NCBI GenBank assembly: GCA_013538855.1
Contig: JABXJS010000199.1
Location: 1 to 45,416, forward strand
Direction: 5' to 3'
Length of the DNA: 45,416 nucleotides
Origin: Herpetosiphonaceae bacterium
GTDB taxonomy: Bacteria > Chloroflexota > Chloroflexia > Chloroflexales > Herpetosiphonaceae
Made by a program: the position numbers and the translations under genes. Under the pieces are notes generated by a model. The model had not been told where the DNA came from, did not search any database, and saw only the letters and a list, made by a program, of their open reading frames with translations. How positions within the stretch are numbered: position 1 is the first letter of the stretch; each line of letters starts with the position of its first letter. Below are positions 1-45,416 of the stretch, one piece after another.

Positions 1-61
1 GGATTTGGGCGATCCGTGGGTGCGCGGTGGCTCCGTTGGTTGGTGCGATGCCCGCAGGCAT
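1..61 (-). CDS. Possible 5' fragment of a gene leaving the window
   Basis: An ATG at 59-61 on the minus strand opens a frame of 20 codons (MPAGIAPTNGATAHPRIAQI) without a stop before the edge. It starts about 20 bases after the predicted transcription start of the 86-114 promoter, but no Shine-Dalgarno sequence is visible and the ATG lies inside the 46-63 hairpin. It could equally be the leader of a gene starting further out, or part of a non-coding RNA. The fragment is too short to assign a family. Confidence 0.22.
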   Translation of the reverse strand, partial: MPAGIAPTNGATAHPRIAQI

Positions 62-85
62 CGGTGTCGTTGCGACAGCCGTGGG

Positions 86-114
86 AGTATACCACCGCAC
101 CGCCTGCATGTCAA
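86..114 (-). promoter_or_regulatory. Sigma70-type promoter reading out of the left edge
   Basis: On the minus strand TTGACA (109-114) and TATACT (86-91) are separated by exactly 17 bases, a near-consensus housekeeping promoter. Transcription would start near 79-80 and leave the window at base 1. The first transcribed bases contain a TGTCG/CGACA mini-hairpin and a perfect 7-bp stem with a 4-base loop at 46-63. The controlled gene lies mostly outside the window. Confidence 0.6.
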
Positions 115-529
115 ATGAACTGAATATGGCCGTGCACAGGTACTTGCTGTACACCACAGCGGGGACACTTTAGGCCACTAGAAAGGCATAAATATGCCTC
201 AGTACCCGCAGAGGGGTAGGCGCGCTCAGCACCGGTGCACACACGTATTTCGCTTATCCACGGCAACAGCGATCCACAAGATTCTCGCGTTTCTATGGAC
301 GTGGGGCTTTAACGCATGAGCATTTAGCCCCTACGGCAAGCTCGTTTGCTGCGCTTGGCCATCCGTAACCAGCCCGTGTGAGGCAGAAGAACCAGCGCAG
401 TAGCCACACCCCAAGCAGCGGGACGCAGATAAAGCTGGCCCTGCTGTCTGAGCTGGCAGCGGCTTGCACAACGATTCTTTTTTCATATACCTCCGCGCAT
501 CAAGCGCCAAACGCCTAGCGGCCATGCCA
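115..529. other. Intergenic stretch without a confident gene
   Basis: This region lies downstream of the minus-strand glycan operon. It holds a perfect AGGCATA/TATGCCT hairpin (184-199) and a GGGGCT/AGCCCC stem (303-331) with a 17-base loop. Neither has a convincing T-tract. A 51-codon minus-strand frame at 331-486 begins after GGAGG with only about three bases of spacing and encodes a Cys/Ser-rich peptide with no recognisable family. I do not call it a gene. No tRNA-like fold was seen. Confidence 0.5.
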
Positions 530-1135
530 CTAGACGACGAGCTGGGGCAGATGATTAATTTGCAGCACATGGGGCGCAGCCTGTGGAAAAAAACGGACTG
601 TACTGACTGACGCGGGCATGACGCTAAAGCGCAACAGCGCATCTAGCGGCAGCATCAGACAGTAGGCCAGAATGGCGCGGATCACGTCACAGTGGCTGAC
701 GATGGCGATATGCTGTTCGGGGTGCAGCGTATGAAGCCGCAGCAGCGCAGTGAGCGCCCGCTGCTGCACGGCCACCATCGGCTCGCCCTCGGGCGGCACG
801 GCCAGGCTGCGCACCGTATTCCAGTACGTCCACTGTGGATCAGCGCTCAGCTCAGTAAAGGTGCGGCCAGTCCACGTGCCGAAGTTGATCTCGGCAATAT
901 CTGGCTCGACATTGACAGGCAGATTGTGCGCTGCGGCGATCAGCTCGGCGGTGGCCATGGTGCGCTCTAGCGGGCTGGAGTAGAGCGCCTGGAGCGGAAC
1001 AGCGGCCAGCTCTGCGGCCAGCGCCTGCGCCTGACGCTGGCCCTCGGCGCTAAGCTGAACACCAGGACGCTGGCCAGACAGCTCTTGGCCAACGACGGCG
1101 TGAGCGGCATGGCGCACGAGCAGAAATGTGGTCAC
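530..1135 (-). CDS. Histidine phosphatase family protein (phosphoglycerate mutase-like)
   Basis: This is a 201-residue member of the histidine phosphatase superfamily (branch 1), which transfers phosphate through a phosphohistidine. The catalytic signature is at the very N-terminus (FLLVRHAAH, residues 4-12). The family motif SSPLERTMATAELI follows near residue 53, and a second catalytic His lies in IVSHCDVIRA. The length is typical of cobalamin phosphatase or broad-specificity PhoE-like enzymes. The start is a GTG that overlaps the TGA of the upstream hydrolase-like gene by four bases (GTGA), implying translational coupling. As the last gene of the operon it may dephosphorylate a sugar-phosphate intermediate; that is inferred from context only. 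The substrate cannot be read from the sequence. Confidence 0.88.
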   Translation of the reverse strand: MTTFLLVRHAAHAVVGQELSGQRPGVQLSAEGQRQAQALAAELAAVPLQALYSSPLERTMATAELIAAAHNLPVNVEPDIAEINFGTWTGRTFTELSADPQWTYWNTVRSLAVPPEGEPMVAVQQRALTALLRLHTLHPEQHIAIVSHCDVIRAILAYCLMLPLDALLRFSVMPASVSTVRFFPQAAPHVLQINHLPQLVV

Positions 1136-2022
1136 CGCTGTGCCCCAAGCACATAGCGCTCAACGACTTGGCGGGCAAAGGTGGCAAACTCTTGTGGGTC
1201 ATTGGGCGGGCTGGTGTGATGCGGACGCCGACCGATCGACGGCGGTGTAAAGCAGAGCGTGAGCGTGATATCGAACTCAGCCAGCGCCGCCATCTGACGA
1301 TCAAACCACGCGACAGCGTTGGGCCGGTGCCAATCGGCCCAGCTGATGCCAGTGCGAATGCTGCGCACGCCGAGCTTGCGGAACCAGTGGACCGCCTCGT
1401 CAAGGCGATGGTCCTCAAAGTGGAACCACTGGCACAGGCCCATGCGGCGGTCGAAGTACTCGAGCGCTGGCTTGGGCGAGCCATCGGCGCGGATCAGGCC
1501 CATATAGAAATGGCGATAGTAGGAGCTGCCTTCGCTCTCCTTGTGGCGGGTTGTCGCCTCCCAAGTGGGCGGAAGATCGAACAAGCTATACCAAAACACG
1601 CGCTCAGCGCGGCCAAGCAGCAGCTCGGCGGTGCGCTGAATGCCAAAGACCTGCACTTCATCGGCACCGAAGGTGGAGACGCCAACCTCGGTGACCCAGA
1701 CTGGAAGGTGGGTGACAGCGCGAATCTCAGCGAGCTTCGCAGGCCAGTCATCGATCTTCCAGTGGTTCCAGTCGAGCGGAAAGCCGTGGACAGCGACGGC
1801 ATCGACGTAGTCGAGGGTGCCAAGCGCCTGGAGGTGTTGAATAAAGATTGGATCAATTGGCGAGATGCCACCCATCACCAATGGCATGCGCGGTGCAAGC
1901 TGGCGGATGGCACCAGCGCCAAGGCTGATCATGGTGGCAAACTCGCTCCAATCAGGGTCCAGCTCGAAATCCCAGTGGGACATATTGTTTGGCTCATTCC
2001 ATAGCTTGATCGCTTCGATCAT
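1132..2022 (-). CDS. Glycoside hydrolase-like TIM-barrel protein, apparently circularly permuted
   Basis: This 296-residue protein resembles clan GH-A enzymes (GH39/GH5-like), which use two glutamates on barrel strands 4 and 7. LWNEPNN at residues 7-13 is the strand-4 acid/base motif (Glu10), and VWVTEVGVSTF around Glu112 fits the strand-7 nucleophile. The C-terminal third (about 195-290) reads like the normal beginning of such a protein: GLCQWFHFEDHRL, then LGVRSIRTGISWADWHRP, then LTLCFTPPS and FARQVVERY. In unpermuted relatives that Tyr leads directly into the WNEPN strand. The ATG at 2022 follows GGAGGTGTC and overlaps the upstream TGA as ATGA, so the short N-terminus is real rather than a truncation. 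A longer frame opening at 2058 would lie inside the upstream CgeB gene and lacks this site. It may be a glycosidase, a transglycosidase or a carbohydrate-binding regulator of the pathway. Confidence 0.8.
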   Translation of the reverse strand: MIEAIKLWNEPNNMSHWDFELDPDWSEFATMISLGAGAIRQLAPRMPLVMGGISPIDPIFIQHLQALGTLDYVDAVAVHGFPLDWNHWKIDDWPAKLAEIRAVTHLPVWVTEVGVSTFGADEVQVFGIQRTAELLLGRAERVFWYSLFDLPPTWEATTRHKESEGSSYYRHFYMGLIRADGSPKPALEYFDRRMGLCQWFHFEDHRLDEAVHWFRKLGVRSIRTGISWADWHRPNAVAWFDRQMAALAEFDITLTLCFTPPSIGRRPHHTSPPNDPQEFATFARQVVERYVLGAQR

Positions 2023-3113
2023 GACACCTCCGCAGTGAGCGTTGATTGAGAGCGCCACTCGCGCACATAGCCCTCCAGCTCACAGGCGCGCTGAGCAGCT
2101 GTGTGCTCGGCCAGCACGCGCGCGCGGGCGCGCTGCGCGATGGCTTGACGTGCAGCAGAGTCAAGCTGAAGGTAGCGTAAGACATCGGCGGTGGAGCGAG
2201 CGAGCAGAATCTCTTCATTGGGGACAAAAAACGTTTCGATGCCCGGCCAGACATCGCTGATGATCGGAACGCCGCAGGCGGCGGCCTCAAACAAGCGCAC
2301 GCTTGGCGCAAAGCCAGCGCGAATCATATCGGCGCGGGTCACATTGAGGGTAAAGGTCTGCTGATTATAAAAGCGACGGTGGCGATCAGGCGGGATGTGG
2401 GCGCAGTGCTGCACATTGCTGGGCCACGCATCGAGGTCGGGATACTGCGGGCCAGCAACAACAAAGTGCTCGGCGGGCAAGGCTTGGGCCGGCGCGAAGA
2501 GGAAGCGCTCGACGCTGGGCTGGCGGTCGGCGCTATAGGTGCCGAGGTAGCCGAGGAGCCATGTGTGCGCGACATCCTCGGGCGCATACAGGTCTGGATC
2601 GACGGAGCAGTAGAGCGGCCGGGCCATAGGCGAGCCATACTCGCGCTCCAGCAGCTGGAGGGTTGGGCCACCGGTAAAGGAGAGGTAGCAGTGGTAGGCG
2701 GCGATCAACTCGGGCGTGAGGTACTCGTAGTCGTGGTTGGCAAGCTTCGCGAGTGTGACAGGAGTGTCAATATCATAAAAGGCCGTCATGACCTGGGCCT
2801 GGCGCAGCACCCACTGGCCGACGGCGACGCCCTCGGGGACATAGGAGCCAACAATCACGAGGTCGGCGGCGGCGACCTGGGCCGCAAAGCGCTGCTGGAG
2901 GTCAGCGAGCGACGAGTACAGCTCGGTCTGCGCATAGGGCGGATGCGGCAGATCGCGGTTCTCGGCGTACCACGGAACATCGCGCTCTAGAAAGAGCAGC
3001 GAGTGTCCGCGCTCGGACAGGGCGCGCACAAGGCCGCGATAGGTTGTGGCGTGGCCATTGCCCCAGGCGGAGGTAATGGACAGGCCAAGGATAACAATCG
3101 AGAGCGGCTCCAT
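2019..3113 (-). CDS. CgeB-family glycosyltransferase
   Basis: This 364-residue GT-B-type glycosyltransferase belongs to the CgeB group (spore maturation protein CgeB-like, DUF3880 plus Glyco_trans_1_2). Its N-terminal half starts with a Rossmann strand, IVILGLSITSAWGNGHAT, where the Gly-rich loop resembles those of its two neighbours. The C-terminal donor-binding half has the family pattern VRLFEAAACGVPIISD, then GIETFF, then a terminal helix with RVLAEHTAAQRA. It follows the 3113-4207 paralogue with a TGATG junction and has GGAGGT five bases before its ATG. It should transfer a sugar from a nucleotide donor in the cytoplasm. Donor and acceptor are not predictable. Confidence 0.87.
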   Translation of the reverse strand: MEPLSIVILGLSITSAWGNGHATTYRGLVRALSERGHSLLFLERDVPWYAENRDLPHPPYAQTELYSSLADLQQRFAAQVAAADLVIVGSYVPEGVAVGQWVLRQAQVMTAFYDIDTPVTLAKLANHDYEYLTPELIAAYHCYLSFTGGPTLQLLEREYGSPMARPLYCSVDPDLYAPEDVAHTWLLGYLGTYSADRQPSVERFLFAPAQALPAEHFVVAGPQYPDLDAWPSNVQHCAHIPPDRHRRFYNQQTFTLNVTRADMIRAGFAPSVRLFEAAACGVPIISDVWPGIETFFVPNEEILLARSTADVLRYLQLDSAARQAIAQRARARVLAEHTAAQRACELEGYVREWRSQSTLTAEVS

Positions 3114-4207
3114 CAGACACCTCCCACCGCAGACGAGACCGCCATCACCTCCTCGAACTGGGCGGCGCGGTGAGCGTAGGTGTGCGCGCCGAGGACGCGG
3201 CGCAGCGCGGCCTGGCCGATCGAGTGGGCGCGCTCGGGCGTGAGCTGCTCCAGAATACGAGCGACCTCAGCGCCATCGTGGGCGACGAGCACCTCGCGAT
3301 CTGGCTCAAGAAAGGTCTCGATGCCTTCCCAGGCATCACAGAGCAGGCAGGCAGCCGCACCAGCGGCCTCAAAGACGCGCGTTGGCGGCGAGAAGCCATA
3401 GCGGGCCATGCTGGCGCGATTAATGTTGAGCACTGCGCGGGCCGTGCAGTTAAACGCATTGTGATCTTTGGTGTACAGATGGCCGATGTAGCGCACATTG
3501 GACGGCATGGGCTTATCGCCCCAGCCATTGCCAGCGAGGATAAAGCTGCGCCGTGGAAGGGTTGCCGCCGCAGCGAGAAAGAACTCCTCGACGCGCTGCT
3601 CGCGGTCGGGCAAGCGATTGCCAAGAAAGCCAAGATCGGCCTGAAAGCGCGGGTCAGGGCTGACAGGATGGTGGGTAGCAGGATCGAGGGCGTTGTAGAT
3701 CGGAATACATGCGCGAGCGCCGCGGGCGGTGTACGCCTGCACAACCGGATCGCCGCCGCCGTAGGTGAGAACCATATCGTAGCCGGGGATAGCGCGCCAA
3801 AACGGATCGGCGGGATCGGCGTCGATGCGGTCGAGCGTGACGGGCGCATCGACATCCCAGAAGACCACGCGATTATCCGGGCGTTTGAGATCGAGCACCG
3901 CCGCCTCAAGCAAAGCATCAAAGACGCCGACGCCGCTGGCCTTGGCGATCAGATCAGCGTCGCGAGCGGCAGCGAGGGCTGAGTAGACACCCGCCTCGGT
4001 AGCCGGGTAGACGACGACCTTGGCCCAGTCGGGATCGGGAATATCGCGGTGGGCTTGGCGATCGTAGGCGTCTGGCTCATAGAAGGTGATGCGATGGCCA
4101 CGGCTATGCAGGGCTTTGATAATGCCACGGTAGTAGGTGGCCGCGCCGTTCCAGTACGCCGAAACGAGGCTTGATCCAAAAAAGGCTATATTGAGGCCAT
4201 GGGCCAT
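3113..4207 (-). CDS. CgeB-family glycosyltransferase
   Basis: This is a 364-residue paralogue of the gene immediately downstream and of the same length. The N-terminal segment FFGSSLVSAYWNGAATYYRG matches the family's first strand and loop. VVFWDVDAPVTLDRI (about residues 139-153) parallels AFYDIDTPVTL in its neighbour. The C-terminal domain has TRVFEAAGAAACLLCD followed by WEGIETFLEPDREV. Its start is the ATG after AGGAGGTACTTC and lies 22 bases inside the preceding CgeB-like gene. The presence of three related but clearly diverged enzymes in a row suggests successive sugar additions rather than recent duplication. Confidence 0.87.
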   Translation of the reverse strand: MAHGLNIAFFGSSLVSAYWNGAATYYRGIIKALHSRGHRITFYEPDAYDRQAHRDIPDPDWAKVVVYPATEAGVYSALAAARDADLIAKASGVGVFDALLEAAVLDLKRPDNRVVFWDVDAPVTLDRIDADPADPFWRAIPGYDMVLTYGGGDPVVQAYTARGARACIPIYNALDPATHHPVSPDPRFQADLGFLGNRLPDREQRVEEFFLAAAATLPRRSFILAGNGWGDKPMPSNVRYIGHLYTKDHNAFNCTARAVLNINRASMARYGFSPPTRVFEAAGAAACLLCDAWEGIETFLEPDREVLVAHDGAEVARILEQLTPERAHSIGQAALRRVLGAHTYAHRAAQFEEVMAVSSAVGGV

Positions 4208-5319
4208 GAAGTACCTCCTTGAGAGCGGGGCTGGCCTAGCTCAGCGCAAACAGCCAGCAGCTCATCGACACGATGACGACACGTATGGCGCTCCCTGATG
4301 GTGCGCAGGCCATTGCGGGCCAGGGTTTGGGCAAACTCAGCGTCGCTGAGCACCTGCTGGAGCAAGCGCTGCATCTCGGCCCCGCTGTGCGCGATCAAAA
4401 AATCCACGCCAGGGGCGAACAAGTGCTCGCAGTCATCCCATGGTGAGCAGATCAGCGGAATGCCACAGGCCAGCGCCTCGAACACACGGATCGTCGGGAT
4501 GCCGGGGAGCGACTCGACGTAGGGGCGGCGGAGCACGTGGACGGTGGCGCGAAACTGCGCCAGCACCTGGGGAGCCTGGTAGTTCGGCAGCCAGCCAGCG
4601 TACTCCATGCCAGCGGCGGACAGCTCCTGAAGCGCGGCGGGCGGATAGCGCACGCCGTAGACACGTGCGCAGGCGTGTAGCTCACGCACAGGGTTAATCA
4701 AAAACTCACGTAGTTCGTTGGAGCGCTCCTCATCGCCCCAGTTGCCAATCCAGACGACATCGCCGCTGTAGGTGCTGGTGGGACGCGGATAAAAGAGGCG
4801 TGTGTCGGCGGCCTCGTGCCAGACCCAGACGTGCTCGGCCCAGCCGTGTTGCAGATAGAGATTGCGCACCTTCGCGCCAAACGCGAGCACGCCATCGTAG
4901 TGGCGCAGATCATAGGCGCGCATCGCCGCAGGCGCAGTGACCGAGCGGTGGTGGGTGTCGTGAAACAGCAGCGTGTACGACTGGGTGCGGGCGCGATGCG
5001 CACCGATCCGCTGCACAAGCTGCGGATCGCTCCACTCGTGGACGATCACCACATCAGCAGAGTCGAGCGTGGCATCGAGATCGAGGGAGGCAAGATCGTA
5101 GAAGGCGTAGTGCAAGCCAGGGAAGGCCTGTTGGAAATGTGTGATCGCCGCCGCGCCATACTCAGCGACGAGATTGGTGCGACTCCAGCCGCTGCGCGGC
5201 TCGCAGACAAGCACAGCGTGGCCGCGCGCCTGTAGCTCGGTGATCACACCGCGCAGAAAATGGGCGTTGCCATTGTTCCAGTCCGAGACCACCGAGTGAT
5301 AGAACAGCACAAAGCGCAT
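4186..5319 (-). CDS. CgeB-like glycosyltransferase
   Basis: This 377-residue protein is the most diverged of the three CgeB-like enzymes. The N-terminus MRFVLFYHSVVSDWNNGNAH matches the first strand and loop of the family. YDGVLAFGAKVRNLYLQHGW and VWVWHEAADTRLFYP mark the domain junction. The C-terminal half carries TIRVFEALACGIPLICSPWDD and a closing RHTCRHRVDEL helix. An AGGAGGT lies six bases before the ATG, and the start overlaps the stop of the GT4 gene as TGATG. Its own 3' end overlaps the next start by 22 bases. Soluble, with no membrane segment. It is probably a cytoplasmic transferase acting in sequence with its neighbours. Confidence 0.84.
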   Translation of the reverse strand: MRFVLFYHSVVSDWNNGNAHFLRGVITELQARGHAVLVCEPRSGWSRTNLVAEYGAAAITHFQQAFPGLHYAFYDLASLDLDATLDSADVVIVHEWSDPQLVQRIGAHRARTQSYTLLFHDTHHRSVTAPAAMRAYDLRHYDGVLAFGAKVRNLYLQHGWAEHVWVWHEAADTRLFYPRPTSTYSGDVVWIGNWGDEERSNELREFLINPVRELHACARVYGVRYPPAALQELSAAGMEYAGWLPNYQAPQVLAQFRATVHVLRRPYVESLPGIPTIRVFEALACGIPLICSPWDDCEHLFAPGVDFLIAHSGAEMQRLLQQVLSDAEFAQTLARNGLRTIRERHTCRHRVDELLAVCAELGQPRSQGGTSWPMASI

Positions 5320-6446
5320 CAGATTACCTCCTGACGAGCAGCCGCAGGCAGGCGCAGATTGAGGGCGGGGGCAGGCTGGGCTTGACCGAGCAACTGGCGG
5401 TAGGCGTGCACATAGTTCGCGGCCATTGCGCAGGTGGTCAGGTGCTGAGCGCGCGCATACGCCTGACGTGCCAGGCGCTCACGCCGCACATCATCAGCGA
5501 TCAGTGCAGCCAAGGCGGACTGGAGCTGCGCGTGATCGTTGGGATCGACAAAGATTGCTTCATTGCCCCACAGCTCACGCAGACTAGGAATGGAGCCAAG
5601 CACCAAGGCGCAGCCGGACAGCGCGGCCTCCAGCACCGACAGCCCAAACGGCTCGTAGCGCGCAGGGAGGGCATAGATCGCGGCGCGGCTCAGCCAGCTG
5701 GCCATGGACTGCGCGTCCAGACAGCCGAGAGCGTGCACATGCTGATGAAGCGCCGTGCCACCGCTAGGATGCTCGGAGGAGCCAGCCACGTACACGGGCC
5801 AGTCGAGCTGTGGCGCAACAGCATCGAGCGCCGCAACATTCTTCGCAGCGTCCCAAAGGCGACCAGCGGCCATGATCAGCGGCTGCTTCCGTGCGCGCGT
5901 AAACTGGCGGGGATTGCGGCCATTCAAAATTACCTGTGAGCATGGGAGCGGCCCATAGAGCTGCTGCAGCGCACGCAGCATAGCCTGGGTTGGTGCGACG
6001 ACGAGGTCGGCGGCCTGGAGGCCAGCGCGCACAGCAGCGCGGTACCTGCGCCACTGTGGCGGCGGCGGCGTGGCGTGAACGCCCTGCCACCATGACAGCA
6101 CGCACGAGTGCGCGACCATCAGCACCGGGGCGCTCCACGGCAGGCAGCCATGGGCGTAGCCGTTGAGGTGGATGAGATCGGGCTGATGCTGCTGCTCAAG
6201 GCGCAGCAGCCACGCGCCAGCCGCCTGCACGTCCGGCCATGGATCGTCCATCCATTCCAGCTTATAGGAGCTTTCCGCGACGGTCAGGTTGGGCACAGCG
6301 CGGGCCATCGACCACTGAGCGGCGCTCAGCGGCGCGCCCATGGAGGCCAGCACCACCTCAATGCGGTAGGATTGGAGGGCCTGCGCCAGCTCGATGGCGT
6401 AGGACCAAACCCCGCCAACAGTATCAGTTGTCATCAACAATTTCAT
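5319..6446 (-). CDS. Glycosyltransferase family 4 protein
   Basis: This is a 375-residue GT-B enzyme of family GT4 (retaining). The N-terminal acceptor domain begins MKLLMTTDTVGGVWSYAIEL, including the Gly-Gly phosphate-binding loop. The C-terminal donor domain contains IMAAGRLWDAAKN and the E-x7-E motif in RYEPFGLSVLEAALSGCALV (about residues 265-285), which holds the nucleotide-sugar ribose and phosphate. The ATG overlaps the stop of the Gfo/Idh/MocA gene (ATGA). It is the only GT4 enzyme in an otherwise CgeB-dominated operon, so it may add the first or a branching sugar. This ordering is inference. Confidence 0.9.
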   Translation of the reverse strand: MKLLMTTDTVGGVWSYAIELAQALQSYRIEVVLASMGAPLSAAQWSMARAVPNLTVAESSYKLEWMDDPWPDVQAAGAWLLRLEQQHQPDLIHLNGYAHGCLPWSAPVLMVAHSCVLSWWQGVHATPPPPQWRRYRAAVRAGLQAADLVVAPTQAMLRALQQLYGPLPCSQVILNGRNPRQFTRARKQPLIMAAGRLWDAAKNVAALDAVAPQLDWPVYVAGSSEHPSGGTALHQHVHALGCLDAQSMASWLSRAAIYALPARYEPFGLSVLEAALSGCALVLGSIPSLRELWGNEAIFVDPNDHAQLQSALAALIADDVRRERLARQAYARAQHLTTCAMAANYVHAYRQLLGQAQPAPALNLRLPAAARQEVI

Positions 6447-7447
6447 ACGCGTTGATACATTGCATCGAGTGTTTCAGCGACGTGGACAAGGTGTTCGATA
6501 GCGGGGTCAAAGCAGGCGCTGTGAGCGAGGCGCGCAGCCCAAGCCTCAAGTGCGCGGCCGCCCCAGTCGTCGGGCGGGCTACTGAGCAGCTGGCGCGCGG
6601 TACCCTGAAAGCGCTCGACCGTAAAGTCGTAGAACGAGCCGTTGACATTGCGCAGCGCAGCGCCGCCCTGCGAGCCATAGAATGCAGCCTCAATCACTGC
6701 ATCGCAGCCAGCAGGCAGGTGCCACGAGCACGCTAAGCGCAGACTTGTGCCATTGGCAAGGTCAATCAGCGCAGCGGCGTAGTCTTCGACGCGATCCTGC
6801 ATTGTTTGGAGCGGCTGGCCGCCAGCAAAGAGACGGCTTGTCACATGCTCCACCGCTGGAAAATCCAACATCCAGAGTGCTAAATCAACGAGATGAATGC
6901 CTAAATCAATTACACATCCGCCACCAGCAAGCTGCGGATCATAGAACCACGGTTTATCCGGCCCATAGGCATTGTGAAAGGTAAGATCGGCGGCGTAGAT
7001 TTGGCCAAGCTCGCCGGAGAGAATCAGCTGGCGCAGCGTGTCCATGCCGCTGATATAGCGGTAGGACAGATCGACGCCGAGCAGGCGGTCGTGCGCCTGC
7101 GCGGCCGCGATCACCTGCTGATTCTCGGCAGCAGTGCGGCCGAGCGGCTTCTGGCAAAAGACGGCCAGGCCATGCTCAAGGGCCTGCAGCGACTGTGCAG
7201 CGTGCAATGCGCTTGGCGTTGCAATCACCACGCCATCAAGATCAAGCGCGAGCAGATCGGCGAGATCGTGGCCGGGCTGAGCGGCGGGGGCGATGGCCAG
7301 GGCGGCATCGACCAGCTCGGGCACAGGATCGGCAACCGCAGCAATCGTGACGAGATCGCGCTGGGCGAGCGCCTCCATGCGCATGCGTCCAATCCAGCCA
7401 ACGCCAAGGAAGCCAAGCCGTGGACGAGTTGCAGTTAATCGAGACAT
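6443..7447 (-). CDS. Gfo/Idh/MocA family oxidoreductase
   Basis: This 334-residue NAD(P)-dependent sugar dehydrogenase is of the glucose-fructose oxidoreductase/inositol dehydrogenase type. The Rossmann glycine motif is LGFLGVGWIG (11-20), and the family catalytic segment appears as VFCQKPLGRTAAEN, with the EKP-type lysine present but Glu replaced by Gln. DLGIHLVDLALWML carries the usual catalytic His region. The ATG at 7447 is preferred because MSRLTATRPRLGFLG places the Rossmann strand near the N-terminus; a longer upstream frame runs inside the MDR gene and is not protein-like. It overlaps the MDR gene by 13 bases. In many polysaccharide clusters an MDR domain and a Gfo domain are fused in one bi-domain oxidoreductase, so the two adjacent genes may form one enzyme system. 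Confidence 0.9.
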   Translation of the reverse strand: MSRLTATRPRLGFLGVGWIGRMRMEALAQRDLVTIAAVADPVPELVDAALAIAPAAQPGHDLADLLALDLDGVVIATPSALHAAQSLQALEHGLAVFCQKPLGRTAAENQQVIAAAQAHDRLLGVDLSYRYISGMDTLRQLILSGELGQIYAADLTFHNAYGPDKPWFYDPQLAGGGCVIDLGIHLVDLALWMLDFPAVEHVTSRLFAGGQPLQTMQDRVEDYAAALIDLANGTSLRLACSWHLPAGCDAVIEAAFYGSQGGAALRNVNGSFYDFTVERFQGTARQLLSSPPDDWGGRALEAWAARLAHSACFDPAIEHLVHVAETLDAMYQRV

Positions 7448-8394
7448 AGCCACGCTTTCATAAATCCAGATGGGCGCTCCAGCGTCGCATCGAGCGCCGC
7501 CGCCAGCTGATCCAGCGGGAACGAGTGGGTGAGCAGCGGCTGTAGGGAGATCTGCTGGCTGACGAGCGCATCGAGCGCCGCCTGCATGCCGGCAACATAG
7601 ACAGCGGGATCGCGCTCGTGGGCGTTGATCACGTCCAAGCCGCGCCAGTTCCACAGCTGCATATTGACCTGGCGCGGGCCATCCTGATGATAGCCAGCAA
7701 TCACGAGGCGGCCGCGCTCGGCGGTCAGCTCGCTGGCCAGATCGAGCGGCCACTGGCGGCCAGTAGCCTCGATCACCACCGGGCAGCCCTGGCCATTGGT
7801 CAGCGTCTGGACCTGCTCGATAACGCGCCAGTGATCATCCATCACAACCGTGTGCGCCGCGCCCCACGTGCGGGCGAGATCGAGCGCCTCAGAGCGGCGG
7901 GTGATCGCGATCACCTGTGCGCCCGCTGCGGCGGCCAGCCGGGTTAGGACAAGGCCAAGAAAGCCAACCCCGACAATCGCCACCGTCTGCTGCGGCTTGA
8001 TCGCGCTACGGCGAAAAATATTAAAGGCACAGCCAAGCGGCTCCAGCGGCAGCGGCTGATCTGCCAGCTCAGCAGGCAGGCGCACCAGCTGTGTCGCGGC
8101 GGCGACATCGTACTCAGCGAAGGCGTGGCCAGAGAGCAAGGCGACGCGCTCGCCGACGTGCCAATCGGCGACGGCGGAGCCGACAGCGTCGATAACGCCC
8201 CAGCCCTCGTGGCCGGGCGCGCCGGGCGCACAGGGGTACTCAAACCAGGGCTGGCCCGTCCATAGCTCCAGATTGGAGGCGCAGACGCCACAGCCCTGCA
8301 GGCGCACGCGCACCTGATCGGGCGCTGGCTGCGGGACAGGAACATTGACCAGCGCCGTCGAGCGTGGCCCAGTGATCGTTACAGCGCGCATCAT
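7435..8394 (-). CDS. Zinc-type alcohol dehydrogenase (MDR superfamily)
   Basis: This is a 319-residue medium-chain dehydrogenase/reductase. The GroES-like N-domain has the catalytic-zinc motifs GCGVCASNLELW and APGHEGWGVI. The NAD(P)-binding domain carries VAIVGVGFLGLV. The four-cysteine structural-zinc lobe usual in alcohol dehydrogenases is missing, as in the short MDR proteins found in polysaccharide clusters. Two tandem ATGs (8394 and 8391) overlap the epimerase stop as ATGATG; either may be used and no strong ribosome site is seen, suggesting coupled reinitiation. It probably oxidises or reduces a sugar or polyol intermediate together with the following Gfo/Idh/MocA protein. Confidence 0.88.
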   Translation of the reverse strand: MMRAVTITGPRSTALVNVPVPQPAPDQVRVRLQGCGVCASNLELWTGQPWFEYPCAPGAPGHEGWGVIDAVGSAVADWHVGERVALLSGHAFAEYDVAAATQLVRLPAELADQPLPLEPLGCAFNIFRRSAIKPQQTVAIVGVGFLGLVLTRLAAAAGAQVIAITRRSEALDLARTWGAAHTVVMDDHWRVIEQVQTLTNGQGCPVVIEATGRQWPLDLASELTAERGRLVIAGYHQDGPRQVNMQLWNWRGLDVINAHERDPAVYVAGMQAALDALVSQQISLQPLLTHSFPLDQLAAALDATLERPSGFMKAWLCLD

Positions 8395-9509
8395 AGAGTC
8401 AGCCCACGCTCGGCAAGCTGCTGCTTGGCCACGAGCACCTGATCGCGCACCACCTGGCCCTCCAGCCATGCGGCAAGATCGGCCATGCCGTGCTTGAAAT
8501 CGACCTGTGGGTGATAGCCAAGCAAGCGCTCAGCGCAGCTGATATCGGCATAGCAGTGGCGAATATCGCCAACGCGGTACTCGCTGGTGATCTGCGGCTC
8601 GATATGCTCTTTGCCCAGCACAGCGGACATCTGCAGGGCAATATCGCGGACGGTCGTGTTGATGCCGCTGCCAACGTTGATCACGGAGCCGGCAGCGTCG
8701 GGCGACTCGAGCGCCAAGCGGCAGGCGCGCGCCACATCGTAGACGCTGACGAAATCGCGCTGCTGGTAGCCATCCTCAAAGATCAGCGGCGGCTGGTCGT
8801 TGAGCAGGCGTGCGGCGAAGATGGCCAGCACGCCGGTGTAGGGATTCGACAGCGCCTGGCGCGGCCCATAGATGTTGAAAAAGCGCAGCGCGACCGTGGG
8901 AATCGAATATGCCTGACCAAGCAGAAGGCAGACGCGCTCCTGATCGTACTTCGAGAGCGCGTAGATCGAGGCCAAGGCGGGTATCTTCGTCTCGGGGGTG
9001 GGGACAGGCTGAAGCGGCGCGTCGGCCGCAGAGCGCAGCTCCCACTGATGGTTCATCAACTGCTGGCGCGAGCGCTCGGCACCGGCGACGAGGCGGCCAT
9101 CGGGCGTGCGGTAAAGGCCCTCGCCATAGACGCTCATGCTTGAAGCGACGACGAGGCGCTCGACAGGCTGCTGAATCAGCGCCTCCATCAGCACAGCGGT
9201 GCCAAGGTTATTGGTCGTGGTATAGTGCGCGACCTCGTACATGCTCTGGCCGACGCCGACAGCCGCAGCTAAGTGATAGACAGCATCGACGCCTTGGAGG
9301 GCGCGGTGGACAGCAGCGGGATCGGCGACATCGCCGACGATCAGCTCAACATCGGGGCTAAGGTAGGCTGGTGGATGTTTGCCAGGGCCGTGAACCTGCT
9401 CGACCAGCGAATCGAGCACGCGCACGCGATAGCCCTGGCGCAGCAGCTCATCGGCCACGTGGGACCCAACAAAGCCAGCGCCACCAGTAATAAGAACGAG
9501 TTGATTCAT
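8391..9509 (-). CDS. NAD-dependent epimerase/dehydratase (extended SDR)
   Basis: This 372-residue extended short-chain dehydrogenase is of the nucleotide-sugar epimerase type (UDP-glucose 4-epimerase or dTDP-glucose 4,6-dehydratase relatives). The NAD motif TGGAGFVG lies at 8-15. SSMSVYGEG supplies the catalytic Ser region, and Tyr183/Lys187 form the YxxxK pair (IYALSKYDQE). FNIYGPRQALSNPYTG is the typical substrate-loop motif. The ATG at 9509 is chosen because GGAGAGG sits six bases upstream and the Rossmann strand begins at residue 4; an upstream in-frame start at 9548 adds residues unlike the family. It is the first gene of the operon and would supply the sugar nucleotide for the downstream transferases. 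Confidence 0.92.
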   Translation of the reverse strand: MNQLVLITGGAGFVGSHVADELLRQGYRVRVLDSLVEQVHGPGKHPPAYLSPDVELIVGDVADPAAVHRALQGVDAVYHLAAAVGVGQSMYEVAHYTTTNNLGTAVLMEALIQQPVERLVVASSMSVYGEGLYRTPDGRLVAGAERSRQQLMNHQWELRSAADAPLQPVPTPETKIPALASIYALSKYDQERVCLLLGQAYSIPTVALRFFNIYGPRQALSNPYTGVLAIFAARLLNDQPPLIFEDGYQQRDFVSVYDVARACRLALESPDAAGSVINVGSGINTTVRDIALQMSAVLGKEHIEPQITSEYRVGDIRHCYADISCAERLLGYHPQVDFKHGMADLAAWLEGQVVRDQVLVAKQQLAERGLTL

Positions 9510-9605
9510 CCCAGACCTCTCCATAAAAATATGGGCCGTTACGCCCACATAGAAGACAAACTAGCAGTAGATCGCTGCAAAAAGCATGCCAGCAACTTAG
9601 AAGAA

Positions 9606-9645
9606 CCTTAAAAACGAACAAAACCCTGGCGAATTGCCAGGGTTT
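9606..9645 (-). terminator. Rho-independent terminator after the STAS gene
   Basis: A perfect 10-bp stem (AAACCCTGGC / GCCAGGGTTT, 9621-9645, five-base loop) is followed on the minus strand by a T-rich tail (TGTTCGTTTTT, 9610-9620). It lies between the end of the STAS gene and the start of the glycan operon, so the two units should be transcribed separately. No confident promoter of the glycan operon was seen between 9510 and 9605. Confidence 0.85.
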
Positions 9646-9691
9646 CAAAGCTCGCAAAGAGCCGTGTATGAGAAGCAGCGAACGCTATGAA

Positions 9692-10057
9692 CTACGAAGA
9701 TGGAGCTTGGGCACCGTTTGCATCGACGTACGCAGCGAGATCCTGCTCTTCGATAATCGGCATAAAGCGTGTCATCTCAACCATTTTAAAGATTTTCTGA
9801 TGATGCGGACTGACATGAATACAAAAAATCTTATGGCCCTCTTTGCGGGCAGCAACAACAAACTTCAACAGCACAGAGATGCCAGCGGAGTTGATAAAGG
9901 CCACATCAGCAAAATCCAACACCGTAATTGGGTTCATGTTGCTGCTTGCTTGCTCGATCGCTGAGGCCGACACCGCATCGACGCTGTTGGTCAGGATCCG
10001 CAGAATCGCTACATCGCCCAATTCTTCGCGCTTGATGACTGTAGATACATCGCTCAT
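9692..10057 (-). CDS. STAS-domain anti-sigma factor antagonist
   Basis: This 121-residue protein has the fold and signature of SpoIIAA/RsbV anti-anti-sigma factors. The core FADVAFINSAGISVLLKFVVAA contains Ser57, the residue in the position phosphorylated by the partner kinase. In the unphosphorylated state such proteins bind the RsbW-type kinase and free its target. The motif is N-S-A-G rather than the common D-S-S/T-G. A GAGGAA ribosome site precedes the ATG. Unlike the rest of the set it has its own candidate promoter (10101-10129) and terminator. Its partners are likely the RsbW-like protein and the SpoIIE-type phosphatase encoded just upstream. Confidence 0.9.
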   Translation of the reverse strand: MSDVSTVIKREELGDVAILRILTNSVDAVSASAIEQASSNMNPITVLDFADVAFINSAGISVLLKFVVAARKEGHKIFCIHVSPHHQKIFKMVEMTRFMPIIEEQDLAAYVDANGAQAPSS

Positions 10058-10100
10058 GAATCATTCCTCGTTATCGGCTAACAGCCCGATGGTGACTTGC

Positions 10101-10129
10101 ATGATAGTAGAGCGACCCTACTTTTGCAA
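10101..10129 (-). promoter_or_regulatory. Candidate promoter of the STAS gene
   Basis: On the minus strand TTGCAA (10124-10129) and TATCAT (10101-10106) are spaced by 17 bases, about 45 bases before the STAS ATG. Together with the 9606-9645 terminator it would allow the antagonist to be made independently of the chemosensory operon. Confidence 0.5.
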
Positions 10130-10157
10130 CGCAGGCCAGATGAACGAATGATGACAA

Positions 10158-10586
10158 TTAGCTCGGCTTGTTGGGGCGAAAGATGCGCAGCTTCAAACAG
10201 GTGCCCTCGCTGGAGCTTTGCACCTCGTACTGATCGACCAGCTCGCTGATCAAGTACATGCCAAATCCGCGCAGCATGCCTGCTTCGAGGTTATCCTCCT
10301 CGACCACACGGCGATCGGTGTTGAAGGACTGCACGCCGGGACCGCTGTCGATGATCTCGATCTCCAGCTTATCCTGATCGAGGGAGAAGATCACCTCAAC
10401 CGAAGCCGTGCGTTTACCGCTGTTGCCGTGCTCGATGGCATTGGTAACCGCCTCGCTGACAGCGAGCTTCAAATCCTCAATGCGCTCATCGGAGAATCCC
10501 ATGGTCGTACCGAGCTCGGCGGCGCTAGCGCGCACCACGCGCTCAAACAACAGATCGGACGGAATATGGAGATGGATGCGATTCAT
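10158..10586 (-). CDS. RsbW/SpoIIAB-like serine kinase anti-sigma factor
   Basis: This is a 142-residue HATPase_c_2 protein. The ATP-site motifs are complete: the N box LAVSEAVTNAIEHG (41-54), the G1 box DSGPGV (80-85) and the G2 box RGFGMYLI (106-113). Proteins of this kind sequester a sigma factor or another target and phosphorylate a STAS antagonist. Its ATG overlaps the TPR gene's stop (ATGA), and it is the last gene of the long chemosensory operon before the separately promoted STAS gene. No sigma factor gene is in the window, so the target is unknown. Confidence 0.92.
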   Translation of the reverse strand: MNRIHLHIPSDLLFERVVRASAAELGTTMGFSDERIEDLKLAVSEAVTNAIEHGNSGKRTASVEVIFSLDQDKLEIEIIDSGPGVQSFNTDRRVVEEDNLEAGMLRGFGMYLISELVDQYEVQSSSEGTCLKLRIFRPNKPS

Positions 10587-12133
10587 CGACGACCTCCCTC
10601 AGCAGGTATGCGGCCCTGCGGTGTTGTTTGTTCTTGGGCAACCAAATGTTCATAGCGGCGCAGATAAGCCTTGCCCAGCGAGCTATTGCCTACCTGCAAG
10701 TAGCAGGCCCCTAGATAGTACAGAGCCTGGGTATGGCGCGGATTACGGCGCAAAACTTTTTCGAACAGGGGGATGGCCTGAGCTGGCTCGAGCAACTCTT
10801 TGTAGCACAGGCCGAGCATAAACGTAGTCTCAATATCATCGGGCCAGTGCTGCAGCACATAGCTAAACTCTTTGGCGGCCAGATCATAGCGGCGGCGGCG
10901 CGTATACATATAGCCAAGGTCGTAGCGCAGCGAGTGGGCATTGGGAGCCAGCTCGACCGCCCGACGCCAGGCCGCCAAGGCCCAGCCCTCGTGGCCGAGC
11001 ATGGTGTAGATAAAGCCGAGCAGGTAGTGCGCCGTAGGATCGTCTGGGAGCAGCTGGACAGCGCGCTCGAACGCACGCATGGCCGCGTGATGCTTCTCCA
11101 GATCATAGAGCAGCTTGCCCATCTGGAGAAAGACATTGCCGTCGTTGGGGCGCAGGCGCGCCGTATTGAACAGCTCGGTGTAGGCCTCGCGATGGCGACC
11201 CATAAAGCGCAGAATCGCGCTGATGCGCAAGCGCGACTCCATGTAGTGCTGATCTTGGGGTGGAATAGCGCGGTACTCGGCGAGTGCCGCCTCCCAGCGG
11301 CGTGCGCGGGCCAACAGATTCGCCTGAAGATAGTGGGCGCGATTTTCCTGCGGACGCCATTGCAGCAGCGCGCGGTAGATGCGGCTTGCCTCCTCATCGT
11401 AGCCCTGCGACTTCAGGTCCTCGCTGAGGCGGTAGTACCAGTCGGCGACCTCCTGCTCGGACTTATTGACGAGCACCTCGTCGCCCATGCTGGGGGAGAT
11501 AAAGGTTGGCTCGACCTGGAGCGCCTCGCCGAAGCAGCGCTGGGCCAGCTCGTGCGCGCCGTGGGCCTGGTGCATCAGGCCCATGTAGTACAGCGGCTCG
11601 CCAGCGTGCGGGCGCAGCTCGCGGGCCGAGGTAAAGTGAATATAGGCGCGGCCGGCATCGTCCATCAGCTGGTAGGCGCGGCCCAGCGCAAAGTGGGCCT
11701 CATACAGGCCCGTGTTATGCTCGAGCGCCTCCTTGAAAGCAGCGATCGCGCGCTCAATCTGACCGAGGGCCGCAAACGCCACGCCGAGATTGTAGTGGGC
11801 CTCAGCCAGCTGCGGATCGGTCTGCACGGCCTCGAGGTACTCGCGCTGGGCGGTGCTCCAATCATCCTGAAAGGCCCAGGCGTTGCCGATGTAGAGATAG
11901 ATAATTGCGCGCTCGCGATCGTAGATCTGCGAGCGCTCATCGCCCTCAACATAGGCGGCAATTAAGGCCGTTTTGAAGTGCTCGATTGCTTCCTGGTACT
12001 GGGCTGCCAAGTAGGCTTTGATGCCACGGCCAAAGGCAGCACCAAGCCGCGTGCCGCTCATGAAGCGCTCGCTGCCAGCGAACGTATCGAGATCGAGCGG
12101 CATAAATGTTAGGTGGTCAAGACTGGCGCTCAT
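10583..12133 (-). CDS. Tetratricopeptide repeat protein
   Basis: This 516-residue protein is built almost entirely of TPR helices. Clear units include AEAHYNLGVAFAALGQIERAIAAFKEAL, YEAHFALGRAYQLMDDAGRAY and TAHYLLGFIYTMLGHEGWALAAW (quoted in part), continuing to about residue 500. There is no signal peptide or membrane segment. It is linked by ATGA overlaps to the phosphatase before it and the kinase after it, so it is presumably a scaffold or adaptor between the chemosensory and partner-switching proteins. No enzymatic motif is visible. Confidence 0.88.
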   Translation of the reverse strand: MSASLDHLTFMPLDLDTFAGSERFMSGTRLGAAFGRGIKAYLAAQYQEAIEHFKTALIAAYVEGDERSQIYDRERAIIYLYIGNAWAFQDDWSTAQREYLEAVQTDPQLAEAHYNLGVAFAALGQIERAIAAFKEALEHNTGLYEAHFALGRAYQLMDDAGRAYIHFTSARELRPHAGEPLYYMGLMHQAHGAHELAQRCFGEALQVEPTFISPSMGDEVLVNKSEQEVADWYYRLSEDLKSQGYDEEASRIYRALLQWRPQENRAHYLQANLLARARRWEAALAEYRAIPPQDQHYMESRLRISAILRFMGRHREAYTELFNTARLRPNDGNVFLQMGKLLYDLEKHHAAMRAFERAVQLLPDDPTAHYLLGFIYTMLGHEGWALAAWRRAVELAPNAHSLRYDLGYMYTRRRRYDLAAKEFSYVLQHWPDDIETTFMLGLCYKELLEPAQAIPLFEKVLRRNPRHTQALYYLGACYLQVGNSSLGKAYLRRYEHLVAQEQTTPQGRIPAEGGRR

Positions 12134-13254
12134 GGTTGCTCCCCTTGCGCTTCCCGCATCGTAGCTGGAGAGATCAGACGGTACTCTTCAATGACAGGGC
12201 GAAGCTGGCCCTGAACCTCACGGGCAATGCCGCGTCCAAACTGCTGGCTGACAATCTCGGTGACAGCGCGCAAGATCGTGGCGCTGTCGTTAAGCTCGCG
12301 CATTGGCTCTAGCTCCAAGGACTGCCACCACTCTGTGGCCGTTTGCACGCCGATGATATCAGCAACAATTGAGCGCATCTCATCGACGACATCGCGCAGG
12401 CGACGGCGGAGCACAACCATGGTGATATCGTCCACCGGCGGCCGCCCGCGCGTCCACGTGCGAACCTCAGCTAGAATGCGCGCCATCAGCGCACGCGGCT
12501 TCAAATGTCCAACGCTCTCCAGCAGCTCCTGAAGGCGACTAAACCCATATAGTTCTTCAAAATTGTCGGTGGCCTCGACGACGCCATCGGTATAGAAGAC
12601 AGCCGTTTGGCCATACTCAAGCGTTAGGCGGTGCTCGGTATAGTGATCGAGCTCGGCCACGCCAAGCGGCAGGCCGGTGGCCTCGATCTCGACAATCGTG
12701 TCGGCGATCAGCAGCGGATAGTTATGGCCCGCATTGGCAAAGACTATCTCGCCAGTGAGCGTGTTGATCAGCGCATAGAGCATGGTAACCATGCCGTGGG
12801 GCATCTCTTCGAGCAGCGTATTATTCACCGCTGCCAAGGTTGTGCCAGGGGCCAGGCCCTCGCGGCGCGCCTCGGAGCGAAAGACCGTGCGCGCCACGGC
12901 CATGCGCAGGGCGGCAGGTAAGCCTTTGCCGCTCACATCGCCGATCATAATACCCTGCTGGCCGGGCTGCGGGGCCAAGAAATCGTAGAGATCGCCGCCA
13001 AGCTCGCGGGCAGGCAGCGACACAGCGCTAATCTCCCAGCCGGGGATGCGCGGCACCGTCTCGAGCATAAGGCCCTGCTGTAGATCGCGGGCGAGCCGCA
13101 GATCCTGCTCTAGCTCTTGCTGGCGCACATCGACCTGCGCCGCGATTGGCTGGCGCTGAGTGCGCGTCGCGCGGGTCATGTGCAAGCGGCTATGGCTCAG
13201 CATAGAGCTAGGTATTTTTCCAGAGATGTGACGAGCGGTCCGCTGTTTAGCCAC
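12130..13254 (-). CDS. SpoIIE/RsbU-type PP2C serine phosphatase
   Basis: This 374-residue protein contains a short coiled segment (40-62, RQQELEQDLRLARDLQQGL) typical of the linker before RsbU-type domains. The PP2C/SpoIIE phosphatase core follows, with metal-binding motifs GGDLYDF (86-92), GDVSGKGLPAA (105-115) and GHNYP, then FYTDGVVEA and PPVDDITMVVL. Such enzymes dephosphorylate STAS antagonists to reactivate them. A further ~86 residues after the domain, containing WWQSLELEPMRELNDSA, have no obvious family. The start is a GTG eight bases inside cheR with GGAG about ten bases upstream; a later Met at residue 18 is possible. There is no sensor domain, so input probably comes from the chemosensory proteins. 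Confidence 0.9.
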   Translation of the reverse strand: MAKQRTARHISGKIPSSMLSHSRLHMTRATRTQRQPIAAQVDVRQQELEQDLRLARDLQQGLMLETVPRIPGWEISAVSLPARELGGDLYDFLAPQPGQQGIMIGDVSGKGLPAALRMAVARTVFRSEARREGLAPGTTLAAVNNTLLEEMPHGMVTMLYALINTLTGEIVFANAGHNYPLLIADTIVEIEATGLPLGVAELDHYTEHRLTLEYGQTAVFYTDGVVEATDNFEELYGFSRLQELLESVGHLKPRALMARILAEVRTWTRGRPPVDDITMVVLRRRLRDVVDEMRSIVADIIGVQTATEWWQSLELEPMRELNDSATILRAVTEIVSQQFGRGIAREVQGQLRPVIEEYRLISPATMREAQGEQP

Positions 13255-14692
13255 GATGATCTTTCTCCAAAAGCTCCAACCAACGCTGACACGTTTCGAT
13301 CAACCAAGCAGCTGCGACACCATCGACCAAGGCGGTCGGATCGATATCGGACAGCTTGCGCACGGTGTTGCGGTACTCGCGCTGTGCCGCCGCCGTGCGC
13401 CCAAGCTGGCGATAGCTCTCGGCCAAATAGAACGAGACTGTCGGCGACTCCGGTATCAAGTAGAGGGCGCGCTCGAGCAGGCGTGCGCCCTCGGCCCAAG
13501 CACCATTCTGCACCTCGAGCACACCGAGCACGAAGTATGCGGTCTCTTGCATCACATCAAGCTCGAGCGCGCGGCGAGCCTCGGCGGCGGCCTGCTCGTG
13601 CTCACCAAGATCGGCGTGGAGCTGCGCCGTCAGGGCCAAGAGCGCTGGTGTGCGCTCGTGGTATGGTGCGCGATTGAGCAGATCAAGGGCGGCGCGCTGC
13701 TGACCGGTGCTGCGCAGCTGCTGGGCCTGCTCAAGGATCGAGCGCGGCGGCTCGGCGCGGCGTGGCGCAGGCTCGCTGCGCTGAACACGTCGGATGGGCC
13801 AGTTAAACGTTGACGCCGGTTTCTCCGGCCGCGCGCTCTGGGCTGGGCGCTGCTGGCGCTGTGGCCGCCGCTGTGCGCCTTTGCGATAGATAAAGGCACC
13901 ATCGACCTCGACTGTCTCGAAGCCATCGAACACGCCCCAGAGCGACTCAGAAAATCCCAAGAACAGATAGCCGCCATCGTTCAGCGCGTGGTAGATGCGC
14001 TCAACCAAGCGCTGGCATGTTGACAGCTGAAAGTAGATGGTCACATTTTGACAAAAAACCACATCGAGCTGTGCGGCCCAGCTTGGCCATGGATCAAGCA
14101 GATTGTGCTGTTCAAATTGTACCAATGATCGCACAACTGCGCTGACGCTGAGGCCGCCATTTTCCTGCGGCTCAAACCATCGTTTGTAGTCGGCGCTAAT
14201 ATTCGCCAGGGTGCGCCCGCGGTACTCGCCACGCCGCGCCACATCGAGCACCTGCTGGCTCAGGTCGGTGCCCCAGATCTCGACCGGGCGGCTGAGCGGC
14301 CAGCCAAACACCTGCAGCGCCACGAGCGCAATACTATATGGCTCCTCGCCAGTCGAGCAGCCAGCGCTCCAGCAGCGAATCGGCTGCAGCGGCGGACGGC
14401 TGCGCTGGAGTGTTGGAAAGACATACTCGCGCAGTGCGCGGTAGTGCGCTGGATTGCGCAAAAACTGCGTCTCGTGGTTCGCAAGCTGCTCGGCAAGGTT
14501 GCGCAGCTCCGCCGTGCCGGCGCGGGTGAACAACAGCTCGTAGTAGGCCGGCACCGTGAGGCCCAGCACACGTGCGCGGTGGGCAACCGCAGTATCGCCC
14601 TGCTTCTGGCGGCTCTCGTCGATGTACAGACCGAACTGGGCGGCCAGCCGATCGCGCAGCTGCTCCCACTTGATGTTGCTATGCTGGGTCAT
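13247..14692 (-). CDS. cheR: CheR-type protein-glutamate methyltransferase with C-terminal TPR domain
   Basis: This is a 481-residue fusion. The CheR domain uses S-adenosylmethionine to methylate glutamates of chemoreceptors; its SAM motif is CWSAGCSTGEEPYSIA (107-122). NHETQFLRNP is the all-alpha N-domain motif. The usual CRNVLIYF appears as CQNVTIYF, so the conserved Arg is Gln. A Pro/Arg/Gln-rich linker (about 272-315) leads to three or four TPR units ending near 470, a common arrangement in CheR proteins of non-flagellar systems. The ATG overlaps the cheB stop (ATGA). Confidence 0.92.
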   Translation of the reverse strand: MTQHSNIKWEQLRDRLAAQFGLYIDESRQKQGDTAVAHRARVLGLTVPAYYELLFTRAGTAELRNLAEQLANHETQFLRNPAHYRALREYVFPTLQRSRPPLQPIRCWSAGCSTGEEPYSIALVALQVFGWPLSRPVEIWGTDLSQQVLDVARRGEYRGRTLANISADYKRWFEPQENGGLSVSAVVRSLVQFEQHNLLDPWPSWAAQLDVVFCQNVTIYFQLSTCQRLVERIYHALNDGGYLFLGFSESLWGVFDGFETVEVDGAFIYRKGAQRRPQRQQRPAQSARPEKPASTFNWPIRRVQRSEPAPRRAEPPRSILEQAQQLRSTGQQRAALDLLNRAPYHERTPALLALTAQLHADLGEHEQAAAEARRALELDVMQETAYFVLGVLEVQNGAWAEGARLLERALYLIPESPTVSFYLAESYRQLGRTAAAQREYRNTVRKLSDIDPTALVDGVAAAWLIETCQRWLELLEKDHRG

Positions 14693-15759
14693 AGCCGCGA
14701 CCGCTGGGCGAGCGTCAGGGCGGTCAGGCGGGCAGGCAGATCATCAGCGGCGACGACCTGCATCGCGGCACCATTTTCGGCGGCGGCGCGCGGCATACCC
14801 CAGATCGCGCTTGAGGCCTGATCTTGCACCAGCGTGATTCCACCAGCCTTGCGCAGCGCGAGCAGACCGCTGGCCCCATCGCGGCCCATGCCGGTCAGGA
14901 TCACGCCGATCGTATGCTTCGGGCAGTGCTCGGCGGCCGACTGCAGCGTGACATCGATTGAAGGATACGGAATTAAGCGCGGCTCAACATCCAGCAGCAC
15001 GCGCCAGCAATCGACACGGGCGTGGTGGGTGTCGGGAACAACCAGCACCTGGCCGGGCTTAAGCTCCATTCCATCGCGGGCCAGCAGCACATCAAGCTGG
15101 CTACCGGCATTCAACCACTCAACCATATTTGCGACAAACCCTTCGGCGATATGCTGGACGATCAAAATAGCCGCCGGAAAATCGGCAGGCAGGCTGCGCA
15201 GCAGCGTGTAGAGCACGCGCGGGCCGCCAGTCGAGGCCCCAATCACCACCAGCTGATGCTCGGCACGCTCGGCGCGGGGCGTTGGTGGCAGGTCAAGCGG
15301 CGTTGGTCGCGGCCGACGGCGACCGCGCAGGTGGGTGACCACTTTCACGCGGGCGAGCATCTTGATGCGCTCGATCAAAAAGCGCTGCAGCGCCGGTGAG
15401 TGGGCCTGGGCGATATCCTTGGGCTTTTCGAGCACCTCAAGTGCGCCGGCATTGAGCAGCTGAAACGTCGTACCGCCATCGTGGCGGCCAAGCGAGGACG
15501 TCAGCACCAAGATCGGCGTTGGATGGTAGGCCATGATCTCCTCGGTGGCCTGCAGACCATCGACGAAAGGCATGCGCACATCCATCGTCACCAGATCGGG
15601 GTGCAGCTGCGCGACCATATCAACGGCCTCGCGCCCATTGCGCGCCTCGCCGATCACCATCAGCTGCGGATCGCTCGACAGAATCTCACGGATAATGCGG
15701 CGGGTAAGCGCCGAATCATCGACAATTAAAACCCGAATTGGCGCGCCGAGGCTGCTCAT
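14689..15759 (-). CDS. cheB: CheB chemotaxis methylesterase/response regulator
   Basis: This 356-residue protein has an N-terminal receiver domain with phospho-acceptor Asp60 (VTMDVRMP). Its C-terminal methylesterase domain carries the Ser-His-Asp triad: Ser176 in VIGASTGGP, His203 in IVQHIAEGF and Asp294 in LTGMGRDGASG. It removes or deamidates receptor methyl groups to oppose CheR. The ATG overlaps the response-regulator gene upstream (ATGA) and its stop overlaps cheR, so the three are translationally coupled. Confidence 0.95.
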   Translation of the reverse strand: MSSLGAPIRVLIVDDSALTRRIIREILSSDPQLMVIGEARNGREAVDMVAQLHPDLVTMDVRMPFVDGLQATEEIMAYHPTPILVLTSSLGRHDGGTTFQLLNAGALEVLEKPKDIAQAHSPALQRFLIERIKMLARVKVVTHLRGRRRPRPTPLDLPPTPRAERAEHQLVVIGASTGGPRVLYTLLRSLPADFPAAILIVQHIAEGFVANMVEWLNAGSQLDVLLARDGMELKPGQVLVVPDTHHARVDCWRVLLDVEPRLIPYPSIDVTLQSAAEHCPKHTIGVILTGMGRDGASGLLALRKAGGITLVQDQASSAIWGMPRAAAENGAAMQVVAADDLPARLTALTLAQRSRL

Positions 15760-16118
15760 TGCATTCCAAGCAACAGTTTAACGCGATTTGGCAGATCCAG
15801 CAGATCAAGGTCTTTATTGAGATAGTCATCGACGCCGGCCTCAAAGCCAGCGCGCTTATCATCCATCGAGGTGAGCATAATAATCGGCAGCTCCTCGAAC
15901 AGCGGATTAGCGCGCACGCGGCGGCAGACATCATAGCCATCGATGCCCGGCATCTGCACATCGAGGACCATCAAATCTGGTGGCGTTTCCTCCAGCTTGA
16001 CCAGCGCCTCCTCGCCGCTGTAGGCCAGATCGACGACATAGCCGTACATCTCAAGGCGCATTTTCACGATATCGGTCACCAGTTTGCTGTCATCGACCAC
16101 CAGAATACGCTCGCCCAT
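15756..16118 (-). CDS. CheY-like single-domain response regulator
   Basis: This 120-residue receiver domain has Asp9/Asp10 (VVDDS), phospho-acceptor Asp53 (MVLDVQMP), Thr83 (MLTS) and Lys102 (YLNKD). Two in-frame ATGs exist; the one at 16118 is preferred because AGGAG lies at proper distance, whereas the ATG at 16124 abuts the ribosome site. It follows cheA by nine bases. With no DNA-binding domain it should act by protein contact, for example on a motility machine or on the Rsb-like module. Confidence 0.92.
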   Translation of the reverse strand: MGERILVVDDSKLVTDIVKMRLEMYGYVVDLAYSGEEALVKLEETPPDLMVLDVQMPGIDGYDVCRRVRANPLFEELPIIMLTSMDDKRAGFEAGVDDYLNKDLDLLDLPNRVKLLLGMQ

Positions 16119-16127
16119 AGTCATCTC

Positions 16128-18434
16128 CTATCTGCCGAGCAACTGCTGAATAGTTTCGAGCAGATTGCTTTGATCAAACTGACTTTTCACAATGTATGCC
16201 TGCGCGCCAGCCAACAGGCCCTCACGCCGATCAGATTCGCGGGCCAAGCTCGTGATGATGATAACCGGGAGATGGGTCAGGCGCTGATCTTCGCGAATAC
16301 GGCGTGTTAGCTCAAAGCCGTTGAGGTGAGGCATCTCAACATCGCTGACAACAAGATCGTAGATGTTGGTCTGTAGCTTGTCAAGCGCATCACGGCCATT
16401 GACCGCCGCCTCGACCTCGTAGCCGGCCGACTGGAGGATCGAGCGCAGCAGCTCGCGGGTTGTAAACGAGTCCTCGGCGATCAGCAGGCGCGGCGGTGGC
16501 GCATCGGCGGCCTGCTGGCGGGTGGCGACGCGGCTCGCCTCGCGGGCGCGATCAATCAGCGCGGCGGGGTTGAGCAGCAGCACGATGCGCCCATCAGGCA
16601 GGACAATTGCGCCGGAGCAGAGGCGCTGCTGGCCGAGGACGGGGCCTAAGCTTTTGATCACCGCCTCGCGCTCGTCGATCAGCCGGTCAACGAGCAAGGC
16701 CAGCGGGCGCTGCGCCGGACCAAGCACCACCAAGGTGGAGATATCCGAGGGCTGCGGCAGCGGACCGCGCTGTCCCAGCAGCGGCGCAAGCGCCACAATC
16801 GGTGTTGAGCGCCCGTCGATCCAGACCGTTGGCCGGCCCTCTATGGTTTGGATCTCGCCACCGGAGACGCGCTGGCCGCCCATACAGGCGGTGGATGGCA
16901 GCGCATACCAGGTTCCAGCAACATCAAACAGCAGCACGCGCGTGGTAAGCAAGGTGATCGGCAAGGTCATGATGATCGTGGTACCAACCCCGACCGTTGA
17001 CTCGATCTCGATGCGCCCGCCGACCTCAATCACAGCGGTGCGCACAACATCCATGCCCACGCCGCGCCCAGAGACATCGGTGATAATCTCGCTGGTGGAG
17101 AAGCCAGGTGCCCAGATCAACTCCAGCGCCTCGCCATCGGACAGGCGCTCGGCGTGCTCTAGCTCAACCAGACCGCGCTGGACGGCGCGCTGACGGACGA
17201 GCTGCGGGTCGATGCCGCGGCCATCGTCGGCGATAACCAACTCAATGGTGCCGCCAATCGAGCGGGCGGCGAGGCGCAGGGTGGCATGGGCGGGCTTGCC
17301 AGCGGCCACGCGCACCGCAGGCGGCTCGATGCCGTGGTCGAGCGCGTTGCGCACCAAGTGCACCAGCGGCTCGGCGAGCATCTCGATCACCTTGCGATCG
17401 GCCTCGGTTGTTTCGCCCTCGGTGAGCAGATTAACCTCTTTGCCAAGGGTGCGGCTCAGCTCGCGCACAGCGCGCGGGATCGGCGCAAACAGGCCAGCGA
17501 TCGGCTGCAGGCGCGTGGTCATCACCTCGGCCTCTAGCTCATCGACCAACGACGACGTGAGCGCCGTGTGGGTTTCCCACTGCGTCCGCGCGCTGCGCAG
17601 CACGTTGAGCGCCTCGTCAATTTGATTCGCGAGCGTGCCAGCAAGCTGCTCGAGCTGGCGGCGCACACTGGGCGCGCCGCGCAAGGCCTTAATCTTCTGC
17701 TCCAGCGTCAGCAGACCGCGAATTTGCTTCTGCAGGAGGCGCTGCACCTGATCGAGGTGCTCGGCGTGGGCCTTTTGGGCCTGGCGGCTCACCACAAGCT
17801 CGCCGGTGGTGTTGAGCAAGCGGTCCAGGCGTGTGATCGGCACACGAATGGTCGGGCGGCTAACCGTGGCGCGGGTTGGCGGCGCAGCCACAGCGGGCGC
17901 AGGCGCAGGCTCAGCTGGTGCTGGCGCAGCAACTGGTGCCGGGGCAGCAGGCGCAGGTGTTGGCTGCGGTGCGGCTGGCGCAGTGGGCACAGGCGGTGCA
18001 GGCGCAGGTGCAGCCGGTGCAGGCTCAAGCGCAGGCGGCGCAGCGACACCGGACTCAAGCGCCGTCAGCCGCTGGATAATGCCATCGACCCGTGAGTCAG
18101 TCGGCGCAGGCTCGCCGACATGCTGGGCCAGATGCTGCAAGACATCGACGCCGAGCAGCAGGGCATCGTTGATCGCAGGCGAGATGGTAAGCTTGCCCTC
18201 GCGCAGCGCGCCGAGCACCGACTCCATGGCGTGGGCGAGGCGGCCGGTATCGACCTGGCCGAGCATGCGTGCCGAGCCTTTGATGGTGTGGGCAGCGCGG
18301 AAGACAGCGTCGATGGTGCCACGATCAGCGGGCTGGGCCTCCAAGGCCAGCAGGCCATCGATGATCGCGCGGACATTTTCTTCAGTTTCCTCGCGGAACT
18401 GGCCCCAGAAGGCGGATAGATCAAAATTGCTCAT
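16128..18434 (-). CDS. cheA: CheA hybrid histidine kinase with C-terminal receiver
   Basis: This is a 768-residue protein. The N-terminal Hpt domain has the phosphorylated His49 in [14 protein letters not shown] Pro/Ala-rich linker of some 60 residues follows, then the dimerisation region. The HATPase domain has [14 protein letters not shown] (N box), [10 protein letters not shown] (G1) and [11 protein letters not shown] (G2). A CheW-like domain comes next, and finally a receiver with [15 protein letters not shown] as the phospho-acceptor site. There is no P2 domain of the E. coli type. The ATG at 18434 is 14 bases inside the receptor gene; an earlier TTG/ATG pair at 18464-18467 is less likely. 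The fused receiver suggests a phosphate sink or a second output in addition to the separate CheY and CheB. Confidence 0.93.
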
Positions 18435-19953
18435 GGCGGTTGCGGGCCGAGCCGGCCTGGGCATCAATGTTAACTAAAGAGTGAAGGCGGGTGGCAATCG
18501 CCGTGAGCGTTGAGGCCGCCTCGGCGGTCTGGCGCGAGCCAGCGGCAGTCTGGCGCGACACCTCGGCGATCTCGCGCATCGTCTCGACGACCTGCTCGGA
18601 GGCCGTTTGCTGCTGCGCGGTGGCGAGTGAGATCTCCTGGGCTAGCTGGGCGGTGCGCTCGCCGAGCACCACGATCGAGTCCATTTCTTGGCCGGCGAGG
18701 TGGGCCAGCACGACGCCCTGCTCAACCTCCTTGACGCTATCTTCGGTGGCCAAGACCGATGCGTTGGTGGCGGCCTGGATTTCGGCGATCACGCCTTTGA
18801 CCTCGCGTGCGGCCGCGAGCGTGCGATTGGCGAGGCTCTTGACCTCGGCGGCGACCACGGCGAAGCGACGGCCGTACTCGCCGGCACCGGCGGCCTCGAT
18901 GGCCGCATTGAGGGCCAACAGGTGCGTCTCATCGGAGACATCGTCGATGAGGGCGATGATCTCGCTGATGTGCTGCGAGCGCTCGCCAAGGCTCAGGACG
19001 CGGGTTGACACCTCTTGGACGCGCGCCTTGATGCGCTCAAGGCCCTGGATGGCCTCATCGACCGACTGCTGGCCGGAGGCGAGCGACTCGAGCGTCTGCT
19101 GAGCGGCCCCGCTGACCTGATCGGAGGCGCTGGCGATCTGGCGGGCGGTGTAGCCCAGCTCCTCGATGGTGGATGTTACCTCGGAGACCGCCGACGCCTG
19201 CTCGGTGGCACCGGAGGCCTGCTGCTGTGACGCAGCGGACAGCTCGGCGGCGGCGGAGGACAGCTCGGTGCCCAGCTCGATCTGCTGGATATTTTTCTCC
19301 ATGAGCTGCTCGTTGGCGCGCAGCATATCGGCGGCCCACTGCTCGCTTTGAGTGACGTACTCGGCCATCGCGCGGCTGAAGATGATCGTCAGAAAGATCG
19401 TGGTTACGAGACCGGCGACAAAGAGCACGCCGCCGATGATGACCAGGCCATCGAGCGGCGAGCCATCGGCATTGACGATGCGGATGCCATCGAGGGCATC
19501 GGTGGCTTCGAGGAGCGCGAGGATGAGATAGGCGAGCAGCAGGGCCGAGCCCATAGCAAGAATCTCGCGCCATGTGGCCACCAAGCCAATCGTAAAGAGG
19601 ATGACCAGCAAGATCGAGGTGATCAAGCTTTGGCTGACGCCGCCGTAGATTGCCGCCGAGACCAAGACCACAAAGGCGGTCACCGGAATGATCGTATAGA
19701 AGGCGGTGACGAGGCGCTTGGTACGAATGCACCAGAGCGTCGCGGCGGCAGCAACGGCAGCGATGAGCATGAGCAGAAACAGCGGCGACAGCGACGACCA
19801 TGGATCGTTCTTACGCTCGAAGACCCAGGCGATAACCGCAACCAAAGGCGCGCCGATGACCACAGCGAGGCTGAAGATCGTCAGAATCACCCGGCGACGG
19901 TCGCGCAAGCTCATAACATTCAGTGTAAAGCGAGAAGCAGAAGGAGTTGCCAT
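18421..19953 (-). CDS. Methyl-accepting chemotaxis protein with six membrane segments
   Basis: This 510-residue receptor has about six hydrophobic helices in its first 195 residues arranged as pairs, with no large periplasmic domain and no obvious HAMP domain. The cytoplasmic signalling domain (about 235-495) has the hairpin tip [20 protein letters not shown] and [18 protein letters not shown] lies seven bases before the ATG. A receptor without an extracellular sensor may monitor membrane state, energy status or a protein partner. It is the only receptor gene in the operon. Confidence 0.93.
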
Positions 19954-19963
19954 AGGGATGCTC

Positions 19964-20401
19964 CTAGCAACGGAAATCTTCGTGGACCAGCGGCATATGA
20001 ACGATCACAAACGTCTCGAGATCAAGGATCAGGCAGGGCACAGCGTCGATCAAAATCACGCCGGCGATGGTTGGATCGACGCTGGCATCGTGGATCAGCG
20101 ACGGCAGCTCGAGCACCGCAGCGACATCCACCGCTGCATCAGCAATCGCATCGACCACAACGCCAACCCAGCGCTCACCGACGGTGAGCAGCAGTGCCAC
20201 ACGCTGCTCGGCCTGGCTTTGGACAGCGGCCCAGACCGCCAAATCGCACAGCGGCACGCGGCCCCAGCGCGTGTGCAGGTTAGTCAGCTCGGCCCCAACA
20301 TTGGGCAAGCGGCGCACAGCCTTAATCGCCGTAGCGCTCACAGCGTAGCGCTGATCGGCGATCTGCACAGGATAGAACGCGAGTGCGCTGTCGGGCGGCA
20401 T
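19964..20401 (-). CDS. CheW-like adaptor protein
   Basis: This 145-residue protein has a CheW-type beta-barrel pattern: [21 protein letters not shown] at the start, a central [20 protein letters not shown] and a closing [17 protein letters not shown]. It would couple the receptor to CheA. The ATG at 20401 is preceded by AAGGTG; a GTG two codons earlier is possible. It is more diverged than the CheW upstream and lacks the usual GxxRxRG signature, so it could be a specialised adaptor. Confidence 0.75.
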
Positions 20402-20414
20402 AGACACCTTGGTG

Positions 20415-20840
20415 TTAATAATTCAGGCGAACGGTGTTCAACACGGCCTCTAGATCGAGCATGCTAGCCCGACCAAACGGCGTCATCACCAAGCCGCTGA
20501 TGAGCGTTGAAGCGCGGGCGGGCGCATCCTCAAGCGATGTTGGATCCAGCGTCAGCATATCGGCAACCTGATCGGTGATGAGGGCAAAATCTGTGGCTTG
20601 CGCGTGGGTAAACAGCAAGCGTGAGCTGCGCGTCGGCGCATCGAGTGGCAAATTGAGCAAGACGCGCGCATCGATGACCGGCACGAGCATGCCGCGCTGA
20701 TTGATAATGCCGATAATGGCTGGCGGCGTACCAGGGACGGGGGTAGGCGCATGCCAGCGCTCGATCGCCCGCACCTGTTCGACAGGGAGAACGTACCATT
20801 CCTGGCTGAGCTGAAAGACGACGTGGTGCGTCCAAGGCAT
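20415..20840 (-). CDS. CheW-domain protein
   Basis: This CheW-family adaptor of 141 residues starts at MPWTHHVVFQLSQEWYVLPV. The diagnostic PAIIGIINQRGMLVPVIDAR loop is present, as is the terminal LDLEAVLN strand. CheW bridges receptors and CheA. The ATG at 20840 is favoured because GCGGGG lies six bases before it; 20846 is an alternative. It is the first gene of the chemosensory operon, with an ~80-base leader from the promoter at 20927-20955. Confidence 0.85.
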   Translation of the reverse strand: MPWTHHVVFQLSQEWYVLPVEQVRAIERWHAPTPVPGTPPAIIGIINQRGMLVPVIDARVLLNLPLDAPTRSSRLLFTHAQATDFALITDQVADMLTLDPTSLEDAPARASTLISGLVMTPFGRASMLDLEAVLNTVRLNY

Positions 20841-20926
20841 GGGCATCCCCGCTTGGATGACAGCACAGGCGCGCTGTGCTACAGGGCATCGCAAATAGAC
20901 GATACTGATGGCTCAAAAGTGCGTTT

Positions 20927-20955
20927 AGCATAGCCCGAAGATTCGGGGCTGTCAA
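20927..20955 (-). promoter_or_regulatory. Promoter of the chemosensory operon with internal palindrome
   Basis: On the minus strand TTGACA (20950-20955) and TATGCT (20927-20932) are 17 bases apart. The spacer contains the palindrome CCCGAAGATTCGGG (20934-20947), a plausible operator because a bound protein would block polymerase. The leader has a GCACAG/CTGTGC hairpin around 20857-20880. Confidence 0.65.
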
Positions 20956-21006
20956 GCAGCGATCAGCGCGGCTGTCTCAGCGCAGCTACGAGGTCGGATC
21001 GGGGCT

Positions 21007-21035
21007 TTGGCAACAATTCAGCGCTATGCTATAAT
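21007..21035 (+). promoter_or_regulatory. Promoter of the nucleoside ABC importer operon
   Basis: TTGGCA (21007-21012), a 17-base spacer and a perfect TATAAT (21030-21035) form a strong sigma70-type promoter. It is divergent from the chemosensory promoter about 50 bases away. The start would be near 21042, giving a leader of about 100 bases. Confidence 0.7.
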
Positions 21036-21041
21036 CTCGGT

Positions 21042-21144
21042 TCGATGGTGAATACCATCACACCCGATTTGCATCCCCCCGCGCTCTGCGGAAATCGGGC
21101 GTCTATTGGAGGGGAGCCTACAGATAACCTTTTAGGAGGATTCC
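21042..21144 (+). promoter_or_regulatory. Structured 5' leader of the BMP gene
   Basis: The leader begins with a GATGGT/ACCATC hairpin (21044-21059). A long stem CCCGATTT (21063-21070) / AAATCGGG (21092-21099) encloses a CCGC/GCGG inner hairpin and a C-run. Two Shine-Dalgarno-like sequences follow: GGAGGGG near 21108 and the AGGAGG that serves the ATG. The C-run could pair with the first purine-rich stretch. It does not match the purine riboswitch core. A regulatory role is inferred from structure and position only. Confidence 0.35.
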
Positions 21145-22317
21145 ATGTTTCAGAAGCGTTTTGTTGCGCTCCTGATGCTGCTCGTTCTGGCGCTGCCAGT
21201 TCTAGCTGCATGTGGTGGTGCAGATGCAACCTCCACCCCCGAGTCATCGAACACCGGCGCGACCGAGCCGACCAAAGCTGCCGAGCCGACCGCCGCACCG
21301 ACTGAGGCTGCCGCCGCCCCAACCGAGGCGACCGAGCCGACCGCTGAGGCGACCGCCGAGGCCACCAGCGAGCCAAGCACTGGCGGCAACGCCAGCGACC
21401 TACGCATCGGCCTCGTGACCGACGTGGGCAAAGTCACCGACGGCACCTTCAACCAGTACGCCTACGAGGGCCTGAAGCGCGCCGAGAAAGAGCTGGGCGT
21501 GAAGGTCGACTTCATCGAGACGGTCAACCCGGCCGACTACGAGAAGAACATCGACCAGTTCGCCTCGCAGGGCTACGACCTGGTGATCGGCGTGGGCTTC
21601 TTGATGGGCGATGCAATCAAGGCATCCGCCGCCAAGTACCCCGACATCAACTTCGCCATCGTCGACTCGACCTACGAGGAGACCATCCCGAACGTCAAGG
21701 GTCTGGTGTTCTCCGAGGATCAGGCCGCGTTCATCGTGGGCGCGCTGGCGGCAAGCATGAGCAAGACCGGCCAGATCGGCGTCGTTGGTGGCGTCGAGAT
21801 CCCACCGGTGCAGAAGTATGTGATGGGCTACGAGGCGGGCGCGAAGTATGTCAACCCTGACATCAAAGTTGCCAAGGTCTACGTGCCATCGTTCACCGAC
21901 CCGGCCCAGGGCGCTGAGGCGGCCAAGAACCAGATCGCCGAGGGCGCTGACGTGATCTTCGGCGCTGGCGGCCAGACCGGCTCGGGCGGCATCCAGAGCG
22001 CTGCCGACGAGGGCGTGTACGTGCTTGGCGTCGACCAGGACGAGTACTACACCACCTTCAAGGGCGGCCCGGCTCCCAAGCTGCTGAGCAGCGCGCTGAA
22101 GCGCGTTGATAACGCCGTGTTCGACACGATCAAGGAATTGGTCGATGGCAAGTTCCAGGGCGGCCAGTACCTGGGCACGGCGGCCAACGGCGGCGTCGAC
22201 TATGCGCCGTTCCACGATACCGAGAGCGAAGTTCCCGCCGATGTGAAGGCCAAGCTTGACGAGATCAAGAAGGGTCTGGCCGACGGCACGATCGAGACCG
22301 GCGTTAAGCTGCCGTAA
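21145..22317 (+). CDS. BMP-family substrate-binding lipoprotein (nucleoside ABC importer)
   Basis: This is a 390-residue exported lipoprotein. The signal peptide ends at LPVLAAC with lipidated Cys23, followed by a Thr/Glu/Ala/Pro-rich spacer to about residue 80. The basic membrane protein (PnrA/TmpC-like) domain then runs from LRIGLVTDVGKVTDGTFNQ to the end, with YDLVIGVGFLMGDA, PNVKGLVFSEDQAAFIVGAL and GVYVLGVDQDEYYT as family landmarks. Members bind purine nucleosides, in a few cases other ligands. AGGAGG precedes the ATG. It is the first gene of an operon with the ATPase and two permeases, as in the YufNOPQ-type importers. Confidence 0.93.
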   Translation: MFQKRFVALLMLLVLALPVLAACGGADATSTPESSNTGATEPTKAAEPTAAPTEAAAAPTEATEPTAEATAEATSEPSTGGNASDLRIGLVTDVGKVTDGTFNQYAYEGLKRAEKELGVKVDFIETVNPADYEKNIDQFASQGYDLVIGVGFLMGDAIKASAAKYPDINFAIVDSTYEETIPNVKGLVFSEDQAAFIVGALAASMSKTGQIGVVGGVEIPPVQKYVMGYEAGAKYVNPDIKVAKVYVPSFTDPAQGAEAAKNQIAEGADVIFGAGGQTGSGGIQSAADEGVYVLGVDQDEYYTTFKGGPAPKLLSSALKRVDNAVFDTIKELVDGKFQGGQYLGTAANGGVDYAPFHDTESEVPADVKAKLDEIKKGLADGTIETGVKLP

Positions 22318-22345
22318 GTCTGATCGACATACGCTCGACACAGCG

Positions 22346-22371
22346 AGGGGTGCGACAATTGTCGCGCCCCT
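22346..22371 (+). terminator. Stem-loop between BMP and ATPase genes
   Basis: A 26-base near-perfect inverted repeat (AGGGG..GCGAC / GTCGC..CCCCT around AATT) lies 29 bases after the BMP stop. The T-tract is weak (TTTGCGGTT). It may act as a partial terminator or an mRNA-stabilising stem that keeps the binding protein in excess over the membrane parts. A TATCAT sequence follows, but no good -35 was seen. Confidence 0.55.
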
Positions 22372-22439
22372 TTGCGGTTAAGTGTGGTATCATCAGCGCA
22401 CCAGACCACCAACTAATTTGTCTCGATGAGGAGCCGTCT

Positions 22440-23975
22440 GTGAACAACGTCATTCCCGCGTTGGAAGTACGCGATATCACCAAGCGTTTTCCAGGCGTGT
22501 TGGCCAACGATCATATCTCCTTCACGCTCCTCCCTGGCGAAATCCATGCTTTTCTCGGCGAAAATGGCGCTGGGAAATCGACCTTGATGAATATTCTCTA
22601 CGGCCTGTACGCCCCTGACGAGGGCCAGATTTTCATCAATGGCGAGGCCGTGACGATTCGCAATCCCTCAGATGCAATCGCACGTGGGCTAGGGATGGTG
22701 CATCAAGAGTATGCGCTGGTTGATACGCTCACCGTGACCGAAAACATCATCCTCGGAACCGAACTACAGAAGAACTTGCTGATCGACCGCAAGCGTGCGC
22801 ATCAGGAGGTCGAGCGGCTCTCGCAAGAGTACGGGCTGATCGTGCCGCCGGATAGCCTCGTTGGCGATCTGCCTGTTGGCGTGCAGCAGCGCGTTGAAAT
22901 CCTCAAGGCGCTGTATCGGCGTGTGAATATGCTCATCCTCGATGAGCCAACCGCTGTGCTCACGCCGCAGGAGGCCGACGATCTATTTCGCGTGATGCGC
23001 GAGCTAGCCGATCAGGGCAAGTCGATCATCTTCATCACGCATAAGCTGCGCGAAGTGCTCGCGGTGGCGGACCGGATCACGGTGCTGCGCCGCGGCAAGG
23101 TCGTTGGCTCGGCCAACCCGCATGAGTCGACCGAGCGCTCACTGGCCGCCATGATGGTGGGCCGCGAAGTTGTGCTACAGGTTGAAAAAGGCCCCGCCCA
23201 TCCCGGCGAGGTTGTGCTGGAGGTCGAGGGCCTAGCAGCGCTCGACGACCGTGGCGTGCAGGTGCTCAACGATGTCTCGCTTGAGGTGCGCGCCGGTGAG
23301 GTGCTGGGCATCGCCGGTGTGCAGGGCAACGGCCAAACCGAGCTGGTGCAGGCCATCACGGGGCTACAGCCAGCGAGCCACGGCAAGGTGCGCCTGAAAG
23401 GGCAGGACATCACCGCGCTTGAGCCACGCCAGATCACCGCCAAAGGCGTGGCCTACATCCCCGAGGATCGCAAGGGCACCGGGCTGGTGCTCGACTACAC
23501 CATCGCCGAAAATATGGTGCTCAGCACCTACTATAAGCCACCGTTCACCCAGGGCCTCACCCTGAAAGAGGAAGCGATCTCGGAGCACGCCGACGAGCTG
23601 ATTGAAACATTCGATGTGCGCACGCCATCGCAGCTCACAGCGGCCGGATCGCTCTCTGGCGGCAATCAGCAGAAGATCATCGTTGCGCGTGAGTTCTCCC
23701 GTGACAACGTACTGCTGATCGCCTCGCAGCCGACCCGCGGCATCGACGTTGGCTCGATTGAGTTTATTCACAAGTCGATCATTGCGCAGCGCGATGCTGG
23801 CGTAGCCGTGCTGCTCGTCTCGGCCGAGCTTGATGAAGTGCTCTCGCTAGCGGACCGCGTGGCGGTGATGTACCACGGCAGCATAGTTGCGACGCTTCCC
23901 GCCGCAGAAGCCACACGTGAGCGCGTGGGTCTGCTGATGGCTGGCGTGCAGCAGGAGGAAACGACCAATGGCTGA
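22440..23975 (+). CDS. Nucleoside ABC importer ATP-binding protein (tandem ATPase)
   Basis: This 511-residue protein has two ABC domains, as in the RbsA/YufO group. The first has Walker A FLGENGAGKSTL, signature LPVGVQQRVEILKAL and Walker B MLILDEPTAVLTP. The second has a degenerate Walker A (GIAGVQGNGQTELVQAI), signature SLSGGNQQKIIVARE and LLIASQPTRGIDVGS in the Walker B position, where Asp-Glu is replaced by Ser-Gln. This asymmetry is usual for the family. The start is a GTG at 22440 with GAGGAG six bases upstream; an earlier in-frame ATG at 22350 lies within the stem-loop and is unlikely. The protein energises uptake at the inner face of the membrane. Confidence 0.93.
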   Translation: MNNVIPALEVRDITKRFPGVLANDHISFTLLPGEIHAFLGENGAGKSTLMNILYGLYAPDEGQIFINGEAVTIRNPSDAIARGLGMVHQEYALVDTLTVTENIILGTELQKNLLIDRKRAHQEVERLSQEYGLIVPPDSLVGDLPVGVQQRVEILKALYRRVNMLILDEPTAVLTPQEADDLFRVMRELADQGKSIIFITHKLREVLAVADRITVLRRGKVVGSANPHESTERSLAAMMVGREVVLQVEKGPAHPGEVVLEVEGLAALDDRGVQVLNDVSLEVRAGEVLGIAGVQGNGQTELVQAITGLQPASHGKVRLKGQDITALEPRQITAKGVAYIPEDRKGTGLVLDYTIAENMVLSTYYKPPFTQGLTLKEEAISEHADELIETFDVRTPSQLTAAGSLSGGNQQKIIVAREFSRDNVLLIASQPTRGIDVGSIEFIHKSIIAQRDAGVAVLLVSAELDEVLSLADRVAVMYHGSIVATLPAAEATRERVGLLMAGVQQEETTNG

Positions 23976-25290
23976 TCCGCACGACGCCAAAGATCACCGC
24001 GACCCAGATCAGCACCCGCAGGATGTCGTAGAGCAGCCAGCGGCTCCCAGCGACCCGACTGTTCCAGCAACCAAGGGCGTGCTGCGCAGCATTCGCTGGG
24101 GCGAGCTGCTGGTGCCAATTTTGGCGATCTTCACCGCCATTCTGGTTGGAGCCGTGATCGTGTTTCTCTCGGCTCCAGCGGAGAAAGGCTCGCGCCTCCA
24201 CGTCACTTGGGAGGCGTTCAAGGGGCTGTTTATCGGGGCCTTTGGCAACTGGGCCGAGCCGAGCACCATCCCCAATGCGCTCTCGGGCACCTTGGTCGAG
24301 TCGACGCCCTACATCTTGGCCGGGCTGGCTGTGGCGCTAGGCTTCAAGGCGGGCCTGTTCAACATTGGTGCCGAGGGCCAGCTGCTGATCGGCGCGCTGA
24401 CCGCTGTGTCGATTGGCGTGTGGCTGCCAGGATGGATCGGGGTTGAGTCGCTGCCAGCGATCATCCATCTGCCGCTCGCCGTGCTCGGCGGGTTTGTCGG
24501 CGGTGGGCTGTGGGGCGCAATTCCGGGCTACCTGCGCGCCAAAACCGGGGCGCACGAGGTGATCACCACGATCATGCTCAACTACATCGCCCTGCGCCTG
24601 ATCGACTATATGATTGTGAGCGGGCCGATGAAAGACCCAGCAGGCAGCGCGCCGCGCACGCCGTTTGTGCAAGGGCCAGCCATCCTGCCGCAGTTTGTTG
24701 GCGTGGTGCGCGACCCCAGCCTCACCGGCGGCAACACCTATCAGCCGCTGATCGCAACCACCAGCTCCACCTGGGACCTGCGCGTCCACGCTGGTCTGCT
24801 GATCGCGCTGCTGGCGGTGGTCTTTGTCTGGTGGCTGCTCAACCGCACGCCGAAGGGCTTTGAGATCAAGACCGTCGGGGCGAATCCGCAGGCGGCGCGC
24901 TACGCAGGCATGAGCATCGTGAGCACGACGGTGCTGACCATGACGCTCTCCGGCGGCCTAGCGGGCTTAGCGGGCGCGGGGCAGGTGCTGGGGCTAGAGC
25001 ACAACATGAAGTCGGTGTTCTCCGGCGGCCTCGGCTTCGACAGCATCGCAATCGCCCTGCTGGCCAAGAGCAACCCGATCGCGATCATCCCCGCCGCGCT
25101 CTTCTGGGGCGCGCTACGGCAGGGAGCCGGAGCGATGCAGATTCGCTCGGGCATTTCGATCAACCTTATCAACATCATTCAAGCTTTGGTGATCATCTTC
25201 GTCGCTGCCGATCAAATTGTGCGCTGGATCTATCGTATTCGGCGTGAGCAAGGTGGCCAGATGGTGTTTACCCGTGGTTGGGGGAAATAG
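23968..25290 (+). CDS. ABC importer permease (nucleoside type)
   Basis: This 440-residue BPD_transp_2 (RbsC/YufP-like) permease starts with an unusually polar N-terminal tail (DPHDAKDHRDPDQHP). About eight to ten membrane helices follow from residue 45. PYILAGLAVALGFKAGLFNIGAEGQLLIGAL (in part) is the family's conserved segment, and AHEVITTIMLNYIALRL is a second. The ATG overlaps the ATPase stop by eight bases with GAGGAAA upstream. It forms the translocation pore with the next gene product. Confidence 0.92.
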   Translation: MADPHDAKDHRDPDQHPQDVVEQPAAPSDPTVPATKGVLRSIRWGELLVPILAIFTAILVGAVIVFLSAPAEKGSRLHVTWEAFKGLFIGAFGNWAEPSTIPNALSGTLVESTPYILAGLAVALGFKAGLFNIGAEGQLLIGALTAVSIGVWLPGWIGVESLPAIIHLPLAVLGGFVGGGLWGAIPGYLRAKTGAHEVITTIMLNYIALRLIDYMIVSGPMKDPAGSAPRTPFVQGPAILPQFVGVVRDPSLTGGNTYQPLIATTSSTWDLRVHAGLLIALLAVVFVWWLLNRTPKGFEIKTVGANPQAARYAGMSIVSTTVLTMTLSGGLAGLAGAGQVLGLEHNMKSVFSGGLGFDSIAIALLAKSNPIAIIPAALFWGALRQGAGAMQIRSGISINLINIIQALVIIFVAADQIVRWIYRIRREQGGQMVFTRGWGK

Positions 25291-25293
25291 ACC

Positions 25294-26613
25294 ATGCGCT
25301 TCATAACTCGGGCACGAGCCGTTGGCGCGCTGGGTATTGTGGTCTCGCTGGTTTTGATGCTGGCGGTCAACGCCAATCTGAGCACCAAGCTCGCAGAGCA
25401 GCGTGCCGCTGGATCAGCCAAGGCCCCGTCGTCGGTATGGGGCTATGTTTCACAGCTCTACATACCCGAGCCGAAAACACCGCCAGGCACGCCGCCTGTC
25501 GCCACAATCCCGCTGCCAACGCTCGGCACAGTGTTTTTCATCTGCGTGCTGCTGATCGCAGCGGGCGCGTTTCTGATCGCGCGCAATCCTGAGCGCCGCG
25601 GCATTGGCGGCTACGTCAGCGCACTGATCGGCTTCACGTTCTTTGTGCTGCTGATCTGGGCGGTGGCTGGTGATCGAGTGGACCTCGCCGACACGCTTTC
25701 GCGCGTGGTGCGGGTCTCGACGCCGCTGGGGCTTGGCGCGCTCGCGGGCCTCGTGTGTGAGCGCTCGGGCGTGGTTAATATCGGCATCGAGGGCATGATG
25801 CTCACCGGCGCGTGCTTCGGCTACATCGCGGCACTGGTGGTAGGCAACTGGTTCGACGCCGCAGGCCAGGCACCGGTATGGTTCGGCGTGCTGATCGCCG
25901 TGCTGACCGGCGGCATTATGGCCGCGCTGCACGCGCTGCTCTCGATTCGCTTCAAGATCGACCAGATCATCAGCGGCACCGTCATCAACATTATGGCGGT
26001 GGGCCTGACCGGCTACCTGCGCTCGAACTTTATCATCAAGTACGACAGCCCGGTGAAAAAGCCGCTCAACGACCTGCCAATCCCAGGGCTGTCCGATATT
26101 CCGCTGCTTGGGCCAGTGCTGTTTAACCACAAGCCGATCACTTATATGATGCTACTGCTGGTGCTGATCATGCACGTGCTGCTGTTTCGCACGGTGTGGG
26201 GCCTGCGCACGCGCGCTATCGGCGAGCACCCGAAGGCCGCCGACACCGTCGGCATCAAAGTGAACCGTATGCGCTTCTGGAACGTGGTGATCGGCGGTTT
26301 CTTGGCTGGGCTGGCCGGAGCATGGTTTGCGCTGGAGGTCACCTTCCGCTTCGACGACCTGATGACCAACGGGCAAGGCTTTATCGCGCTGGCGGCCATG
26401 ATCTTCGGCAAGTGGACGCCGCTCGGGGCCTATGGCGGCGCGCTGCTGTTCTCCTCGGCCAACGCGCTGCAGCTCAAGGTGCAGAACTACGACTTTGCGC
26501 TTGCGCCGCAGTTCTTGCAGATGCTGCCGTATGTGGTCACGATTATCGTGCTCGCTGGCGTGATCGGCAAGGCGCGGCCACCGGCGGCGGTTGGGGAACC
26601 TTACGATCACTAA
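25294..26613 (+). CDS. ABC importer permease (nucleoside type)
   Basis: This 439-residue second permease (YufQ-like) has the conserved GALAGLVCERSGVVNIGIEG segment after residue 140. It carries an extended N-terminal region with two additional hydrophobic segments compared with the minimal family size of about 310 residues. FKIDQIISGTVINIMAVGL and GHxxx-type loops match BPD_transp_2. It begins four bases after the first permease. The heteromeric pair is typical of BMP-dependent importers. Confidence 0.92.
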   Translation: MRFITRARAVGALGIVVSLVLMLAVNANLSTKLAEQRAAGSAKAPSSVWGYVSQLYIPEPKTPPGTPPVATIPLPTLGTVFFICVLLIAAGAFLIARNPERRGIGGYVSALIGFTFFVLLIWAVAGDRVDLADTLSRVVRVSTPLGLGALAGLVCERSGVVNIGIEGMMLTGACFGYIAALVVGNWFDAAGQAPVWFGVLIAVLTGGIMAALHALLSIRFKIDQIISGTVINIMAVGLTGYLRSNFIIKYDSPVKKPLNDLPIPGLSDIPLLGPVLFNHKPITYMMLLLVLIMHVLLFRTVWGLRTRAIGEHPKAADTVGIKVNRMRFWNVVIGGFLAGLAGAWFALEVTFRFDDLMTNGQGFIALAAMIFGKWTPLGAYGGALLFSSANALQLKVQNYDFALAPQFLQMLPYVVTIIVLAGVIGKARPPAAVGEPYDH

Positions 26614-26682
26614 GCGCGTACAGTCGGCACAGAGGGGCAGAAATTGTGACGGAGTTCTTTGGTTCTTTCAAGGAGGCACACC

Positions 26683-27282
26683 ATGAGCTACGATCCCAAC
26701 CAACAGCAACCCTACGGTCAACAGCCACAGTACGGCGGCCAGCAGCCCCCGCCACAGTATGGCGGCCAGCAGCCCCCACCGCAGTATGGTGGTCCGCCGC
26801 AGTATCCGCCACAGCCACAGTACGGCGGCTACCCGCCGCAGCCAAAGCGCCGCAGCCCGTTGAAGATTATCTTGATCATCGCTGGTGTGCTGCTGGTGCT
26901 GTGTGTGGCGGGCTTCGTCGGCATCTTCGTCTGGGGCAAGGGCGAGATCGATGGGGCCAAGGCCAGCGTCGACAAGATGATGCAGGCAGGAAAAAACAAC
27001 GACCCGGCCGCTGGCTTTGCGCTCTTCTCGCAGATCGCCATCGACCAGGGCACAACGCAGGAGGATGTTGCCGCCTTCTTCGACAACCGCCAGCTGTTCG
27101 ATGGCTACGAGTCGATTGAGCTAGGCAATAACTTCAGTGTCAATGCGAGCAGCGATACCGGCACCATCGCCTCAATGAGCGGCAATGTGAACTATGCTGG
27201 TGGCTCAGGCACGTTTACGGCAACGCTAAGCAAGGAAAACGGTACCTGGAAGATCGTGCGCATTGATATCAACAGAAACTAG
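26683..27282 (+). CDS. Membrane-anchored protein with Q/P/Y-rich head and NTF2-like tail
   Basis: This is a 199-residue protein. Residues 1-55 are a low-complexity head with two exact copies of QYGGQQPPP and further QYGG units. A single membrane helix (about 64-87, IILIIAGVLLVLCVAGFVGI) follows. The C-terminal ~110 residues resemble DUF4878/NTF2-like extracytoplasmic domains (helix, then strands ending FTATLSKENGTWKIVRIDINRN). The head would be cytoplasmic and the tail outside. The ATG at 26683 follows AGGAGG; no separate promoter was seen, so it may be read from the importer operon. The function is unknown. Confidence 0.8.
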   Translation: MSYDPNQQQPYGQQPQYGGQQPPPQYGGQQPPPQYGGPPQYPPQPQYGGYPPQPKRRSPLKIILIIAGVLLVLCVAGFVGIFVWGKGEIDGAKASVDKMMQAGKNNDPAAGFALFSQIAIDQGTTQEDVAAFFDNRQLFDGYESIELGNNFSVNASSDTGTIASMSGNVNYAGGSGTFTATLSKENGTWKIVRIDINRN

Positions 27283-27308
27283 CCGCGCTTAACCGCAAGC
27301 AACACAAA

Positions 27309-27345
27309 GCCGCCGTGGCGATCAGCAGATGATCACCACGGCGGC
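27309..27345. terminator. Terminator hairpin between convergent genes
   Basis: A 16-bp stem with one internal mismatch (GCCGCCGTGG.GATCA paired with its complement, five-base loop) lies between the plus-strand Q/P/Y-rich gene and the minus-strand aldo/keto reductase gene. T-rich sequence (TTTGTGTT) follows only on the minus side, but the stem is strong enough to serve both. Confidence 0.7.
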
Positions 27346-27359
27346 GCTGGTTAATCGAG

Positions 27360-28280
27360 CTACACCTGCCCGGTCCAGCCCTGATCGTGGGCGCGGAAGG
27401 CGCTGCGAATCTGCGCGACAAGCTCGTCGGGCAGCGGGCCGCGGCGCAGCAGCTCGGCGTTCTGCTGCAGATGCTCCAGGCTGCTGGTGCCGACAATGCA
27501 GCTGTGCACGCCGGGCAGGTAGGCGGTGAAGCGCAGCGCCAGCTCCTGCCAGCTCAGATCGCCGCGATCAATCGCATTCTTGAGCGCCTGCCAGCGCAGC
27601 CAGTACTCCTCGGCGTACTCGCCAACCGGCTGCGCGGCATAGCGCCAGGGCGCATTGGCCACCGGGCGCTTGGCGATCACGCCCATGCCGCGCTCCTGGG
27701 CCAGCGGCAGCACCTCGTCGATGACGCGCTGGTCGCAGATGTTGATCGAGGTCTCGATGGCCCCAAAGTGGCCGGACTCGACCGCCCAGCGCAGCGACTC
27801 GTTGTCGCCGGAGTAGCCGGCCACAAGCACCTTGCCGGCCTCAACCGAGCGCAGCAGCGCCTCAACAACATCGCCCTGTTCCAGCACCTCCAGTGGGCAC
27901 GAGTGCAGGAACACCACATCGAGATGATCGACGCGGAGGCGCTGCAGGGCGGCATCGACGCCAGCGCTCACCGTCGTGCCGGTCCAGTCCTCGTAGCCGG
28001 GGATATCGTAGCCAACCTTGGTGGCCAGCACAAACTCGCTGCGCCGCCACGACAGGTGCATCCCGATGCGCTCCTCCGAGAGGCCATAGCCACGGGCCGT
28101 GTCGATCAGCGCGACGTTCTCCGCGAGCACGCCCTGGAGCAGCGCCTGCACATACTCCTCGTCCATGGCCGGATCACCGATGTGGCCAGCACCAAAGCCG
28201 AGGGCCGACACAAGCAGACCGGTGTTGCCAAAGGGGCGCTGCCAACCATTGAGTGACTCCAATGCTTCAGGCTCAGACAT
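27360..28280 (-). CDS. Aldo/keto reductase
   Basis: This 306-residue NADPH-dependent TIM-barrel reductase has the complete catalytic tetrad: Asp60 and Tyr65 (IDTARGYG), Lys88 (LATKVG) and His126 (VFLHSC). GKVLVAGYSGDN and the terminal CIVGTSSLEHLQQN are cofactor-site motifs. It resembles the YghZ/L-galactose dehydrogenase branch. The ATG lies eight bases inside the ferredoxin gene. The ferredoxin and the upstream hypothetical protein suggest a shared redox task, but no pathway can be named. Confidence 0.92.
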   Translation of the reverse strand: MSEPEALESLNGWQRPFGNTGLLVSALGFGAGHIGDPAMDEEYVQALLQGVLAENVALIDTARGYGLSEERIGMHLSWRRSEFVLATKVGYDIPGYEDWTGTTVSAGVDAALQRLRVDHLDVVFLHSCPLEVLEQGDVVEALLRSVEAGKVLVAGYSGDNESLRWAVESGHFGAIETSINICDQRVIDEVLPLAQERGMGVIAKRPVANAPWRYAAQPVGEYAEEYWLRWQALKNAIDRGDLSWQELALRFTAYLPGVHSCIVGTSSLEHLQQNAELLRRGPLPDELVAQIRSAFRAHDQGWTGQV

Positions 28281-28638
28281 TGTCCACCGCCCGCCACTCT
28301 GGCTCTGGCGTGATCTGGTCTTCGGGACGCGGGCCGGGATCAGGCAGACCAGACTCGCTCAGCGTGTGCACTGGCTTGAAGCTCATATCGTGATCGCAGA
28401 CGATCTGGCACGAGAGGCGCACATTGCCCCACTCGCCCTTCTCCTGCAGCTTGGCGATCTCGGCGGCGGTGGCCTGATCTGGCTCGCCGGCGCTGAACTC
28501 GACGCGGCAGGTGGTGCACTTCGCATAGCCGCCGCAGCGATGTAGAATATCCACCCCGCTATCTTCGATGGCGTTCACCAAGCGCTTGCCCTCTGGCACT
28601 TCATAGGAACCGAATCCTTCGACATTTAGAGTTGGCAT
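28273..28638 (-). CDS. 2Fe-2S ferredoxin
   Basis: This 121-residue ferredoxin has four cluster-binding cysteines: Cys35, Cys41, Cys44 and Cys77 (C-x5-C-x2-C then RLSCQ), the adrenodoxin-like spacing. A charged, Pro-rich tail of about 35 residues follows the domain. The ATG at 28638 is chosen because GGAGG lies six bases before it. It probably passes electrons to an oxygenase or reductase encoded elsewhere, or to the neighbouring enzymes. Confidence 0.92.
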   Translation of the reverse strand: MPTLNVEGFGSYEVPEGKRLVNAIEDSGVDILHRCGGYAKCTTCRVEFSAGEPDQATAAEIAKLQEKGEWGNVRLSCQIVCDHDMSFKPVHTLSESGLPDPGPRPEDQITPEPEWRAVDNV

Positions 28639-28652
28639 AGGCAACCTCCACA

Positions 28653-29654
28653 CTAGCGGGGCATCTGGCCCCAGAAAGATTGAACAATCGGCACAATCGC
28701 GGCAATGAGCGGATCGATCGGCTGTGCCGAAACGCTCGCGCCAGCGATCAGCACTGGCTGGGCGGCGATCCGCTCAGCCAAGGCTGCGCTCTGCGGCTCG
28801 TTGGCAGCAAGCAGCGCGGCCCCAGTCTCATCGGCGACGAGCGCTGGCAGACCTGCGGCAAGCGCCTCGGCTGCGTTGAGCTGGTCGAGCGGCCCAACCA
28901 CCGCCACGAGGCAGCGCGTAAAGGCCAAGCCGCGATAGAGCGCGTCGCTGGTATTGAGCGCCGCCACGACACAGGTCGCCTGCGGATCAAGCAGCGCCTC
29001 CTGTAGAGCGGAAAACGTGCCATCGCGCACGAGCAGCGGTGCAGCCGTTGCGGACGTGAGCGCATCAGCGATCTGCGCAGCTAGCTCGGTGTGGCCGCTG
29101 CCGCTAACAGCTATTAATGGTACCACACTGATCGCGCTCCACGGCGGATCCACGGCCAGGCCCACGCTCAGGCCGGTCGGGTCGAAGCGCCAGGCCGCAG
29201 CGCCGGTGCCAATCTGCAGCCGACCGTCGCCGACAGGCAACACCGGCAGGCCGTGGCGCTGGGCCTCGGCGCGCAGCTGGAGCAGCGGCAGGCCCGGCTC
29301 GGCGCGCATGCGCTGGCGGCGCAGGTCAAACAGCTGCTCATCATGGCTCCAGTCGGCGTCCTGGCGCTCTTCGGCCTGCAGATCCGCCACAGCGCATTGG
29401 AGCATGGCCATGCCAATCTGCGGATAGTTGCAGGTGAAGCGCACACGAAAGAGCGCGCCTGCATCCTGCTCCTCCAGCGGCTCAATGCGCAGATAGCCGA
29501 TGATAACGCCCACGGACTGCGCCCAGGTTTTGAGCGTGTAGCTGAGGCGCTGGCGCAGATCGAAGCTCGCGCGCACGTGGGCGGCTAGGCCAGGCTGCGG
29601 AAAGAAAATATTCGGCCCATCAAATACCCAATGGTCGGTGATCTCTAACGGCAC
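28653..29654 (-). CDS. Conserved hypothetical protein resembling the N-terminal part of cyanophycin synthetase-like enzymes
   Basis: This is a 333-residue soluble protein. The N-terminus (WVFDGPNIFFPQPGLAAHV) and the segment LRAEAQRHGLPVLPVGDGRL followed by QIGTGAAAWRF resemble the opening domain of cyanophycin synthetases, where a similar sequence precedes the ATP-grasp domain. Here no ATP-grasp or Mur-ligase core follows. Instead there is an alpha/beta region of about 150 residues (SVVPLIAVSGSGHTELAAQI, VGPLDQLNAAEALAAGLPAL) reminiscent of the C-terminal ligase half, but I see no P-loop GKTT. The start is a GTG with AAGGAG six bases upstream. It may be a non-catalytic relative. Confidence 0.7.
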   Translation of the reverse strand: MPLEITDHWVFDGPNIFFPQPGLAAHVRASFDLRQRLSYTLKTWAQSVGVIIGYLRIEPLEEQDAGALFRVRFTCNYPQIGMAMLQCAVADLQAEERQDADWSHDEQLFDLRRQRMRAEPGLPLLQLRAEAQRHGLPVLPVGDGRLQIGTGAAAWRFDPTGLSVGLAVDPPWSAISVVPLIAVSGSGHTELAAQIADALTSATAAPLLVRDGTFSALQEALLDPQATCVVAALNTSDALYRGLAFTRCLVAVVGPLDQLNAAEALAAGLPALVADETGAALLAANEPQSAALAERIAAQPVLIAGASVSAQPIDPLIAAIVPIVQSFWGQMPR

Positions 29655-29690
29655 TGTTTGCTCCTTAAATTGCGCAACATCTCGCCGTCT

Positions 29691-29696
29691 ATTGTA
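29691..29696 (-). promoter_or_regulatory. Candidate -10 element for the hypothetical-ferredoxin-AKR operon
   Basis: On the minus strand TACAAT lies about 37 bases before the GTG start of the hypothetical gene, within the 53-base gap after the BTAD regulator. No good -35 is seen at 17 bases, so an activator or read-through from the regulator gene is possible. Confidence 0.3.
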
Positions 29697-29707
29697 GCTT
29701 GATTTAT

Positions 29708-32700
29708 TTAGACCTCGGCGGCGGGCAGCGGCGGCGGGCGCAGCTCGGCGAGCATCTGCTGCGAGACATGCGGGGCGATGCGCCGCTCAATCTCGGCAAG
29801 GCGCTCCGCATCCATGGCGCTGCGCAGCTGGTCAAGCATATCGCCGCTACGCTCGCGCAGGCGCGGCTCGGCGGCAGGATGGCGCAGCACCAGCAGCAGC
29901 ATCTCGGCGGCTGACTCAAGCTGACGGCGCTGCCAGTACAGCTCCGCCAAGCCCATTAAAATATCGAGACCCAACGGCGTCGAGCCGCTTTGCAGGGCGA
30001 GCTGCCAAGCCTCTTGAAAAAAGGCCCAGGCCGCCTGCCACTGCTGCTGCCGACAGGCCAGCGTGCCTAGCGCCGTCAGCGTATAGGTCAGCCCGAGGCG
30101 ATCGTCGTGCTGGCGGCGCAGATTAAGACTCTGCTGATAGAAGCGCTGCGCCTCGGTATAGCTGCGCTCACGCAGCGCCACATCGCCAAGATTGTGCAGC
30201 ACAAGCGCAATGCCAGCAGGATGGCCGATCTCGCGATTGATGCCTAGTCCTTCTGTCAGCAATCGACGTGCCTCAACATAGTCGTGGCGCAGCAGCGCTA
30301 GATTGGCCAAGTTGTTCAGCCCAAGCGCCATGCCGCGCCGATCGTTGAGCGCCGCACGCAGCTCGATGCTCTGCTCGTAGCCCTGCCGCGCGGCCTCCAG
30401 ATCGCCAAGCGCCCGGCAGACGGTCCCCAAGTTGTGCAGCAAGCTGGCCTGTGACCATGGATGCTGGAGCTGCTGATTGAGCGTCAGCGCCTGCTCGTAG
30501 ATCTTCCGCGAGCGCCCATAGTCACCGGTATTTTTGGCCAGCACGCCGAGGCCATTCAGCGCCCGCACTTGCTCGAGCAGATGATCGCCCTGCTGGGCAA
30601 GCTGTAGCGCCTGCTCAAACTCACGCCGCGCGGTGCCAAGATCACCCTGGATCAGCGCACAGTTGCCCAGACCGCACAGGGCGCGCGCGACGACGTTATA
30701 CAGGCCGAGCGGCTGGCCAAGCGCGACAGATTGATCGAACAGCGCCCGCGCCGCATCGAAGCTCGACAAGCGAAAGCTCAGCCAGCCCTGCCACAGCGCA
30801 ATCAGGCTAGCCAGCTCGGCCGCCTGGGGCTGCTGAAGCGTCACGCTGAGCAGATCGATCAGACGGCTCAGCATTGTCTGGCCCTCGCGGTACCAGCCGC
30901 GCAGCTCGTACAGCTCGCACAAGCCGATCAGCAGCGTCAGCAGCAGATCACAGCGCTGCTCTTGCGCGCTCCACAGACACGCTGCCTGAATATTCTCCAG
31001 CTCGCTAACCAGCAGCTGCAGCGCCTTGAGCGCCGCCCCGGACTCAAGCACCACGGTCTGATCGGCGACAAACTGCGCCATCCAGGCGGCAAAGCGCTGC
31101 TGCGCCTGCTCGGCAGCCGCCACATCAGACTCCAGCTGCTCCAGCGCAAACTGGTGTACCAGCGGATGCAGCACAAAGCGCTCATCGGCGCTGCGCATCA
31201 GCAGCGAGCGCTCAACCAGGCTCGCGAGCACCGGCAGTGCGATCAGCGCCACCTCCTGGGCCGCCTGGCGCGTAAAGGCCCCGCGAAACACGGCCAGCCG
31301 ACAGAGGCCGTGCTGCGCATTCGGCTCCAGCAGCGCCCACGAGCGCTCAAACACGGCGCGCATACTGCGATGGTGGGCGGGAACATCGCGCCGCCTGGTC
31401 TGGAGAAAATCGAGCGAGCGCGCGATCTCGGCAGCGATCTCACGACAGGACAACGTTCTGATCCAGCTGGCGGCCAGCTCCAGCGCCAGCGGCACGCCGT
31501 GCACCAGCCGACAGATGCTGCCAACAGCTATAAGATCGTCGGCGTCTGGCTGCCAGCCGCTAATCTGCCGCTCGGCGCAGGCACAGAAGAGCTGGGCTGC
31601 GGCATGGACAGCAGCGGGCTGATCGCGCTGTGGATAGGGCAGGCCATGCAGATCAACAACCCACTCGGCGGCGAGGTTAAGCCGCTCGCGCGAGGTGAGT
31701 AGCACCTTGACGTGTGGCGCACGCTGCAGCAGCTCATCGAGCCAGATCAGCGCATCGAGCACCTGCTCACAGTTGTCGAGCACCAGCAGCAGCTCTTTCT
31801 GCTCAAGAAAGCGCATGATCTGCTCGGTGCCCACCCGCGAGCCTTCGAAGTTCAGCTGGAGCGCCTCGGCGAGCGCCTCAGTGACCGAGTCGCTCGTCTG
31901 GCTCGCCATCAGCGCGACCCACACCACACCCTGCGGCCACTCAATTAGCGCGCGCTCGGCAACGTGGGCGGCTAGGCGCGTCTTGCCAACACCGCCAGCG
32001 CCACACAGCGTCAGCAGGCGCACATCGGGGCGGCGCAGCAGCGCGCTGATGTGTTGGAACTCGGCCTCGCGGCCCACAAAGGGCACCGCCGAGCTGCTGA
32101 CGTGCAGACGTGGCGTGAGCTGCGGCAGCAGCAGGCGCTCGTACAGCGCGGTCAGCTGCGCATCAGGCTGCAGGCCCAGTTCCAGCGCCAGCAACTCCTG
32201 ATAGCGCTCATAGTGCTCGCGTGCGGCGTGGCGCTCGCCAGCGCGCACCAGTAGCTGCATCAACCGCAGATTGGCGCTGTCGTGCAGCGGATCGAGCGCG
32301 AGCGCCCGGCGCGCATAGCGCAGCGCCTGTGGCAGATCATCACGCTGCGTATAGACGGACAGCAGCAGCTCCAGCGCAGACTGAAGCCGCTGGATCTGCT
32401 GCTCGCGCTGCTGTGCGGTCCAATCCTCAAAGCCACTGGCATCGCGCACAAAAAAGCCCTGGAGAAACTCGCCGTGGTACAGCGCCACCGCCTGCTCCAG
32501 GCGCTCCAGCGCCGCCGTCGATACGGTTGGATCGGCCTGGGCAGCCGCGAGCGCCTGCTCTAGCTCCAGACAGTCGATCCACACATTCGTCTGGGCCAAG
32601 CCCACATCGTAGCGCGTGATCACCAGCTGCTCGGGCAGCGCGCGGCGCAGGCTGCTGAGCACAACGCGCAGGTTGCCAAGCGCCTGCTTGGGATCGCGAT

Positions 32701-32863
32701 CGTCCCACAGCCAGTCGGCCAGCCACTCGCGTGCCTGCGGCTGCTGCGTGCAGGCCAAATACACCAGCAGCGCCTCGGCCTTGCGCGAAGCCAGCTCAGT
32801 GACTGGCTCCTGATCGAGCGCGATCTGGAGGCCACCAAGGGTTGTTATCGTGAGGGTGGGCAT
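29708..32863 (-). CDS. SARP/AfsR-like transcriptional regulator (BTAD, NB-ARC, TPR)
   Basis: This is a 1051-residue regulator. Residues 1-97 form an OmpR-type winged helix (LTITTLGGLQIAL, ALGNLRVVLSSLRRALP). Residues 97-246 form the bacterial transcriptional activation domain. The NB-ARC ATPase follows, with P-loop CGAGGVGKTRLA (Lys294) and Walker B ELLLVLDNCEQV. About eight TPR-like units fill residues 640-1040 (for example RGMALGLNNLANLALLRHDY). Such proteins couple ligand or partner binding at the TPR domain to DNA binding. A GGAG site precedes the ATG. It is divergent from the propeller lipoprotein, with three direct repeats in between that are probable binding sites. Confidence 0.93.
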   Translation of the reverse strand: MPTLTITTLGGLQIALDQEPVTELASRKAEALLVYLACTQQPQAREWLADWLWDDRDPKQALGNLRVVLSSLRRALPEQLVITRYDVGLAQTNVWIDCLELEQALAAAQADPTVSTAALERLEQAVALYHGEFLQGFFVRDASGFEDWTAQQREQQIQRLQSALELLLSVYTQRDDLPQALRYARRALALDPLHDSANLRLMQLLVRAGERHAAREHYERYQELLALELGLQPDAQLTALYERLLLPQLTPRLHVSSSAVPFVGREAEFQHISALLRRPDVRLLTLCGAGGVGKTRLAAHVAERALIEWPQGVVWVALMASQTSDSVTEALAEALQLNFEGSRVGTEQIMRFLEQKELLLVLDNCEQVLDALIWLDELLQRAPHVKVLLTSRERLNLAAEWVVDLHGLPYPQRDQPAAVHAAAQLFCACAERQISGWQPDADDLIAVGSICRLVHGVPLALELAASWIRTLSCREIAAEIARSLDFLQTRRRDVPAHHRSMRAVFERSWALLEPNAQHGLCRLAVFRGAFTRQAAQEVALIALPVLASLVERSLLMRSADERFVLHPLVHQFALEQLESDVAAAEQAQQRFAAWMAQFVADQTVVLESGAALKALQLLVSELENIQAACLWSAQEQRCDLLLTLLIGLCELYELRGWYREGQTMLSRLIDLLSVTLQQPQAAELASLIALWQGWLSFRLSSFDAARALFDQSVALGQPLGLYNVVARALCGLGNCALIQGDLGTARREFEQALQLAQQGDHLLEQVRALNGLGVLAKNTGDYGRSRKIYEQALTLNQQLQHPWSQASLLHNLGTVCRALGDLEAARQGYEQSIELRAALNDRRGMALGLNNLANLALLRHDYVEARRLLTEGLGINREIGHPAGIALVLHNLGDVALRERSYTEAQRFYQQSLNLRRQHDDRLGLTYTLTALGTLACRQQQWQAAWAFFQEAWQLALQSGSTPLGLDILMGLAELYWQRRQLESAAEMLLLVLRHPAAEPRLRERSGDMLDQLRSAMDAERLAEIERRIAPHVSQQMLAELRPPPLPAAEV

Positions 32864-32882
32864 AGCTCAACTCCGCGTGGGG

Positions 32883-32915
32883 TGAACGATCTCTGAACGA
32901 TCTCTGAACGTTCGC
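32883..32915 (+). promoter_or_regulatory. Three 11-bp direct repeats, probable SARP operator
   Basis: TGAACGATCTC is present twice in perfect tandem (32883-32893, 32894-32904), followed by a diverged third copy, TGAACGTTCGC (32905-32915). SARP-type activators bind heptamer repeats with an 11-bp period just upstream of the -10 box. The array ends ten bases before TATAAC and sits where a -35 would be, and the adjacent gene is an SARP-like regulator. Confidence 0.65.
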
Positions 32916-32923
32916 TCGCTACA

Positions 32924-32931
32924 GTTATAAC
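32924..32931. promoter_or_regulatory. Palindromic -10 region GTTATAAC shared by divergent promoters
   Basis: GTTATAAC is its own reverse complement and gives TATAAC as a -10 on the plus strand (32926-32931, for the lipoprotein) and an equivalent on the minus strand (for the regulator). On the plus side the direct repeats replace the -35. On the minus side they would lie downstream of the start, where binding could repress. Confidence 0.45.
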
Positions 32932-33037
32932 AGCTTTCTGGCTTACCGCAACCCCCCAGGTACCCACGAGGCTATCGCACTGGCTGCCGACTGAGGCGCA
33001 GTCAGCACGCTGAACAGATCATCTTTAGGAGGTTGTT

Positions 33038-35515
33038 ATGGTACGCTCACTGCGTTGGATCACCGTACTGCTCGTTATCGCACTGGGGCTGGCTGGCTGT
33101 GGCGGCGCTGCCCAGCCAACGGCGACGCCCGCCGCAACGCCGACCAGCGTTGCAGCCGCACCCACAGAGGTTCCCGCCACACCGGAGCCAACGGCTGCGC
33201 CCGCCGCCGAGCTTGGCGCAGAGCAGCGCTCGGAAGAGGGCGGCTTTAGCTTCAAGCCGGTGGCCGACTTCACCGTCACCGGCGATGGCGGCGTGTACAT
33301 GCTCATGCCCGCCAACGCCGATCCCGAGCAAGGCCCGATCTTCATGATCGCTGGCGGCCCGATGACCGGCGTCACCGACCCCGCGGAGCTGCTGAAGGCT
33401 GTGATCGACGAGAGCAGCCAAGACCCCAATGCAGATGTCTCATTCACCGCCGCCCAGCCCAGCAAGATTGGCGGCATCGACGGCCTGAGCGCCGATCTCA
33501 GCGGCAGCATGAGTGGCAAAGATATGGCTGGCCGCGTCGTCGTAGGCATTAATCCAGACACCGAGCAGGGCATCACGATCTACGGCCTTGCGCCCGCCGC
33601 TATGTGGGCCGAGCTTAGCCCGACCTTCGATGCCGTGCAGGGTTCGATCACCTTGTTTGAGCCAGTCAAAGCCGCTGGCTCGTCCGCAAGCGGTGTGTCC
33701 GCGCCAACGACGCCGCTCGACGCCGAGCCAGGCGTGCATATCTACGCTAACGCGAACTTTGTGCAAGACATCGCCTTCTTCGATGGCAAAGTGTGGGCAG
33801 CAACCCTTGCTGGCGTCGTGGCCTGGGACCCGGCCAGCGGCACCAGCGTGCGCTATACCACGCTGCAAGGTCTGCCGAGCCTAGGCACCTACGCTATCGA
33901 AGCATGCCCCGCGCCCGACCCGACCGTGATCGTTGGCACCGAGCAGGGCATTGTGGCCTACAACCCAGCCAGCGACAGCTGGCAGCCCGCCTATACCTTC
34001 CCCGCCGATAGCTACCTCGACACGGTCAAAGTCGATGATATGCACTGCGACAGCGCCAACAGTCGGCTGCTGACCGGCCTAAGCGGGGTCGGCATCTTCA
34101 ACTACGCCGACGGCTCTTGGAAGTCGATCAGCGACGATGAGGGCCTACCAACCTCGACCGTCTCTGATGTGGCGGTTGCCGGCGACACGATCTGGGCGAC
34201 CACAAGCTACAAAGGCATCTCGGCCATTCAAGGCGACCAAGTCACCGTCTACACCGAGGAGAACGGCCTGCCCGATGACAGCACCTACGGCGTCGATGTC
34301 ACGCCAGATGGCACGGTGTGGGTCGGGGCTGGCGAGGGCCTGCTGAAGTTCCAGAACGGCACCTGGGAGCTGCTTGAGGATGTCGGCGGGTTCTCGTCGG
34401 TGCAGAATGTGATCGCCAACGCCGACGGCTCGCTGTGGATCAGCAACACCAGCAAAGGCATCTGCCGCTTCGATCCGGCCAGCGGCACGTGTGCCGAGAG
34501 CTATCCCTACGAGGTCAAGAACTACGGCTACGACTATGTCACCAGCCTAGCGGTCAGCGACGACGGCAGCATGGTGGCCTTCGGCGGCAACGGCACCGGC
34601 ATCACGCTGGTCAGCGGCGGCACGGCCCAGCAGCTCGCCACCGACGATAAGCTGGCGACCAACTTTGTCGAGAGCATCAATGAGCTGCCCGACGGCACCC
34701 TCGTGATCGGCACCGACTATGGCGCGCAGTTCATCGCCCCCGACGGCCTCGACGGCAACTGGCAGACCGAGACCTACAACGAGGCGGGCCTCGCTAGCTC
34801 GTGGGTTTCGGGAGCCTTCCGCGCCCCCGATGGCAGTATGTGGCTGACCGGCAGCTCGCCGACTATCAGCGTCTACAGCGCGGATGGCTGGGCCAAGTAC
34901 ACCAAGGATGACAACGGCCTCATCGCCGAGCCAGAGGATATCGTCTTTGCCGCCGATGGCACCGCCTGGCTTGGAACCCGCGAGGGCCTCGTCGCCTTCG
35001 ACGGCTCCAGCGTCACCGAGGTGATCAGCGAGCCAGCGGGCCTGCCCACGAAGAACGTGCGCACCCTGCTGCTCGATGGCGACGGCCTGCTGGTGGGCAC
35101 CACCAAGGGTCTGGCCCGCGTGCAGGATGGCAGCGTCGAGGTTCTGCTCAAGGACATTGATGTGCGCGACATTGCCCAGCAGGACGATGGCTCGCTGCTG
35201 CTGGCCACTGACGACGGCGTGGTCCAGTTCACCAACGGCAAGACCAAATCGCTGCTGGACATTCCGTACCAGGGCGGCCTGTTTGGCTACGGCGGTGCGA
35301 ACCACATCGCACGCGATAGCAAGGGCACCTGGTGGGTTGGCTCGGGCCAGGGCGTGTTCTACTCCGCCGATGGCACAGACTGGCAGCAGCTCACCACCGC
35401 CGACGGGCTGGGCAGCAACTATGTCAACGCGCTCTACGTTGATCGCTACGATACGATCTGGATCGGCGGCGGCTACACCAACGGCGGCGGCGGCCTGATC
35501 CGCTACATCCCCTAA
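33038..35515 (+). CDS. Lipoprotein with two-component-regulator-type beta-propeller repeats
   Basis: This is an 825-residue exported protein. The signal peptide ends at LGLAGC (Cys21), followed by a Thr/Pro/Ala-rich spacer to about 60. A small alpha/beta region (about 65-220, VYMLMPANADPEQGPIFMI) comes next. From about 235 to the end there are Reg_prop-like repeats with the pattern 'GLP...TV..V....G.IWA.T..G...': for example DEGLPTSTVSDVAVAGDTIW, ENGLPDDSTYGVDVTPDGTVW and ADGLGSNYVNALYVDRYDTIW. In sensor kinases such propellers are periplasmic sensing domains; here no kinase is attached. It has AGGAGG before the ATG. It may sense an external signal or ligand under control of the divergent regulator. 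Confidence 0.9.
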   Translation: MVRSLRWITVLLVIALGLAGCGGAAQPTATPAATPTSVAAAPTEVPATPEPTAAPAAELGAEQRSEEGGFSFKPVADFTVTGDGGVYMLMPANADPEQGPIFMIAGGPMTGVTDPAELLKAVIDESSQDPNADVSFTAAQPSKIGGIDGLSADLSGSMSGKDMAGRVVVGINPDTEQGITIYGLAPAAMWAELSPTFDAVQGSITLFEPVKAAGSSASGVSAPTTPLDAEPGVHIYANANFVQDIAFFDGKVWAATLAGVVAWDPASGTSVRYTTLQGLPSLGTYAIEACPAPDPTVIVGTEQGIVAYNPASDSWQPAYTFPADSYLDTVKVDDMHCDSANSRLLTGLSGVGIFNYADGSWKSISDDEGLPTSTVSDVAVAGDTIWATTSYKGISAIQGDQVTVYTEENGLPDDSTYGVDVTPDGTVWVGAGEGLLKFQNGTWELLEDVGGFSSVQNVIANADGSLWISNTSKGICRFDPASGTCAESYPYEVKNYGYDYVTSLAVSDDGSMVAFGGNGTGITLVSGGTAQQLATDDKLATNFVESINELPDGTLVIGTDYGAQFIAPDGLDGNWQTETYNEAGLASSWVSGAFRAPDGSMWLTGSSPTISVYSADGWAKYTKDDNGLIAEPEDIVFAADGTAWLGTREGLVAFDGSSVTEVISEPAGLPTKNVRTLLLDGDGLLVGTTKGLARVQDGSVEVLLKDIDVRDIAQQDDGSLLLATDDGVVQFTNGKTKSLLDIPYQGGLFGYGGANHIARDSKGTWWVGSGQGVFYSADGTDWQQLTTADGLGSNYVNALYVDRYDTIWIGGGYTNGGGGLIRYIP

Positions 35516-35523
35516 AACAGCAG

Positions 35524-35555
35524 CGGGCACGCCGCGCTAGACGGCGGCGTGCCCG
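35524..35555. terminator. Terminator hairpin after the propeller gene
   Basis: A perfect 12-bp GC-rich stem (CGGGCACGCCGC / GCGGCGTGCCCG, eight-base loop) starts nine bases after the stop. No strong T-tract follows. A second inverted repeat (35572-35607, CAGAGATGCGCC / GGCGCATCTCTG) overlaps the last codons of the convergent DUF4174 gene and may serve the minus strand. Confidence 0.65.
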
Positions 35556-35584
35556 ATCGGGCCAGCAGACTCAGAGATGCGCCA

Positions 35585-35941
35585 TCAGAACTGACGGCGC
35601 ATCTCTGCTTGACGCATTGGCATTGTGTCGATAATCGCACACAAGCGGTCAACTGGCACCGGATGCGCCGAGCGCATCTTCACCTGTCCATCTTTGCCCA
35701 GCAGCACCACGGCAAACGAGCCAGACGGCACCTCGTAGCGCTCGCGCACGGTATGCGCACCATCAACATTCGACACAAATAAGAGTTCTACATCCCGCTC
35801 GGCAAGCTGGTTTGAATGTGCTGCCAGCCACTCCTCCTGCGTCGCCGCTGGACCGGCGATCTCGGTTGGTGCAAAAATCAACAGCACCCGAAACTGATCG
35901 CGAAGCGACTCCAACTCTTGCAGCGATGTTACTTCACGCAT
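35585..35941 (-). CDS. DUF4174 domain protein
   Basis: This 118-residue protein has the DUF4174 hallmarks: an N-terminal FRVLLIFAPTE strand, AERDVELLFVSNVDG, VVLLGKDGQVKMRS and the near-invariant C-terminal DTMPMRQAEMRR. The fold is thought to be thioredoxin/peroxiredoxin-like, but no catalytic Cys pair is present here. An AAGGAG site precedes the ATG. No signal peptide. Its role is unknown. Confidence 0.88.
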   Translation of the reverse strand: MREVTSLQELESLRDQFRVLLIFAPTEIAGPAATQEEWLAAHSNQLAERDVELLFVSNVDGAHTVRERYEVPSGSFAVVLLGKDGQVKMRSAHPVPVDRLCAIIDTMPMRQAEMRRQF

Positions 35942-36036
35942 CGTGAACTCCTTTCATCAAGCGGTTCTATGAATGGCTCTTGCAAGTTTTACACCGAGCA
36001 TCCAAGCCATCTACCTCAATAGTACGCTGTTCGCGG

Positions 36037-37566
36037 CTAAACCGCTAGTGGCTGCTCCAGCGCCTCGGCCACCTCCAGCGCCTTCAGCAGCGCACCGGCC
36101 TTGTTGCGTGTCTCTAGGTCTTCGAGGCGGGGGTCGCTGTCGGCCACGATGCCTGCGCCAGCCTGGACATAGGCCACGCCGTCGATCATCACCATGGTGC
36201 GAATGGTAATCGCGGTGTCGAGCGCTAGCCCGCCGTAGCTGACATAGCCCACGCAGCCGCCGTATGGCCCACGCTGATCTGGCTCTAGCTCAGCGATAAT
36301 CTCCATCGCGCGCACTTTGGGCGCGCCGCTGAGCGTGCCCGCCGGAAAGCAGGCCCGCAGCGCGTGCAGCGGCGAGTAGCGCTGGCTATCGAGGGTGCCC
36401 AGCACCCGCGACACAAGGTGAATAACGTGCGAGTAGCGCTCTACGACCATAAAGTCGGGCACCTGCACGCTGCCTGGCTGCGATACCCGGCCCACATCGT
36501 TGCGCCCGAGATCAACCAGCATCAGATGCTCGGCGCGCTCTTTCTCATCGGCCAGCAGCTCGGCCTCCATGCGCGCCTCGTCGGCAGCATCACGCCCGCG
36601 CCGCCGCGTGCCAGCGATCGGATGCGTCTCGATCTGCCCATCCTCCACGCGCACCAGCATCTCCGGCGAGGCCCCGACGATCGCGCCCTCCGGCAGGTTG
36701 AGGAAGTACATATAGGGCGAGGGGTTCACCGCCCGCAGCGCCCGGTAGACCGAGAAGGGCGCGGCCGCAGTTGGCCGCTGAAAGCGCTGGGAAAGCACCA
36801 CCTGGAAGATATCGCCGGCGCGAATGTACTCGCGGGCGCGCTCGACCATGGCGCTGAAGGACTCGGCGCTGATATTGGAGGTGCTGCGATCAACCACGGC
36901 GCTCTGATCTAAAACGCGCAGCGCGCTGGCGGTGGTGGTGGCCGGAAGTGGCTGCCCAAGCCGCTCGGTCAGCCGATCGATCGCCACCTCAGCGGCTGCG
37001 TACTGCTCCTCAAGGCTCGTTTCGGCGTTCAGGCGCAGCGTGCTGGCAATCTTAATCGTGTGGTGCACGTGATCGAACACCAGCACCGTGTCCACCAGCA
37101 TCCAGGTGCTGTCGGGCAGGGTGATCGGCCGCGACTGTGGCGCTGGCAAGCGCTCGAAAAGCCGCACGGTCTCGTAGCCGAGAAAGCCCACCGCGCCGCC
37201 GGTGAAGCTGGGCAGCTGCGGCTGTGGCGCTGGCCGCGCCGCCGCTGCGCCCACCACCAGCCGCTCCAGCTGGTCGATAATCGACACATCGGCGAACTGC
37301 TCGCGCCGCCCGTCGCTGTGCTCCAGCACCGTCTGCGGGCCAAGGCCGCGAATCACCAGCTGCGGCTCGCAGCCAATAAACGAGTAGCGCCCAATCTGCT
37401 CGCCGCCCTCGACGCTCTCCAGCAGAAAGCTGTAGCTGCCCTGGGCCACCTTCAGATACGCCGAAACCGGCGTCTCAAGATCTGCGACAAGCTCGCGGTA
37501 CACCGCACACTGGGTGTAGCCCGCCGCAGCCCACTCTTGCACTTGCTGCAACGATGGCGTTACCAT
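36037..37566 (-). CDS. trpE: Anthranilate synthase component I
   Basis: This 509-residue chorismate-utilising enzyme makes anthranilate from chorismate with ammonia supplied by TrpG, the first step of tryptophan synthesis. The N-terminal region contains SFLLESVEGGEQIGRYSFIG, including the LLES tryptophan feedback site. The C-terminal catalytic domain has IFQVVLSQRF, ASPEMLVRVEDGQIETHPIA, GTRRRG, LVDLGRNDVGRVS and FPAGTLSGAPKVRAMEII. No trpG or other trp gene is adjacent, and the Rrf2 regulator lies directly upstream. A para-aminobenzoate synthase role is less likely given the TrpE-type N-terminal domain. Confidence 0.94.
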   Translation of the reverse strand: MVTPSLQQVQEWAAAGYTQCAVYRELVADLETPVSAYLKVAQGSYSFLLESVEGGEQIGRYSFIGCEPQLVIRGLGPQTVLEHSDGRREQFADVSIIDQLERLVVGAAAARPAPQPQLPSFTGGAVGFLGYETVRLFERLPAPQSRPITLPDSTWMLVDTVLVFDHVHHTIKIASTLRLNAETSLEEQYAAAEVAIDRLTERLGQPLPATTTASALRVLDQSAVVDRSTSNISAESFSAMVERAREYIRAGDIFQVVLSQRFQRPTAAAPFSVYRALRAVNPSPYMYFLNLPEGAIVGASPEMLVRVEDGQIETHPIAGTRRRGRDAADEARMEAELLADEKERAEHLMLVDLGRNDVGRVSQPGSVQVPDFMVVERYSHVIHLVSRVLGTLDSQRYSPLHALRACFPAGTLSGAPKVRAMEIIAELEPDQRGPYGGCVGYVSYGGLALDTAITIRTMVMIDGVAYVQAGAGIVADSDPRLEDLETRNKAGALLKALEVAEALEQPLAV

Positions 37567-37624
37567 ACATCCCCCACGTATCTAGCTATGCCACTGCGGC
37601 ACAGCGTGCAATTGCTTCGCTTCA

Positions 37625-37630
37625 ATTGTA
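37625..37630 (-). promoter_or_regulatory. Candidate -10 element of trpE
   Basis: On the minus strand TACAAT lies about 60 bases before the trpE ATG, in the 111-base gap after the Rrf2 gene. The -35 is poor. No leader peptide rich in Trp codons and no attenuator was seen. Confidence 0.3.
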
Positions 37631-37677
37631 GCCAACCACCGCCGCAGCGCACCCATGCCGCGCTTCAGCCCTGCGCG

Positions 37678-38106
37678 CTAGATGTAGTACATTGGTGTGT
37701 CTAGGAACTGCCGCTTGCGATTGCACAGGTCCGCCAGCGTGATGTCGCTGAGATGCGTCTCGATCACGGCGCGCAGCTCCGTCCAGACCTCGCCAAGCAG
37801 CGTGGCATCGACGGTGTTGTTGTTCGCTCCATCCGGCGGCGGCAGCAGCGGCCCCTCAAGCACCAGCAGCGCCTCCAGCAGCGTGATCGCCTGCGGTGGG
37901 CGCGCCAACTGATGCCCGCCCTGCGGCCCACGCACGCTCGTGATCAGCCCGGCTTTGCGCAGGCCAATCAGCAGCTGATTGAGATAATTCTCGGAGATGC
38001 CTTGCCGCTCGGCGATCTCGCGGCTCTGGATCAGGCCCTGCCCGTAGTGCTGGGCTAAATCAAACAGCGCGCGCACGCCATACTCACCTTTTGTGGATAA
38101 ACGCAT
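37678..38106 (-). CDS. Rrf2-family transcriptional regulator
   Basis: This is a 142-residue winged-helix protein. The start MRLSTKGEYGVRALFDLA, the recognition region EIAERQGISENYLNQLLIGLRKAGLI and the wing SVRGPQGGHQLARP are typical of the family. The three-cysteine Fe-S motif of IscR and NsrR is missing; only one Cys (DLCNR) is near the C-terminus. It therefore resembles the cluster-free CymR type, which in Firmicutes regulates cysteine metabolism. Its target here is unknown; it may be co-transcribed with trpE. Confidence 0.92.
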   Translation of the reverse strand: MRLSTKGEYGVRALFDLAQHYGQGLIQSREIAERQGISENYLNQLLIGLRKAGLITSVRGPQGGHQLARPPQAITLLEALLVLEGPLLPPPDGANNNTVDATLLGEVWTELRAVIETHLSDITLADLCNRKRQFLDTPMYYI

Positions 38107-38141
38107 GGTTCCTCGTTGAACTTCGGTAGATAGTCGGCTTC

Positions 38142-38170
38142 ATCCTAGCATCCGTAGCGCATGGCGTCAA
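38142..38170 (-). promoter_or_regulatory. Promoter of the Rrf2 gene
   Basis: On the minus strand TTGACG (38165-38170) and TAGGAT (38142-38147) are separated by 17 bases, about 35 bases before the ATG. Confidence 0.5.
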
Positions 38171-38237
38171 TCAATCATCACGCCAGCGCCACGCCACTAG
38201 CGCCGCTGCTGCTGCTGAATTTTAGCCGCGAGCTTGG

Positions 38238-38243
38238 TATAAT
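38238..38243 (+). promoter_or_regulatory. Promoter -10 element of the haloperoxidase-like gene
   Basis: A perfect TATAAT lies about 50 bases before the start. The hexamer 17 bases upstream (CTGAAT) matches -35 weakly. Confidence 0.5.
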
Positions 38244-38293
38244 CAAGCCAGCCATACTCCACCCACCAGCAGTTCCTTAAACACAGGAGGCGA

Positions 38294-39628
38294 ATGATGC
38301 TGCATCGATTTAGGCACCGCCAGCGCGCGCTCGCTATCGGCCTGCTGCTGCTGCCGCTGCTGGTCGCTTGCGGCCAGCCCAAGAGCGCCGCCACGCCCGC
38401 CGAACAGTACGATAGCACGGTGCCGCTGCGCTGGTACCAGCTTATGCTCACCCTCGTTGAGACAACGCCCGGCTGGACACCGCCGGTGGTCGCGCGCGCC
38501 TTTGGCTATCTCGGCGTCGCGCTCTATGAGTCGGTGGTGCCGGGCATGCCCGCCAACCGCAGCCTCGTCGGCCAGCTCAACGACCTCGCCGCCCTGCCCC
38601 AAGCCGATCCACAGCGCAACTATCACTGGCCCACCGCCGCTAATGCCGCCATGGAGACGCTGATCCGCCAACTCTTCAATCACACAACCGACGCCAACCA
38701 CACGCGCATCGAGCAGCTCGCCCAGCAGCAAGCCGCCGACCTGCAGAGCCAGACCGACCCGCTGACCTACGCCCGCTCCAACGCCTTCGGCACCCAGATC
38801 GCCTGGGCCATCTACAGCTGGTCGCTGGCCGATGGCGCATTCGCCGCCGAGGCGCATAACTTCCCGCCAGACTACACCGTCAGCATCAAGCCGGGCCTGT
38901 GGGAGCCAACCTCCGCCGACTATCCCATCCCACTACAGCCCTACTGGGGCAACAACCGCACCTTCGCACTCAAAAACGGCGCGGAGTGCCAGCCGCCTGC
39001 GCCACCAGCCTACTCCGAAGACGCTAGCTCCGAGTTCTACGCGCAGGCCCACGAGGTCTACACCAGCGTCCGCGATATCACGCCCGAGCAGCGCGCCATC
39101 GCCGCGTTCTGGGCCGATAATCCTGGCTCCAGCTCCACGCCGCCTGGTCACTCGATCTCGCTGCTCAACCAGCAGATCGCGGAGCGCAGCCCCTCGCTCG
39201 CCTTCGCGGCGCAGGCCTACGCGCAGCTCGGCATCGCGCTTGCCGACGCCTTTATCAGCAACTGGTACACCAAATACCAGTACGATCTTGTGCGCCCCAT
39301 CACCTACATTCACGCCCTGATCGACCCCAACTGGCGCACCGTCGTCGCTACGCCACCGTTCCCCGAGTACACCTCGGGCCACTCGGTGCAATCTGGCGCG
39401 ATGGAGGTTGTGCTGACCGCCCTGTTCGGCGATGTCGCCTTCTCCGACCACACCCACCAGCAACACGGCATGCCGACGCGCACCTTCACCTCGTTCCACG
39501 CAGCCGCTGAGGAGGCGGCAATCTCGCGGCTCTACGGCGGCATCCACTACCGCGCCGCTATCGAGAACGGCGTTACACAGGGCCGCTGTGTCGGCCAGAA
39601 AGCGCTCGATCTAAAGTTCAAACGCTAG
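38294..39628 (+). CDS. Vanadium haloperoxidase-like (PAP2 superfamily) lipoprotein
   Basis: This is a 444-residue exported protein. The signal peptide ends at LLPLLVAC (Cys26). All three vanadate/phosphate-site motifs are present: Lys327-x6-Arg334-Pro335 (KYQYDLVRP), Ser361-Gly-His363 (TSGHSVQS) and Arg412-x3-Gly-x-His418 (SRLYGGIH). These are shared by vanadium-dependent haloperoxidases and acid phosphatases. The size, the all-helical N-domain and the spacing fit the bacterial haloperoxidase-related group rather than small PAP2 phosphatases. AGGAGG precedes tandem ATGs at 38294 and 38297; the second has better spacing. Halide oxidation is not established for this group. Confidence 0.88.
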   Translation: MMLHRFRHRQRALAIGLLLLPLLVACGQPKSAATPAEQYDSTVPLRWYQLMLTLVETTPGWTPPVVARAFGYLGVALYESVVPGMPANRSLVGQLNDLAALPQADPQRNYHWPTAANAAMETLIRQLFNHTTDANHTRIEQLAQQQAADLQSQTDPLTYARSNAFGTQIAWAIYSWSLADGAFAAEAHNFPPDYTVSIKPGLWEPTSADYPIPLQPYWGNNRTFALKNGAECQPPAPPAYSEDASSEFYAQAHEVYTSVRDITPEQRAIAAFWADNPGSSSTPPGHSISLLNQQIAERSPSLAFAAQAYAQLGIALADAFISNWYTKYQYDLVRPITYIHALIDPNWRTVVATPPFPEYTSGHSVQSGAMEVVLTALFGDVAFSDHTHQQHGMPTRTFTSFHAAAEEAAISRLYGGIHYRAAIENGVTQGRCVGQKALDLKFKR

Positions 39629-39644
39629 CGCCATCCGGTTAAAA

Positions 39645-39686
39645 AGCACGCTGTAGCAGCGACTATAGATGCTGCTACAGCGTGCT
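39645..39686 (-). terminator. Strong terminator between convergent genes
   Basis: A perfect 16-bp stem (AGCACGCTGTAGCAGC and its complement, ten-base loop) is followed on the minus strand by TTTTT. It should end transcripts of the minus-strand GerMN gene and, by its strength, probably also those of the haloperoxidase-like gene on the plus strand. Confidence 0.82.
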
Positions 39687-39742
39687 CACCGCCTGGCTTG
39701 GCTATGGTCACGGGCGGACTAGCCGTTGCCGCGCGCCTGCCA

Positions 39743-39920
39743 GCCAGCCGTTGATAACCAGCGCCGCTTGTTTTTGCCTGCGCCACCAGCCGGGGCGATG
39801 GTTGATCATGCCCCGCGTCTGCGCACTACTCGGGCTGCTGCCCACTCCGCGCCAGCCAATGCCAGCGCAGCCGCGCGCCCGTCTGTCCGCCAGCCGGTGA
39901 TGACCAGCGCTGCTTGTTTT
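39743..39920. repeat. Imperfect 32-bp direct repeat pair in a gene-free stretch
   Basis: Two 32-base copies (39743-39774 and 39889-39920) differ at three positions; both contain ACCAGCGC and end CGCTTGTTTT or TGCTTGTTTT. A second shared element, GCGCCACCAGC, follows each copy at a different distance. The whole 39687-39969 stretch has no supported gene and looks like degenerate intergenic repeats. Confidence 0.6.
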
Positions 39921-39969
39921 GTTATCCGCTCCGCCGATTCAGCTCGCGCCACCAGCGGGCGGAACAGAA

Positions 39970-41064
39970 CTAGCGCTGACTAAGCACCTCGGCGAGCGGA
40001 CGGCCGTTGACGTAGATATCAACATTGCTCACCGTGCCAAACTGCAGCGCCGTCTGGCGGAGCTGCGCCTCAACACGCGGCCCATCGCACACGCCGCCGA
40101 GCACCAGATTGCCTGACAGCCGAATCGTCGCCGTGCCGGCAGCATTCAGCGCAATCGAGTCAACATGCAAGTCCGACTGATACAGCGCATTGTACAGCCC
40201 AGACTGGCCGTAGCGCTGCTCCTTAATTGACAGCAGATCGATCATCGCCGCGTGTAGCGGGGCTGTCGTTGGTGTCACCTGGCGCTGCACCGTCACCACC
40301 GAGTCGCCGCAGCCGACTGTGCCGCCGCTGTCGGTGGCAATCAGCGCAATGCGCACCTGATCGACCAGCGGTGGCAGCGGCTGCTGCTCCAGCACCTCAG
40401 CGCCGAGGCGACCGAGCAGCACTTTATAGGGATCGGGGTTATCGGCGTGCCACTCAAAGCGCGCGCGCTCGAAGTACTGGCCGATCACCGTGTCGCCATC
40501 GGGATTGGTCAGCACCTGCGCCTCGGTCAGCGGATAGCCAAACAGAGCCAGCGACTCGCGGTACGACACATTTTCATCGCCAAAGTTCAGCCCATGGCTG
40601 CGCCAGTAGCTCAAGAAGCCCTTGCCTGCCGCCTGATCACACACGTTATGGCCAGTCTCCGCAAAGTAAAAGCAGCCATCAAGTGGCTCCACGCGCGGAA
40701 TAGCGCTCACATCAACGCCCTGCTGCTGGAGCACCTCGGCACCGAGACGGCCGAGCAGCACATCGTAGGGAGCCTGGTTCTCAGGATGCAGCTCAAAGCG
40801 CTGGCGCTCGAAGTACTGCGTCAGGCCGTAGTCGTTGCTGCTGTTGACCTCATTGTGCGCGTCGGTGAGCGGGAAGCCAAAGACCGGCAGGCCGCCGTTG
40901 GCGCGCCAGTACTCCAACAAGCGCCCGCTCACCGTGTGCCCGGTCTCCGGAAAGTACTGCTCATTGGATGGATCCTGAAGCGTGTGCGAGTGCGCGAGCG
41001 TCGTCAGCGGCAGCAGCGCCAGCACCACAGCCAAAACGAGCAGTGATCTTAATCGATGGAACAT
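39970..41064 (-). CDS. Secreted protein with two repeated modules and a GerMN domain
   Basis: This is a 364-residue protein with a signal peptide (to about residue 24, LPLTTLAHS). Two homologous ~100-residue modules follow. Each has YF.ETGH.V, then a Y/F-L-x-YWR segment, then FGFPLT or FGYPLT, then QYFER.RFE, and ends PY.VLLGRLGAEVL. The C-terminal ~130 residues match the GerMN (spore germination GerM) domain: VDQVRIALIATDS, LHAAMIDLLS, ATIRLSGNLVLGG and FGTVSNVDIYVNGRPL. The ATG at 41064 has AGGAGG four bases upstream; a longer frame lacks a site. The modules appear in many Chloroflexota secreted proteins and are likely surface or wall-binding; function inferred. Confidence 0.82.
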   Translation of the reverse strand: MFHRLRSLLVLAVVLALLPLTTLAHSHTLQDPSNEQYFPETGHTVSGRLLEYWRANGGLPVFGFPLTDAHNEVNSSNDYGLTQYFERQRFELHPENQAPYDVLLGRLGAEVLQQQGVDVSAIPRVEPLDGCFYFAETGHNVCDQAAGKGFLSYWRSHGLNFGDENVSYRESLALFGYPLTEAQVLTNPDGDTVIGQYFERARFEWHADNPDPYKVLLGRLGAEVLEQQPLPPLVDQVRIALIATDSGGTVGCGDSVVTVQRQVTPTTAPLHAAMIDLLSIKEQRYGQSGLYNALYQSDLHVDSIALNAAGTATIRLSGNLVLGGVCDGPRVEAQLRQTALQFGTVSNVDIYVNGRPLAEVLSQR

Positions 41065-41389
41065 CAGTCCTCCTAACCTGCAATGAATAAACGTAGCGAC
41101 TCGGCCTACGCGCTGCAAAAGCACGCGCAGCGCCAAAGCCTCGGTATGTGCAAGCGTAGCACGCAATGTTCAACTACACATCGGCAATAAAGCGCATACG
41201 AACACACACGCTACAGTTGCCGCACAGAGCGTGCCAAGCGCACAGCAGCGGCTATGCGAGCTACGATAGCAGAGTCAGCTATCAGCAGGAGGCGGGCTGC
41301 GACTAGCGCCCGTAGCACAACAACGCAAGATCGTATCTAATTACCAGGAGCTTCACGAACACAGTAAGCGAAAGGCTTCAGCAACACTC
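41065..41389. other. Divergent intergenic region
   Basis: This region separates the minus-strand GerMN gene and the plus-strand RHH-MazF gene. It contains the AGGAGG site of the former (about 41069-41074). A TATCTAAT sequence near 41333 could be a -10 for the latter, but without a good -35. The ribosome site of the MazF fusion is poor: AAGG lies about 13 bases from the ATG. No further gene is visible. Confidence 0.4.
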
Positions 41390-41956
41390 ATGCAAACAGA
41401 TCCAACGATTGGCATTCCACAGGCACTGTTTGATCACGTGCACCGACTAGCCCACCAGCTCCATATGCCCCCAGAGCACCTCATTGAGCGTGCGCTAGCG
41501 CACTTCCTTGAGCACGGGCCACGGCTGAACACCACGGAGGCGCAAGGCCAGCGCAGCGCTCAGCAGCAGGCGCACAGTGAGCATCTCAGCAGCGCGCCAA
41601 TAATTAATCAGGGCGAGATATTTTGGGTGCGGCCGCAGCCGCTCGCCAGCCCGGAGCTAGGCTACTACCCGCATCCATACGTCGTTGTGCAAGAGAACAT
41701 CTTTAATCACAGCCGAGTTGAGAGCGTGATTGTGTGCGCGCTCACATCGAATGCCCGCGAAGCGCATATGCCAGGCAACGTGCTGCTTGAGCCAGGCGAG
41801 GCCAACCTGCCAAAGCAGAGCATCGTTGTGGTCTCAAAAATATCGGCCGTGCACAAGTCGCAGCTCGGCGCGCAGATCGGCACGCTCAGCGCCGCGCGCA
41901 CCCAGCAAGTGCTCGCAGGCATCCGCTTTCTGCAGCAAACGTTTTTCCAGCGCTGA
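41390..41956 (+). CDS. MazF/PemK-type toxin domain fused to an N-terminal ribbon-helix-helix-like segment
   Basis: This is a 188-residue protein. Residues 9-43 (PQALFDHVHRLAHQLHMPPE, then HLIERALAHFLEH) read like a short RHH DNA-binding antitoxin segment. After a Gln/Ser-rich linker, residues 72-185 form a MazF/PemK domain: GEIFWVRPQP, GYYPHPYVVVQ, SVIVCALTSN, NVLLEPGEANLPKQSIVVVS and IGTLSAARTQQVLAGIRFL. In classical MazF the RPVVV arginine is catalytic; here it is His95, as in a known HPYVV subgroup, while the Thr of the ALTS strand (Thr119) is kept. No separate antitoxin gene is adjacent. The CGCTGATCAGCG palindrome at the 3' end overlaps the stop. It could be a self-neutralising fusion or an inactive regulator. 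Confidence 0.8.
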   Translation: MQTDPTIGIPQALFDHVHRLAHQLHMPPEHLIERALAHFLEHGPRLNTTEAQGQRSAQQQAHSEHLSSAPIINQGEIFWVRPQPLASPELGYYPHPYVVVQENIFNHSRVESVIVCALTSNAREAHMPGNVLLEPGEANLPKQSIVVVSKISAVHKSQLGAQIGTLSAARTQQVLAGIRFLQQTFFQR

Positions 41957-42029
41957 TCAGCGCGCTCTGCCTGTCTAACGCTTCGGCGCTGCTGTATTTG
42001 CACAGCCAAGCCACTCGCCGCGCTCTAGT

Positions 42030-42385
42030 CCAGCCGTGCCTAGCACCGCAGCCTACGGACGCGCCCCGTGCTCCAATGCTACAAGCACACCGCACCCGCG
42101 CTCCAGCCGTGCGCAGCACCGGGGCCTGCGCAGTGTCCCCGCGCCATGCGCACATCCAGCCGTGCCCAGCACCGGGGCCTGCGCAGTGTCCTCGCTCCAC
42201 ACACCGTCGCCCGTGCAATACTCCAGCCGTGCCCAGCACCGGGGCCTGCGCAGTGTCCTCGCGCCATGCGCACATCCAGCCGTGCGCAGCACCGGGGCCT
42301 GCGCGGTGTCCTCGCTGCAAACACACTGTTGGCCACACACCAAATGCAGCCGTGCGCAGCACCGGGGCCTGCGGGGTGTCCCTGC
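42030..42385. repeat. Array of five to six ~40-bp GC-rich interspersed repeats
   Basis: The core CAGCACCGGGGCCTGCGCAG lies within a ~40-bp unit starting at 42103, 42156, 42223, 42276 and 42346, plus a degenerate copy near 42030. Spacings alternate 53, 67, 53 and 70 bases. The 15 bases after the first and third full units are identical (GCGCCATGCGCACAT), so part of the array arose by duplication of a ~120-bp block. Some copies can fold as TGCGCAG/CTGCGCA hairpins. No protein-like frame is supported between 41957 and 42449. Confidence 0.8.
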
Positions 42386-42394
42386 ACCTTCAAT

Positions 42395-42423
42395 TTGCAT
42401 AACGTTGGGGCCTCGTTTATAAT
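42395..42423 (+). promoter_or_regulatory. Promoter of the DUF4446-bactofilin-ftsB-GT2 cluster
   Basis: TTGCAT (42395-42400), a 17-base spacer and TATAAT (42418-42423) lie directly after the last repeat unit and about 26 bases before the first gene. Confidence 0.65.
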
Positions 42424-42449
42424 GCAGCCGGTTGTTCGAGAGGTAACGA

Positions 42450-42956
42450 TTGACAGCATTTTGGACAGATTACGGCTTCTATTTATGGCTCCTCACCAGT
42501 GTGCTGTTAGGCATTATTGGCGGAGTTACATTTCATTTAAGCCGTCGTTTAAAAGAGACAAACGCCCGCTACACCCAGCTTATCCAGGGTGTCGATGGCG
42601 ATAAGCTTGAAGATATCTGGCTGGGGCGGGCGCAGCAAGTTACCGATCACGAGGATCGGCTAACACAGCTAGAGCAGCTCTCCCGCCAGATCCAGCGAGC
42701 AAGTATTCAACACGTCGGGCTGATCCGCTTCAACCCCTTTGAGGATGTCGGCGGCGACCAGAGCTTTGCCCTCGCACTGCTCGATGGCGAGCAGAACGGC
42801 GTTGTTGTCAGTAGCATCTACAGCCGATCAGGTGGGCGCATGTATGCCAAGCCCATCCAGGCTGGCGCTCAAACGCGCGTGTTGTCCGAAGAGGAGGAGA
42901 TGGCAATTGCCCTCGCACTCAACGCCGCAACACCAGTGCTGAGCAATCACACATAA
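42450..42956 (+). CDS. DUF4446 family protein
   Basis: This is a 168-residue protein with one N-terminal membrane helix (about 8-28, GFYLWLLTSVLLGIIGGVTF), a short helical region and the DUF4446 core. That core contains IQHVGLIRFNPFEDVGGDQS, then FALALLDGEQNGVVVSSIYS, then GRMYAKPIQAG and LSEEEEMAI, which match the family closely. The start is a TTG with GAGAGG five bases upstream. Members occur in Firmicutes and Chloroflexota next to ParB or cell-division genes. The function is unknown; here the neighbours are a bactofilin and an FtsB-like protein. Confidence 0.88.
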   Translation: MTAFWTDYGFYLWLLTSVLLGIIGGVTFHLSRRLKETNARYTQLIQGVDGDKLEDIWLGRAQQVTDHEDRLTQLEQLSRQIQRASIQHVGLIRFNPFEDVGGDQSFALALLDGEQNGVVVSSIYSRSGGRMYAKPIQAGAQTRVLSEEEEMAIALALNAATPVLSNHT

Positions 42957-42972
42957 CCCAGGAGGCAGCTTC

Positions 42973-43425
42973 ATGAGCGGAATATTCGGCAGTGGAAAAA
43001 AAGTTGTACAGCCAGCATCACCAACCAACAATAGCAAACCAGAGACGGTGATCGGCTCCAACACAAGCTTTGTTGGCACGGTCAAGACCGATGGCAACAT
43101 TCGCATCGACGGCTCTGTCGAGGGCGAGGTCGAGGTGTTGGGTAACCTGATTATCGGCGCAACCGGCCGAGTCATCGCCACAGTTAAAGCGCAGAATATT
43201 CACGTTTCTGGCGCAGTCAAGGGCGAGATCACCGCGCTTGAGCAGCTAGAGATCTCGCCCTCAGGCAAGGTTTGGGGCGACATCACCGCCGCCTCACTGC
43301 ACATCGAGCCAGGCGGCCTCTTCCGCGGCCAGAGCACCATGACCAGCAACGTCGACGAGCCGCTGCTGCTCGATGCTCCCTCCGCTAGCTCCAACCGCCT
43401 CAGCGAAGAGCCAAGCGGCGCATAA
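42973..43425 (+). CDS. Bactofilin
   Basis: This 150-residue bactofilin (DUF583) polymerises without nucleotide into filaments at the membrane. The beta-helix core runs from TVIGSNTSFVGTVKTDGNIR to GKVWGDITAASLHIEPGGLF in regular ~18-residue turns (GSVEGEV, GATGRVIATVKAQNI, GAVKGEITALEQLEI). A disordered Ser/Pro-rich tail follows. AGGAGG lies before the ATG. It probably organises envelope or shape proteins together with the neighbouring genes. Confidence 0.93.
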   Translation: MSGIFGSGKKVVQPASPTNNSKPETVIGSNTSFVGTVKTDGNIRIDGSVEGEVEVLGNLIIGATGRVIATVKAQNIHVSGAVKGEITALEQLEISPSGKVWGDITAASLHIEPGGLFRGQSTMTSNVDEPLLLDAPSASSNRLSEEPSGA

Positions 43426-43494
43426 CGATCCCGATCACGAGGCCGGCTTGAGCATAGCTCAGGCTGGCCTGCCCCTATCGGCGCGGAGGTGCCC

Positions 43495-43932
43495 ATGGCG
43501 CGCAAGTGGCGTTTTCCTCGACCTTCTCTCAACCTTCCTAGCACCGTCAACGTTCAGCGCTGGTCCACCCGCCTGATGGCCTGGGCGCTGGCGCTATTTG
43601 CCATCTACCAGCTCGTGCGCTTCGGTGGCAAGGTCCTGCAGAGCGATCAGATCAACGCCCAGATCGCCGAGCAGCAGACCGCCGTCGCCCGCCTCGCCGA
43701 TGAGCAGGCTCAGCTCCAAGGTCGCCTCGACTTCGCCCGCTCCGATGGCGCGATCGAGCGTATCGCCCGTGAGCAGCTGGACTTGGTGCGCCCCGAGGAT
43801 ACCGTCCTGCATATCATGACCGTGGAGCCGGAGCCACCGACGCCACCACCAACGCCACCACCTTTCACACCAACGCCAACCCCCGTAGAGCCAAACTGGC
43901 AGGGCTGGTGGCAAGCCTTTAGCAACCCCTAA
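43495..43932 (+). CDS. FtsB/DivIC-like septum formation initiator protein
   Basis: This is a 145-residue bitopic protein. A basic cytoplasmic head, one membrane helix (about 28-45, LMAWALALFAIYQLVRFGG) and a coiled coil (about 52-80, INAQIAEQQTAVARLADEQA) are followed by the RIAREQLDLVRPEDTVL motif typical of the family. The tail is Pro/Thr-rich and ends in WQGWWQAF. FtsB-type proteins link septal peptidoglycan synthases to the divisome. The ATG at 43495 is favoured by GGAGG five bases upstream over a GTG at 43489. Its stop overlaps the GT2 start (TAATG). Confidence 0.88.
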   Translation: MARKWRFPRPSLNLPSTVNVQRWSTRLMAWALALFAIYQLVRFGGKVLQSDQINAQIAEQQTAVARLADEQAQLQGRLDFARSDGAIERIAREQLDLVRPEDTVLHIMTVEPEPPTPPPTPPPFTPTPTPVEPNWQGWWQAFSNP

Positions 43933-44945
43933 TGCACACTCCCGCGATCTCGGTTATCGTGCTCTCTTGGAATGGCCGCGACTTGCTCCAGCCATGCCTC
44001 GACTCGCTCTATGCGCAGTCGATCAGCGACTACGAGGTTGTGGTTGTCGATAATGGCTCCCACGATGGCTCCGCCACGCTCGTGCGCCAGCGCTATCCGC
44101 AGGCGCGCCTCCTGCCGCTCGCCCGCAATCGGGGCTTTAGCGGCGGCGTCAACGCCGGACTCTCCGCTGCACGCGGCGACTACATTGTTCTATTCAACAA
44201 TGATGCTGTCGCCGAGCCAACGTACTTGGAGCAGCTGACTGCGCCGCTCCAGCACGATCCTAATCTGGGCGCTGCGGCTGGCGTGCTCGTGTTCGCGCAT
44301 CAGCCGCAGATTATCGCCTCGGCCGGGATTGTGTTCCATGCCAATGGCGTCGCCCTTGATGCCCACATGCTCCAGCCGATTGATGGGCTGCCGCGCCAGC
44401 CTGAGCCGGTCTGGGGCGCAAGCGGCGGTGCGGTCGCCTACCGCCGCAGCGCCCTCGCGGACGTCGGCATCTTCGATGAGGGCTACTTCGCCTATTTAGA
44501 GGATGTCGATCTAGCCTGGCGACTGCGCGGCCGCGGCTGGCAGACGCAGCTCGCCCCGCAAGCGCAGGCCCGCCATATCTACTCCGCCACCGGCGGCGAA
44601 GGCTCTCCGCTCAAGCGCTGGCTGCTGGCGCGCAATCGCTGGCGTGTGCTGCTGCGCTGCGTGCCCGCGCCAATCCTCGCGCAGCTGTGGCCGCAGATCA
44701 TCGCGTATGACCTGCTGGCCTGCGCCCAGGCGCTGCTCAGCAGCCAGCTCACCACCATCACCGGACGGCTCGCCAGCCTCCAGCAGCTGCGCGCCTTGCG
44801 CCACCAGCGCCGCCAGATCCAGGCCCGCTACACCGCCACCAGCGCCGAGCTAGCGCGCTGGATCGCCCCTGCACTCTCGCCGCTCAACACCTACCGCCAA
44901 ATTAAAGCGCTTCAGCAGGTGCTCGCCCAGCGCAGCCAAGGCTAG
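43932..44945 (+). CDS. Glycosyltransferase family 2 protein (rhamnosyltransferase-like)
   Basis: This is a 337-residue GT-A enzyme. Landmarks are SVIVLSWNGRDLL at the N-terminus, VVVDNGSHDGS, the metal/nucleotide motif LFNNDAV, WGASGGAVAYRRSAL and the acceptor/catalytic EDVDLAWRLRGRGW. It resembles WbbL-type dTDP-rhamnosyltransferases. The C-terminal third is amphipathic and may associate with the membrane. It is translationally coupled to the ftsB-like gene, which hints at a cell-envelope glycan made near the division site. Donor unknown. Confidence 0.92.
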   Translation: MHTPAISVIVLSWNGRDLLQPCLDSLYAQSISDYEVVVVDNGSHDGSATLVRQRYPQARLLPLARNRGFSGGVNAGLSAARGDYIVLFNNDAVAEPTYLEQLTAPLQHDPNLGAAAGVLVFAHQPQIIASAGIVFHANGVALDAHMLQPIDGLPRQPEPVWGASGGAVAYRRSALADVGIFDEGYFAYLEDVDLAWRLRGRGWQTQLAPQAQARHIYSATGGEGSPLKRWLLARNRWRVLLRCVPAPILAQLWPQIIAYDLLACAQALLSSQLTTITGRLASLQQLRALRHQRRQIQARYTATSAELARWIAPALSPLNTYRQIKALQQVLAQRSQG

Positions 44946-44986
44946 CCAATCCGCCAGCACAGCGCCGACATGCACCGCAGCGGAGC

Positions 44987-45416
44987 GCGCCAGCACAGCG
45001 CCCACGGCCCGCCTAGCACCGCAGCGCATCATCGGTCAACGCCTGCCGGAAAAACGCACACGACTAGCCATCCCCAAACTGTACACTAGCCCACGTGCAC
45101 AGCGGATCGCGCCAGCACAGCGCCCACGGCCTGCCTAGCACCGCAGCGCACGACCACGCGCCCCCAGCCGAAAAAGTGCGCACGGCTAGCCATCCCCAAA
45201 CTGCACACTAGCCCACGTGCACAGCGGATCGCGCCAGCACAGCGCCCACGGCCCGCCTAGCACCGCAGCGCATCATCGGTCAACGCCCGCAGGAAAAACG
45301 CACACGACTAGCCATCCCCAAACTGCACACCAGCGCACGTGCACAGCGGATCGCGCCAGCACAGCGCCCACGGCCCGCCTAGCACCGCAGCGCACGACCA
45401 CGCGCTCCCAGCCGGA
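44987..45416. repeat. 122-bp tandem repeat with alternating A-B-A-B units, running off the edge
   Basis: Units start at 44987, 45109, 45231 and 45353, each beginning GCGCCAGCACAGCGCC, exactly 122 bases apart; the fourth is cut by the window edge. Units 1 and 3 share CATCATCGGTCAACGCC in the middle, while units 2 and 4 have CACGACCACGCGC there. The flanks (GCCATCCCCAAACTG and CCCACGTGCACAGCGGATC) are nearly identical in all. The array is thus a repeated 244-bp dimer. A shared CCTAGCACCGCAGC also occurs at 42039, linking it to the 42-kb repeats. No gene is seen from 44946 to the edge. Confidence 0.9.

Follow-up and report, generated by a model that had tools for sequence, protein, structure and literature searches.

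In glycosidases of clan GH-A, strand 4 ends in an NE(P) motif that contains the acid/base glutamate, and strand 7 ends with the nucleophile glutamate. How, then, should a protein be read that carries the strand-4 motif immediately after its start codon, and at its C-terminus the segment that normally precedes it? Such a protein of 296 amino acids, here called cpGH for the circularly permuted clan GH-A-type glycosidase that it is taken to be, is encoded at 1132..2022 of the minus strand (stop codon included) in a contig stretch of 45,416 nucleotides (the window) from a Herpetosiphonaceae bacterium. Its residues 8-12 are WNEPN, and its residues 195-290 comprise the segment GLCQWFHFEDHRL...FARQVVERY. 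The preliminary description of this locus had noted both features; the position of WNEPN right after the start codon is confirmed in the 296-residue translation, and the displacement of the preceding segment to residues 195-290 is borne out both by position and by the rotation alignments described below. It had also given the interval 1132-2022 correctly, omitting that the gene lies on the minus strand. The best explanation overall, with a probability of about 0.88, is a naturally permuted clan GH-A-type (β/α)8 glycosidase.

The start codon of cpGH is an ATG at 2022-2020 and its stop codon a TGA at 1134-1132, with an RBS-like GGAGGTG 5′ of the ATG (2025-2031, minus strand). The CgeB-like glycosyltransferase gene upstream (2019..3113, minus strand) shares ATGA (2022-2019) with the start of cpGH, and the histidine phosphatase gene downstream (530..1135, minus strand) begins with a GTG at 1135 and shares GTGA (1135-1132) with its stop, and these overlaps on both sides make cpGH part of a tightly packed minus-strand gene run from 9548 to 530. 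Read on the plus strand, 1132-2022 yields a 292-residue frame that was discarded as a product of chance.

A mis-called or truncated gene, in which a canonical barrel has its true N-terminus upstream and ends in an unrelated C-terminal domain, would find some room in the window, where the frame stays open for 19 codons 5′ of the ATG. Set against this are 82 inspected loci from many phyla, in all of which homology to cpGH begins at one methionine or valine before WNEPN (ATG, or GTG in a few) and in which no upstream frame is conserved. The in-frame stretch 5′ of this common start ranges from 0 to 330 codons without conservation, and several loci have almost no open frame there: in one (L023) the frame starts exactly at the common methionine, and in two others (L004 and L055) a stop codon stands two codons 5′ of it, so that one extra codon remains. 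The C-terminal 100 residues, moreover, match exactly the segment that is absent at the N-terminus rather than an unrelated domain. A start common to 82 loci with no conserved frame upstream argues that cpGH is no miscall, and the chance of a truncated gene is close to nil; the preliminary description, which took the start as real from GGAGGTG and the ATGA junction, was right on this point.

The order of the segments was examined by rotation of the sequence against unpermuted proteins. PslG of Pseudomonas aeruginosa (4zn2, 5bx9), the solved structure nearest to cpGH by sequence, matches a five-member profile in natural order as two swapped pieces of 9.1 and 25.6 bits, and matches the profile with residues 192-296 moved to the front as one collinear piece of 45.5 bits (E = 3.8e-11) that spans rotated positions 6-257 and PslG residues 25-300. 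With 31 canonical-order proteins of host relatives as targets, rotation raised the mean best-domain score from 56.7 to 76.6 bits, and a scan of cut points gave a plateau of 76-77 bits at cuts 160-205, with wrong cuts falling to as low as 33 bits. When rotated cpGH was used as a tblastn query against plasmid records, members of the permuted family matched in two pieces, and proteins from Rhizobium, Agrobacterium, and Allorhizobium matched in one piece with 98% coverage, 31-33% identity, and E-values down to 3e-35; a Paracoccus protein likewise aligns in one piece. Alignments of the R. etli, Allorhizobium, Agrobacterium, and Paracoccus proteins to rotated cpGH cover 298-299 columns with 132-142 bits, and the three canonical cousins that were also tested against the natural order each gave two swapped pieces. 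A copy from Xanthomonas sacchari, whose recorded reading frame is broken, was for that reason excluded from the rotation tests and from the tree described below.

Smith-Waterman scores against two canonical cousins were 259 and 267 in natural order and, when all cut points were tried, peaked at 388 and 390 for cuts 184-194, with shuffled sequences at 53 or below, which places the joint near residues 185-194 and gives a linker of about 10 residues. This divides the gene, always on the minus strand, into barrel strands 4-8 (residues 1-184, 1471..2022), which align to residues 118-298 of the R. etli fused protein and 156-353 of the PslG structure; the new linker between the former C- and N-termini (residues 185-194, 1441..1470), which coincides with the best cut in the rotation scan; and barrel strands 1-3 with helix 3 (residues 195-296, 1135..1440), which form the N-terminal segment in canonical relatives. 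After rotation, the active-site motifs WNEPNN, HGFP, W[IV]TE.G.S, WYS..D, RT..SWA, TPPS, and RY stand in register. That cpGH is a natural circular permutation is thus held to be nearly certain.

An AlphaFold2 model, run on a 50-sequence alignment of the cpGH family, has a mean pLDDT of 91.2 and a pTM of 0.90. Its strands lie at residues 2-7, 48-53, 75-80, 108-113, 142-145, 195-197, 221-227, and 251-257, and its last helix at 277-295, so that the order reads strands 4-8, then strands 1-3, then helix 3. Five strands fall within residues 1-190 and three within 195-290, and the two segments are confidently predicted to form one fold, an eight-stranded barrel; its closure and the distance between its termini are model-based estimates drawn from the pTM, the strand order, and the alignment ranges. 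Together with the collinearity of homologues after rotation, the order of strands upholds the earlier proposal of a barrel opened between strands 3 and 4, and neither arrangement that had been named as contrary to it, residues 195-290 as a separate domain or residues 1-190 as a whole barrel, is seen. Aligned in sequence order, PslG (4zn2) matches only model residues 1-192, to chain residues 156-353 (172 residues, 2.3 Å, 24% identity), as expected of a permuted barrel under a sequential aligner. This match came from a separate structural alignment listing, PslG being absent from the first 50 Foldseek rows. The top Foldseek matches in sequence order were GH10, GH99, and unrelated TIM barrels, with the low TM-scores expected because the chain is permuted.

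Structural matching of this kind also bears on whether the rotated match could arise simply from the eight-fold pseudo-symmetry of TIM barrels. Unrelated barrels of this type can indeed be aligned to model residues 1-296 in shifted register, and 219 of 228 residues of the designed TIM barrel 7uek align over model residues 3-291. Such unrelated barrels nevertheless share only 5-12% identity with the model, compared with 24-33% for homologues whose specific motifs come into register after rotation, and a single cut-point optimum was found, at 184-194, with no other rotation scoring as well. Pseudo-symmetry is therefore given a very slim chance, and a permuted barrel remains the preferred reading.

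Homologues with the same order, which the preliminary description had suggested looking for, were found at the 82 loci with a common start, in many phyla. A scan of genome contigs recovered at least 586 relatives among 593 pattern-matched stretches. The best 80 of the 586 share 63-74% identity with cpGH from residue 1 to residues 290-296 in natural order, and come from Alphaproteobacteria, Acidobacteria, Verrucomicrobia, Gemmatimonadetes, Bdellovibrionales, Fibrobacter, Ignavibacteria, and other taxa. Many bacterial phyla share the permuted order. The gene was present, at full length each time, in 9 of 301 genomes sampled across the phylum of the host (E ≤ 1e-20), and among 100 relatives of the host in only one genome besides the host itself, so that its distribution is patchy. 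Plasmids also carry copies, with matches in 147 plasmid records when canonical-order cousins are counted in. The label "beta-xylosidase" found in records is an automatic name.

The unpermuted cousins are informative because they come with a partner. In R. etli p42b (RHE_RS22270, WP_011427519.1), Agrobacterium fabrum, Allorhizobium, and Paracoccus sp. AK26, a canonical-order barrel forms the N-terminal half of a protein fused to an NAD-dependent epimerase (Agrobacterium, WP_121692459.1; Paracoccus AK26, WP_167624239.1). The C-terminal half shares 52-56% identity with epim2, the stand-alone epimerase of a Bradyrhizobium cluster that carries the permuted protein. The fused glycosidases resemble cpGH in sharing 31-33% identity over the whole barrel after rotation and the same motifs, but differ in having canonical strand order and in being joined to an epimerase; genomes with the permuted protein encode the homologue of this epimerase as a gene of its own. 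A plasmid record of Xanthomonas sacchari (L131:8828-12085) holds the same fusion with its glycosidase part split over two frames, either a sequencing error or a pseudogene. A tree built from rotated sequences places permuted and fused proteins together on one side of a branch with 100/100 support, opposite 18 other canonical barrels; the fused branch is 5.7 long with placement support of 85/45, and the tree does not set the permuted proteins apart from it as a single clade with confidence.

The genes around both forms are related as well. Upstream of cpGH, the minus-strand run continues through a second and a third CgeB-like glycosyltransferase (3113..4207 and 4186..5319), a GT4-type glycosyltransferase (5319..6446), a Gfo/Idh/MocA oxidoreductase (6443..7753), a zinc-dependent alcohol dehydrogenase (7435..8469), and an epim1-like NAD-dependent epimerase/dehydratase (8391..9548). 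The open reading frame of the oxidoreductase overlaps the dehydrogenase gene by more than 300 bases and its domain starts at residue 112, so its true start is probably downstream. Clusters with fused glycosidases encode homologues of epim1 (52-63% identity to the window's gene), the alcohol dehydrogenase (57-60%), and, where present, the Gfo/Idh protein (51-60%), along with GT4 and CgeB-like glycosyltransferases, UDP-glucuronate decarboxylase, and TIGR04290 methyltransferase. Since the partner genes are homologous, permuted and unpermuted glycosidases seem to occupy the same slot in one pathway. Only one inspected locus, in a myxobacterial MAG (L040), has both forms side by side: a canonical-order fusion to epim2 at 7057-10269, in which CSPPP replaces WNEPN and HGFP is lost, adjoins a permuted copy that keeps WNEPN and HGFP. 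This single case fits replacement of one form by the other.

Within flanks of up to 6 kb in the 82 loci, the neighbors of cpGH relatives include TIGR04290 methyltransferase (62 loci), inositol-phosphate synthase (45), epim2 (44), a glycosyltransferase (43), nucleotidyltransferase (42), and TIGR04295 B12-radical SAM protein (32). A histidine phosphatase, whose homologue lies near cpGH in most related loci, was counted in 39 and 21 loci with two reference versions. In the host genome, homologues of TIGR04290 methyltransferase, epim2, and inositol-phosphate synthase lie off the window's contig, on contigs C101, C279, and C280 (L135, L132, L139). The Bradyrhizobium sp. 195 plasmid p195_2 has a 15-gene cluster (L112, 7634-23317) with no annotated flippase, polymerase, or exporter, and the seemingly cytosolic nature of its annotated products hints at a small intracellular glycoside. 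The pathway with CgeB-like glycosyltransferases, inositol-phosphate synthase, TIGR04290 methyltransferase, and TIGR04295 B12-radical SAM protein is widespread; no paper on it was found in the open literature searched, a scope outside which most subscription journals fall. Next to the sugar cluster, the window also encodes a set of chemosensory type (10583-18467): a TPR protein, a SpoIIE phosphatase, CheR with TPR, CheB joined to a receiver domain, and a hybrid kinase of the CheA type.

Within the barrel, both catalytic glutamates of clan GH-A can be placed. WNEPN is encoded at 1987..2001 (minus strand), with the putative acid/base Glu10 at 1993-1995, and the predicted nucleophile Glu112, in WVTEVG, at 1687..1689 (minus strand). 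Glu10 follows strand 2-7, equivalent to strand 4, and Glu112 ends strand 108-113, equivalent to strand 7. Both fall on glutamates in the PslG alignment, Glu112 on that of IWSTEWG, and both are invariant in 50 of 50 permuted sequences, as are N9, H79, W144, and R223, further active-site residues of the clan; together they correspond to the pattern known for clan GH-A. Catalysis would proceed as in retaining β-glycosidases, with Glu10 as acid/base, Glu112 as nucleophile, and a glycosyl-enzyme intermediate. A permuted barrel that is no glycosidase in vivo, serving instead as a binding or scaffolding pseudo-enzyme or as an accessory to an epimerase, would suit the fusion of the canonical counterpart to an epimerase, the biosynthetic neighbors, and the myxobacterial canonical copy without the NEP motif. 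The invariance of the glutamate pair and of R223, N9, H79, and W144 among the 50 permuted sequences argues for catalysis instead, which leaves the pseudo-enzyme rather unlikely; judged from its sequence, cpGH is probably an active retaining glycosidase or transglycosidase.

Where this enzyme would act can be narrowed. Because cpGH begins directly with strand 4, it has no signal peptide, and this lack of room for one, together with neighbors of the cytosolic sugar-enzyme type, makes an intermediate produced inside the cell its most likely substrate. The more specific role of trimming or transferring a β-linked sugar on an inositol-type glycoside intermediate in the cytosol is put forward tentatively, its inositol part resting on the neighboring genes.

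The chain of cpGH opens between helix 3 and strand 4, with the old C- and N-termini joined by the linker of about 10 residues. As to origin, the permutation may have arisen a single time, when a tandemly duplicated gene lost its ends as in the model proposed for GH70, within a pathway whose unpermuted glycosidase is an N-terminal fusion to a sugar epimerase. Another route, in which separate half-barrel genes were fused in reverse order instead of one gene being duplicated and trimmed, has in its favor that half-barrel fusion is a familiar notion in the evolution of (β/α)8 proteins. Yet strands 1-3 alone and strands 4-8 alone were never found adjoining at the loci to which the search with the canonical domain extended, and the nearest cousins are complete domains of canonical order; an origin from two pieces is accordingly judged improbable, and duplication with trimming of a single gene is preferred. 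On the whole, it appears somewhat favored that a clan GH-A permutation, perhaps the first described, became fixed a single time in an intracellular sugar pathway of wide distribution and replaced an epimerase-fused canonical domain. A permuted and an unpermuted enzyme in what seems the same pathway slot offer a matched pair for asking how permutation affects folding, activity, and independence of a fused partner.

The GH39 Pfam family PF01229 gave no match to cpGH, natural or rotated, and matched one of five family members when rotated (E = 0.0018); the only Pfam matches of cpGH were sub-threshold hits to Glyco_hydro_cc and Glyco_hydro_53, both raised slightly by rotation, with no GH70 or alpha-amylase family among them, and NCBIfam holds no family model for it. 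Canonical-order profile libraries thus see only weak fragments, and several hundred or more proteins probably bear generic or automatic names. Of the two barrel types, GH39 and GH5, with which comparison had been proposed, it is the GH39 type and not GH5 to which the nearest solved structure, PslG, belongs. The homology to PslG-like GH39 extends over the catalytic barrel (E = 3.8e-11 with the rotated profile), and the permuted order departs from it; unlike cpGH, PslG is canonical in order and, at 416 residues, larger. Weak matches to the rotated profile around strands 3-6 (E = 5e-4 to 0.1) came from GH39 beta-xylosidases (1px8, 1w91, and others), which differ in their canonical order and in their larger chains of about 500 residues.

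To our knowledge, few natural permutations of (β/α)8 enzymes are well documented. The preliminary description had considered the architecture unusual and perhaps the mark of an undescribed family; indeed, no description of a permuted family of this kind was found in the open literature searched, most subscription journals lying outside that scope, but permuted (β/α)8 glycosidases as such have a precedent in GH70. The GH70 glucansucrases are a permuted GH13 (β/α)8 barrel that starts at helix 3/strand 4, a route of duplication and truncation has been described for them, and unpermuted relatives (GtfC) are known (PMC4919382). GH70 enzymes belong to clan GH-H and are multidomain and extracellular, unlike cpGH, and the likeness is in permutation type only, with no homology claimed. 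Within that likeness, cpGH parallels GH70 as a natural permutation of a (β/α)8 glycosidase that is opened at nearly the same place and has unpermuted relatives.
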